From: Bdellovibrionales bacterium
GTDB lineage: Bacteria; Bdellovibrionota; UBA2428
Assembly: GCA_018266335.1 (NCBI GenBank)
Contig: JAFEAR010000088.1
Location: 1-45,123, forward strand
DNA: 45,123 nt
Reading direction: 5' to 3'
Positions 1 through 45,123 of the stretch are shown here, in pieces. How positions within the stretch are numbered: the first letter of the stretch is position 1; every line of letters begins with the position of its first letter. The notes under the pieces were generated by a model. It had not been told where the DNA came from and ran no database searches. It was given only the letters and a program-made list of their open reading frames with translations. The position numbers and the translations under genes are program-made.

Positions 1-255
1 GGGAGTGGTGGTGCAACAAATGACGAGGTCAATTTCGGTGGCCTTGCGGCCGGAGCGTTCGAGCGCTTCGCGAGCAGCTTCAATGGCGATGGTGCTGAGA
101 GTTTGACCTTTTGCGGAATCAACGAAGCGACGTTCTCGGATACCAGTGCGAGTACGAATCCACTCGTCACTGGTATCGACGATTTTTTCGAGATCGAAGT
201 TGGTGACGACCCGGGTGGGCATGCCCATCCCGGTGCCAATGATGCGAGATCTCAA
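1..255 (-). CDS. fabH: 3-oxoacyl-ACP synthase III (FabH), N-terminal part
   Basis: Condenses acetyl-CoA (or another starter) with malonyl-ACP to begin type II fatty acid synthesis in the cytoplasm. The 85 codons in the window read without a stop and carry the family N-terminus: RIIGTGMGMPTRVVTN, then VDTSDEWIRTRTGIRERR, then the helix ending in a CCTTTP-like strand. The gene runs off the left edge, so the catalytic Cys-His-Asn triad is not visible. I place the start at a TTG (255) because FabH proteins normally begin two or three residues before the RIxGTG motif; an in-frame ATG lies about ten codons later. The TTG follows the rpmF stop by one base, which implies translational coupling. plsX, usually found between rpmF and fabH, is absent here. 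Confidence 0.9.
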   Translation of the reverse strand, partial: MRSRIIGTGMGMPTRVVTNFDLEKIVDTSDEWIRTRTGIRERRFVDSAKGQTLSTIAIEAAREALERSGRKATEIDLVICCTTTP

Positions 256-256
256 G

Positions 257-451
257 TCAGGCGTCCGACTTAACTTCTTCCTTGGTCTTGAAGATTTTTT
301 TGCCTTTGTAGAAGCCCATCGGCGAAACGCGGTGGGGCATCACAAACTCGCCCGTCTCTTTAACGACGGAGAAAGTTTTCGGGGTCAAAAAGAAGTGAGC
401 GCGGCCGTGGCCACGACGCATCCGGGAACGTTTACTCTTCTGAACTGGCAT
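257..451 (-). CDS. rpmF: 50S ribosomal protein bL32
   Basis: Small basic protein of the large ribosomal subunit, 64 aa (typical bL32 is about 57-60). It shows the family N-terminus MPVQKSKRSRMRRGHGRAH and the later HRVSPMGFYKGKKIF segment. The four zinc-binding cysteines of the C+ form of L32 are missing, so this is the zinc-independent C- type. An AAGAGG ribosome binding site lies upstream of the ATG. It sits between yceD and fabH on the minus strand and belongs to that operon. The family assignment is secure. Confidence 0.96.
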   Translation of the reverse strand: MPVQKSKRSRMRRGHGRAHFFLTPKTFSVVKETGEFVMPHRVSPMGFYKGKKIFKTKEEVKSDA

Positions 452-470
452 AACTCTTTAAACCTCTTTT

Positions 471-1061
471 TCAGTCTTTTTTGCCGGACTTTTTGTCGCC
501 CAATTTAAGCGCGCCAAGTTTGGCAAACGGGGAATCTGCACGGATTTCCTGGACTTGTCCAGCGAATTGAGGGTTTTTCCCGCAGAGTGCGCAGCTCCCA
601 TCGGCCTTGCGCGCGGGGCATTCGGCGACGGGTTCTAGAACAATCAATTGCTCCGAAACGATCTGCCGTAAATCGACCTCGTCCTTTTTAAGGAAGACGT
701 AATCGGCATCGCCGCTGTCGTCTTCGATTTCGGCATCTTCGTCTTTCATAATCCGGTGCATGACCACATTGAAGTCGGCCTGGCGCTGGGCCTGAAAGAG
801 GTCTCCGCAGCGCGAGCAGGGGCTGGGCACCGAGGCATCGAAGTGCCCCTTCACGACATAATCCGGCCCTGCCATTTCCAGCCGCAACTGGGCCGAAATA
901 TTGCATTTTTTAGCCCACTCTTCGGGGGCCAAATCGGTCAAATCGGAGCTAGGCGCCGCCTCAGCGAGGGTTTCTTGCATCCAAGCGTCGGATTGATCGG
1001 CCTCGATGTCTACGGGGTTCTGTTCGATTTCACGCGTGCTAACGCGACCTTTAAAGGACAT
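471..1061 (-). CDS. yceD: YceD/DUF177 family protein
   Basis: 196 aa. The DUF177 family is encoded next to rpmF in most bacteria and has been linked to 23S rRNA accumulation and ribosome assembly. The central strand region contains a CSRC pair (CxxC), and the C-terminal part carries a second cluster, C-x8-C-x2-C, within PARKADGSCALCG. This layout is compatible with metal binding. Acidic stretches (DEDAEIEDDSGDAD) lie between the two cysteine clusters. The tail is Lys-rich. Gene order yceD-rpmF-fabH on the minus strand supports the call. The stop lies about 20 nt before the rpmF ATG. A TACAAT hexamer on the minus strand at 1105-1110 could be the -10 of this operon, but no good -35 is visible. 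Confidence 0.88.
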   Translation of the reverse strand: MSFKGRVSTREIEQNPVDIEADQSDAWMQETLAEAAPSSDLTDLAPEEWAKKCNISAQLRLEMAGPDYVVKGHFDASVPSPCSRCGDLFQAQRQADFNVVMHRIMKDEDAEIEDDSGDADYVFLKKDEVDLRQIVSEQLIVLEPVAECPARKADGSCALCGKNPQFAGQVQEIRADSPFAKLGALKLGDKKSGKKD

Positions 1062-1130
1062 GCCCCGGATCCATAGCGGACCGGGGCCTGCGAGGCCACA
1101 GAGAATTGTACAACGAAACGGGCCTGGTCC

Positions 1131-2546
1131 TTACTTCGTCGACTTCAGCACCGGCTTGGGTTGGCCACTGTAGAGGGCGTCGCGCTCGTTGATCAGGTTC
1201 TTCACCGTAGGGTTCACCTTAGAGTTGCTAGAGGGCGTTCCCGCCGCCGGCTTCTGCACACAGGTGGTCTTGGCTTCCATCGCCCCCGTCGTGGGATTTT
1301 TTACCTGGTTTACGCTACAGATTTGGTTCGCTTTGAGCGCATCTTGAGCGGCCTTGAGCGCAGCAGCTTCTTTCTCCGCCGCAATCTTGTCTTTCATGTC
1401 CTGTTTAATTTGGTCGAGCGTGGCCTGATCGGGTGCATTGGCCGCGGGCGATTGCGCCGGCTTATCGGTAGGCGAGTGCTGTGAGTCGCCGCCCTTGCTC
1501 TGGTCGCCCGAGCCACCCTTGTCTCCACCACCACTGTCTCCTCCACCCTTGCCGCCTTGCTGGCCACCTTGGGGCTGTTGCGGCTGCTGGTCTTGGCTAG
1601 GATCATATGGAGGGTTCGAGTTCGGATAAGCTTCCGGCCCCAGGAGCGGCGTGTTCGCTGCCGGGGCGCCAGCAAGGGCACCCGTATCGGTAGCCGGATC
1701 TTTCGCGGTGGAGGCCGTCGTAGGTTTCGCAGGTTCGGTGGGTTTCACTGTTCCACTCGCCGTGGAGGTCGAAGAAGAGTTGTCTGCCGCGGGAGCTGCA
1801 GATCCCGAAGGCACGCTGGGCGAGGATCTTGAGCTGTCCGATGAACTTGAAGGATCTTGCGTTTGGTTACGCTTCATGAACTCGGCATATTTGGCGTCAC
1901 GATTCTGTGCCGAAGCCTTCTCACCTTCCGCACAGGTCTTGGCGTAGGATTGAACTTTCGGCTTCATCTGAATCTCAACTTTAATTCGCTCCTCCGGCAT
2001 GGCTTTCTCGGCGCATACCGCAACCAACTGATCTTCAGTTTTTTGGTAGCGAGTCAAATTATTCATCCACTCGGGAGCTTTAGTACGACACGCCCAAAAG
2101 TGATCGCCCGCAAGGCGAAATCTGGAAGCCGCTTGCTGAAGCACACCCTCGTTGTTTTGGGCGTCACTCTGCGCCTTGTCAGCAGCCAACTGAACTCTGT
2201 CCGATGCCAAGCGAGTGTTTTCCTGTCCGTTCCACATCTGGTCGCCAATCCATTTACCGTCCTTCATCAACGCTGATTCACATCTTTCGCGCGCCGACAA
2301 AATCTGCTTCATCCGGCATTGATCACTATTGGGATCGGGACAGTTGCAGTCATCGGGAGACTTGAGCTCCGCCACCGCTGCATCGAAGGGAGGACAATAA
2401 ATGTTTGCCTCCGGCATCGGCAAAGCCGTTGCCTTCATTGGAGCAGGATTGCCGCTCATCTGTTCCGGCGTCACCGGTTTACCCGAAGCAAAGGCAGAAG
2501 CGGTGATGAAGGCTAAAGCGAATACAGGAAGACGAAAGTGTTTCAC
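1131..2546 (-). CDS. Secreted low-complexity protein of unknown function
   Basis: 471 aa beginning at a GTG (2546). The first 21 residues form a clear signal peptide (MKHFRLPVFALAFITASAFA, then SG), so the product is exported. Residues about 45-215 are rich in charged and amide residues and contain seven or so cysteines, including CNCPDPNSDQC, which may form disulfides. The middle is Ser/Pro/Thr-rich, followed by a Gln/Gly-rich low-complexity tract (repeated QQPQ and GGxxGG). The C-terminus has a short predicted coiled coil (KAAQDALKAN) and two more cysteines. I do not recognise a family. The gene is about 110 nt downstream of two exbD genes on the same strand, so it may be a periplasmic partner of that proton channel. 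That link rests only on position. Confidence 0.75.
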   Translation of the reverse strand: MKHFRLPVFALAFITASAFASGKPVTPEQMSGNPAPMKATALPMPEANIYCPPFDAAVAELKSPDDCNCPDPNSDQCRMKQILSARERCESALMKDGKWIGDQMWNGQENTRLASDRVQLAADKAQSDAQNNEGVLQQAASRFRLAGDHFWACRTKAPEWMNNLTRYQKTEDQLVAVCAEKAMPEERIKVEIQMKPKVQSYAKTCAEGEKASAQNRDAKYAEFMKRNQTQDPSSSSDSSRSSPSVPSGSAAPAADNSSSTSTASGTVKPTEPAKPTTASTAKDPATDTGALAGAPAANTPLLGPEAYPNSNPPYDPSQDQQPQQPQGGQQGGKGGGDSGGGDKGGSGDQSKGGDSQHSPTDKPAQSPAANAPDQATLDQIKQDMKDKIAAEKEAAALKAAQDALKANQICSVNQVKNPTTGAMEAKTTCVQKPAAGTPSSNSKVNPTVKNLINERDALYSGQPKPVLKSTK

Positions 2547-2554
2547 TTCTTCAG

Positions 2555-2576
2555 TTTCGCCGGCGGTGCGGCGAAA
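2555..2576. other. Intergenic hairpin
   Basis: An 8-bp perfect inverted repeat, TTTCGCCG ... CGGCGAAA, with a 6-base loop. It lies between the last exbD gene and the secreted low-complexity gene, just upstream of that gene's GTG start. No T-run follows on the minus strand, so a standard intrinsic terminator is unlikely. It could be a leader hairpin or an mRNA processing site. Confidence 0.45.
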
Positions 2577-2654
2577 GTCCCATGAAGATTGGATGAAGCG
2601 CTAACTAGGGTTGGAGGACGCGGCCTAAGCGATCGAAATCCAAGGTTCCGTGTT

Positions 2655-3251
2655 TTAGCGGCCGCCGGCGGCGGGCGGAGTGCCCGCGGGCGGCTCGGGC
2701 TGGCGGTATTCAGCCTGACCGCGCACGGCCAAGTTGATGTTCGTGTAGCCGCGCTTCACGAGCGAGTACATCACGCGCTTGAGGTACACGAAGTTAAGCT
2801 TCTTGTCGGCCTGCACGATAACCTCGGACGGGAACTTCTTGTCCGGGTTGATGCTCTCGTAGAATTTTTTGTAGTCTTCCAGGCGACGTGTGAGCTGGGG
2901 CAAATCCCAATCGGTTTCTTCGATTTTATCTTGAATGTTGGAGTTCTCACCCACGGGTGCGCCTTCAAGCGTGACCTTATCCGACATCACCGTAATGATG
3001 GGCGAGCGCGTCAGCTCCTGGCCGTGGTTGGCTGCAGGGAGAGTGACATCTTTGTTCATGATGAGAATCTCGCCGGTGGCAGAGAAACTCTGAATCAAAA
3101 AGAGAATGATGACCGAGAACAAGTCGATCATGGAGGTCAGATTGAGCTCGGCGATGATGCGCGAGCCGCCGCGCCCACCCTTGAGGCGCTTGCGCAGGTG
3201 CGGCAAATCGTGGGCCGCTTTGAGGTGGTATCCAGGCTTCTGAATTCCCAT
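2655..3251 (-). CDS. ExbD/TolR family protein (second copy)
   Basis: 198 aa. ExbD/TolR proteins are single-pass inner-membrane subunits that combine with ExbB/TolQ to convert proton flow into mechanical work in the periplasm. A basic N-terminus is followed by the family segment AELNLTSMIDLFSVIILFLIQSF (about residues 34-56), which is the transmembrane helix carrying the conserved proton-handling Asp (MIDLF). The periplasmic domain ends in strand-helix motifs (VIVQADKKLNFVYLKRVMYSL) typical of ExbD. The C-terminus is a Pro/Gly-rich tail. Its ATG overlaps the stop of the preceding exbD (TAATG), so translation is coupled. The substrate is unknown; see the exbB entry for the possible motility link. 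Confidence 0.9.
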   Translation of the reverse strand: MGIQKPGYHLKAAHDLPHLRKRLKGGRGGSRIIAELNLTSMIDLFSVIILFLIQSFSATGEILIMNKDVTLPAANHGQELTRSPIITVMSDKVTLEGAPVGENSNIQDKIEETDWDLPQLTRRLEDYKKFYESINPDKKFPSEVIVQADKKLNFVYLKRVMYSLVKRGYTNINLAVRGQAEYRQPEPPAGTPPAAGGR

Positions 3252-3730
3252 TACTTCTGCTCCTGCCCCGTCACGATGAGGTCCGTGAAGTTCTGAGCGA
3301 TGCTCCGGTCCATAACGGCCACGACGTCTTCATAGACGGCCGCGTCGGTAGCGAAGATGAGCATGTCGCGCTTGTCGACGTACTTGGCGCGCGTGGCGGC
3401 CAGGAACTGCTCAATGGGCGTGAAATCCATTTGGTCGCCCGTCTTAGCGTAGCGAGTGCTTTTGCCCTGATCGAAAATCTCGATGCCCGAGTCACTCACG
3501 GTGATCTTCACGTCGGATTTGATTTTTTTTATGTCTGGATTGGGTTGCACTTCGACGGAAGGTTTGTCTTGGGCGCCCAGATTCACTTTCACCGCGGCCA
3601 GGTCGTCCCATACCGCAGTGGAAATCAGGAAGATGATGAGCGTCGAGAATAGGTCCACGAAAGGTACCAAGTTGAGGTTATCAACCCGGCCCTTGCCGCC
3701 TTTGCCAAATCCGACGCCGCCGCCTGCCAT
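3251..3730 (-). CDS. ExbD/TolR family protein (first copy)
   Basis: 159 aa. A Gly-rich N-terminus leads into NLNLVPFVDLFSTLIIFLIST, the single transmembrane helix with the conserved Asp (FVDLF) required for proton transfer in this family. The periplasmic domain contains the usual strand (KITVSDSGIEIF) and ends near FATDAAVYEDVVAVMDRS, matching the ExbD/TolR end region. The ribosome binding site is GGGGGG upstream of the ATG. It lies between exbB and the second exbD in one minus-strand operon. One TolQ-like gene with two TolR-like genes matches the composition of AglRQS-type motors in myxobacteria. Confidence 0.9.
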   Translation of the reverse strand: MAGGGVGFGKGGKGRVDNLNLVPFVDLFSTLIIFLISTAVWDDLAAVKVNLGAQDKPSVEVQPNPDIKKIKSDVKITVSDSGIEIFDQGKSTRYAKTGDQMDFTPIEQFLAATRAKYVDKRDMLIFATDAAVYEDVVAVMDRSIAQNFTDLIVTGQEQK

Positions 3731-3761
3731 GCTTCCATCCCCCCGGAGTTAGTCGACCGGC

Positions 3762-4409
3762 TTAGTTACGAGCCGGAAAACGTTCGCGGTTCTGAATAAT
3801 GAGGTTAAGGGTCGAGACGCTCACTTCGTGAATGTCGTCGACGATCTTTTGCGTTTTGGCCGAAAGGAGCGCATAGCCCAGCAAGGCCGGAATCGCCACG
3901 ATCAAACCAAAGGCTGTGCCGTGCATAGCTTCAGCGATACCGCGCGAGAGGAGCGCTGCTTTTTGCGCAGGATCCACCGACGCCACCGCGCGGAAGGACG
4001 AGATCAAACCGGAGATCGTTGCCAAGAGACCAATCAAGGTGGCGATGTTGCCGAAGAGAGCCAGGAACGGCGTACGACGCTCAACATTGGGGACTTCGCG
4101 CAGGGCCGCGACGTCCATGGAGGTCTGGATTTCGTCGTCCTTGCCCTTGTTCATGACGGCGATAAGGCCGGCCTTAACGATGTTGTTCAGGGGCGCACTG
4201 CGGTTGTTGCAGTAGTTCACGGCGGAGTTAAGGTCGCCCGCGAGGATCGCGCGCTGCACTTCACCGATGAATCGTTCTTTGTCCACGCTCGAACGGGTGT
4301 AGAGCACCACCAAGCGTTCCAAGAAAATAGCTAGCGAGAAAACACCAATGACGAGGATGAGATACATCCATATGCCACCTTCGCGGAAAATCTCGACGAA
4401 ATCACCCAT
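3762..4409 (-). CDS. MotA/TolQ/ExbB proton channel family protein
   Basis: 215 aa inner-membrane subunit of a proton-driven motor. The first transmembrane helix (YLILVIGVFSLAIFLERLVVLY, about residues 16-37) is followed by a cytoplasmic loop. Two further helices come next: the conserved TPFLALFGNIATLIGLLATISGL region and GIAEAMHGTAFGLIVAIPALLGYALL. The Ala/Thr/Gly-rich third helix is the family signature. A GGGGAGG ribosome binding site precedes the ATG. It is the first gene of the operon exbB-exbD-exbD. The partner proteins could be a TonB/TolA-like transducer or, as in Myxococcus, a gliding motor. No TonB, Pal or TolB gene is nearby, so the Tol-Pal role is less likely. Confidence 0.92.
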   Translation of the reverse strand: MGDFVEIFREGGIWMYLILVIGVFSLAIFLERLVVLYTRSSVDKERFIGEVQRAILAGDLNSAVNYCNNRSAPLNNIVKAGLIAVMNKGKDDEIQTSMDVAALREVPNVERRTPFLALFGNIATLIGLLATISGLISSFRAVASVDPAQKAALLSRGIAEAMHGTAFGLIVAIPALLGYALLSAKTQKIVDDIHEVSVSTLNLIIQNRERFPARN

Positions 4410-4440
4410 GGTACAAAACCTCCCCTAAATCGTTAAATTC

Positions 4441-4446
4441 AGTATA
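4441..4446 (-). promoter_or_regulatory. Possible -10 box for exbB operon
   Basis: The minus strand reads TATACT here, 31 nt before the exbB ATG, which leaves room for a leader containing the GGGGAGG ribosome binding site. The -35 position is poor (about TTCTCC), so the promoter call is tentative. Confidence 0.35.
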
Positions 4447-4473
4447 CGGGTGTTCTGCGAAAGGGAGAAGTCA

Positions 4474-4496
4474 CGGTGCGTTCAGCTGACGCACCG
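4474..4496 (-). terminator. Hairpin after maeB
   Basis: An 8-bp perfect stem (CGGTGCGT ... ACGCACCG, 7-base loop) lies about 18 nt past the maeB stop. On the minus strand it is preceded by an A7 tract and followed by a pyrimidine-rich but T-poor tail (GACTTCTCCC). On the plus strand the same stem is followed by T7. It looks like a terminator of moderate strength, possibly working in both directions, between maeB and the exbB operon. Confidence 0.5.
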
Positions 4497-4514
4497 CTGT
4501 AGTTTTTTTGGCCG

Positions 4515-6932
4515 TCAAAGAACCAACGGCTGACGATGCATGCCCGAGCGCTGAGCATCGAGCACGGCAATGATGGCCATGTTCACAATCTCCCGCACCT
4601 CGGCGTTGAGCTGCAGCACGTGAATGGGCTTGTTCATGCCCACCAGAATAGGCCCGACGGGGTCGGCCCCACCTAACTTGCACAAGAGTTTGTAGGAAAT
4701 ATTGGCCGCCGAAAGGTTCGGGAACACGAGCACGTTGGCGCCCTGATCTTTGAGCGACGAAAAGGGATACCGCTCGCGGAGGACTTCCGGATTGACGGCG
4801 ATGTCAGCTTGCACTTCGCCATCGACCACTAGGTCGGGGCGACGCCGCTGCACAATGCGGGTCGCAGCGCGCACGGTGCGCGGCTCCTCAAAGTCGGAGC
4901 TACCGAAGTTCGAATACGACAGCATCCCTACGCGCGGCTCAAATCCGAGCGACTCCGCTACTTGCGCAGCGTTGATAGCAATTTCGGCAAGATCCTCGGC
5001 CGAGGGATCAATATTCACGGTGGTGTCGGACAAAAAGACCACGCGGTCTTTCCAAATGAGCATGTACACGCCCGCCACGCGCTGTCCGCCACGCGAACCA
5101 ATCACCTGCAGGGCCGGGCGAATAGTTTCGGGATAAGTGCGCGTTTGACCCGAGAGCCACGCGTCCGCGCGGCCTTCGCGTACGTGCATGGCGCCGAAGT
5201 ACAGCGGGTCCTTAATGAGCTGCGCCGCAAGCGCGGGCGTAAGCCCCTTGCGTTTACGCAGGTCCCAAAACTTTTGGCAGTACTCGTCATAAAATTCACT
5301 GCGCGAGGGGCGGATAATTTCCACACTCTCGAGTTCCGAAAGTCCCAGCTTGCGAATGACAGGTTTGATAATGTCCGGATCGCCCAGCAAAATGGGCGTG
5401 GCCAAATCCTGCGCTACGATTTCGGCCGCGGCCTTGAGAATTTTTTCGTTCGAACCTTCGGGCAGCACAATGCGCACCTTGCGAATGCCCTGTGCTTCAT
5501 CGGCGCGCTCGATACGATCGCGGATGTCCGCCATCATGGACCGCGATTTCCCCAAAAGCTTTTCTAGTCGCGCCCGGTAACTCTCGATGCTCCCGCCCGG
5601 CAGCGGCAACTGCGCCACTTTAGAATCGACGGCCGCTTTGGCCACCGCGGGCGCCACCCACAGCAGAGCGCGCGGATCGAAGGGCTTCGGCAAAATGTAT
5701 TTCGGACCGTACTCGAGCGGTGTGCCACCGTAGGCCTGAATCACGGATTCGGGCACATCCTGCTTGGCCAATGCAGCCAGCGCGCGGGCCGCCGCAACCT
5801 TCATGGCCTCGTTGATGGTCGAAGCGCGCACGTCGAGCGCTCCGCGGAAGATAAAGGGATATCCCAGCACGTTGTTCACCTGGTTCGGAAAATCCGAACG
5901 CCCGGTCGCGAACAAAATATCGGGCCGACTCGCAATGGCATCCTCGTAACGAATTTCCGGATCGGGATTGGCCATAGCAAACACGATGGGGTTGGGCTTC
6001 ATTTCGCGCAGCATTTCGGGCGTCACCACGTTGCTTACGCTGCAACCCATGAACACATCGGCGCCCCGCATGGCCTCGGCCCAAGTTTTGGGGGCCGTGG
6101 GGTGCCACGCGGTTTTCTGCCACGCAAATTCCATTTGGTAGGGATTGGTTTCTTCGCTGCGGTCCTTGCGGATAACGCCGAAGCGATCCGTCATGATGCA
6201 GTTCTCGACTTTCACGCCGAGCGAAAGCCAGAAACGCGCGCACGAAATAGAGGCCGCGCCCCCTCCGCAGTGCACCACACGCACGTCTTCGATTTTGCGT
6301 CCGGTGAGCTCGAGTGCGTTCAGCAGTGCCGCACCGCTAATAATTGCGGTGCCATGCTGATCGTCGTGGAACACGGGAATTTTCATTCGCTCGCGCAAGC
6401 GGCGTTCGATTTCGAAGCACTCGGGCGCTTTGACGTCTTCTAAGTTGATGCCGCCAAAGGTGGGCTCCATGCGCGCCACCGTTTCTACGAACTCGTCGAT
6501 CGTGGGAGCTTCGATTTCGATGTCAAAGCAGTCGATGTCCGCAAACTTTTTAAAGAGGACACCCTTGCCCTCCATGACGGGCTTGGCCGCCAGGGGGCCG
6601 ATGTTGCCGAGTCCCAGCACGGCCGTGCCGTTCGTGATCACGCCCACCAAGTTGCTGCGCGCGGTATAGGCGTAGACCTGCTCGGGATCGCGAAAAATTT
6701 CTTTGCAGGGCTCCGCTACACCGGGGCTGTAGGCAAAGCTCAAATCACGCTGGGTCACCACGGACTTGGTGGGAACGACTTCGATTTTTCCGGGTCGCGC
6801 CGAACCGCTGCCGGCGGGAATCATGGATCCGCGGTGATATTCCAAAGCCAGCTCCGCACGGCTTAGTTTGGCGGCGGGCGTTTCAACGGGAGGGCTCTTG
6901 GGTTTGCGGAAATCGGGCATATGTAAAGCCAT
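4515..6932 (-). CDS. maeB: NADP-dependent malic enzyme, MaeB type
   Basis: 805 aa cytoplasmic enzyme that converts malate to pyruvate and CO2 while reducing NADP. Residues about 50-190 are the malic N-terminal domain ([17 protein letters not shown], then [17 protein letters not shown]). HDDQHGTA is at 189-196. The nucleotide-binding domain follows, with [17 protein letters not shown] and an [10 protein letters not shown] strand. From about residue 480 to the end there is a phosphotransacetylase-like domain ([17 protein letters not shown] ... [14 protein letters not shown]), which in E. coli MaeB is regulatory rather than catalytic. The length slightly exceeds the roughly 760 aa norm because of an N-terminal extension and a small insert around residues 34-46. 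AGGGGG precedes the ATG. It appears to be monocistronic. Confidence 0.95.
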
Positions 6933-6985
6933 GCTAACGCCCCCTAGCCCTTACCGCAATTAAGGACTATGTTCGGCCGCAGTTT

Positions 6986-7573
6986 ATGGGACTCGTTTTT
7001 CCGCTCCAACCTGATCTCCGTGCCTCCAAACCACAAACGCTCGTGCTCAGTAGTTCGAAGAAAAAATTTGGACTGGGCGGCAGCTTTGTTTTTGGCGGCG
7101 TTTTGCTGGGCACCATGTTTTTGGCGGCCTCTCCACTCTTCAAAATTTTCTGGGAACAAGGCAACTGGTTCGACCGCATGATCACCTTGGCGGTGATTAC
7201 TCCAATTGTTTGCTATCCCATCCTGGCGCTCATTTGCTGGTTCTACCAAGAACGCGTGAGCATTCAGAAGCGCGCCGATGGTCACTACGATTGCTCCGCC
7301 GATGAACGCGTGTTCGGTCTGCGCTGGAACAAACGCGAAGCCACGCGCGTCGATCTCCATCAGTTGCAAGTTGAGAACTGGGTGGGCAGTCGCAACGTGG
7401 CCTCTAGCTCGGGCACTCCCGACCGCTACGCCACCAAAGGCCACTGGATGCTGATGCTGAATCGTGGCACCGAGCCGATTCGCCTCGAGCGGCGGGCCAA
7501 AAAAGAGGAAATCGATTTCCTCAAAGCGCAAATCGACGCGTTCTTCTCGCCCGCCAGCACGCCGAAGACGTAA
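6986..7573 (+). CDS. Two-helix membrane protein, unknown function
   Basis: 195 aa. Two hydrophobic helices (about residues 32-55 and 65-87) are followed by a soluble domain of about 105 residues. The segment from CWFYQERVSI onward alternates strands and ends in a helix (KKEEIDFLKAQIDAFF), a layout reminiscent of small bacterial PH-like domains. I do not recognise the family with confidence. The opposite strand also has a long open frame (6944-7621). The plus frame is preferred because it encodes coherent transmembrane segments and ends exactly at the hairpin element at 7576. No good Shine-Dalgarno precedes the ATG. It is divergent from maeB, with 53 nt between them. Confidence 0.7.
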   Translation: MGLVFPLQPDLRASKPQTLVLSSSKKKFGLGGSFVFGGVLLGTMFLAASPLFKIFWEQGNWFDRMITLAVITPIVCYPILALICWFYQERVSIQKRADGHYDCSADERVFGLRWNKREATRVDLHQLQVENWVGSRNVASSSGTPDRYATKGHWMLMLNRGTEPIRLERRAKKEEIDFLKAQIDAFFSPASTPKT

Positions 7574-7575
7574 CT

Positions 7576-7675
7576 GAGCCCATCCAAAAACCTCGCGGCC
7601 GCGAAGTGAGGAGGGAGGCATACGAGGTGTCTGACCGACGAAGCGACAAAGGCCCCGAGGTTTTTGGATGGGCTC
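7576..7675. repeat. Long hairpin element A with conserved core
   Basis: Left arm 7576-7595 (GAGCCCATCCAAAAACCTCG) and right arm 7656-7675 are perfect reverse complements over 20 nt. They enclose a 60-nt loop (7596-7655). The loop shares CGCGGCCGCGAAG, a GGAGG...CATAC block, AGCGACAAAGG and CCCG with element B at 30689-30792, although the arms of the two elements are unrelated. The element fills the space between two convergent genes: it starts 3 nt after one stop and ends 1 nt before the other. It probably forms an RNA hairpin in transcripts from either side and may act as a bidirectional terminator. The layout recalls the published 'skipping-rope' RNA motif; that is from memory and not tested. 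Confidence 0.85.
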
Positions 7676-8359
7676 TTAACGCGCTTCCAAAGCGCGCTCG
7701 CCTACACTCACCGCCTTGCCCGCGAACCACATGGCCCAGGACTTATCCGGAACCAAACTGCGCTCCCGCAGTCCCGGTAGCGCTTGCTCTATGCGCGTGC
7801 GATCGCCACTTTCCAGGGCGGCCTTGAGCGTAAGCCAGTACTTGAGCACCCCGCGCGGATCGCAGGTGTTGAGGTAAATCAAAAAGTCGGGAGCTAGCGC
7901 CGGCTTGACCTGACTCCACCGGTAAAGCACTTCGCGCTCCCAGAGCGAGCAACTTTGCAGGCTACGCTTAGCGAGCACTGTTTGCGGGTCGGGATACACG
8001 GGCAATTTTGCGGCCAGAGTTTCGAGGTCGAGACGATTCAACATCACGGACCATTCGCGCGCCGCTTCGAGCTCTTCGGCGGACAAGCGCGCCACGCGGC
8101 CCGAACGCGCCGCCGCCGTATACAATTCCGGCACCAACTCTGGCTCCAAAGGCCGGGCGGCGTTGAATACGCGCGGCCAAATCTCGAGTTCGGGTTCGAG
8201 CAATTCAATTTCTACCGGGCTCGGAAGGTAAAAGGCACTGGGATCGAATTTGACGACCACTTCAGCCGTGTCGCGATAGTTTTTACGCACCGCAAAAAAA
8301 CCGCCGATCAATCCGCCGACCACAAAGAAGGCCCACAATCCGGGCTGACTCCAACGCAT
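7676..8359 (-). CDS. Membrane-anchored protein, unknown function
   Basis: 227 aa from the ATG at 8359, chosen because GGAGG lies 6 nt upstream; an ATG eight codons earlier lacks such a site. A short basic N-terminus and one hydrophobic helix (about residues 6-24, LWAFFVVGGLIGGFFAV) anchor it in the inner membrane. The remaining 200 residues are probably helical, with a Glu/Pro-rich stretch and paired cysteines in SLQSCSLWE and LNTCDPRG. Several segments look like TPR-style helices (GVLKYWLTLKAALESGDRTRIEQAL), but no family is recognised. It converges on the 6986-7573 membrane protein across hairpin element A. Confidence 0.75.
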   Translation of the reverse strand: MRWSQPGLWAFFVVGGLIGGFFAVRKNYRDTAEVVVKFDPSAFYLPSPVEIELLEPELEIWPRVFNAARPLEPELVPELYTAAARSGRVARLSAEELEAAREWSVMLNRLDLETLAAKLPVYPDPQTVLAKRSLQSCSLWEREVLYRWSQVKPALAPDFLIYLNTCDPRGVLKYWLTLKAALESGDRTRIEQALPGLRERSLVPDKSWAMWFAGKAVSVGERALEAR

Positions 8360-8390
8360 ACGAACCTCCAGGCTATTGCGCACAGCATAA

Positions 8391-8410
8391 CTTAACTTCC
8401 ATCAGTTAAG
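8391..8410. promoter_or_regulatory. Inverted repeat between divergent genes
   Basis: CTTAACT and AGTTAAG form a 7-bp inverted repeat with a 6-base spacer. It lies in the 172-nt gap between the membrane protein at 7676-8359 and the subtilase at 8532. It may be an operator for one of the two divergent promoters. No clear -35/-10 pair was found beside it. Confidence 0.35.
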
Positions 8411-8531
8411 ACATATTAGGTGTCAAGAAAGTGTCGAAATTGATTCTTTAGCCTTAACAAGGCGTCCGGAGACAAGGGGCCTCAACGTAATACGTGACTC
8501 GAGTTTTTCGGGTCAGAGAGGATTAGGGACT

Positions 8532-10277
8532 ATGAACAAGGGGACAAAGACCGCAGTAGTAACTCTTACGGGAGTTCTTGCCGGCGTTTTTTGGTCGGGC
8601 GTAGCCAGTGCTACTGAACGAGTCATCGTTCAAATGCGATCTCCGGGCGCCTTCCATCAGTTGCAGGGGCAGCTGAACGAGGCTCTGCACCTCAACCGTA
8701 CCTCCACGGATGCCTTCGGCCGCCGGCAGTTGGAGTTGCCCCGCGTGGCCAACACCAACGCACGCCTGACCACGGCCCTCGAACACCTCGAAATGGTCGT
8801 GCTGGAAGTTGAATCCGACGCCGACATTGCAACCCTCCAAAAAAATCCCGACGTGCAATTCGTCGAACGCGAACGTTTCTACCCGACACCGCGTCTGCCG
8901 CTGAGCGTTTCACGTCGTCGCAACAACACCTTTGCTTCGACCGAGCAAATGCCTTGGGGCATTTCGGCCGTGAAAGCTCCTGCAGCATGGGCCGAAGCTA
9001 CGACGGGTGCACAAGGCGCCGGCGCCACGGTGCTCGTTCTCGACACGGGCATTGACCGCGATCATCCGGACCTGAAAGAGCGTTTGCTGGAAGGCAAAAA
9101 CTTTTTCACGCGTCGCCTGGCTCAAATGCCGTCGCTCAACAGCTTCTTGCTCGCCGCTTCGCCCATCGACGCGGACGAACAAGACGCTACGACTCCTCCC
9201 TACGATTACTTCGATGAAGTGGGTCACGGCACGCACGTGTCGGGCACCATCCTGGGCGCACAAAACGGTATAGGCGTGGTGGGCGTTGCGCCCCAAGCGA
9301 ATCTGCTCATGGGCCGCGTTTGCGGCGAGCTCGGTTGTTCCTCTGTAGCCATCGTGAACGGTATTAACTGGGCCATTCAAAAACGTGCCGACGTGATCAG
9401 CATGTCGCTCGGCGGCCCTTCCGACGTGCAATCGCAAGCCCAAGCAATTCAAAAGGCAGAGCAAGCCGGCATCGTCACCGTCGCTGCTTCGGGTAACGAT
9501 GGCACCGACAAAGTCTCCTACCCCGGCGCAACGCCGAACGTGATCGCCGTGGGCGCCGTAGACTCTACGGGTACCCGCGCTACCTTCTCGCAGTACGGTC
9601 CGGAACTTGCCATTGTGGCTCCCGGCGTGGACGTAGTCTCGTCCGTACCCGTGGGTAGTGGCCGCGACTCCATCGTGAGCGTGCAGAGCGGTAGCGACTC
9701 TATGCAAAACGTTCCGAGCACGAGCTTCGTAGGCTCGCCCGCACCGGCACAACCCGTGGTGGGCACGCTAGCCCTTGCTGGCATCGGCAAGCCGGATGAC
9801 TTCAAAAACGGCAACGTGAAAAACAAAATCGCCCTCATTCAACGCGGCGAAATTCCCTTCGCCGACAAAGTGAAGAACGCGATCGACGCGGGCGCCGTGG
9901 GCGTCGCCATCTACAACAACGTCGATGGGCTTACCTCGGGCGCTCTGTCCGAAGGTGGCGAAGTGGCCGTGCCGGTGATCATGATCGAAAAAACAGTGGG
10001 CGAGCAACTCAAGACCGCCATCGGCCAAGGACAAGCTTCGTCGATGTCGCTCATGATTGCTAAAACAGACTACGCTTCGTTCCAGGGCACTTCGATGGCC
10101 ACGCCCCACGTAGCCGGCGTTGTGGCGCTGATTCGCGCGGCGAACAAGAATCTGACCCCTGCACAAGTGCGCACGATCATCAAGTCTACGGCCGTTGCTC
10201 ATGCGCCCACCTCGGCTAACGAGTACGGTGCAGGCTTGGTCGACGCTGCAGCAGCCGTCGCCGCCGCCCAGCGCTAA
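8532..10277 (+). CDS. Secreted subtilisin-like (S8) serine protease with PA domain
   Basis: 581 aa exported protease. Residues 1-27 are a signal peptide ending in VASA. About 30-115 form an I9-type propeptide that would inhibit and fold the enzyme. The S8 catalytic domain follows, with Asp171 (VLVLDTGID), His232 (GHGTHVSGT), oxyanion Asn322 (AASGNDG) and Ser521 (GTSMATPHVAG). A PA domain of about 110 residues (around 397-510) is inserted before the Ser motif; such inserts help bind substrate in other subtilases. An AGAGAGGA ribosome binding site precedes the ATG. The stop overlaps the ATG of the following GNAT gene (TAATG). It is likely a secreted or periplasmic scavenging or predation-type protease; that role is an inference. 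Confidence 0.95.
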   Translation: MNKGTKTAVVTLTGVLAGVFWSGVASATERVIVQMRSPGAFHQLQGQLNEALHLNRTSTDAFGRRQLELPRVANTNARLTTALEHLEMVVLEVESDADIATLQKNPDVQFVERERFYPTPRLPLSVSRRRNNTFASTEQMPWGISAVKAPAAWAEATTGAQGAGATVLVLDTGIDRDHPDLKERLLEGKNFFTRRLAQMPSLNSFLLAASPIDADEQDATTPPYDYFDEVGHGTHVSGTILGAQNGIGVVGVAPQANLLMGRVCGELGCSSVAIVNGINWAIQKRADVISMSLGGPSDVQSQAQAIQKAEQAGIVTVAASGNDGTDKVSYPGATPNVIAVGAVDSTGTRATFSQYGPELAIVAPGVDVVSSVPVGSGRDSIVSVQSGSDSMQNVPSTSFVGSPAPAQPVVGTLALAGIGKPDDFKNGNVKNKIALIQRGEIPFADKVKNAIDAGAVGVAIYNNVDGLTSGALSEGGEVAVPVIMIEKTVGEQLKTAIGQGQASSMSLMIAKTDYASFQGTSMATPHVAGVVALIRAANKNLTPAQVRTIIKSTAVAHAPTSANEYGAGLVDAAAAVAAAQR

Positions 10278-10783
10278 TGCTCACGCTACGCAGACTCGAC
10301 CCTCGGGATCCGCGTAGCGAGCAGGAGCTACAAGAGTTACTCAGCGCAACACCCCGCTACACGGAACGTGTCAGCGGGGTTTCTTTTTGCCCACCCGGGG
10401 CCGCCCGCGAAGCTTTAGACATCACGCCCCCCAAGACCACAGCGGAGCAAAAGTTTGTTTTCGTGCTCGACGATGCAGGGACGGGTTCCGTTGGCTGCGT
10501 CGACTTGATTCGCGATTATCCCGTCGCTCACTGCGCCTTTTTGGGCTTGCTCACTATTCGCGAGCCGCAGCAAGGTCGGGGCTTAGGCCGGTAAGCCTAC
10601 GCCCTCATTGAATCGCTAGTGCGCAGCTGGGAATGCCGGAAAATAAGACTTGCCTACGTGTCCACTAATCCGGAAGCCAAAACCTTCTGGATTCGCATGG
10701 GCTTTGCCGAAACCGGCGAACGCCACGAACATCAAAACGGATCGGTGCGCGGCCAACACATCGTGATGGAAAAATCTATCTAA
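10277..10783 (+). pseudogene. GNAT acetyltransferase interrupted by an in-frame stop
   Basis: The frame beginning at the ATG that overlaps the subtilase stop encodes a GNAT fold, but a TAA at 10592-10594 cuts it directly after the acetyl-CoA motif QGRGLGR. Reading on in the same frame gives 62 more codons (AYALIESLVRSW ... TFWIRMGFAETGERHEH ... VMEKSI) up to a TAA at 10781. Those codons supply exactly the helix, strand and 'FYxxxGF' region a GNAT needs. The full frame would be 168 residues. So one nonsense change has split an otherwise intact gene. Alternatives are a sequencing error or stop-codon readthrough. The 105-aa product alone lacks half the fold. Confidence 0.85.
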
Positions 10784-10804
10784 ACGGCTAGCAACAACAC
10801 TCAA

Positions 10805-13102
10805 TTACCGAGTTGCTTTGAGTTGCGAATGAATAGGCCAGGTCCGAGCACGACCATCGGGCGTCACGTTAAAGAACTGCTCCCGCCCCGGACCAAAGAC
10901 CACCCAGATATCGTCCATATCTCCCTGCGCCGTTACGCCCGCCTTACGCGCACAGCCCATAAAGACTTGCGTGTTGCGAATACGGTAGCCCTTACAAAGC
11001 GATCCCAAGTCGCCCCCGGCACTAGGAACATTCACCTCATCGTTGCTGCTCTCCAGATATCCCGAATAAGGATTGAAATCGGGATAGCTAGTGCCGTTGC
11101 CTAGTTCGTAATTGCCACTATTCAGCACCGTCTTAAGCTTGAGACATTCACGATGAGAATCCGCTTTGCCCAGCACGCCCGAAGCCTGCATGCGTCCATT
11201 CACGTAAATCCGCAGACGCCCCTGACCCTGTTGAACACGGTAGCTGGTGGGGGGTGCCTTCATGAGTCCCGACGCCACTGCCAAAGCAATCGACCCATTT
11301 TCGAGTGCCAATTGCACATCGCGATCTTTCACGGCCGCTTTGATTTCGTCGTCCGTTTTGCCCGTACCCGTAATGGCTAAGGACCGCGTGGGTAGCTCCC
11401 ACGCAAAACTCAAATGCGTCCACCGGCCCCGCGCAAAATCGCTACGACCAGCAAGCTTCAGCGAAGCTTGGTAGAGCGCTCCCTGATAGTTGGTTTCAAA
11501 GTAAAGTGTGCCGCCATCCACGTAAGCGCGCGGCATAAGGTCATCGTTAGATCCCTCGCAGGAGCCATAACTAAAGAGCCCGTGCTGGCCCGTGCCCGCA
11601 GGATCGAAGTCAGGCTTGTAAAAAAATTCCACGGCCCCACGTAAATCTTCCTGGTCGAGCGTGCGCAGCACCAAAGGTTGGCTGCTAGTTACAAAATGGG
11701 CTGCTAAATTATTGGTTCGGTCTGCATGCCCCACGCCCGGCGCCGTTTCAATAGGAGAGCTGCGCATGGGGGTGATATCGCGATGACTGCGATTTGCCCG
11801 GTGAGCCTGATAGTTCGTGCGGGGAGTGCAGGTAGTTCCGGGCGCGCAATCGTCGAATTCAACGAATGCGGCAGCATCCAGCAAAATACCAATTTCTTTT
11901 TGATCGAGGGGGGCCGACGTTTCGACGAAATCATCCAGAAGGGCTACAAATTGCGCATTCGCAAAAGCCGGACGAGCGTAGTCGTGTCCATAGTGATTGT
12001 ATTCGGCAAAGAGTTGGTCGTTGAGCGATCGCTGCAGAACATCGTCCGAAATACTCGTCGGATCGCGACGATGGTTTAGTACGTTCAACTTGTTGTTGTA
12101 GGCTCCCCGGATACGCAGAAGCCCGCCGTTTTCGTACACTCGCAGATCGGCCGGATGCCGTGCAGTCAAACCATCGGCAGAAAAATGGTTATACTCGTTA
12201 CGAAGCGCATCGGACCAACCAGGTAAACCCATGGACAAAGCCCATTTCACTTTACGCAACTTAGCCACGCGGCAAGTGGAACTGCCATCCTCACAAACGT
12301 TCTTGGCCGTCCACTTAAAGCCCTCCCCCTTCGTTCCGGTAAAATCCGTGACCAGCAAATCGGCTGCAGCGTGAGCCCCCATGGAATAACCCGTCACACG
12401 AATGTCGCCTAAATCGGCCGCCAACAACTGATCAATAAGATGCGAAGACAAATCAAGCGCGTGTGAAAGAGCCAGATTATATCCACCCTGGTTTTTCGCC
12501 GCATACCGCGCAATGGTAGAATAAGATTTGGCTCCGTCCGCCGGATCCACCAGCGCCAAAACGCGTTTTAAGCTTTTCATCGCGGGGTGGTCGGGCGTAA
12601 TGCCAATGGCGTCGGCATGCTGCTGGCACCAAGGGAATCCCGCCGTCACTGCACTCTGACAATCCCAGCTGATCGTAAAAATGAGCGCACCGGGGTCACG
12701 ACGATTAATCCATTGCAAAACTTCGGCTTCGTCGACCTGGGCATTGTCTTGAGCGGCACTGCCAAAACCCGAAAAGTGAATATACACATTGGGCTTGGTG
12801 GCCAAATGCTCATTGATTCGTTGGCAATCATTTTTAAAGAGCCGCGCAATATTCGCCCGGGCAATTTCGGCCGACGCTGGAGGCGCGTAATAAGTTTTGT
12901 AAAAATCCGCAAATCGGCTGCCGGCAAAGTCGGCCACGTTGCGAACCTTATCGCCCAGATACATGGGCTTATCGATGCACTGGGGGCCGTCGTCGCTACT
13001 GGGATGCCTTAGCTCACGTTCCACGCTCCGCTCTCCGTGCGTGCTACAAGCCCCACAAATAACTAATGCACCGATGCGCGCCTTCTGTCCCCAGTTCCCC
13101 AT
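10805..13102 (-). CDS. Exported alpha/beta-hydrolase-like protein with LamG-like C-terminus
   Basis: 765 aa. A short hydrophobic N-terminus (ARIGALVICGAC) suggests export, possibly as a lipoprotein through a weak lipobox ending at Cys19. Residues about 100-400 resemble an alpha/beta hydrolase: a strand (NVYIHFSGFGS), then the nucleophile elbow GYSMGAH with Ser240, as in lipases. After an Arg/Ser-rich linker, residues about 460-740 resemble a concanavalin/LamG-type jelly roll (GAVEFFYKPDF, WTHLSFAWE, RIYVNGRMQASG), often used for carbohydrate or surface binding. It follows SCP2 by 5 nt and has a GAGAGG ribosome binding site, so it is in the acyl-CoA synthetase operon. A secreted lipase or esterase is plausible. 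Confidence 0.7.
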   Translation of the reverse strand: MGNWGQKARIGALVICGACSTHGERSVERELRHPSSDDGPQCIDKPMYLGDKVRNVADFAGSRFADFYKTYYAPPASAEIARANIARLFKNDCQRINEHLATKPNVYIHFSGFGSAAQDNAQVDEAEVLQWINRRDPGALIFTISWDCQSAVTAGFPWCQQHADAIGITPDHPAMKSLKRVLALVDPADGAKSYSTIARYAAKNQGGYNLALSHALDLSSHLIDQLLAADLGDIRVTGYSMGAHAAADLLVTDFTGTKGEGFKWTAKNVCEDGSSTCRVAKLRKVKWALSMGLPGWSDALRNEYNHFSADGLTARHPADLRVYENGGLLRIRGAYNNKLNVLNHRRDPTSISDDVLQRSLNDQLFAEYNHYGHDYARPAFANAQFVALLDDFVETSAPLDQKEIGILLDAAAFVEFDDCAPGTTCTPRTNYQAHRANRSHRDITPMRSSPIETAPGVGHADRTNNLAAHFVTSSQPLVLRTLDQEDLRGAVEFFYKPDFDPAGTGQHGLFSYGSCEGSNDDLMPRAYVDGGTLYFETNYQGALYQASLKLAGRSDFARGRWTHLSFAWELPTRSLAITGTGKTDDEIKAAVKDRDVQLALENGSIALAVASGLMKAPPTSYRVQQGQGRLRIYVNGRMQASGVLGKADSHRECLKLKTVLNSGNYELGNGTSYPDFNPYSGYLESSNDEVNVPSAGGDLGSLCKGYRIRNTQVFMGCARKAGVTAQGDMDDIWVVFGPGREQFFNVTPDGRARTWPIHSQLKATR

Positions 13103-13107
13103 AGTTC

Positions 13108-13455
13108 CTACCTCTCGCTGAGTTTTTTAATCGCGATACCCAACTTGGCCGCTAGACCCACGTCGCCCTTGATTTTAATCTTTCGGGTCATGACCGCCAA
13201 GGGCACATTAAGCCCGCCGTCAATCAACCCCGACCAAGTTTTTTCATTCATTGCAATCACGCAATCCTTGCCACTAATGCCCTTAGAAAGCGATGCATGG
13301 CCCTCGCCATCGAAATTCACGGTCCACTGACCGCCCGTAGCACCATCGATATCAACACTCACCGACTGTGATTTAAAACCTGCGGCCGAAATCAGACCCG
13401 GATTTTTAACCAGAGTGTCCGTCAAAAACTTGTCAAAAAACTCTTTCCCGTTCAT
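13108..13455 (-). CDS. SCP2 sterol-binding domain protein
   Basis: 115 aa single-domain protein of the SCP2 family, which forms a hydrophobic tunnel binding fatty acyl chains, sterols or similar lipids. Visible features are the FDGEGHASLSKG strand pair, DCVIAMNEKTWSGLIDG and KIKIKGDVGLAAKLG, all typical of SCP2. The start at 13455 is chosen because GAGGAG lies upstream and its ATG overlaps the stop of the acyl-CoA synthetase gene (ATGA). The pairing with an acyl-CoA synthetase suggests it carries acyl groups or acyl-CoA in the cytoplasm. Confidence 0.9.
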   Translation of the reverse strand: MNGKEFFDKFLTDTLVKNPGLISAAGFKSQSVSVDIDGATGGQWTVNFDGEGHASLSKGISGKDCVIAMNEKTWSGLIDGGLNVPLAVMTRKIKIKGDVGLAAKLGIAIKKLSER

Positions 13456-15242
13456 CGGTACATCTCCTCTATCAATGCCGCGTATTTCCGCGTGCAAAAC
13501 GAACGTTTCACTTTGAGACTCGGCGTGAGTTCGCCAGCCTCGATCGAGAAGTCTCGCGTTAGCAAACGAAAACGCTTGATCTGCTCGTACGCAGGTAGTT
13601 TCTCATTCATCCGATCAATTTGCGACTTGAAGCTACGCAGAAAAATGCGATCTTTAATCAACGAGTCTAAGCCATGAAAAGCAATGTGTCTCCGATCGCA
13701 GAAGCGGCGCGCCTCGTCCACGTTCAGAGTGAAGAGCGCCGTCAGATAATTGCGATCATCTCCGGCCACCAACATATTCGACACCAAAGGAATTTGGGTG
13801 AAAAGCTCCTCGAGCTTAAGCGGTGCAATATTCTTGCCACCGGAGGTAATAATGAGATCCTTCTTGCGATCCACGATGCGCAAGAAACCTCCGGCCTCGA
13901 GTGCCCCAATGTCGCCGGTGGCAAACCATTCATCCGCCGCACGGGGTCCGCGCCCCTCGTACCCCCCAAACACCGAGGGACCGCGCACACAAATCTCTCC
14001 GTCGGATAAAAATTTGATTTCGATTCCGGGAATCACCTTGCCAACAGTTCCACAGCGAAAAGCTTCCGGCGTGCTGAGGGCCAGCGGCCCCGTGGTCTCA
14101 GTCAAGCCGTAGCCTTCTAACAAGGGAACTCCGCAGGCATGAAAAAATTCGGCCGTGCTCGCGCCCAATGGCGCTCCACCAGAAATTGCAAAGCGCAGAC
14201 GAGCACCAAATTGCTCGCGCACCTTGCTAAATACCAGGCGATCCAGCAATTCTTGCCGCGAAGCCCGAAAAAACGAGCGCCAACCCCGAGCTGCCGACGC
14301 GTCCACGGCAGGCGCTTTGCCGATGCTGAGTGCCCACGTTAGAGCGCGGTCACGCACGGAACGTCGACGCACTCCCACTCCCCTCACAACGGCCTGAAAA
14401 ATTTTTTCATAGATTCGCGGCACCCCGAAAAAAACCGTCGGCTGCACGTCCTTAAGATTATCAATCAAGGATCCATGCCCCTGAGAATAAGCATTCGTCC
14501 AGCCAACCCCCAGGGAGAGCATTTGCTCTACACGTCCCATGATGTGCGCTACCGGCAAATGCACGAGCGTCAAATCGCGATCATTCACTTCGATCATACT
14601 CGCCAAGCTTTGCATGACGGCGAGAAAGTTTTGATGAGTGAGTTGAACCCCCTTCGGCAATCCCTCCGTACCCGAGGTATAAACGAGCGTGGCCAGCGAT
14701 TCCGCTGAAAGATTTTGAATCTCCCTTCGCCAAGCCCCAAGGGAATCCGCCGTTAGTTCTGTCGAAGCCAGCGAAGAAGACCAAGAGCTCAGTTCTAAAA
14801 TATTTGCCGTGGCCGGAATCGGATCAAAACTCACTAAGCCCTGCAAATTTGGAAGGCGCTCGCGCACGACTTCAATCTTGTCCTTCTGCACTAATCCTTC
14901 AATAAAGGCGAACTTCGCGCGCGCATCGCGCAGAATGTAGTGGATGTCGTCGGCCGTAAGGGAGGGATAAACCGGCACACTCACTGCCCCCAAACTTAGG
15001 ATGGCCCAATCCACCACCGCCCATTCATACCGAGTCTGCGACACGATTCCCACCCGATCGCCGGCGCCGATGCCCGCTTTGCGCAAGCACGTGGCCACCT
15101 CGAACACCTGCTGCTCAAGCTCTTTCCACGTGAAGGCCACCCACACTCCCTGCCGCTTGCGCAGCTGAGCCGTTTTATTGGGGGTCTCCACGGCCCGACG
15201 CACGAGCGTGGCGGGGATATTGGCACCGAGGAGAAGCGACAT
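13452..15242 (-). CDS. Long-chain acyl-CoA synthetase (AMP-binding)
   Basis: 596 aa. Activates fatty acids with ATP and CoA via an acyl-adenylate. The AMP-binding signature LVYTSGTEGLPKGVQLTH is near residue 190, followed by the GYGLTETTGP motif, the hinge/ATP motif WFATGDIG, and IVDRKKDLIITSGGKNIAP near the C-terminus. The architecture matches FadD15/FadD-like 'long-chain-fatty-acid-CoA ligase' proteins of about 600 aa. The ATG at 15242 lacks a Shine-Dalgarno; instead TGATAATCT, an extended -10-like sequence, sits just upstream. It heads an operon with SCP2 and the LamG-like hydrolase. Confidence 0.93.
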   Translation of the reverse strand: MSLLLGANIPATLVRRAVETPNKTAQLRKRQGVWVAFTWKELEQQVFEVATCLRKAGIGAGDRVGIVSQTRYEWAVVDWAILSLGAVSVPVYPSLTADDIHYILRDARAKFAFIEGLVQKDKIEVVRERLPNLQGLVSFDPIPATANILELSSWSSSLASTELTADSLGAWRREIQNLSAESLATLVYTSGTEGLPKGVQLTHQNFLAVMQSLASMIEVNDRDLTLVHLPVAHIMGRVEQMLSLGVGWTNAYSQGHGSLIDNLKDVQPTVFFGVPRIYEKIFQAVVRGVGVRRRSVRDRALTWALSIGKAPAVDASAARGWRSFFRASRQELLDRLVFSKVREQFGARLRFAISGGAPLGASTAEFFHACGVPLLEGYGLTETTGPLALSTPEAFRCGTVGKVIPGIEIKFLSDGEICVRGPSVFGGYEGRGPRAADEWFATGDIGALEAGGFLRIVDRKKDLIITSGGKNIAPLKLEELFTQIPLVSNMLVAGDDRNYLTALFTLNVDEARRFCDRRHIAFHGLDSLIKDRIFLRSFKSQIDRMNEKLPAYEQIKRFRLLTRDFSIEAGELTPSLKVKRSFCTRKYAALIEEMYR

Positions 15243-15288
15243 TGATTTTAGATTATCAGTCTCCGCAAAAATCGCGAGCCGCGGCGCC

Positions 15289-17442
15289 CTACTTTAAAGT
15301 GGGAGTCAGAGACAAAATTCGGTCAGCCTCAATTTTAATTGTACCTTCCCACTCCACTCCAAAAATCGGATTACGAAGTTTAAGGTGCTGATTGTCGCCC
15401 GCCGGAACCGCAAAACGGGTCACGGGAGTTTGTAACGGCACACCATCACGTCCCACCAGCGGTTTGCCATTTAGAACGACTTCCGTTGCTCGGGGCGCAG
15501 CAATCACCGTCAAATAGCCCATGGGACCGTGCGCGCCCTGATCCCCGGACTCATTCGAAGACACCTTACGACTCGGAGCCGTGTCTTCAACTACTGGCAC
15601 CGCACTAACTGGGGCGCTCGGCGCCAGCTCGGGCGTTGAGCTGGGAGCCGGCACGGGAGCAGGCATGGGCGTCGCGGCCACCGGAGCAGATTCAGGCGCC
15701 GACGCGACAGCCGTCGATGCCGATGCCGGCAAACGATTTTCCTCGACTCCCGCAGTAGAGGGCACAACTCCTTGCTCAGCCGCCCTCTGCTCGGCTACTT
15801 TTTGTTCCCCCCCTGGGACTTCATCTTTTTTCAGCACCAAGAATGCCGCCAGCACTGCAAGCGCCACTCCATACAACAGCACGCGCCCCTTTGATTTTTT
15901 TTCCTGCGGCCGGCCGAGCGACTGAATGGGCCGTACCGGCGAAGGTCGCGCGTGTTGGTATCCAGGGGGATGATCCGCAATGTCGATCATCAACGCCTTA
16001 TCCCCACTCCCCCGCGGAGCGGTGGGCATAGAAATGGACAAACTGCTCGGAGCATTTTGAATGCTCGTGGCAAATTCGACGTCGCCCTGACTAGGTGGAG
16101 GCAAATCGTTCGGTGAATGTTCAGCCGTCACCCGAGTTTCAGATTCGTTATTAATGGGAGCGCCCTGCATGTCGCTCTTCACGGACACAGGGTCGGGCAG
16201 CACGAATTCAGGCTGACTCAACCCCGAAGCTTGTTGTTCGAAGGGGGCATCGTTTGCGGGCGCATCCACCTTGGTTTTACCTTCGGGTGGATCGGCCTTG
16301 ATCGGCGCCGGTCCATCGAGCACAAAGACGCCGGACTGCGACGCCGAGGACAGTTGAGTTTTTAATTCTTCATCGACTGAGGTGGCCTCTTCGCGCGGAG
16401 CTCGCACGGCCGTGCGGGCAGGCTGCGCAGCTTCGACGGGCGCCGGACGGCCGCCGGGCATGGTGATACGCGCGGGAGCTTCGGCCGCCATTTTCTCACG
16501 GCGCTTCCGCTCTTCCTGAATATCTTCGGCAAAGAGCGTGCGCAGGAACTTAGACAAGTCCGTCGGCAAAAATTTGGGGAAGGCCTGGTTCATGAAGCGC
16601 AATAAGTCCGCGTAAAGTTCACTGCCCGAGCCATAACGATCGCCCCGTTCCTTAGCCAAGCTCTTCATGACGATCTTATCGAGCGCCGGCGAAATGACAG
16701 GATTGTAGCGCGAAGGACGCGGCACGCGGCATTCGCGCACTAGCTGCAAGGTACGCAAATCATCTTCACAGGTGAACAAACGGCGCTGCGTGAGAATTTC
16801 GAAGAGAATAATTCCGAGGGCAAAGATATCCGTACGCTTGTCGAGTTTTTGTCCCGACGCCTGCTCGGGTGACATATAACCAAATTTACCCTTGAGCACG
16901 CCGGCCTTGGTGACGTCCGCGCGCGCCGCCGCCTTGGCAATACCGAAGTCCACAATTTTCACGCCGCCATCGTAACTGAGCATGACGTTCTGCGGACTCA
17001 TGTCGCGGTGAACAACCTCGAGCGGCTGTCCGGTTTTTTCGTCGTGGAAGTTGTGCGCGTAATCTAAACCCTTCGCCGCTTCGGTGATGATATAGCAAGC
17101 GATCTCGATGGGAATTTTGGTTTTGGTTTTATCAGCCCGCGCTAGGATCTGCCGCAAGTTACGGCCATCAACGAACTCCATCACAAGGTACAGGTAACCC
17201 TCGTGTTCGCCGTTACCAAAAACTTGCACGATGTTCGGATGTTGTAGCAAACCCGAAAGGTTCGCCTCTAAGCGGAACATGGCTTTGAATTCTTCGTTCG
17301 CCGCGTAATGGGGCAAGATACGTTTTACGGCAATGGTCTTTTCGAATCCGCCGTAACCCAGCTGTTTCGCACGGTATACCTCGGCCATCCCGCCGGCGGC
17401 GAGCTTCTCGAGTAAAAGTAAATCCTGCCCAAAGCGCTCCAT
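15289..17442 (-). CDS. Transmembrane Ser/Thr protein kinase
   Basis: 717 aa. The N-terminal 300 residues are a Hanks-type kinase: Gly loop LAAGGMAEVYRA, Lys40 in AVKRI, HRDMSPQN with Asp147 and Asn152, DFG at 165-167, and GYMSPEQA. All catalytic residues are present. A Pro/Ala/Ser-rich linker (about 315-515) leads to one transmembrane helix at 521-537 (VLLYGVALAVLAAFLVL). Outside the membrane there is a low-complexity Pro/Ala/Ser/Val stretch and a terminal domain of about 75 residues with the PEGA-like pattern GYLTVIAAPRATEVVLNGKPLVG. Kinases of this design are common in myxobacteria and relatives. It is divergent from the small acidic gene at 17599. Targets are unknown. Confidence 0.93.
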   Translation of the reverse strand: MERFGQDLLLLEKLAAGGMAEVYRAKQLGYGGFEKTIAVKRILPHYAANEEFKAMFRLEANLSGLLQHPNIVQVFGNGEHEGYLYLVMEFVDGRNLRQILARADKTKTKIPIEIACYIITEAAKGLDYAHNFHDEKTGQPLEVVHRDMSPQNVMLSYDGGVKIVDFGIAKAAARADVTKAGVLKGKFGYMSPEQASGQKLDKRTDIFALGIILFEILTQRRLFTCEDDLRTLQLVRECRVPRPSRYNPVISPALDKIVMKSLAKERGDRYGSGSELYADLLRFMNQAFPKFLPTDLSKFLRTLFAEDIQEERKRREKMAAEAPARITMPGGRPAPVEAAQPARTAVRAPREEATSVDEELKTQLSSASQSGVFVLDGPAPIKADPPEGKTKVDAPANDAPFEQQASGLSQPEFVLPDPVSVKSDMQGAPINNESETRVTAEHSPNDLPPPSQGDVEFATSIQNAPSSLSISMPTAPRGSGDKALMIDIADHPPGYQHARPSPVRPIQSLGRPQEKKSKGRVLLYGVALAVLAAFLVLKKDEVPGGEQKVAEQRAAEQGVVPSTAGVEENRLPASASTAVASAPESAPVAATPMPAPVPAPSSTPELAPSAPVSAVPVVEDTAPSRKVSSNESGDQGAHGPMGYLTVIAAPRATEVVLNGKPLVGRDGVPLQTPVTRFAVPAGDNQHLKLRNPIFGVEWEGTIKIEADRILSLTPTLK

Positions 17443-17506
17443 GATTCTGTTGTCTTTTTCGGCACTTCCGAGGGTGGCCTTGAATTTTTGTCCTTAAATT
17501 TTTGGC

Positions 17507-17529
17507 CCCATTAACCCTTTCTTAATGGG
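17507..17529. promoter_or_regulatory. Inverted repeat in kinase/17599 divergent region
   Basis: CCCATTAA and TTAATGGG form an 8-bp inverted repeat with a 7-base spacer. It lies in the 156-nt gap between the divergent kinase gene and the small acidic gene. It is a candidate operator or transcript hairpin. No convincing -10/-35 pair could be fixed around it. Confidence 0.35.
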
Positions 17530-17598
17530 CGACGGTCTAACCCGTACAAACCGGGGCTAATCATCGCTCCGGAACCAGACCCAGGGAGGGCCCCGATC

Positions 17599-17910
17599 AT
17601 GGAAGACCTGTTCGAAATGATGATGGATTCCCAACAGTTAAAGAGCCGCCGCCGCAAGGTACGCCGCCAGAGCGAAGGTGCAGACCAACTTGAAGGGCAA
17701 TTGCTGCGCGAAGCCCTGGGTGGCAGCTTCCTGACGGCTCATTCGCCAACTCAAGATGCCTCGTGGATGGACATTGATCACGCATTAGCCTCAGAAAGTC
17801 GCGGATCCCGTAGTCCTTCCGACGCACTCGAAGACGGATGGAGCGGCGAAAGCTACGACACCGATTTGGACATCGATCCCTCCCGCCCCTTCGAGGGCGA
17901 AGAGGACTAA
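17599..17910 (+). CDS. Small acidic hypothetical protein
   Basis: 103 aa. A basic patch (LKSRRRKVRRQSE, residues 14-26) is followed by a strongly acidic, Ser/Asp/Glu-rich and probably disordered C-terminus ending in FEGEED. No signal peptide or membrane segment. AGGGAGGG lies about 10 nt upstream of the ATG, and a strong intrinsic terminator follows 24 nt after the stop, so it is likely a monocistronic gene. No family is recognised. The minus strand is also open across the region, but it lacks a comparable start signal. Confidence 0.65.
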   Translation: MEDLFEMMMDSQQLKSRRRKVRRQSEGADQLEGQLLREALGGSFLTAHSPTQDASWMDIDHALASESRGSRSPSDALEDGWSGESYDTDLDIDPSRPFEGEED

Positions 17911-17933
17911 TCACTCCGCAAATTCGACCGCTG

Positions 17934-18000
17934 GAATCGGATTCACCCGGGCCGTTTTATCGGGGGATGGGGACGGCCCGGGTGATTCCCGATTCTTTTT
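17934..18000 (+). terminator. Intrinsic terminator
   Basis: A 13-bp perfect GC-rich stem (TCACCCGGGCCGT at 17943-17955 with its complement at 17973-17985) is extended by an outer 7-bp stem (GAATCGG/CCGATTC). TTTTT follows directly, then ATTT. This is a classic Rho-independent terminator that ends the small acidic gene and insulates the PadR promoter just downstream. Confidence 0.88.
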
Positions 18001-18002
18001 AT

Positions 18003-18034
18003 TTGACTCACAATACCTAGTAAAGCTAGGTATT
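18003..18034 (+). promoter_or_regulatory. PadR-type promoter with palindromic operator
   Basis: TTGACT (18003-18008) resembles a -35 box. It is followed by a perfect 9-bp inverted repeat, AATACCTAG-TAAAG-CTAGGTATT (18012-18034), that covers the spacer and the -10 position and ends 5 nt before the PadR ATG. A regulator bound here would block polymerase, so autorepression by PadR is the natural reading. With the -10 inside the right arm, transcription would begin at or next to the ATG, which fits the lack of a ribosome binding site. Confidence 0.7.
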
Positions 18035-18039
18035 CCGAA

Positions 18040-18375
18040 ATGGCTGAGGATCTTGAGGGTTGGAAAACCCAAATTCGCAAAGGTTACCTCGAGCTCTGCA
18101 TTCTCGTGCTCATTCAAAAGCACAAACGCCTGTACGGCTTCGATCTTCTCGAAAAACTAAGCGATGCCGAGCTTCCGCTCAAAGAAGGCACGCTCTACCC
18201 AATGCTCAACCGCATGACGGCCGAAAAAACCCTTCAAGCCGTATGGGAAACCGAGAATATTAAGGGGCATCCACGCAAATTTTACTCTCTGACTCGTGAA
18301 GGAACACGGTCTCTCGAGGCTATGAAGCAAGAATACGAAAAAATGCTGCAAATTTACAAAGCAGTTCAGAAATAG
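18040..18375 (+). CDS. PadR family transcriptional regulator
   Basis: 111 aa winged-helix DNA-binding protein. The PadR pattern is clear: RKGYLELCILVLIQ, YGFDLLEKL, LKEGTLYPMLNRMTAEKTL (recognition helix region) and a wing ending GHPRKFYSLTREG, then a dimerisation helix with MKQEYEKML. No Shine-Dalgarno precedes the ATG. The perfect palindrome at 18012-18034 is its likely operator. The gene is followed 14 nt later by a HAAS-domain membrane protein, the standard partnership for this PadR subgroup, which often responds to envelope stress or small-molecule signals. Confidence 0.93.
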   Translation: MAEDLEGWKTQIRKGYLELCILVLIQKHKRLYGFDLLEKLSDAELPLKEGTLYPMLNRMTAEKTLQAVWETENIKGHPRKFYSLTREGTRSLEAMKQEYEKMLQIYKAVQK

Positions 18376-18389
18376 AGGAGTTCTTTGAA

Positions 18390-19307
18390 ATGTCTACCGA
18401 TTCTCAACTCGAAAAATACTTGGTGCAGCTGGATGCCGCGTTAACTGGCATTCCCGTCTCTGACCGAGCCGAAATCATTACGGAAATTAAGAGCCACCTC
18501 TTAGATGCGCAGTCTAAATCTCCGGACCAGCCCACCGCAAAAATTTTGGAGTCTTTCGGGCGGCCAAAAGAAGTAGCCGCGCGATATCTGCAGGAACGAG
18601 GGTTAACTCCGCGCAAGAAACCTTTCATCCGGTTTTTAAAATGGAGCCTGCTAACTCTCGGATCAATCACTCTGCTCATCTTGCTCGGCTCCGCGGTTCT
18701 CCTGTATAAATTTTCTCCCATCCTACAAATCGACTCGGATACGGACCAAATCAAGGTTCTCAACGGGCTGGTAGAGATCGATGGACAAAGGGGCAGGGTG
18801 AAGATTGGCGATTTAAATATAGACGGACGCCATCTACCGCAAGAAAATTTCGATGGAAACCGCACTATTGACCCGAAGAAAATTAAGAATTTCGTATTGG
18901 ACTTTACCAACGGAAAAATTCAGATCAACTCGACCGCGACGAACCAGATTTCATGGAAATGCAAAACAGGAAAAGATTCCTCTCGAGTTCTAGAAGAATC
19001 AACTCAAATCACACTAAAGATCGATGCCATGGGGGCTAAGTGCGAGATAACGATTCCCAAAGCACTTACCGTGACTGCCAGGGGCTTAAATGGAAAAGTT
19101 CAACTCGAGCAAATGGCAAGTGCGGTGAACTTAAATCTGATCAATGGAAAAGTGCTCATCCAACCCGACACGAAGTTAAAATATAAGTACAACCTCGAGG
19201 TGGGTACGGGAAAAATTGATTCCGCTATAGCTTCTGCAAGCGATCAGACTGGAATTCCAATTACCGTCCACCTCACAAATGGCACAGTTCACTTTTCGGA
19301 GGATTAA
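18390..19307 (+). CDS. HAAS (DUF1700-like) membrane protein with DUF4097-like domain
   Basis: 305 aa. Residues about 1-75 form the small helical HAAS domain (LEKYLVQLDAALTGIP, ITEIKSHLLDA, ILESFGRPKEVAARYL), which in related systems links PadR regulators to membrane sensors. A transmembrane helix (about 87-108) follows. The remaining 190 residues are strand-rich, with the repeating pattern of DUF4097-like putative adhesin domains (GLVEIDGQRGRVKIGDLNI ... LNGKVQLEQMASAVNLNLINGKVLI). GAGGAG precedes the ATG. It is co-transcribed with padR. It probably senses or regulates at the envelope; the ligand is unknown. Confidence 0.85.
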   Translation: MSTDSQLEKYLVQLDAALTGIPVSDRAEIITEIKSHLLDAQSKSPDQPTAKILESFGRPKEVAARYLQERGLTPRKKPFIRFLKWSLLTLGSITLLILLGSAVLLYKFSPILQIDSDTDQIKVLNGLVEIDGQRGRVKIGDLNIDGRHLPQENFDGNRTIDPKKIKNFVLDFTNGKIQINSTATNQISWKCKTGKDSSRVLEESTQITLKIDAMGAKCEITIPKALTVTARGLNGKVQLEQMASAVNLNLINGKVLIQPDTKLKYKYNLEVGTGKIDSAIASASDQTGIPITVHLTNGTVHFSED

Positions 19308-19384
19308 AAAACAATCGCCCTAACGCAGCGCTTCGCCGACGTCGGTAGTAGCCCTCGATTCTTGTACCCATTGAGCCAGATCTT

Positions 19385-20056
19385 TTGCTAAAGGCCTGGA
19401 CCGTGATTGCGTTCAATCATCACGATCCCTTCCCTCTCGGTGCGCATACCGCGCACAGTTACGCGGAAGCTCAAGCCCATTCGGCACTGGTCGACGCCTG
19501 GATTGGACTGCAAGTAGAACGCATCGAAGCCGCACTCGCTCAGCAAACTAAAAATCCGCACGAGCAAAAGTGGCTAGGACTGCCTTCATCGGCACTCCTC
19601 ACGCCGTACACCGAAATTCGCCATCTCCTGCACGAACTCAATCCCGCGCCCGCAAGCACGATTGTCGATTTAGGCGCGGGTTACGGACGCATGGGCTTCG
19701 TGGTGGGTCGTCACTACCCCGAGGTTAAATTCTTGGGCTACGAATGCGTTCCCGAACGCGTTCGCGAGGGCCAACGCTGTTTACTGCCCTACCCGAACGC
19801 GCAGTTGCAGGAAGCCGATCTAGCCCATACAAACTTCTCACCCATCGCCGCCAACTTTTATTTTATTTACGACTACGGCACGCGCGCCCACGTGAATAAA
19901 TCACTCCGCGATCTGGCGGCCATTGCCCGCCAGCAAAACATCTCCGTGGTGGGGCGCGGTCGCCTCGCGCGCGATTGCATCGAACGCGAGCATCCCTGGC
20001 TCAGCGTCCACCCACCCGAGCACCGCAGACACTACTCAATTTATCGCTCCCACTGA
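19385..20056 (+). CDS. SAM-dependent methyltransferase (class I fold)
   Basis: 223 aa. The central SAM-binding motif I is TIVDLGAGYGRMGFVV (about residues 90-105), followed by an acidic motif II strand (VKFLGYECVP) and a later NFYFIYDYG strand in the usual post-II position. The target is not apparent. The start is uncertain: the TTG at 19385 is the longest option, and a GTG lies six codons downstream. Neither has a strong ribosome binding site. The stop is 14 nt before the exported protein that follows. Confidence 0.75.
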   Translation: MLKAWTVIAFNHHDPFPLGAHTAHSYAEAQAHSALVDAWIGLQVERIEAALAQQTKNPHEQKWLGLPSSALLTPYTEIRHLLHELNPAPASTIVDLGAGYGRMGFVVGRHYPEVKFLGYECVPERVREGQRCLLPYPNAQLQEADLAHTNFSPIAANFYFIYDYGTRAHVNKSLRDLAAIARQQNISVVGRGRLARDCIEREHPWLSVHPPEHRRHYSIYRSH

Positions 20057-20070
20057 CCGATACTAAGAAC

Positions 20071-21351
20071 ATGATTTTACGGGCATGGCTACTCGCCTCG
20101 TTGTTGGCGACCGGAGCGCACGCAACCCCCGCTCCTTGCGCACCCGAAACTGCACGCCTCCTGAGCGTCCCCACTGTCGACCGTTCACATTTTTACCGAG
20201 CCAAGACCAATCCAGTGGAGCAGTGGTTGAGCTGGGAACAGGAAGTAAACCTGGCGTCCAAACGCCAAGATACCAAGCCCGCACGTCTTGCTACAGTCAA
20301 TGTTCCGCTCCACGATGTCGACGTGCAGTTGCTCCCGGGGGCCCCCGCATGGCTAAAAGACAAATTTGTGCAGGGCAATCACGTTGTGTGGCCCAAACAT
20401 CCTTACAATCAAATGGACATCGTTCCACACCACCAAACACCCGCGAGCGGCAGCATGGCCGCGTATTTCACCAGCTCGCGCTCCATGGCGCTCGTGGACC
20501 AAGAGCACCCGGAGCAGCTGCTGTCCATAAAACTTCCTACTAACCGCCCCAACCGCGGCAAACCTCAACTTAAGTTTCAAATGAAGTACGATATCGGGGG
20601 CACTCAGGTCCGCACGCCGTACATTCACGAGCGCGAACAAAAAATGCAGCCCGCTCCCCATCTAAAAATTTTGCTCGACGTCATGACCGTAGCCGATAAA
20701 AAAACGGGCAACGGATTTATCGTACGCGATCTGAGCGGCATGGACAAAGACCATTACTATATGCCCGCCTTCAGCATTCCCTACGATGGCCGCCAAATTG
20801 CCGGCCGCAATGGCGCCATGTTTCAAGATTTCTGGCAAAAGAACTACGCCGAAGCCCTGGGCCGGGCCAAAGCGCAGCTGCTTCTTCGCCACGGTCTACA
20901 AATGGTAACTCCAAATGCACAGAACATTTTGATTGAGTTCGATCGCAACATGAGTCCCACCGGCACCATCGTGCTCCGCGACCTGAGCGACTCCGCCGTT
21001 GTGCCCGTCGTGGCGCGCGCAATACACTCGCCCGCACATTTCGAACAAATCATGGCCGTAGAGCGTCGTATTGAAGCTGATTTAGCAACCAGAGTGGACC
21101 CCAACACTCAAAATTCGTTTTGGCATATGGACGAGGCTGACCATCAATCAATTCCCGCCCCCCTCCTGACTCTGTGGCAGCAAGCCCACGATCGTGCCTA
21201 CATTCAAGAACTATCGCAAGCCCTTGGAATTCAAATTGAAACTAGCAAGCTTCCCCCCGCTAAAATGTGGGAAGACATTACCCAGATTTTAGAGTCACCG
21301 ACGAGTCAAAAGGCTATTCAACGGTATCAAAGCCAAATTCAGCGACTTTGA
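20071..21351 (+). CDS. Exported protein with IucA/IucC (NIS synthetase)-like motifs
   Basis: 426 aa from the ATG at 20071. That start is chosen because it directly opens a signal peptide (MILRAWLLASLLATGAHA); an earlier in-frame ATG would bury it. Three segments resemble siderophore NIS synthetases: VVWPKHPYNQ (like the HPxHPxxK motif), SSRSMAL...LLSIKLPTNRPNRGK (like the SxRTL...KLSLxxxIT region) and RHGLQMVTPNAQNILIEFD followed by TIVLRDLSD (like HGxxxExHxQN...RDF). These are eye-level matches only. An exported member would be odd because the reaction needs ATP. GATACT ends 6 nt before the ATG and no Shine-Dalgarno is present. Confidence 0.55.
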   Translation: MILRAWLLASLLATGAHATPAPCAPETARLLSVPTVDRSHFYRAKTNPVEQWLSWEQEVNLASKRQDTKPARLATVNVPLHDVDVQLLPGAPAWLKDKFVQGNHVVWPKHPYNQMDIVPHHQTPASGSMAAYFTSSRSMALVDQEHPEQLLSIKLPTNRPNRGKPQLKFQMKYDIGGTQVRTPYIHEREQKMQPAPHLKILLDVMTVADKKTGNGFIVRDLSGMDKDHYYMPAFSIPYDGRQIAGRNGAMFQDFWQKNYAEALGRAKAQLLLRHGLQMVTPNAQNILIEFDRNMSPTGTIVLRDLSDSAVVPVVARAIHSPAHFEQIMAVERRIEADLATRVDPNTQNSFWHMDEADHQSIPAPLLTLWQQAHDRAYIQELSQALGIQIETSKLPPAKMWEDITQILESPTSQKAIQRYQSQIQRL

Positions 21352-21380
21352 TTGCACTGTCATTTGCCGAAGCCTATACT
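21352..21380 (+). promoter_or_regulatory. Sigma-70-type promoter of metal-uptake cluster
   Basis: TTGCAC (21352-21357), a 17-nt spacer and TATACT (21375-21380) make the best sigma-70-like promoter in the window. The expected start of transcription is at or beside the GTG at 21387, giving a leaderless first gene. It begins right after the stop of the preceding gene. No zinc-repressor (Zur) palindrome is recognised here. Confidence 0.7.
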
Positions 21381-21386
21381 CGTTTC

Positions 21387-21707
21387 GTGGCGAGGCGTTT
21401 GCAAATTCTAGCTGTATTCCTGCTCGCAGCTTTCGTGAGCACCGCAATGCTGACCGAAGCCTCGCACCAATTCATTCACTCCGCCGAAAGCGCCATTCAA
21501 CACGCAGGAGTTAAGGCTCCGCAAGAATGTTCGTTCGGCGCCACCCTCGCCTTTTGGCATGGCAATGCCCAAGACAGCTCTACGCTAGCATTGCAGCCCA
21601 ATCATCTTCTGCTCCCCACCTACACGACCGAACTTTCTGCGCCTCACCTTCCCCGGTTGGCGCGGCTCTATTCGCCCTCACTCGCTCGCGCCCCTCCGGC
21701 GGCTTAA
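21387..21707 (+). CDS. Small His-containing membrane-anchored protein
   Basis: 106 aa from the GTG at 21387, chosen because the promoter TATACT ends 6 nt before it and the next residues form a signal anchor (ARRLQILAVFLLAAFVSTAML). The mature part has scattered histidines (ASHQFIHSAESAIQHAG, FWHGN, PNHLL, APHL) and one cysteine, which suits metal binding. A longer frame begins at an ATG at 21267 inside the previous gene but lacks support. It is the first gene of the cluster with an outer-membrane protein and ZnuA/ZnuB-like proteins. I do not recognise the family. Confidence 0.6.
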   Translation: MARRLQILAVFLLAAFVSTAMLTEASHQFIHSAESAIQHAGVKAPQECSFGATLAFWHGNAQDSSTLALQPNHLLLPTYTTELSAPHLPRLARLYSPSLARAPPAA

Positions 21708-21757
21708 CGCCTTTCCGATTTAATTCCTCGCTCATATTCTAAAAATTTGGAGGTTCT

Positions 21758-22819
21758 ATGACGTCCGCTATTTATCGCAGATATGTGACCGCACTGGTCG
21801 CAGGTTGCGTACTTTCGCTTACGGCTCACGCTGCAGGCAACGCCTTTAATCCCGATGCCAGTGTAAACATTCTTACGCTCTACAAAAACAGCACGAGTGG
21901 TCGCTCCACCGACAATGGCTTTGCGTTGCAAGAGGCCGAAATGCAGTTCACTTCGGATGTAGACCCCTACTTCCGTGCCAGCGCACTCTTCTCGGTTGCG
22001 CGCGACAATGGCGAGTGGGGTATCGACCCCGAAGAGGTCTTTGCCGAAACCACTTCGCTTCCCTACGTGACCCTCAAGGCAGGACGCTTCAAAACGGCGC
22101 TCGGAAAGCATAATCAGCTGCACACGCACGCATTCCCCTTTATCGATGCGCCACTCATTAACCAACTTTTACTGGGGGAAGAGGGCATTAAAGATGAAGG
22201 ACTCTCCGCCGCCGTGCTGCTACCCCTTCCCTGGTTTTCCGAAGTCACGGTGCAGGAAAGCTCGGGTCACGCAGACGTGTTCAACAGTCCCAACCGCGAC
22301 GCGCTGGCCACCACAGCACGCCTAAAAAACTTGTGGGATCTAAGCGACAGCACCACACTAGAATTCGGCCTCTCCATGGCCGACGGCGAAAACCAGTTAC
22401 TTCGCCGAACGGATATTTTCGGCGGCGACCTAACGCTCAAATACCGCCCCACGGTGGGCGGAAAATATTTCGCCGTTATTTGGGGCAGCGAATTTTTGTT
22501 CAGTAGTCGCCGCGGACTCAGCAACGACGCCGCAAGCCTGGAGGAGCTGCAGAACCTCAGCGGCATCACCTCGCACCTGCAGGTGAACTTTGCGGAACGG
22601 TGGTGGGCCCAAACCCGCTTCGACTACGCAGGCTTCGGTTCGCACGCCAACGTAGGCAGCGAACACCGCGAAACGTTGCTACTCGGCTACGTGCCTAGTG
22701 AGTTTTCGGGATTACGCCTGCAATACGATCACCTGCGCACCAGCGCTTCCACCACCGAACACACCGTGGCCCTTCAACTCAACATCAGCATCGGCGCACA
22801 TCCGGCGCATGCCTACTAG
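21758..22819 (+). CDS. Outer-membrane beta-barrel protein of metal-uptake cluster
   Basis: 353 aa. GGAGG precedes the ATG and the first 25 residues are a signal peptide ending AHA. The rest shows amphipathic strands typical of porin-like barrels (NILTLYKNS, FALQEAEMQFTSDV, VTLKAGRFKTALGKHNQLHTHAFPF, GLRLQYDHLRTS, HTVALQLNISIG). The HNQLHTHAFPF segment is His-rich and could face the pore. The gene lies 8 nt before the binding-protein gene, so it is probably the outer-membrane entry route for the same metal. It is not a TonB-dependent receptor: the protein is too short and has no plug. Confidence 0.8.
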   Translation: MTSAIYRRYVTALVAGCVLSLTAHAAGNAFNPDASVNILTLYKNSTSGRSTDNGFALQEAEMQFTSDVDPYFRASALFSVARDNGEWGIDPEEVFAETTSLPYVTLKAGRFKTALGKHNQLHTHAFPFIDAPLINQLLLGEEGIKDEGLSAAVLLPLPWFSEVTVQESSGHADVFNSPNRDALATTARLKNLWDLSDSTTLEFGLSMADGENQLLRRTDIFGGDLTLKYRPTVGGKYFAVIWGSEFLFSSRRGLSNDAASLEELQNLSGITSHLQVNFAERWWAQTRFDYAGFGSHANVGSEHRETLLLGYVPSEFSGLRLQYDHLRTSASTTEHTVALQLNISIGAHPAHAY

Positions 22820-22826
22820 GAGACCT

Positions 22827-23729
22827 ATGAAAAATTTAATTGTTCGCTTTATTCCCCTCGCCGCCTTCGCTGCGCTGTCCGCCCAAGCAAAAGTGCAAGT
22901 CGTCACCACCACCCCCGATCTGGCCTTTCTGGTGCAGGAGGTCGGAGGCGCGCAGGTTGACGTAGAGTCCATTGCCAAGGGATCGCAAGATCCGCACTTC
23001 ATCGAAGCCAAACCTTCGTACATGATCAAGGCCAGCAAGGCTGATCTGGTGATTTCCACGGGACTCGACCTGGAAGTCGGCTGGATTCCCAGCATCGTGC
23101 GGGGCGCACGCAATCCCAAAGTTATGCCCGGCAGTGCCGGCTATTTCGAAGTCGGCCCGCTCGTGCCGGTACTCGAAAAACCGGACGGTAAAATATCCCG
23201 CGCAGAGGGTGACGTGCATCCCGACGGCAATCCCCACATTCTGCTAGACCCCATTCGTGCTGGCACCGTGGCCGAAAAAATTGCCGAAAAACTCGCAACG
23301 CTAGACTCAGCGCACGCCGCGGAATTCAAGCAGCGAGCTACAACATTGCGCGAGCGCTTGGCGGCCAAGACGAAAGCCTGGCAAGCCCGCATTCAAAGCT
23401 CGGGCGTGAAGGAGGTTGTCACCTACCACAAGACCCTCACTTATTTTTTCGACCGCTTCGGCCTCGCCAATGCCGCTCTGCTAGAGCCTAAGCCCGGAAT
23501 TCCGCCCACCGCACCCCACATTGTGGAGGTAACGAATCTCATTCGGGAACACCACATTCCTGTGATTTTGGTGGAGAGTTATTTCGACATCAAGCCTGCC
23601 GAACGCATTCAACGCGACCTACCCGGCCTGCGCGTAAAACTAGTGGCTACCACCGTGGATGGCCTACCGGGCATTAAGAGCCTCGATGACATGTACGAAG
23701 CTCTCGTCTCCGCCGTGGAAGGAAAATAG
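22827..23729 (+). CDS. ZnuA-like metal ABC transporter substrate-binding protein
   Basis: 300 aa periplasmic protein with a signal peptide (MKNLIVRFIPLAAFAALSAQA). AGGAG lies just before the ATG. Cluster A-I binding-protein features are visible: VVTTTPDLAFLVQEVGG, SQDPHFIEAKPS (first His ligand), HPDGNPHILLDP (second), VVTYHKTLTYFFDRFGL (third) and a VESYFD acidic ligand near the C-terminus. The His-rich loop common in high-affinity zinc binders is missing, so zinc, manganese or iron are all possible. The permease gene starts 2 nt after its stop. Confidence 0.9.
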   Translation: MKNLIVRFIPLAAFAALSAQAKVQVVTTTPDLAFLVQEVGGAQVDVESIAKGSQDPHFIEAKPSYMIKASKADLVISTGLDLEVGWIPSIVRGARNPKVMPGSAGYFEVGPLVPVLEKPDGKISRAEGDVHPDGNPHILLDPIRAGTVAEKIAEKLATLDSAHAAEFKQRATTLRERLAAKTKAWQARIQSSGVKEVVTYHKTLTYFFDRFGLANAALLEPKPGIPPTAPHIVEVTNLIREHHIPVILVESYFDIKPAERIQRDLPGLRVKLVATTVDGLPGIKSLDDMYEALVSAVEGK

Positions 23730-23731
23730 TC

Positions 23732-24568
23732 ATGCTACAGGCCATACAATTTTTAGCGGCTCCCCTCGTTATGTGTTTGGTGCTTGCCGGCATTCATTGC
23801 TACCTAGGCCTGCACGTTCTCGCGCGCGGAGTGATCTTTGTAGACCTTAGCCTTGCCCAAGTAGCGGCTTTAGGCGCCAGCCTTGCTTTGCTTTGGGGCT
23901 TCGAAGGCCACAGCGCCGGCGTTTACTTTATTTCGCTGGGCGCCACCTTTATCGCGGCGGCGCTCTTTGCATTGTCCCGCCGTCATGAAAGAGATTTTCC
24001 TCAGGAGGCGCTCATCGGCATCGTGTACGCCATGTCCGCCGCAGCTGTGGTGCTGGTGGCTGACCGGCTCGCGCACGGTGACGAGCACATCAAGGAACTT
24101 CTCGTGGGTCAGGTGCTCTGGGTTACATGGCATGATGTTGCCAAAACGACGCTCATTTACAGCGTTGTTGGCGCACTCCACTGGGCCTTCCGCGGGCCGC
24201 TGCTGAACATATCGTTCGGCCGCCCGCAAGCAAATGCCGCCTTCTGGGACTTTGTATTCTACGCCCTCTTCGGCGTGGTGATTACTTCGTCCGTGGGCGT
24301 GGCCGGAGTGCTGCAGGTGTTTGCTTACCTCATTGTGCCCTCGGTGGTGGGAGCCTTTTTGTTTCAGTCCATCCGGGCCCGTCTGTTCTTCGGGTGGGGA
24401 CTGGGTATTGTACTGAGCGTAATCTCTATGGCCCTTAGTTACCGGTGGGATCTTCCCGCCGGAGCTTTTATTGTCGTGGCGTTTACCCTGGTTCCGGTGG
24501 TCATGCTCATGGCCCGCTGTTATCCTAGGGACCATGCTCAGCCGCGAGAGGTTACTCACCGAAGTTGA
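23732..24568 (+). CDS. ZnuB-like metal ABC transporter permease
   Basis: 278 aa inner-membrane permease of the ABC-3 family with seven to nine hydrophobic helices. Family motifs include VIFVDLSLAQVAALGA, the EALIGIVYAMSAAAVVL region, HIKELLVGQVLWVTW, and VGVAGVLQVFAYLIVPSVVGAFLF near the coupling helix. It pairs with the binding protein upstream. No ATP-binding subunit is encoded in this cluster, so the ATPase must come from elsewhere. The last 35 nt overlap arfB in another frame. Confidence 0.92.
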   Translation: MLQAIQFLAAPLVMCLVLAGIHCYLGLHVLARGVIFVDLSLAQVAALGASLALLWGFEGHSAGVYFISLGATFIAAALFALSRRHERDFPQEALIGIVYAMSAAAVVLVADRLAHGDEHIKELLVGQVLWVTWHDVAKTTLIYSVVGALHWAFRGPLLNISFGRPQANAAFWDFVFYALFGVVITSSVGVAGVLQVFAYLIVPSVVGAFLFQSIRARLFFGWGLGIVLSVISMALSYRWDLPAGAFIVVAFTLVPVVMLMARCYPRDHAQPREVTHRS

Positions 24569-24941
24569 ATTTGCAGCGGTGCGCAGCCGCGGGCCCGGCG
24601 GACAAAACGTAAACAAAGTTTCGTCCGCGGCCCTCCTCTTCTGGAGTTTTGAGCGCTCAGCGTTGCTCAACGAGGAACAACGGGCCCTCGTGCGCGAAAA
24701 AATGCGCAACATGATCAACGGCGAAGGGCAAATCTACCTGCGCAGCGATGAATTTCGCGATCTTCAGCAGAACAAAGAGCGCTGCCTAGAGAAACTGCAG
24801 AATTTTGTCACTGCGGCCCTACACAAGCCCAAAGTCCGCCGCCCCTCGCGTCCGACACGGGCTTCCAAGGTTCGCAAGGCGGAGGCTAAATCTCGGCACA
24901 GCGAGACAAAGAAAAACCGCCAAAAACTTCGTTACGATTAA
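24534..24941 (+). CDS. arfB: ArfB-type peptidyl-tRNA hydrolase (ribosome rescue)
   Basis: 135 aa. Releases peptides from ribosomes stalled without a stop codon. The catalytic GGQ loop is in AVRSRGPGGQNVNKVSS near residue 20, and the C-terminal tail is very basic (PSRPTRASKVRKAEAKSRH...KKNRQKLRYD), as needed to enter the empty mRNA channel. Length matches E. coli ArfB (140 aa). The ATG at 24534 gives the normal N-terminus; the frame is open upstream only because it overlaps the permease gene. It may be translated through coupling with the permease. Confidence 0.93.
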   Translation: MLSRERLLTEVEFAAVRSRGPGGQNVNKVSSAALLFWSFERSALLNEEQRALVREKMRNMINGEGQIYLRSDEFRDLQQNKERCLEKLQNFVTAALHKPKVRRPSRPTRASKVRKAEAKSRHSETKKNRQKLRYD

Positions 24942-25017
24942 AATCTTTCCCACTCTCCACAATTTAAAAATATTCGGGCGTAGAATAATTTCTTCGCGAC
25001 CTAAGGAGGGTCATCAA

Positions 25018-26100
25018 ATGAACCAAAACATTTTTACTAAGACGTCTCTGCTCTTCGGCGTTAGCTCAGCGCTGTTGTTCATTGGAGGATGTAGCAAAAA
25101 ATCGTCCACCACTTCCGACAGTAACACCACGAGCGCCATCGCCGCGGACTCCGCGCAAGAAGTCGCCGACGGCATTGCCGACGATTCGTCCACTTCGTCA
25201 TCCTTCGCGGCTGAGTACACTGAGGCCTACGCTCCATCCTCGCTTAGCACCACCCGAACCTGCTCCGGCGGCGGATCGGCCGGCACGGCGGTCACCGTAG
25301 GAATTACTTTCTCCGGCTCGCAAACGATTTCTCTGACTCGTCCGAAAGTAAGCGTCTCTTCGGAAATCACCGAAACCGGCACGCTCTCCCGCGTTTGGAC
25401 GCCCCCCTCAACGCAAACGATTGCGTGCAACGCCGGCGCCACGCGAGTTCTCTTTAACTGGGCCAACGATTCCATCGTGAACGGCTTAAAAGTTACGCAG
25501 ACGGTCGACCGCACTCGCAATGCCTCGCGCACCGTCACGGTCACCTCTTCCGGCGCCTCGGTGGTTAAGACTAACAATTTTACCGCCAAGGGCACCCGCA
25601 CCGTAACTTGGGCTACGGGCTCGGGAACATCTGGTTCAACCGTATCGCGCACCAAAACAGTCACATCGGACGTGACTCGTACGGCCACCGTAACGAACGC
25701 TGATGGAACAACCTCTACAGTTAATTCCACCGTCACGATTGCCGATAGCACTCCGCTATCTGTAACGGTAGTGCGCGCCTCCACGGCACCTTATGCGCTC
25801 AAAACAAAAACGATTAGCTCGGGCACCGTAACGGCCACGCGCACTGGGGTCGACCGCGTCGAATCGGCCTACACGGATGTGGTGTACGACATGACCTCCA
25901 GCACGCCGTGCTTGCCGACTTCCGGCACCATCACGGTCAAGTACTTCTCGAGCGATACGGCCACTACGGCCGCCTCAACCTCGACCATCACCTTCGGTGC
26001 TTCAACCGATTCGGGCGTTTCCATCACTCCCGAAGGCGGCACCGCAACGGATTATCCCGAGTACAACTCCACGGGTTGCGATCTAGAAAAAGAAGTTTAA
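25018..26100 (+). CDS. Thr/Ser-rich lipoprotein, unknown function
   Basis: 360 aa. A perfect AAGGAGGG ribosome binding site precedes the ATG. The signal peptide ends in the lipobox FIGGC, so the protein is lipidated at Cys25. The mature chain is extremely rich in Thr, Ser and Val, with alternating hydrophobic strands (VSVSSEITETGTLSRVW, SRTVTVTSSGASVV, TRTVTWATGSGT, SRTKTVTSDVTRTATVTNADGT), suggesting a repetitive beta-sheet surface protein. It has five further cysteines. No family is recognised. Its stop lies 3 nt from the convergent MFS gene. Confidence 0.8.
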   Translation: MNQNIFTKTSLLFGVSSALLFIGGCSKKSSTTSDSNTTSAIAADSAQEVADGIADDSSTSSSFAAEYTEAYAPSSLSTTRTCSGGGSAGTAVTVGITFSGSQTISLTRPKVSVSSEITETGTLSRVWTPPSTQTIACNAGATRVLFNWANDSIVNGLKVTQTVDRTRNASRTVTVTSSGASVVKTNNFTAKGTRTVTWATGSGTSGSTVSRTKTVTSDVTRTATVTNADGTTSTVNSTVTIADSTPLSVTVVRASTAPYALKTKTISSGTVTATRTGVDRVESAYTDVVYDMTSSTPCLPTSGTITVKYFSSDTATTAASTSTITFGASTDSGVSITPEGGTATDYPEYNSTGCDLEKEV

Positions 26101-26103
26101 GTT

Positions 26104-27330
26104 TCAGATCTTGGCTGGCTCTGGCGCAGTGGTTTTTCTACGAAAATGCCACAGCGTCAGGGCCAAGGCGCTAATGATCGCCGCCACCAAGTAGGCAACT
26201 CCCGGGAAATAAATCGAAGCGTCCGGGCGCGTGAAGCGTGCAAAAAGCGATGTATACAAGAGCGGCCCCACGATGGCCGTTAGGCTTGCAATCGACATGA
26301 GGCTTCCCTGCAACTCGCCTTGCTCCTCTGGCGGCGCGTCACGCGAAATGAGCGACTGCAGCGCCGGCGGCGAAATTCCCGTCAGCGCAAACAAGCCCAT
26401 CACCGCGTACATCATCCATCCCTGCGTAGCGAAGGCGAACAACAAAAAGCCCACAATGTAAAAGTAAAAACCCCAGTGCACCGAACGTGCTTCGCCCAAT
26501 TTTGGAATAATCACGCGCGTGAGCCCACCCTGCACCAAACCAATCGAAAGCCCCACGAAGGACAGCGACAAACCCACCTGCACCGAAGTCCAACCAAACT
26601 TGTGCTGGGTGTAGAGAGTCCAAATGCTGGGATGGGACTGCCCCGCAAGGAGCAACAACAAGTAAATCCAGATGAGCCACATGGGCGGCGAGGGACTCAA
26701 AATTTTTCGGAGCGAAGCAAGAGGATTCAACCGAGCCCCAGTAAAAGCGCGCCGCTTTGCGGGTGGCAAAGATTCAGGCAAAACAAAGAGGCCAAATACA
26801 AAGTTCAAAATATTTAGGACCGCTGCACCATAGAAGGGCACGTGCGATCCGTACGAACCCAACCAACCCCCCAGCATGGGCCCCAAAATAAAACCCATTC
26901 CCCATCCGGCACCAATCAAACCAAAATTAGTGGAACGATTGGAGTCGTTCGAAATATCGGCCATGTAGGAACTGGCCACGGTCATGCTGGCCCCCGTTAA
27001 GCCCGACACCACACGCCCCACAAAGAGCCATCCCAGATTCGGCGCCAGAGCCATGAGCAAGTAATCCAGTCCCGCACCCAGGAGCGAACAAAGCAAAATA
27101 ATTCTGCGTCCGAAGCGATCCGATAACGATCCCAGCACCGGCGACGCCACGAACTGCATCAGTGCGTACACGGAAATAAAGTAGCCAAAGTACTCATTCA
27201 CAAAAACCGGATCGGCGCTGAAGCGACGAATCACGTCCGGTAAAGTAGGAATAATGAGTCCCACCCCGATGGCATCTAGCAAAATAGTGCCCAAAATAAA
27301 CATCACACTGGGACTACGCTTGCTCGCCAC
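26104..27330 (-). CDS. MFS drug/metabolite efflux transporter (TetA-like)
   Basis: 408 aa inner-membrane antiporter with about 12 helices. Motif A reads GSLSDRFGRRIILL between helices 2 and 3, and motif C-like GWGMGFILGPMLGGWLG is in helix 5, as in the TCR/Tet and related drug efflux groups. DAIGVGLIIPTLPDVIR matches the N-terminal helix of TetA-like transporters. The substrate cannot be told from sequence. It is the last gene of the minus-strand operon ychJ-nitroreductase-yheT-MFS, starting 3 nt after yheT. Confidence 0.9.
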   Translation of the reverse strand: MASKRSPSVMFILGTILLDAIGVGLIIPTLPDVIRRFSADPVFVNEYFGYFISVYALMQFVASPVLGSLSDRFGRRIILLCSLLGAGLDYLLMALAPNLGWLFVGRVVSGLTGASMTVASSYMADISNDSNRSTNFGLIGAGWGMGFILGPMLGGWLGSYGSHVPFYGAAVLNILNFVFGLFVLPESLPPAKRRAFTGARLNPLASLRKILSPSPPMWLIWIYLLLLLAGQSHPSIWTLYTQHKFGWTSVQVGLSLSFVGLSIGLVQGGLTRVIIPKLGEARSVHWGFYFYIVGFLLFAFATQGWMMYAVMGLFALTGISPPALQSLISRDAPPEEQGELQGSLMSIASLTAIVGPLLYTSLFARFTRPDASIYFPGVAYLVAAIISALALTLWHFRRKTTAPEPAKI

Positions 27331-27333
27331 GAT

Positions 27334-28323
27334 TCACACCCCTCCCGGAAGAGCGCGCCGTAGCGCGCGATCCAACCAACGATCCAACTGCCTTGTGCGC
27401 TTATCGTAGGCCAAATACCCCATGTGGCCACCGGTGGCTTCGATGTGCAAGCGCACCGCGGGCGAGACTCTGGCGGCTTCGTAATCGGCTACGTGTACAA
27501 AGGGATCATCGCGTGCCGTTAATACGAGTGTAGGCACCGTAATGTCCGCTAATAAATCTTTTGTTGAACAGGTCGTATAGTAATCCTCGCGGCTCGCAAA
27601 TCCATTGAGCGGCGCCGTGAAGGCCGCATCAAACTCAAACAGGGTGCGAACCTTAGGTAGCTCACTATAACCGGGCAGCATGCCCAGGCGGTGCCGCAAG
27701 CGCATGTCCCGCACGCAATCGCGCAAAAAACGTTCGTCGTAAATGCGGTTAAGTCCACGCGATAAATTTTGGGCCGTGCGCTCCAAATTAATAGGAGCAT
27801 TCACGGCCACGGCACGATCGGGATACACGTCGCCACGCCGGCCCGACAACAAAAGTAGCAAAGCATTCGCGCTCAGGGAAAAACCAATGGCCAAGTGGAG
27901 CTTATCGGGAGCCCGATCTCGCCCCCATTTGATGGCCGCCGCTAAATCTTCGGCCCGGCCCGAGTGCTGCGTTTGCCGAGCCAAGCCGAAGCCCGCCCCC
28001 GCCCCCCGATGATTCACCAACAACACGCTATGCCCGAGCTCGTGCGCCAGGCGCGCTGTGCGCTGCATATAAGTAGAATCCGTAGACCCCGAAAGGCCAT
28101 GAAAAAGATAAACGACCGTAGAGCTCGCGCCCTCGAGCCAAAAACTGACTAAGCGATCGCCATCATTGAGCAAAATTTCGGTGTGCACGCCGAGAGAATC
28201 CAATTTAGGCGAAGGCAGCAAATGCCCCAGAATAGTTTGACGGTGCCCACCCCGTGCCCAGCGGGGCGGCTCGCAGGGTTCTACGGACCAATCCGCAAAG
28301 GGATGCCCCTCAAACAAGCTCAT
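27334..28323 (-). CDS. YheT-family alpha/beta hydrolase
   Basis: 329 aa. The family pattern is visible throughout: GGHRQTILGHLLP near the start, the oxyanion-strand motif YLFHGLSGSTDSTYM, VNHRGAG, the nucleophile elbow IGFSLSANALL, the acid in LTARDDPFV and the catalytic His in TGGHMGYL. YheT proteins are predicted esterases of uncertain substrate. The gene overlaps the end of the nitroreductase gene by 14 nt and is followed by the MFS gene after 3 nt. Confidence 0.9.
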   Translation of the reverse strand: MSLFEGHPFADWSVEPCEPPRWARGGHRQTILGHLLPSPKLDSLGVHTEILLNDGDRLVSFWLEGASSTVVYLFHGLSGSTDSTYMQRTARLAHELGHSVLLVNHRGAGAGFGLARQTQHSGRAEDLAAAIKWGRDRAPDKLHLAIGFSLSANALLLLLSGRRGDVYPDRAVAVNAPINLERTAQNLSRGLNRIYDERFLRDCVRDMRLRHRLGMLPGYSELPKVRTLFEFDAAFTAPLNGFASREDYYTTCSTKDLLADITVPTLVLTARDDPFVHVADYEAARVSPAVRLHIEATGGHMGYLAYDKRTRQLDRWLDRALRRALPGGV

Positions 28324-28999
28324 GCACGAACCAAGATTTATCGAAGCGCAGCTGAGGACCCCAAATTCCTGCGGGGTCGGCCTCGCCCACCGAACAAATC
28401 ATGACCACGCGATCGCCGCAGCGGAGGTCCAGAATTTTTTTGACCCGACTTTCATCGAAGCCCTCCATAGGACAGCTTGCAAAGCCCTGCGCCGCGATGG
28501 CGAGCATGAAATTTTCGGCGGCTAGCGCAGCCGATTTGACGGCCACTTCCTGTCGATCGCGCCGCGACCACGGAGTGCGCGCCATCGGCTTAAACAAACC
28601 CAGCACGTTAAACAGAAGCCATTTTACGGGTGCGAGCCACTGGTAACCATACAAAAAGGGAATGAGCTGGCCGTAATACTGAAACATTCGCTTGGCGGCT
28701 TTGGTCTCGCGCAGATGACGAAGCATTTCCTGCTGATTTCGGCGCCACACGCGCGGGGCAGCTACAATGGCCACCAACTCCTGCGCCGTGGCCGCTGCGC
28801 TCTGACCAAAACAAGCTTCAACCAACTTTTGCTTCTTGGCGGCATTGCGAACCCAATAAAACTGCCAGGTTTGCATGTTGGACGAGTTCGGCGCTAGCAA
28901 AGCGGCATCCAGTGCACGCTGGACCACTTCGCGTGGCACGGGTTTAGCGGTGTACTTACGAACGCTCCGCCGACTGCGAATGGCCTCAAAAAAATCCAT
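28310..28999 (-). CDS. Nitroreductase-family FMN oxidoreductase
   Basis: 229 aa from the ATG at 28999, which begins MDFFEAIRSRRSVRKYT, the standard nitroreductase N-terminus with FMN-phosphate-binding Arg residues. LLAPNSSNMQTWQFYWV is the next conserved block, and GFASCPMEGFDESRVKKIL and VMICSVGEADP are the C-terminal ones. It reduces nitro, quinone or similar substrates using NAD(P)H, but its substrate is unknown. An insert of hydrophobic character (about 110-150, YYGQLIPFLYGYQWL) is longer than usual. It follows ychJ by one base. Confidence 0.9.
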   Translation of the reverse strand: MDFFEAIRSRRSVRKYTAKPVPREVVQRALDAALLAPNSSNMQTWQFYWVRNAAKKQKLVEACFGQSAAATAQELVAIVAAPRVWRRNQQEMLRHLRETKAAKRMFQYYGQLIPFLYGYQWLAPVKWLLFNVLGLFKPMARTPWSRRDRQEVAVKSAALAAENFMLAIAAQGFASCPMEGFDESRVKKILDLRCGDRVVMICSVGEADPAGIWGPQLRFDKSWFVHELV

Positions 29000-29000
29000 G

Positions 29001-29393
29001 TTAGCCTGCCCTACCTTCCGAAAAATACCAACGCCCGCCTTCCCTGCGGAAAACCGAAAACTCGTGGTGCACGTGGCTCTCTCCACCCATATTAAAGTGA
29101 GCTTTGAATTCAACGAGTCCTTCAGCACCCTTCTCCGTGCTGTGCAAAATTTGCAGGCGTGTGAACTCGGCCTTCTCGGCCCACTCGCGATTCGCGGCGC
29201 GGTCGAAGTGCGGCCGAGTCTCCGGATCGGTCGTGTCCCAAATGTAGTCCAAATCTTTCAAACAAAAAGCGGTATAGCGCGAGCGCATCAGCGCTTCGGC
29301 CGAAGGCGCCGGCAAAGTACGATTGAGCATCGGCTCGCAACACTCCGCGAACAATTTGCCGCTATCGCAAAAGCACTTTTGAACCAGCCTCAT
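29001..29393 (-). CDS. ychJ: YchJ-family protein (SEC-C motif)
   Basis: 130 aa from the ATG at 29393. The N-terminal CFCDSGKLFAECCEP is a SEC-C-type zinc-binding motif, followed by AEALMRSRYTAFCLKDLDYIWDTTDP and the NTF2-like fold ending HHEFSVFRREGGRWYF, which match YchJ (UPF0225). Function is unknown. It opens a four-gene minus-strand operon. TATACT ends 8 nt upstream of the ATG and there is no Shine-Dalgarno. Confidence 0.9.
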   Translation of the reverse strand: MRLVQKCFCDSGKLFAECCEPMLNRTLPAPSAEALMRSRYTAFCLKDLDYIWDTTDPETRPHFDRAANREWAEKAEFTRLQILHSTEKGAEGLVEFKAHFNMGGESHVHHEFSVFRREGGRWYFSEGRAG

Positions 29394-29437
29394 AGTGCCC
29401 AAGTATAGATGACAAATTTCCAAAAATCCGGTGAAGT

Positions 29438-30685
29438 GTGGAGATGTCAACGTGCCTGCATGCAGCGCTCCTAGGATGCTCCCTCTTCGCCACCACCAGC
29501 GTTCATGCCAGCCACATTGCCGACTCCAACGCCTGCCACACGGAAGGCACCTACCAAATCCAAGTTCCCGTTTATCCGGACCATAAGAACTCTCCAAACT
29601 TTACTTACACCTTCGCCTACCAGCCCGGCACCGACCCCTCGCTTCCGGTCATCGTGCATCTCCCGGGTGGCCCCGGCGGCAGCTCCATCAATCAAGACTA
29701 TCGGGACTGGCTCGGTGTGCCCCACGAATTTGGCCTCGTAACGACCGACCCCCGCGGCGCCGGCTGCAATGACTTCGACGAAAACACCATCCCCAACGAC
29801 GCCCTCTCCACCGCTTACTTCGCAGCTGACATCGTCAGCGCTGTGCACGCTCTGAAGTTAAATCACTACGCTTTTTACGGTCACTCCTATGGCACCGAAC
29901 TGGCCACGGTCGCCGCGTACCTGGCAGAACACACGCTCCGCCAAGGGCCGGACTTTGTACTTTTCGAAGGCGTGCTAGGGAAATACTTCGCGCCCGACGC
30001 CATGAACGTGGGATTTGCAGATCAATGGAATCAAATTCGCTCCACGTTAAGGCCCGAAGCTCAACGCGCACTCGCTCAGCAAGACGTGCCCTTTGGCATG
30101 CCCATGAAGAACTGGATTAACTACGTCATGCAGCGCCTTTACCAAGGCACCGAAACCGCCGCCCACGACTACAACATCCTTCTCGCCCCCCGTGACAAGG
30201 CCGAACGCGATAGCCAGCGGTGGATTTTGGACCATATTGAAGCACCCACTCCGGATGGCCGAGTTTTTAAGAGTGTGGCCTGCCGTGAATTGCTTCCGGT
30301 GGGACAAAAGAAAATGCACTTTGCGCGCGGGCAAATGGATTTGATTCGCGACGACGATGGCAGCGAGCAGGACTGCCGCGGATGGGGCCCCATGAGCCAA
30401 CCCTTCGATTCGGCCCAGTTTCCGCTGCAGGCGCGGCTCTTTTACTTTAACTCCACCGACGATCCCTCCACCACGATGGAGCAGGCCCGCTATCACTTCG
30501 AGCACCAGCGGCGTGCCGCCCAGAGCACTTTCGTAAGCTCCACGGGGGCCGGTCACATGCCCCTGATTCAGGGCTTCAGCGACTGCAAACGGAATTTATT
30601 CTTGGAGATGGCACGCGAAGACGCCGACCTCCGAATGGTGCTGAACGAATGTCAGCGCCCCTCTAAAGTCGACGTCCAAAAATAA
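29438..30685 (+). CDS. Secreted alpha/beta hydrolase, prolyl aminopeptidase-like
   Basis: 415 aa. A signal peptide (about residues 3-24, ending VHA) exports it. VIVHLPGGPGGSS at 71-83 is the oxyanion-hole motif of proline iminopeptidase and tripeptidyl-aminopeptidase-type hydrolases. YGHSYGTE holds the nucleophile Ser150. A C-terminal GAGHMPLI carries the likely catalytic His. Several cysteines suggest disulfides. It may release amino acids or short peptides outside the cytoplasm. The start could be the GTG at 29438 or the ATG at 29444. Its stop is 4 nt before hairpin element B. Confidence 0.82.
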   Translation: MEMSTCLHAALLGCSLFATTSVHASHIADSNACHTEGTYQIQVPVYPDHKNSPNFTYTFAYQPGTDPSLPVIVHLPGGPGGSSINQDYRDWLGVPHEFGLVTTDPRGAGCNDFDENTIPNDALSTAYFAADIVSAVHALKLNHYAFYGHSYGTELATVAAYLAEHTLRQGPDFVLFEGVLGKYFAPDAMNVGFADQWNQIRSTLRPEAQRALAQQDVPFGMPMKNWINYVMQRLYQGTETAAHDYNILLAPRDKAERDSQRWILDHIEAPTPDGRVFKSVACRELLPVGQKKMHFARGQMDLIRDDDGSEQDCRGWGPMSQPFDSAQFPLQARLFYFNSTDDPSTTMEQARYHFEHQRRAAQSTFVSSTGAGHMPLIQGFSDCKRNLFLEMAREDADLRMVLNECQRPSKVDVQK

Positions 30686-30688
30686 TTT

Positions 30689-30792
30689 AGAGTGCGCAAC
30701 AAAATGGGCGCGGCCGCGAAGCGACCAAGGAGGCCATACAAGGTATGCGACGCGGGAGCGACAAAGGTCCCGGTCATTTTGTTACGCACTTT
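30689..30792. repeat. Long hairpin element B with conserved core
   Basis: Left arm 30689-30706 (AGAGTGCGCAACAAAATG) pairs with right arm 30775-30792 over 18 nt with two transition mismatches. The loop of about 68 nt includes CGCGGCCGCGAAG, GGAGGC-CATAC, AGCGACAAAGG and CCCG, matching element A at 7576-7675; the arms differ completely. Inside the core, CATAC-AAG-GTATG forms a small hairpin. Like element A, it lies precisely between two convergent genes (the secreted hydrolase and the DEAD-box helicase). It probably acts on transcripts from both sides. Confidence 0.82.
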
Positions 30793-32315
30793 TAGTAACG
30801 AGCGGGGCTCTTCCACGGACCGCGCGGGCCGTTGCTGCGGGGAGCGGGCTCGCGGTCGTCGTTGAAGCGGTGGTAGCCACTTCCGTGAGCACGGCGATCA
30901 TCGCCACCTTCGCGGCGATCGTCGCGGCGGAAACGCGGACGCGGGCGCGAATCGTCGCGCTGCTGCTGCGGACGCGGAGCCGAATTTTGCGCGGGACGAC
31001 CCAGCAAATTCTTTTCGGGCATCGCCAGCACATCCGGCAACATCATGGCCAAGAAGCGGCCCACGATTTCGTTGGCCGGCATTTCGCTTACGGTTTTAAC
31101 CCACTCGGGATCCATCAGTTCCATGGCGCGCGCAAAGTTAGGTTGCTCCAGGAAACGCGGCAGAATGGCCGAAGCCTTCTTAATGCCCACGTCCTTGCTG
31201 GAGGGAATCTTGCCCTGAATCATGCGACTCTTTGTCATGTGCTCAATACGCTCAATGATGCGGCGGTTAGCCGGCGTTACTAAGCTCATGGCCACGCCCG
31301 ACTTACCGCTGCGGGCAGTGCGGCCAATGCGATGCACGTAGCTGTCGAGTTCGCGGGGAATCGAGTAGTTCACCACGTGCGTGATGTCCTTCACGTCCAA
31401 CCCGCGCGCCGCAACGTCCGTGCAAATAAGCATTTGCACTTTACGCTCGCGGAAGAGCTGCATGGTGCGCTCGCGACTGCGCTGATCTTTATCACCGTGC
31501 AGGGAATCAACCTTGTAACCGCGATCGCTCAGGTACTGAGCCAAGTCGGCCACGAGCACTTTGGTTTGGCAAAAAATGAGACCGTAAAAATCGCTAGCCG
31601 CATCGATGAGCTTGCAAAGAATTTCGGGCTTATTGTGTTCGGCCGCAACATAATAGAGCTGCTCTACGTTCTCGGGGAGCATTTCTTTACGGTTCACCTG
31701 CACCTGGCGCGGCGAACGCAGATAGTTGTCGGCCACGCGGCGCACGTCAAAGCTCATGGTCGCCGAGAAGAGCCAAATGTTGCTCTCTTCGCGGGGCACG
31801 GTTTGAAGAATTTTTTCGAGTTCATCTTTGAAGCCCATCGAGATCATCTCGTCGGCTTCGTCCAAAATAACGGTGCGCAGACCACTCAGCACGAGCGTGC
31901 CGCGATCCAAGTGATCGATCACGCGGCCCGGCGTTCCCACCACAACCGAAGCGCCTTGCTTGAGGCCGTACACTTGATCGCCAAAGCTCGAGCCACCGTA
32001 CACGGCCACGGTGCGAATGCCCTTGTACTTGCCGAGCAGATTGATTTGCCCTGCCACCTGCAGCGCAAGTTCGCGCGTCGGGCAAAGCACCAGGGCTTGC
32101 ACGCCCTTCTTGCTCGGATCAATTCGCTCCAGCATGGGAATGCTAAAGGCCGCCGTTTTACCGGTGCCCGTTGCCGCGAGTCCTAAGAAGTCGGTGTCCA
32201 CCCCAAGCAACATCGGCAGCGCCTGCGCTTGAATAGGACTCGGCTTTTCGTAACCGAGTTCAGCGATGGCACGTTGGAGAGCGGGGCTGAGGGTAAGTTC
32301 GTTGAAAGATTCCAC
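30792..32315 (-). CDS. DEAD-box ATP-dependent RNA helicase (DeaD/CsdA-like)
   Basis: 507 aa. Unwinds RNA, typically for ribosome assembly or mRNA turnover. Motifs in order: Q motif YEKPSPIQAQALP, ATGTGKT, PTRELALQ, TPGRVID, DEAD (VILDEADEM), SAT, and in the second domain IFCQTK, TDVAARGLD and HRIGRTARSG. The C-terminal 90 residues are Arg/Asp/Gly-rich (RPRFRRDDRREGGDDRR) and bind RNA non-specifically. The start is a GTG at 32315. TATAAG sits 6 nt upstream; AAGG within it could also serve as a weak ribosome binding site. It converges on the secreted hydrolase at element B. Confidence 0.95.
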   Translation of the reverse strand: MESFNELTLSPALQRAIAELGYEKPSPIQAQALPMLLGVDTDFLGLAATGTGKTAAFSIPMLERIDPSKKGVQALVLCPTRELALQVAGQINLLGKYKGIRTVAVYGGSSFGDQVYGLKQGASVVVGTPGRVIDHLDRGTLVLSGLRTVILDEADEMISMGFKDELEKILQTVPREESNIWLFSATMSFDVRRVADNYLRSPRQVQVNRKEMLPENVEQLYYVAAEHNKPEILCKLIDAASDFYGLIFCQTKVLVADLAQYLSDRGYKVDSLHGDKDQRSRERTMQLFRERKVQMLICTDVAARGLDVKDITHVVNYSIPRELDSYVHRIGRTARSGKSGVAMSLVTPANRRIIERIEHMTKSRMIQGKIPSSKDVGIKKASAILPRFLEQPNFARAMELMDPEWVKTVSEMPANEIVGRFLAMMLPDVLAMPEKNLLGRPAQNSAPRPQQQRDDSRPRPRFRRDDRREGGDDRRAHGSGYHRFNDDREPAPRSNGPRGPWKSPARY

Positions 32316-32321
32316 GTGGGC

Positions 32322-32349
32322 CTTATACCCTATAGCCGCGCCGCAGCAA
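32322..32349 (-). promoter_or_regulatory. Candidate promoter of DEAD-box helicase
   Basis: On the minus strand TTGCTG (-35, 32349 to 32344), a 16-nt spacer and TATAAG (-10, 32327 to 32322) precede the GTG start by exactly 6 nt. A second hexamer, TATAGG, lies 7 nt further upstream. If TATAAG is used, the mRNA would be leaderless. Confidence 0.45.
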
Positions 32350-32431
32350 ATAGTTATTTTTAAAAGAAGAATTGCGCCACTAACCCGTTAATATCATGGA
32401 AAACCAGGGCCTAGCCGATAAGCCCTAAGCT

Positions 32432-32704
32432 ATGAGAAAACGCGCCAACATCCGCTTCCAGCCCGAAACCCTCACCGTGGCCAAAGTACGCCTACACACG
32501 AAGCAAAACGAGCCCTTCTTATCCGTGGTTCGCGATGAATGTTACCGGGGATGCAGTTTGATTCTGCAGAGTACGACCGGACTGCGGACGGGAATGTTTT
32601 GCCAGGTCAAAGCGGGGGAGCTGCCGGAACTCCCCGCCCGAGTCGCTTGGGTCGCGCCGCTCAAAGACGGCTTCATTAAGGCCGGATTCGAATACCTAGC
32701 CTAA
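32432..32704 (+). CDS. PilZ-like domain protein
   Basis: 90 aa, a single PilZ-type barrel. R4xxxR8 (RKRANIR) matches the first c-di-GMP-binding motif. The second motif, normally D/NxSxxG, appears as DECYRG (35-40) with Cys in place of Ser. The later pattern (GMFCQVKAGELPELPARVAWV ... GFIKAGFEYL) follows the PilZ strand order. It may bind c-di-GMP, but the altered residue makes that uncertain. It is divergent from the DEAD-box helicase and lacks a clear ribosome binding site. Its stop is 4 nt from the convergent secreted-protein gene. Confidence 0.7.
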   Translation: MRKRANIRFQPETLTVAKVRLHTKQNEPFLSVVRDECYRGCSLILQSTTGLRTGMFCQVKAGELPELPARVAWVAPLKDGFIKAGFEYLA

Positions 32705-32708
32705 TAAA

Positions 32709-33233
32709 TTAATAAAAGATTTCGGAGATCTCGTTAGCACCAAAGTACGAGCTTTGTTGCTGGTCGGCCGAGTTCGCCACGGACTCCGTCGTTACGTATT
32801 CCACTTGAACATTGTCGCGTGCATAAACTTCGCAAGTTGCCTGCGTAAAATCACGCACTCGAATTTCCATTTTTGTTCCATCCACTGCCCGTAAATCACG
32901 CTCGGCCAGAATAACGCGTACGTTGCAGCTATCTAACTGATCGCTCACAATTGGCAAGTCCAAGGTGCGATGCAACCGCCCGCTACTGCTTTCGCTCATG
33001 CTGGTATCTTCCAGCTCCAGACGCATCGCCGGGACCTGAGCATGGTCCGCAATCAGTAAGCTACCCTTGTCCACATTCTTAAGGGACGGATGTTCCGCGT
33101 CAAAACGAATAAGGGTTGCCGCACGAGTGGGCGAATCGGGTCCCGGAGGTGCAAAGCTGGCCGCCAGAGCGGGGGTCATACCGGAAAGCGAAAGCGCACC
33201 AAAAGTGGCGATGATTTTGTTTTTAAAGTTCAT
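32709..33233 (-). CDS. Secreted protein of unknown function
   Basis: 174 aa from the ATG at 33233, preceded by GGAGGAG. The signal peptide ends near PALAA (about residue 24). The mature protein is rich in Asp, Glu and Ser and contains two cysteines (LDSCNVRVI and QATCEVYARD) spaced so that a disulfide is possible. VRVILAERDLRAVDGTKMEIRV suggests beta strands. No family is recognised. It is divergent from the ABC-F gene. Confidence 0.75.
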   Translation of the reverse strand: MNFKNKIIATFGALSLSGMTPALAASFAPPGPDSPTRAATLIRFDAEHPSLKNVDKGSLLIADHAQVPAMRLELEDTSMSESSSGRLHRTLDLPIVSDQLDSCNVRVILAERDLRAVDGTKMEIRVRDFTQATCEVYARDNVQVEYVTTESVANSADQQQSSYFGANEISEIFY

Positions 33234-33251
33234 GATTAGTTCTCCTCCATG

Positions 33252-33265
33252 TGTGCTTGAGCACA
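33252..33265. promoter_or_regulatory. Inverted repeat near ribosome binding site
   Basis: TGTGCT-TG-AGCACA is a 6-bp inverted repeat with a 2-base centre. It sits about 10 nt upstream of the GGAGGAG of the secreted-protein gene (minus strand), within the 138-nt divergent region shared with the ABC-F gene. It could be an operator or a small leader hairpin. Confidence 0.35.
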
Positions 33266-33371
33266 TAGGAAAACGGTACACCCCGCCCGACTCCGGCCAT
33301 ATGAATATAAGTTAAAGAAAACGCAACGATTGTTGTTTGTGCACTGCGCGGCTTAGGTTAAATCCCCCTCC

Positions 33372-34973
33372 GTGATTAGCACTACCGACGTTAGCGTTTA
33401 CTTTGGCAGCCAAAAACTTTTCGAAGACGTAAACATCAAGTTCCTGCCGGGCAATTGCTACGGCTTAATTGGTGCTAACGGCGCCGGCAAATCGACTTTT
33501 CTGAAGGTGCTCTCCGGCGCACTCGAACCCAGCAAGGGTGAAGTGCACATGTCCGAAGGCGACACGCTCGGCATTCTTCGTCAGGACCACTTCGCTTACG
33601 ACGACATTCCCGTGCTCACCACCGTGGTCATGGGCAACGAGCGCCTGTACGCCGTGATGCAAGAAAAAGACGCTCTTTACGCCAAAGCCGACTTCTCCGA
33701 GGCCGACGGTAACCGCGCCTCCGAACTCGAAACGCAGTTTGCCGAGCTCAACGGTTGGGAAGCCGAATCCGACGCCGCCCTTATGCTCGCAGGCCTAGGC
33801 ATCAGCACCGAGTACCACACCAAGCTCATGAAGGAGCTTACGGGGGGAGAAAAAGTAAAAGTCCTGCTGGCCCAAGCCCTCTTCGGAAACCCTAGCGTGC
33901 TGCTCCTGGACGAACCTACGAACCACTTGGACATTTACGCCATTCGCTGGCTCGAAAACTTTTTGCTGAATTTCGAGAACACGGTCATCGTGGTTTCGCA
34001 CGACCGTCATTTTATGAACAAGGTGTGCACGCACATTGCGGACGTGGACTTTGGCAAGATCACCGCCTACACGGGCAACTATGAGTTTTGGAAGCAATCC
34101 TCCGAACTTGCCCAGCGCCTGCGCGCCGACGAAAACAAACGCAACACCGAAAAGGCCGAGGAACTGAAGAGTTTTATTGCTCGCTTCAGCGCCAACGCGT
34201 CTAAATCTAAGCAAGCCACCTCGCGCCAGAAGCAGCTTGAAAAGCTGGACCTCTCGCAACTGCCTGTGTCCTCGCGCCGCCAGCCCTTCGTGGGCTTCGA
34301 GCAAAAGCGCGAAGCCGGCAAAGAGATTCTCTTTATCGAGGGCCTCAGCAAAACCATCGACGGCGAACAGCTGCTCAAAGACATCAATCTTACGGTGAAG
34401 AAGGGCGACAAAATCGCCCTCGTCGGCAAAAACGACGTGGCCATCACGACCCTCTTTAAAATTTTGAATGGCGAACTGGCCGCCGATGCCGGAACCTTTA
34501 GCTTTGGCGGCACGATCACTCCGGGGTACTTCCCGCGCGACAACTCCAGCTACTTCGACGAAAAGGCCCTCAGCCTTATTGAATGGCTGCAGCAGTACTC
34601 GCCCGATCCGGACGAGTCCTTCCTGCGCGGCTTTCTGGGTAAAATGCTTTTCACTCGCGATGAGGCCATGAAAAAAACCAACGTGCTCTCCGGGGGCGAA
34701 CGCGTGCGCTGCGTGCTCTCTAAACTCATGCTCAGCCAGCCCAACTTCCTCATGCTGGACGAACCCACGAGTCACTTGGACCTCGAATCCGTAAGCGCCC
34801 TGAACGACGGACTGCAACGCTACAAGGGCACCATGCTCTTTACCTCGCACGACCACGAGCTCGTGCAGACCGTGGCCAACCGCATCGTCGAAATCGACGT
34901 CGGCCTCGTGTACGACAAGTACATCACCTACGACGAGTACATCGAGCTCCAAGCCCAAAAGCTAGCGCGCTAG
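33372..34973 (+). CDS. ABC-F family ATPase (YbiT-like)
   Basis: 533 aa soluble protein with two ATPase domains and no membrane part; ABC-F proteins act on the ribosome. Domain 1 has Walker A GANGAGKST (34-42), signature LTGGE and Walker B LLLDEPTNHLD. The linker (about 240-300) is charged and helical, like the P-site tRNA-interaction motif. Domain 2 has LSGGE and LMLDEPTSHLD, but its Walker A is degenerate: GKNDVAITT (352-360) has Ile where the catalytic Lys should be. The start is a GTG (33372) preceded by CCCCCTCC, so there is no Shine-Dalgarno. Confidence 0.92.
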   Translation: MISTTDVSVYFGSQKLFEDVNIKFLPGNCYGLIGANGAGKSTFLKVLSGALEPSKGEVHMSEGDTLGILRQDHFAYDDIPVLTTVVMGNERLYAVMQEKDALYAKADFSEADGNRASELETQFAELNGWEAESDAALMLAGLGISTEYHTKLMKELTGGEKVKVLLAQALFGNPSVLLLDEPTNHLDIYAIRWLENFLLNFENTVIVVSHDRHFMNKVCTHIADVDFGKITAYTGNYEFWKQSSELAQRLRADENKRNTEKAEELKSFIARFSANASKSKQATSRQKQLEKLDLSQLPVSSRRQPFVGFEQKREAGKEILFIEGLSKTIDGEQLLKDINLTVKKGDKIALVGKNDVAITTLFKILNGELAADAGTFSFGGTITPGYFPRDNSSYFDEKALSLIEWLQQYSPDPDESFLRGFLGKMLFTRDEAMKKTNVLSGGERVRCVLSKLMLSQPNFLMLDEPTSHLDLESVSALNDGLQRYKGTMLFTSHDHELVQTVANRIVEIDVGLVYDKYITYDEYIELQAQKLAR

Positions 34974-35488
34974 ATTAGTTTGGCGCTCAGGAGCAGGCCG
35001 GAGTCGGTCCGCTGCGGATCGGCGAATTTCCAGTCGCGGGATATTTCGCCAAATCCAAAGCGCAGGTAGAGGGGCAAGCTTTCTTTCTCGGCCCAATCCA
35101 AGAAGCAGTAACATTGCGTGGTCAGCTCGCGCAGAGCCTCCAAACGAATTCGCGTTAACTCGGTGGCCACACCGGAGCGGCGCGCCTCGGTCGCCACCAC
35201 GAGGCCCCGCAAGTACCAGCCCTCCGGCAGCGGACAAAGAGTGTCGTAAAGATTCATGCCGTCCTCTACATCGCAGCGCTGAATACGGGCGTAAGCAACC
35301 GGACGCCGATTGAGCTCGGCAATCCAAAGTTTGGACTTCTTAGCGGTCGATTGCCGATGGAGTTCGCGCTCGAAGCGTTCCGTAAGGACAGATACGTCAC
35401 CACCGTCCAGCACTCCGGCGCGCAGCCCAGCTAGCGCACCGCCGTCACCTGCTTCGGCCACGCGCACCACTAAATCCTTTGGGTACAT
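34970..35488 (-). CDS. GNAT N-acetyltransferase
   Basis: 172 aa. Transfers an acetyl group from acetyl-CoA to an amine; the substrate is unknown. WYLRGLVVATEARRSGVATELTRIRLEAL contains the acetyl-CoA motif A (here RRSGVA), and LPLYLRFGFGEISRDW is the usual C-terminal 'Y-x-x-x-GF' region. It is intact, unlike the GNAT gene at 10277. Its stop overlaps the ABC-F stop by 4 nt (convergent). Confidence 0.88.
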   Translation of the reverse strand: MYPKDLVVRVAEAGDGGALAGLRAGVLDGGDVSVLTERFERELHRQSTAKKSKLWIAELNRRPVAYARIQRCDVEDGMNLYDTLCPLPEGWYLRGLVVATEARRSGVATELTRIRLEALRELTTQCYCFLDWAEKESLPLYLRFGFGEISRDWKFADPQRTDSGLLLSAKLI

Positions 35489-35578
35489 TCGGGCAATCTT
35501 AGCGGGATACTCATTGTATATACAGACCCAGAATTCCTTTGCCTTCGCCTGGAATTCACCGCATCATCATTCACGCGC

Positions 35579-38323
35579 ATGTGGACGAGCGGACAAAGAG
35601 TGGTGGCCCAAACCGAACCCGAACTGGGTGTTGGCACGGTTCTAAAAATGGAAGGCCGCACGGTGGACGTTGCTTTTGGGTCCGCCGGAGTTAAGCGGCG
35701 CTATGCGGCTAATTCGCCGGCTCTCAAACGGGTTCAGCTCCACGCCGGGCAAAAAGCCGTCACGCGCCAAGGCCATAGCTTTGTCGTGGAACGGGTCAGC
35801 ACCGAACGCGGCCTACTCCGGTACGAAGGTGGCACCCACAGCATCCTTGAAAGCGACCTGAGCGATTTGCCCCCCGACCAAGGCCTGGCGGATCGCTTCC
35901 TCACCGGTCCCTGGAGCGAACCCCGCACTTACGACTTGCGCTGCGCCGGATGGGAGCTACTGGGCCGCAGTTTGGATCCCGACCTCCGCGGCCTGGTGGG
36001 TGCGCGCGTTTCGCTCCTGCCCCACCAGCTTTACATTGCGCACCAGGTCTCTAAGCGCGAATGGCCCCGCGTGCTGCTCTCCGACGAAGTCGGTCTGGGC
36101 AAAACCATCGAAGCGGGGCTTATCTTTTCTACATTGCGGGCCCTAGACCGGGCCACGCGCGTGCTCGTGCTGGCGCCCCGCCCGCTCAAGCACCAGTGGC
36201 TCTCGGAGCTGTACCGCCGCTTTAGCGAGCTCTTCAGCGTGGTGGATTCGGACGGCGACAAAGAAGATTCGGATTTAGACTTTGTCTCGGCACAAAAAAA
36301 TATTTCGTCCGTAGAATTTTTACTGAGCGATGAGCACTGGCTGGAGCTTGCCCTCGCGGAACCCTGGGACTTGCTCATTGTCGACGAAGCCCACCACCTT
36401 AGCTGGAACGTCTCGGCGCCCAGTGCGGAGTGGGAGGTCGTGCGTAAATTAAGCGAGCGCTCCCGCGGATTACTTCTGCTTACGGCCACACCGCGGCAGC
36501 AAGGACTCGAAACCCAGTTTGGATTGCTGCACCTCGTGGACCCGCAGCGCTTTGCTAGCTTCGAATCCTTCCAGCAGGAAAGCGTAGCGCTGCGTTCAAC
36601 CGCACAACTGGCCCGCCGTGTTTTTGAAGGCGAGCAAAGCATCGAGCTAACCACCGAGCTCAAAACAAAATTTGCAAACGACCAGGATGTGCTCCGCGCT
36701 ATCGACGAAATTCCCCAGCAAGGGCCCGATCATCTGCTGCGCGCGCTCATCGACCGGCACGGAACGGGGCGCGTGCTCATGCGCAATCGCCGCGAGCGAC
36801 TCCAGGGCTTTCCTCCGCGGCGTTTGCATTCGGTGCCCTTAGAGCCAGCAACCTTCGAGGCGCGCATTGCGTGGTTAGCCGGACTCCTTGCCCAGCTGGC
36901 TCCCGAGGAAAAAGTTTTGCTCCTCTGCGCTAGCTCACAGCTCGTTACCAAAATTGACCGCGCCCTAGAAAAACACACTCAAATTAAGCGCGCACTTTTC
37001 CACGAAAAAATGGACATCGTCGAGCGCGATCGGCAGGCTGCCTGGTTTGCTGAACCCCGGGGCGCGCAAATTCTTATCTCCAGCGAAATTGGCGGCGAAG
37101 GCCGCAACTTTCAGTTCGCCAGCAAGCTAGTGCTCTTTGACCTACCCACCCACCCCGACTTGCTCGAGCAGCGCATTGGCCGGCTCGATCGCATTGGGCA
37201 AAAAAACACCATCGAAATTTACGTGCCCTGGTTTTTAGATACCGCCGAGCAAGTTTATTTTGAGTGGTACCACCGCGGACTTAAATCCTTCGAGCGCGCA
37301 TGGAACGGTGGCGCTGCCCTGCTAGAATCGCTACGCACCGAACTCGACGCCTGCGCTGCACTCTATGACAATTCTAAAAGCGCTGCTGCTCTTCGCGAAG
37401 CCCAACTGGATCTGCTCATCGAGCACACGCAGCGCGAAGTAGAACGCATCGAACGACTGAATCGCGAAAGCGTAGACACTCTCATTGATCTCAACTCCTT
37501 TAATGCCCCACTCGGTGAAAAGCTCAAACGCCGCATTGAACAAATCGACCGCGACCCCTTCGTACGCGACTACATGGAAGCCATGTTCGACCACTACGGC
37601 GTGGAGGCGGAGGAGTTCGACTCTCACGGCACACTCAAACTCAGCGCACACTCGCTAACCTTCGTGGATAGCTTTCCGGAATTGCCTCCGGGATCGGAGC
37701 TACTAGCCACCTACGATCGCGGCATGGCGCTGGCCCGTGAGGACCTGCGCCTGCTCAATCAGGACCACCCCATGGTTAAGGGAGCGCTGTCGCTGCTGCT
37801 CGAGGCCGACGAAGGCCGGGTTAGCATCGCTGCTCGTTCCCGACGTGGCCGTAAGCGACAAATTGAATTTCTATTTGTGCTTCAAGCCACCGCCCCCGCC
37901 CAACTGGAAATCGAGCGTTACCTACCAGTGACGGTTTTAGAGGTCGTTGCCGATGATCGCGGCGAACCAACACTCCTCGAAACCGCGCGCGATGCTAGCG
38001 AAGAACTCGACACAACTTGGGTCCCCTTACCCGAAGACGTGCAACGCCAACTCGCACTTCAGTACACGCAGACGCTTCCGCGCTGGACTGAAGCCGCCAC
38101 ACAACTCGCGGAACGCAAAGCCAAACAGCTCATTCAAACCGCAATGACCATAGCTCAGTCACGCATGAGCCAAGAGCGTGCCCGCCTGGAGGAACTGAGC
38201 CGCGTAAACCCCAGTGTGCGAGCCGAAGAAATCTCTGTTTACATCAAACGACAAGCCGCAACGACGGTCGCCCTCCAGGCTGCCTATCCGCGTCTGGACG
38301 CCATTCGCCTCGTACTCGATTAA
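35579..38323 (+). CDS. rapA: RapA-like SNF2 helicase (RNA polymerase recycling factor)
   Basis: 914 aa (E. coli RapA 968). RapA binds RNA polymerase and uses ATP to free it after transcription. The N-terminus has paired SH3-like barrels: MWTSGQRVVAQTEPELGVGTV, the RapA N-terminal pattern. Walker A is SDEVGLGKT with Lys175; DEAH is at 269-272; LLLTATPRQ and the second RecA lobe (ILISSEIGGEGRNFQFA, LEQRIGRLDRIGQ) follow. The C-terminal 350 residues match the RapA-specific region (PFVRDYMEAMFDHYGVEAEE). No clear ribosome binding site precedes the ATG, so the start could be slightly different. Confidence 0.92.
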   Translation: MWTSGQRVVAQTEPELGVGTVLKMEGRTVDVAFGSAGVKRRYAANSPALKRVQLHAGQKAVTRQGHSFVVERVSTERGLLRYEGGTHSILESDLSDLPPDQGLADRFLTGPWSEPRTYDLRCAGWELLGRSLDPDLRGLVGARVSLLPHQLYIAHQVSKREWPRVLLSDEVGLGKTIEAGLIFSTLRALDRATRVLVLAPRPLKHQWLSELYRRFSELFSVVDSDGDKEDSDLDFVSAQKNISSVEFLLSDEHWLELALAEPWDLLIVDEAHHLSWNVSAPSAEWEVVRKLSERSRGLLLLTATPRQQGLETQFGLLHLVDPQRFASFESFQQESVALRSTAQLARRVFEGEQSIELTTELKTKFANDQDVLRAIDEIPQQGPDHLLRALIDRHGTGRVLMRNRRERLQGFPPRRLHSVPLEPATFEARIAWLAGLLAQLAPEEKVLLLCASSQLVTKIDRALEKHTQIKRALFHEKMDIVERDRQAAWFAEPRGAQILISSEIGGEGRNFQFASKLVLFDLPTHPDLLEQRIGRLDRIGQKNTIEIYVPWFLDTAEQVYFEWYHRGLKSFERAWNGGAALLESLRTELDACAALYDNSKSAAALREAQLDLLIEHTQREVERIERLNRESVDTLIDLNSFNAPLGEKLKRRIEQIDRDPFVRDYMEAMFDHYGVEAEEFDSHGTLKLSAHSLTFVDSFPELPPGSELLATYDRGMALAREDLRLLNQDHPMVKGALSLLLEADEGRVSIAARSRRGRKRQIEFLFVLQATAPAQLEIERYLPVTVLEVVADDRGEPTLLETARDASEELDTTWVPLPEDVQRQLALQYTQTLPRWTEAATQLAERKAKQLIQTAMTIAQSRMSQERARLEELSRVNPSVRAEEISVYIKRQAATTVALQAAYPRLDAIRLVLD

Positions 38324-38334
38324 AATTCCAAAAG

Positions 38335-38673
38335 CTAAATCTGCAGGAATGTAGATGCCTGCCTTGCAATACACACCGCCCCCTTGGAGGCCTGAAACCA
38401 TCCGGCTTTCGATGTATCCGGAGTGCCGTTGGGCTTCAGTGGCGTGCGATCGTAGCAGGTGCCCGCCGTTCCCGGCGGCCGATCCTGAACACAAGGCCCC
38501 GCCACTTCGCTGTCGCTTCCACGGGTCCCCGAAGCACAGCCCATGATTTTATCCTGAGGAATTGTTTTGAGGTCCGAATTGTTCCAGTTCTTCAAGGCCA
38601 ACTTAACCGTTCCGTCATCCGGTTCAAAGTCGGCAGTTAACGGCACAAAGATTACTTGCAAACAAGAACGCAT
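38335..38673 (-). CDS. Small Cys-containing hypothetical protein
   Basis: 112 aa from the ATG at 38673, chosen for the GGGAG lying 5 nt upstream; a TTG 28 codons earlier is possible but less likely. There is no clear signal peptide. Five cysteines are present, with a Gly/Pro/Asp-rich middle (GCASGTRGSDSEVAGPCVQDRPPGT is the densest part, about residues 46-70). No family is recognised. It lies convergent to rapA with a gap of 11 nt and divergent from the GNAT gene at 38784. It might be a remnant of a larger exported protein. Confidence 0.45.
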   Translation of the reverse strand: MRSCLQVIFVPLTADFEPDDGTVKLALKNWNNSDLKTIPQDKIMGCASGTRGSDSEVAGPCVQDRPPGTAGTCYDRTPLKPNGTPDTSKAGWFQASKGAVCIARQASTFLQI

Positions 38674-38783
38674 AGAATCTCCCACTCGTAAGCGTAACCG
38701 AGGGATCCTCCACACCACCGTTAATTTTTTACAAAAATCCTGAATGCGTTGCCCCAATTTGACCTAAATCAAATTCCATAAAC

Positions 38784-39530
38784 ATGACCTCCTGCGGTAA
38801 CTATATTTGCATGCAAATCGGCATCACGCTCAAAGGAAAAACAGCCGATTGGAGGGAAATCACCTACAACGAGCAGGGATTAGAGCAACTTGCTCAAATG
38901 ATGCGCCGATGGCAGAGCGATTTCGAGATCAGCAGTATCGAAGCTCTGGTATGGGATCGTCCGGATGACATAGACTTTTGCTCGGAACTGTCTCGTTATG
39001 GTTTTTTGCCTAGCCCGGACAAAATCTACTTAGGTCGCGATCTGACGGGATGGAAAGCCCCCTACAAAGACCATCTTGAGTACCAATCTCTCCTGACCGC
39101 TGACGATGATTTATTTATTCGCGTTCTCGAACAAATCCTTCCGAACAGCAACCGACCAGGGAGATTCATTCACCCTCGCCAAAATATCGAATTTATCCAC
39201 AACCAGAGCGGAGTAGCCTCTAACCCGGACCTCTGGCTGCTGGCGCACCTTGAAAATCGACCCGCGGGCGTCGTTTGCTCGCACGTTTACGAAGATGACA
39301 CGAACAAAGGCACGCTGCTGTTCATAGGCGTGGTTCCCGAACTTCGCAGTCGAGGCATTGGCAAAATGCTGCACGCCATGGGCCTAAATACACTAAAAAA
39401 AATAGGAGTTAGGCACTACGTAGGGTCAGCGGAAATATCTAATACTCACATGATTAATCTTTTTCGCATCCACGGATGCAGCCCTATGGGCACTCAAAAG
39501 CATTTCTGCAAGACTCTATCCGAAGTTTAA
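38784..39530 (+). CDS. GNAT acetyltransferase, two-domain type
   Basis: 248 aa. The C-terminal half is a GNAT domain: LLFIGVVPELRSRGIGKMLHAMGLNTL with the acetyl-CoA motif RSRGIG, then NTHMINLFRIHGCSPMG in place of the usual 'FY..GF'. The N-terminal half (about 1-110) has low similarity to a GNAT and may be a degenerate copy, as in tandem-GNAT proteins. The ATG at 38784 lacks a ribosome binding site. An in-frame ATG at 38811 (MQIGITLKG) is an alternative start. Its stop overlaps the convergent methyltransferase gene by 4 nt. Confidence 0.8.
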   Translation: MTSCGNYICMQIGITLKGKTADWREITYNEQGLEQLAQMMRRWQSDFEISSIEALVWDRPDDIDFCSELSRYGFLPSPDKIYLGRDLTGWKAPYKDHLEYQSLLTADDDLFIRVLEQILPNSNRPGRFIHPRQNIEFIHNQSGVASNPDLWLLAHLENRPAGVVCSHVYEDDTNKGTLLFIGVVPELRSRGIGKMLHAMGLNTLKKIGVRHYVGSAEISNTHMINLFRIHGCSPMGTQKHFCKTLSEV

Positions 39531-40198
39531 ACCGCGGATTCCCATCCCTTCCCATCCGCACGCAAACGCTGTCGACGAGAGCGCTCCGCGCGCTTTGCGC
39601 TTCGCTCAACTCCAATTGCATGGAGCCCCACTGCATTCGCAGCTGCCAACATGCCACCTTCGCCACAAAATGGATTCACAATGGTGTGCGAATCCGTCTG
39701 TTCCGCCACGAACCGAGCAATAATTTTGCAGGCATCTAATCCCATCCCTCGCTCCCAGGTCTTATCACCCACGGCCGGCAACACATCAACGGTCGCAAGG
39801 GCAGAATCCGTCAATCTCCGTTCCCGAGAAAAGCAAAGAATGTGCGAGTACGCCGGCCGAAAGTGCGTGGGCCTACCAGCAGGAGAACGACAAGCAATTT
39901 TATGCCAAAGCAGCTCCTGCCCCAATTTTTCAGCTGCCTTCTGGCACAAGTAACCTTTATCTACCCACGTACCACCGTAACGAATATCTGACTGATAAAA
40001 AATCGTGACTCCCGTGGGCGAGCAACGCGACAAGATTAGTTCGGCGGTACGTAAAAACCAAGCTTTCCACTCACCAAGTCCATATCCGTGGAATTCAGAA
40101 ATATCCGGCAAGGAACTAACAAACGAACAGCCCGAAAAATCGCGCTCAACTCCAAGCCAAGCTAAAGCATCTTCACAGTGAACAATGCGCGTGCTCAC
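39527..40198 (-). CDS. SAM-dependent methyltransferase resembling DNA amino-methylases
   Basis: 223 aa. The C-terminal part has the SAM motif of beta-type DNA methylases: VNPFCGEGGMLAAANAVGLHAIGVERSAKRAE (compare DPFxGxGTTxxAAxxxGxxxxGxE). The N-terminal catalytic loop, normally (D/S)PP(Y/F), reads SSLPDISEF and lacks the tandem Pro plus aromatic. It is therefore a distant relative that may act on another substrate or use a changed active site. It starts at a GTG that overlaps the TMEM175 stop (GTGA), so it is coupled to that gene. Confidence 0.7.
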   Translation of the reverse strand: MSTRIVHCEDALAWLGVERDFSGCSFVSSLPDISEFHGYGLGEWKAWFLRTAELILSRCSPTGVTIFYQSDIRYGGTWVDKGYLCQKAAEKLGQELLWHKIACRSPAGRPTHFRPAYSHILCFSRERRLTDSALATVDVLPAVGDKTWERGMGLDACKIIARFVAEQTDSHTIVNPFCGEGGMLAAANAVGLHAIGVERSAKRAERSRRQRLRADGKGWESAV

Positions 40199-40773
40199 TT
40201 GACCGAAAAGACCTTTTCAATTCGCCGATCCGGCACCAACCACATTACGGCTACTGCAACGTAAACGGCCAAAGAAATACCCGCATGCACAAAGGCCAAA
40301 CCCACGGCCGCAAGATACATGAACACCGAAACATTTCCTTTGAAATCGATCCCAATAGCACGAGCCAACATGGAATCGCGTTCGTGATGAATCATAAGGA
40401 CCCGAGTAAGAATGGAATAGGCCACTCCGCACATCAGCAGATTCACTCCGTACAACGCCACCGGCCAGCCCGAAAAATGATTCTCTCCCATCCAAGCAGT
40501 CACAAACGGAATAAGTGATAGCCAAAAAAGTAAATGGAGATTCGCCCAGAGCGTCGAGCCCGTCACGCGCTGAGCAGCCATGAGGAGGTGATGGTGATTC
40601 GTCCAGTAAATACCGATGAAGACAAAACTTAAAATGTAACTAAGGACAGTTGGAATGAGCGGCTGCAAGGCCGCCAGATCCCCGCCATGGGGAGGACGTA
40701 GCTCCAGCACCATGATGGTAAGGATAATGGCAATCACGCCATCACTGAAGGCTTCGAGACGTCCCTTGTGCAT
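40195..40773 (-). CDS. TMEM175/DUF1211-family potassium channel-like protein
   Basis: 192 aa, five or six transmembrane helices. The family hallmark RLEAFSDGVIAIILTIMVLEL opens the protein; the RxxxFSDG motif lines the first pore helix in bacterial TMEM175 channels, which conduct potassium without a selectivity filter like that of KcsA. IYWTNHHHLLMAAQRV and LFWLSLIPFVTAWMG follow in the usual places. The ATG at 40773 is preferred; a TTG five codons earlier would overlap the -10 box. The methyltransferase gene overlaps its stop. Confidence 0.9.
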   Translation of the reverse strand: MHKGRLEAFSDGVIAIILTIMVLELRPPHGGDLAALQPLIPTVLSYILSFVFIGIYWTNHHHLLMAAQRVTGSTLWANLHLLFWLSLIPFVTAWMGENHFSGWPVALYGVNLLMCGVAYSILTRVLMIHHERDSMLARAIGIDFKGNVSVFMYLAAVGLAFVHAGISLAVYVAVAVMWLVPDRRIEKVFSVK

Positions 40774-40779
40774 GTTGCC

Positions 40780-40785
40780 ACTATA
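40780..40785 (-). promoter_or_regulatory. -10 box of TMEM175-type gene
   Basis: The minus strand reads TATAGT, followed by 6 nt and then the ATG at 40773. No Shine-Dalgarno is present, so a leaderless transcript is expected. The -35 region is weak. Confidence 0.5.
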
Positions 40786-40812
40786 CAAGGAACGTCCCGA
40801 AAGGGAAAAGGA

Positions 40813-41523
40813 CTAGAAGCGGTAACCGAGCCCCGCATCCACCGTGTAGAAACCGTAGTTACCCCGGCCGGTAACGTTGATGTTCCAACGCGAAGCAAAG
40901 TTCAGGGCTACGCGTGCACCGGCATAGAGAGAAACGTAGTTGTCCGGGCTACGACCCAGATTCGAAAGTCCAGCCATCACGCCCACCTCGACCGAGTCCG
41001 TAAAGCCAAACAGGTTCAGCTTGACGGGATCAACTTCGATCTCAGCGCCGCCTTCGGCCCAGCGGTCGCCGGTATGCAAGAAAGTATGCCCACCCCAAAC
41101 GTTAAAGCCCAAGTACGGCAACGGAAAGTAACCCAAGTTCAGGGCAATGCTCTTGCCAGAACTTGCCCAACCACCACTATTGTAGGACCGGCCGCCGTTC
41201 AGCGAAAAGCGCCACTTGAGACCGCTATCAACGGCACGCGGTGCTGCGGCCACGCTGGTAGCCTCTGCCGCAACGGGTGCAGCAACCGGCGCGGGAGCAG
41301 GAGCAGGATTTTCCACCACGGGCGAGGCCACGGTGCCGTCGCCACTCGTTTTGGTGACCTTGGTACCCTCTTCTGTTTTATGAACGGTCACCGAGGGCGT
41401 AGCCGTGCTGTTGTCGCCCTGTTCAACGTTGTTAAAGTACATGTTGTAAACGGCCGCACCGGCCACACTGACCATACCGATCATGCCAAGAAGAATGAGC
41501 AAAGGACGCATTAAATATTTCAT
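40813..41523 (-). CDS. Outer-membrane beta-barrel protein, paralogue 2
   Basis: 236 aa. Signal peptide (about 1-22), then the signature AAVYNMYFNNVEQGDNST followed by ATPSV, which recurs almost exactly in the protein at 42345-43157. A Pro/Ala/Val-rich linker (about 65-100) leads to a barrel of about eight strands (KWRFSLNGGRSYN, SIALNLGYFPLPYLGFNVWGG, YVSLYAGARVALNF) ending in GLGYRF, an aromatic C-terminus as recognised by the Bam machinery. TAGGAG precedes the ATG. It is the third gene of the sigma-54-controlled operon. The family is not one I can name. Confidence 0.8.
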   Translation of the reverse strand: MKYLMRPLLILLGMIGMVSVAGAAVYNMYFNNVEQGDNSTATPSVTVHKTEEGTKVTKTSGDGTVASPVVENPAPAPAPVAAPVAAEATSVAAAPRAVDSGLKWRFSLNGGRSYNSGGWASSGKSIALNLGYFPLPYLGFNVWGGHTFLHTGDRWAEGGAEIEVDPVKLNLFGFTDSVEVGVMAGLSNLGRSPDNYVSLYAGARVALNFASRWNINVTGRGNYGFYTVDAGLGYRF

Positions 41524-41550
41524 AAATAGCTCCTATTAAGAGATCTAGAT

Positions 41551-42318
41551 TTAGTTAGAGTGCGGAACCGAAACGCTATTGAGGCTGGGGAATTTAAACC
41601 CGCTCACACTTCGGGCGCGCGAAATGTTGTCACAGCTCGAGTCACCACCATCGGTCGACGAAAAATCAACTCGCACGATTCCAGACTGTGGCGCGCTACA
41701 AGCGTTGGCACTCGCACCTGCAAATGGCACACTGGTAATAACAATTTCGCTCAGCACGTAGTGCCCGTCGTCGTCGCTCGCGATGGCGTAGTTCGTGTAG
41801 TTCTGCGGAAGGCAAACTTTGGACGCATCGGATGGAGTCAAGCATTGCACGGTGCAGTCCATAACGCCTGCGTAGCCATAGGTGCTCGGCTGGCACTTGA
41901 AGCTCAAAGTCCCCCCCGTGCTCACATTACGATAACTAAGTTTTTCAATGGACGCATAACCCACTTGCTTCTGGCGCAACACATCGAAGGCCACGCGTAA
42001 AGTTTTTCCATCCACGGGAGTCATGTCTACCCACTTGAAGGACTCGCGCGGATCACCGCACTCATCGGCACTTACATTGGAGGGGGCGGCCGCTTGATCT
42101 TCAACTTTACCAAGCACGGGGGTACCCTTAGCATCGAGACTGCATTTATTGTTTTCGGACGGCGTGGTGTCCTGGGGCACATAGGGCGTCCGAGCGCCAT
42201 AGTCATCCGTCCGTTTACCGATCAAATGATCCCAGTCGGAATTGCATGCCGAAAGGGCTACTAGGCAGCCCACGCTGAGGTGCCAGATTAGGTTTTTTTG
42301 ATTCCAAATTTTCTTCAT
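41551..42318 (-). CDS. Lipoprotein between the two barrel proteins
   Basis: 255 aa. The N-terminus MKKIWNQKNLIWHLSVGCLV leads to the lipobox ALSAC, giving lipid attachment at Cys25. The mature protein has ten further cysteines (e.g. NKCSLD, DECGD, FKCQPS, DCTVQC, KVCLP, ANACS, SSCDN), compatible with several disulfides in the periplasm or on the surface. AGAGGATGATG precedes the ATG. It is separated by 26-27 nt from its neighbours on each side, so it belongs to the same operon as the two paralogous barrels and may be an assembly or surface partner. No family is recognised. Confidence 0.8.
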   Translation of the reverse strand: MKKIWNQKNLIWHLSVGCLVALSACNSDWDHLIGKRTDDYGARTPYVPQDTTPSENNKCSLDAKGTPVLGKVEDQAAAPSNVSADECGDPRESFKWVDMTPVDGKTLRVAFDVLRQKQVGYASIEKLSYRNVSTGGTLSFKCQPSTYGYAGVMDCTVQCLTPSDASKVCLPQNYTNYAIASDDDGHYVLSEIVITSVPFAGASANACSAPQSGIVRVDFSSTDGGDSSCDNISRARSVSGFKFPSLNSVSVPHSN

Positions 42319-42344
42319 GTCATCATCCTCTGAAATTAATCAGC

Positions 42345-43157
42345 TCAAAAAAGAAAGTTAATGCCCATATCAAACGATTGGTACATGGGACTTATGCGCC
42401 AAATGCCCACCAATCCCCAGCCACTCGAAAAATTATAGGCTCCGCGAAGTCCAAGATGCATCAGATCCGTCCACCCGCCTTCGTCATGCATGAGACTCGA
42501 CGCGCCCAGAGTTAACCCCAGTTCCAGGACCTCATGTCCCTGTCCCGACTTAAAGCGAAGCGGATTGAATTCCAATTCTGCGCCCAAAGCGTAGCGACTA
42601 TCGTTGTTTTCGGCATATCCGGAATGGCTGGAATAGCGATAGGTCGATTGCTTAGGAATACCCAAGAGCGCATAAGCATTGATGCCAAACTTCTGAACCG
42701 GAAAATATCCCAGGGAAACACTCGCGTAGCCCCCATGACTGTAAGCATAGTCATAGGCTCCGTTCGGATACGATGGGGAGTAAGAGTATCGAGAGCTATC
42801 CCCCGAAGAATATCCCCCTAAGGTTAATCCAACTCGCCACGTGTAATCGGTGCTAGCCAAAGCAGATTGCGCCGCGGTGGTAGTTACGGCCGGCTCTTGA
42901 GGAGCGGGCTTTGCTTCCTCCGCCTTCTTCTCCTCCGGCTTATTGGTTTCTTCGGTATTAGAGTCGGTCTCGTCTTCGTCCTTGTCCTTGCCATCCTTTA
43001 CGACGACCGAAGGAGTGGACGTGCTGTTGTCACCCTGCTCATTGTTATTGAAGTACAGGTTATACACAGCGGCCCGCGCACCGTACGCGAGACCGCCCAA
43101 CGCACTGAAAACGAAAAGCCCCCGGGCGATACTGATTAAGGTGTTTTTAAATTTCAT
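42345..43157 (-). CDS. Outer-membrane beta-barrel protein, paralogue 1
   Basis: 270 aa from the ATG at 43157. Signal peptide (about 1-28) followed by AAVYNLYFNNNEQGDNST and STPSV, nearly identical to the start of the mature protein encoded at 40813-41523. A Lys/Glu/Asp-rich linker (about 50-90) precedes a barrel with LGYFPVQKFGINAYALLG and GAELEFNPLRF, ending in INFLF. It is the first gene of the operon. The sigma-54 promoter at 43168-43185 would start transcription about 2 nt before this ATG. AAGGTG upstream of the ATG could be a ribosome binding site only if a longer transcript exists. Confidence 0.8.
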   Translation of the reverse strand: MKFKNTLISIARGLFVFSALGGLAYGARAAVYNLYFNNNEQGDNSTSTPSVVVKDGKDKDEDETDSNTEETNKPEEKKAEEAKPAPQEPAVTTTAAQSALASTDYTWRVGLTLGGYSSGDSSRYSYSPSYPNGAYDYAYSHGGYASVSLGYFPVQKFGINAYALLGIPKQSTYRYSSHSGYAENNDSRYALGAELEFNPLRFKSGQGHEVLELGLTLGASSLMHDEGGWTDLMHLGLRGAYNFSSGWGLVGIWRISPMYQSFDMGINFLF

Positions 43158-43167
43158 ACGCACCTTA

Positions 43168-43185
43168 AAGCAGGACCCGTGCCAC
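43168..43185 (-). promoter_or_regulatory. Sigma-54 (-24/-12) promoter
   Basis: The minus strand reads GTGGCACGGGTCCTGCT. Against the consensus YTGGCACGRNNNTTGCW it matches all of TGGCACG, the purine and TGCW, with the correct GG-GC spacing; only the first base and one T differ. It lies upstream of the three-gene barrel/lipoprotein operon and directly downstream of a sigma-54 activator gene. Confidence 0.8.
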
Positions 43186-43234
43186 CCGAATGCCCCTTGA
43201 TTTTATTCGGCGTTTTCATTCGTCGTGCACTGCA

Positions 43235-43252
43235 CCTGACAGTTCTGTCAGG
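43235..43252. promoter_or_regulatory. Palindrome, likely upstream activator site
   Basis: CCTGACAG-TT-CTGTCAGG is an 18-bp palindrome with perfect 8-bp arms. It lies about 76-93 nt upstream of the predicted sigma-54 transcription start, the usual distance for an enhancer site, and overlaps the stop of the activator gene. A second small palindrome, GTGCA-C-TGCAC, abuts it (43225-43235), and another CTGTCA half-site is at 43267-43272, about two helical turns away. No T-run follows, so a terminator is less likely. Confidence 0.65.
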
Positions 43253-45035
43253 CCTCACTGCCAGAGCTGTCACCGGCCAGAATGCGGTACAAACTGCGCT
43301 CCGACACGCCCAACTGCGCAGCCGTAGCTGCCCGGTTGCCCTGGTTCTTAGCCAAAACTTTTTGGACGTAATCGTTGGTGAAGGTCTTTTGCGCGTCCTT
43401 GAGATTTTGCCAAAAGAACTTATCGTCGAAGTTCGCCGGAGTTAGCGAACCTAATTCCAAATCGGCGGATTGAATAACATCGCCCTCGCAGAGCATTGCC
43501 GCTCGCGAAACGGTTTGTTCCAGCTCACGCACGTTGCCCGGCCAAGTATGCCCTTCGAGCAACACTTCGGCTTCGCGCGAAAAAGTGAGGGGTGAATCGA
43601 TCTTCTGCAAAAAGTACCGGGCCAAGGGCAATATGTCCGCGCGCCGATCCCGCAGTGCGGGAATGCGCAGAATAGCTCCATTCAAACGGTAGTAAAGATC
43701 TTGCCGGAACTTGCCGTTCTTCACCGCCGTCTCAAGATCTTGGTGCGTGGCCGCAAGCACGCGCACGTCAATACTGCGTCCTTTCGTGGCGCCCACAGGC
43801 TCCACGATTTTTTCTTGCAGCACGCGCAGCAACTTGGCCTGCAAATCGAGGGGCAAATCCGCAATTTCATCTAGCAGAAGCGTGCCGCCATCTGCCTGCA
43901 TGAATTTACCGGCCTGTGCGCGCACGGCTCCCGTAAAGGCACCGCGCTCGTGACCAAAAAGCGTAGACTCTAAAAGCGTCTCGGGAATAGCCGCACAATT
44001 GATGGCGACAAAGGACCCCTTAGCACGCGGACTTTGCCGATGGATCTCGCGGGCCAAGACCTCTTTACCCGTGCCCGTTTCGCCTTGAATCAAAACACTT
44101 AGGGGGGCGCTCGCAATCTTGCTTACTCGACGCGCCAAATCTTGCATCTCCAAGGAATTGCCCAGCACCAAGTTAGAAGGCCATTCCGCCACCAGGCGAC
44201 GCAGCGACGCGTTCTCGCGACGGGCGCGGCGCAGTTCGGATTGGGTAGCCAGCATTAGCGCCGCCTGCGAGAGCAACAAATTCAGTTCGGGCAGAGTTTC
44301 GCGCCGAATACTGCGCCCGGGAGTGCTCGTAAATAAATAGACAGCACCAAAAATGCGATCGTCCACACACAAAGGCAAGCAAGCTACAGAAAAGAGTTTA
44401 GACGCAATGACCGAGGCTACCTGCGACCACGGATGACCAATAAGGCTCTCTACGCACACGGGTTCGCGGCGAAGGATGGCTTCCTTCAAAATTGTATTGC
44501 TGAAAAGCTCCTGCCGCGATGGACTTTGCTCCTCTGGCCGCGCCGAACGCGAAGCCATAAGTTGCCACTCTCCCCGTTCGCCCATTTCCGATAGCAAGTG
44601 ACAGGCCTCGGCTCCCGACACCTGCAGCAAATGCTCCAATATCTGTTCCAACGCCGTGTCTAGCGCGCCCTTGATTTGCAAATTTGCGGCGAGCGATTGC
44701 AGTGCCTGCAGCGAGCGCAGAGCGCCGGCCTGCATGGCTTCGGTCGCCGCTTCGCCCCCCGCCGTTACGAGCACCGCAGCTCCGCCATTCCACTCCAGAC
44801 GGTCGGCGGCCTCGGCAATCACGCTGCTGGATATCGGCTTGCCATTGAGACGCAACTTAAAATCGCCGGGAATTAAATCAAAACTACTGTTCGCGCGCTG
44901 AATGAGCGTAAACGCCACGGACATGGCCGGTCCCGCCACCGTAACGTCGTGAGCGGGGCTCGTGCCAACAACAAAAATTTTCTTGTTGATGCGTGCGTTG
45001 CGCGACCCTTGCTCGTCCCGAATAAAAATATTCAT
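43248..45035 (-). CDS. FHA-GAF sigma-54-dependent transcriptional activator
   Basis: 595 aa. Residues about 1-95 form an FHA-like domain with degenerate phosphopeptide-binding residues (FVVGTSPAHDV where GRS...SRxH is expected). About 115-265 form a GAF domain. The AAA+ domain has Walker A GETGTGKE (318-325), GAFTGA (365-370, contacts sigma-54), Walker B LLLDE (386-390) and the Arg finger region (DLYYRLNGAILRIPALRDRR). A Fis-type helix-turn-helix ends the protein (NRAATAAQLGVSERSLYRIL). All residues needed to open sigma-54 promoters are present. The adjacent palindrome and -24/-12 promoter make the barrel operon its probable target. AGGATC precedes the ATG. Confidence 0.95.
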   Translation of the reverse strand: MNIFIRDEQGSRNARINKKIFVVGTSPAHDVTVAGPAMSVAFTLIQRANSSFDLIPGDFKLRLNGKPISSSVIAEAADRLEWNGGAAVLVTAGGEAATEAMQAGALRSLQALQSLAANLQIKGALDTALEQILEHLLQVSGAEACHLLSEMGERGEWQLMASRSARPEEQSPSRQELFSNTILKEAILRREPVCVESLIGHPWSQVASVIASKLFSVACLPLCVDDRIFGAVYLFTSTPGRSIRRETLPELNLLLSQAALMLATQSELRRARRENASLRRLVAEWPSNLVLGNSLEMQDLARRVSKIASAPLSVLIQGETGTGKEVLAREIHRQSPRAKGSFVAINCAAIPETLLESTLFGHERGAFTGAVRAQAGKFMQADGGTLLLDEIADLPLDLQAKLLRVLQEKIVEPVGATKGRSIDVRVLAATHQDLETAVKNGKFRQDLYYRLNGAILRIPALRDRRADILPLARYFLQKIDSPLTFSREAEVLLEGHTWPGNVRELEQTVSRAAMLCEGDVIQSADLELGSLTPANFDDKFFWQNLKDAQKTFTNDYVQKVLAKNQGNRAATAAQLGVSERSLYRILAGDSSGSEA

Positions 45036-45043
45036 AGCTGATC

Positions 45044-45123
45044 CTATCGCGCCCGAATAAGTGTGGGCTCATCGACTTTAACTTCTACGTGCTGCATGAG
45101 CGGTTGCATGCCCTCTTTCTCTA
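45044..45123 (-). CDS. C-terminal end of an upstream gene (partial)
   Basis: The minus strand is open from the right edge to a TAG at 45046-45044, encoding 25 residues ending VEVKVDEPTLIRAR. The stop lies 8 nt before the activator ATG, a spacing that fits an operon. Too little is present to identify the protein. Confidence 0.5.
   Translation of the reverse strand, partial: EKEGMQPLMQHVEVKVDEPTLIRAR

Follow-up and report, generated by a model that had tools for sequence, protein, structure and literature searches.

Two long-looped hairpins between convergent genes of a Bdellovibrionales bacterium: a candidate lineage-specific gene-end signal acting in both directions

Introduction

The loops of terminator hairpins are normally free to vary. 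In the skipping-rope RNA motif a variable stem carries a long conserved loop and the whole lies 3′ of genes, while MITE/REP-like repeats are short intergenic hairpins whose ends are kept. According to PMC1852404, hairpins that terminate transcription in both directions tend to bear stretches of A and T, and in uptake-sequence terminators the hairpin is formed by closely spaced complementary copies. Skipping-rope (RF02924) is drawn with a pseudoknot (PMC7779021).

Here we describe two hairpins, elements A and B, found between convergent genes in a 45,123-nt stretch of DNA (the window) from a Bdellovibrionales bacterium (GCA_018266335.1, contig JAFEAR010000088.1). Their features suggest a gene-end signal that is specific to a lineage and works in both directions. 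The sections of the literature on bacterial RNA motifs, skipping-rope, Bdellovibrio and bidirectional terminators that were covered held no description of such an element.

Results

Elements A and B headed the eight inverted repeats listed in the window (arms of at least 14 nt, spacing of at most 200 nt; Table 1). As a first-pass annotation of the sequence had reported, the arms of A form a perfect 20-nt inverted repeat (7576-7595/7656-7675), which the repeat finder extended to 25 nt at 96%. The same annotation described a 60-nt loop, but this region is not open: past a C-C mismatch the 20-pair arms are followed by four more pairs, GGCC/GGCC (one of them G-U in B), leaving a 50-nt inner region, and the A/B alignment permits an AUAC-RAG-GURU hairpin at its tip. 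In the minimum-energy fold of A alone, positions 7620-7630 are paired in a different register. For A, the folding energy of the predicted + strand RNA is -60 kcal/mol (z -7.38), and the - strand RNA has a z of -5.95; on neither strand did any of 200 shuffles fold as well. B has the same layout, except that positions 7 and 18 of its 20-pair stem are unpaired, and two further outer pairs are possible, out to 30689/30792. Its RNA gave z values of -4.17 on the + strand and -5.13 on the - strand, again with 0/200 shuffles as good on either.

Table 1. Elements A and B, their parts and the genes that face each other across them.
Feature	Position	Strand	Basis
Element A, whole hairpin (100 nt)	7576..7675	+	inverted-repeat finder, folding, alignment with B
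A, outer 5′ arm; differs from B save at position 5	7576..7584	+	A/B alignment
A, CAAAA block, at the same place in B; pairs with 7662-7666	7585..7589	+	sequence comparison
A, short terminator-like hairpin (7 pairs, 4-nt loop, then TTTT)	7590..7607	-	consensus scan
A, conserved core with inner GGCC/GGCC stem	7596..7655	+	A/B alignment
A, apical AUAC-GAG-GUGU hairpin	7620..7630	+	register of A/B alignment
A, TTTTG block after GC stem; T-tract 7661-7665	7662..7666	+	sequence
A, outer 3′ arm	7667..7675	+	A/B alignment
Element B, part aligned with A	30691..30790	+	repeat finder, folding, alignment
B, CAAAA block; pairs with TTTTG 30777-30781	30700..30704	+	sequence comparison
B, conserved core	30711..30770	+	A/B alignment
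B, apical AUAC-AAG-GUAU hairpin	30736..30746	+	A/B alignment, folding
Gene upstream of A	6986..7573	+	membrane-like by eye; no Pfam family
Gene facing A	7676..8383	-	no Pfam family
Gene upstream of B, alpha/beta hydrolase (PF00561)	29438..30685	+	Pfam
Gene facing B, DEAD-box helicase (PF00270)	30792..32315	-	Pfam

When we compared A and B without gaps, 54 of 100 positions were identical, whereas 199,124 random pairs of stretches from the window had a mean of 25.4 (sd 4.5) and a maximum of 48. The identity is concentrated in the core, in two identical, in-register stretches (13 and 11 nt), which bears out the earlier remark that the two loops share blocks. The arms had been called unlike; this holds for most of their length, but pairs 5, 10-14, 19 and 20 are identical. 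CAAAA/TTTTG forms a fixed block inside the arms, in the same register in both elements, and the A- and T-tracts are equally far from the core in A and B.

Between A and B, 11 of the 24 long-stem pairs are unchanged, one has a one-sided change, 10 are changed on both sides and two are unpaired in B. Among the outer nine pairs, seven are changed on both sides, one is unpaired in B and one is unchanged. In a 30-pair structure, itself drawn from A and B, 96.7% of cells are paired, against 31.5-48.2% when the partner was slid by 1-3 columns, and each observed pairing value was reached by 1/500 shuffles. Since the structure comes from the two sequences that it describes, and these amount to one comparison, the figures support pairing but not family-wide covariation. 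The proposal that the arms are kept to pair and the core is kept as sequence is supported by the double changes and the paired cells, within the reach of a single two-sequence comparison. Four pairs are kept only as G-U on the + strand (in B pairs 17 and 23, in A pair 32 and an apical one) versus one on the - strand (pair 7 in B), so the RNA strand of the core is probably +.

Both elements lie where genes converge, as had been annotated for A. The gap at A, of which 3 nt were thought to be unfilled, measures 102 nt, and the 100-nt element leaves 2 nt; B takes up 100 of 106 nt. Because the gaps are filled, there would be no room in them for a separate promoter. Our gene set, which is our own choice of open frames (43 genes in the window), yields eight convergent junctions, two of them occupied by A and B. 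At five of the remaining six there is no such element and the gap is -4 to 11 nt; the last gap, of 210 nt, seems by our reading of the sequence to hold the remainder of a gene in another frame. When excess folding was compared across 40 gene ends (60 one-base shuffles each), the ends facing A ranked first and second and those facing B fifth and eighth; the gene ends 40813- and 8532+ ranked third and fourth, folding as strongly as those at B.

Apart from itself, the gene upstream of A has 31 homologues, which are 40-64% identical to it. A protein search with the gene facing it gave one protein only, 100% identical over 97%; this facing gene uses codons in a coding-like way (0.32 per codon, whereas the overlapping antisense frame 6944-7621 has 0.10). 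The DEAD-box protein at B found a match in 25/25 genomes searched (of 61 near Stappia), the best being 37-42% identical, so that none looks close. Elsewhere in the window, at 10277-10804, the stretch after a 105-aa + strand frame, read in another frame, looks by eye like the end of an acetyltransferase, a possible frameshift or assembly error. A 68-nt direct repeat (78%; 41390-41457/43006-43073) falls in the start regions of two similar-looking proteins, and a 17-nt inverted repeat (94%) with a 17-nt spacer (17939-17989) lies upstream of a + strand frame at 18040.

No Rfam family reached its gathering cut-off across the window. This includes the skipping-rope RNA that had been suggested for A: RF02924 had no match at gathering scores, and it was unlisted at E up to 10 in the surroundings of A (251 nt) and of B (241 nt). 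The positive controls of this model gave no match either (0/1 genome, 0/14 controls). The matches listed at E up to 10 numbered five around A and one around B. We rejected mir-549 at A (E 0.00059 and 0.0015; 28.3 and 26.9 bits versus a gathering score of 93), a eukaryotic microRNA whose match rests on the long stem, and set aside the weaker MIR1437, CC0734 and sX5 at A and H19_2 at B.

A model built from A and B (R1), which scores A at 114.5 bits by construction, matched nothing in the window but the two elements and A read in reverse, with no third copy; the reverse-strand match (43.1 bits) is due to the palindromic arms. With stricter filters, R1 gave one match of 35.2 bits in 398 genomes of Stappia's phylum. 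This site (L046:1501-1606) has long complementary arms and a large loop, its core is mostly unlike that of A and B, it has no Rfam match at gathering, and we discarded it. An exact core pattern, which would miss any copy with a single core change, matched genome contigs twice, in one near-identical stretch of two Stappia genomes; no arms were visible by eye and the matches were taken as chance. A 17-letter pattern matched 32/61 genomes near Stappia and was too unspecific.

In viral contigs, two pattern scans gave no match, and three others gave 14, 8 and 2 (L038 in the first and third), which were judged false because by eye no printed fold closes the outer stem on the core. Aligning the neighbour protein with viral contigs returned seven stretches, none of them a relative, and its profile matched 0/398 genomes of the phylum of Stappia in a run without a positive control; this hints at another phylum, although an empty result from such a run proves nothing by itself. 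By its gene content the window seems Bdellovibrionota-like, whereas plasmid protein searches and RapA_C in the Stappia genome told nothing about where the organism belongs. In distant blastn searches, three plasmid records shared one 26-nt match (E 1) with A, B had no plasmid match, and neither element matched a phage. As the genome-contig scan used one exact pattern and the genome search covered a single phylum, absence elsewhere is weak evidence.

Discussion

We put at roughly even the chance that A and B form one family of two-way 3′-end hairpins for convergent genes, serving termination or 3′-end protection, with a partner presumably acting on the loop. Since each element fills a convergent gap, transcripts of both facing genes would carry it as their 3′ untranslated end. 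The GC-rich upper stem stands between an A-tract and a matching T-tract, so that, whichever strand is transcribed, the RNA could fold into a stem with U after it, the arrangement of bidirectional intrinsic terminators. A terminator or structural role, as first suggested for A, is compatible with these features, and the terminator-like hairpin with TTTT on the - strand of A is a point in favour of a terminator, although sites of that consensus scan are no commoner than in shuffles.

Other observations fit a plain terminator less well. The loop of A and B, about 50-60 nt, is far beyond that of an ordinary terminator, and the short loop of the scan (3-8 nt) is missing from the main hairpin and present on the - strand of A. 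The outer pairs sit past the T-tract, beyond the point at which termination would stop the transcript. In positions 1-40000, terminator-like sites numbered 26 versus 26.5 (sd 4.2) and 26 versus 29.0 (sd 4.4) in shuffles; without an excess, intrinsic termination may be uncommon in this DNA. B contains none of the 26 sites listed for 20001-40000. Given a conserved loop of this length, outer pairs that are kept and no excess of sites, we prefer, over a plain terminator, a hairpin that would stop or protect transcripts and hold out its loop to a partner. In read-through transcripts the outer 9-10 pairs would form as well, so that the RNA would finish with a long, protected hairpin. Neither termination nor protection would require the conserved core, which would most likely be read by a protein or another RNA.

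A stronger version, in which A and B belong to a new structured gene-end RNA family specific to an unsampled lineage, and the loop recruits a dedicated factor that sets up a two-way transcription barrier between facing genes, we regard as tentative and somewhat doubtful. The case built from two copies is a lead, not proof.

A different origin, for which we see a limited chance, is the insertion between convergent stops of a small mobile element, either MITE-like or a core that integrates into hairpins already present. A and B are equal in length, and in B a TTTAG direct repeat exactly abuts both sides (30686-30690 and 30791-30795); an abutting 5-nt repeat occurs at 0.23% of random places 100 nt apart. 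In A, TAAC lies one base off each end, which under that looser test is found at 1.9% of random places. Five of the six other convergent gaps are of at most 11 nt, as though A and B were additions, and together with the flanking repeats these tiny gaps keep the inserted element a live rival. However, the stop codons of the facing genes bias the flanks to TAA/TTA, and arms so diverged ought not to retain target duplications. The ends of mobile elements are usually their conserved part, whereas in A and B conservation lies in the middle and the ends are unlike; the outer nine pairs do not form conserved terminal inverted repeats, and the fixed A- and T-tracts argue for constraint within the arms. 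The element counts two copies in 45 kb and none further in the window.

The remaining explanations are less likely than an inserted element. A 3′-UTR-derived or trans-acting small RNA, which we think unlikely, would account for ARGGAGG at the identical place in both cores, a sequence with the potential to base-pair with the 16S rRNA end or to be bound by a CsrA-like protein, and the + strand is slightly better for wobble pairs; yet motifs of this type are short and common, and there are just two copies. That the inverted repeat, long and in A perfect, works as DNA, forming a cruciform or binding a protein, seems improbable to us: the palindrome GCGGCCGC occurs in both cores, but the G-U pairs and the strand-asymmetric core slightly favour RNA over a DNA site, and both copies are at 3′ gene ends. 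A small ORF is hardly credible. AGGAGG is followed by GTG in A or ATG in B and then by an SDKGP stretch common to both, and the frame is open across the whole element in A and B; however, from those starts it reaches a stop after 16 codons in B and continues to 7824 in A, and by eye the A/B differences have no preference for third codon positions. Another open frame of B (residues 1-42), searched against 5.8 billion proteins, gave one candidate, and none was scored.

A gene-end hairpin that keeps its loop while paired substitutions alter its stem suggests a loop-reading factor, and such loop-read control of 3′ ends is undescribed for ordinary terminators in the portions of the literature on them covered here. 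Like a bidirectional Rho-independent terminator, A and B lie between convergent stops and have an A-tract, a GC-rich stem and a T-tract usable on both strands; unlike it, they have a 50-60-nt loop with conserved sequence and 9-10 pairs outside the tracts, mostly kept via paired changes. The comparison with skipping-rope RF02924 gave no match at the thresholds tried. With MITE/REP-like repeats they share the form of short hairpins between genes, but the middle is kept instead of the ends. In the uptake-sequence terminators of Neisseria and Pasteurellaceae, as described in PMC1852404, a sequence conserved for another purpose likewise lies inside a terminator hairpin, whereas in A and B it is the loop that is conserved, and in a single orientation.
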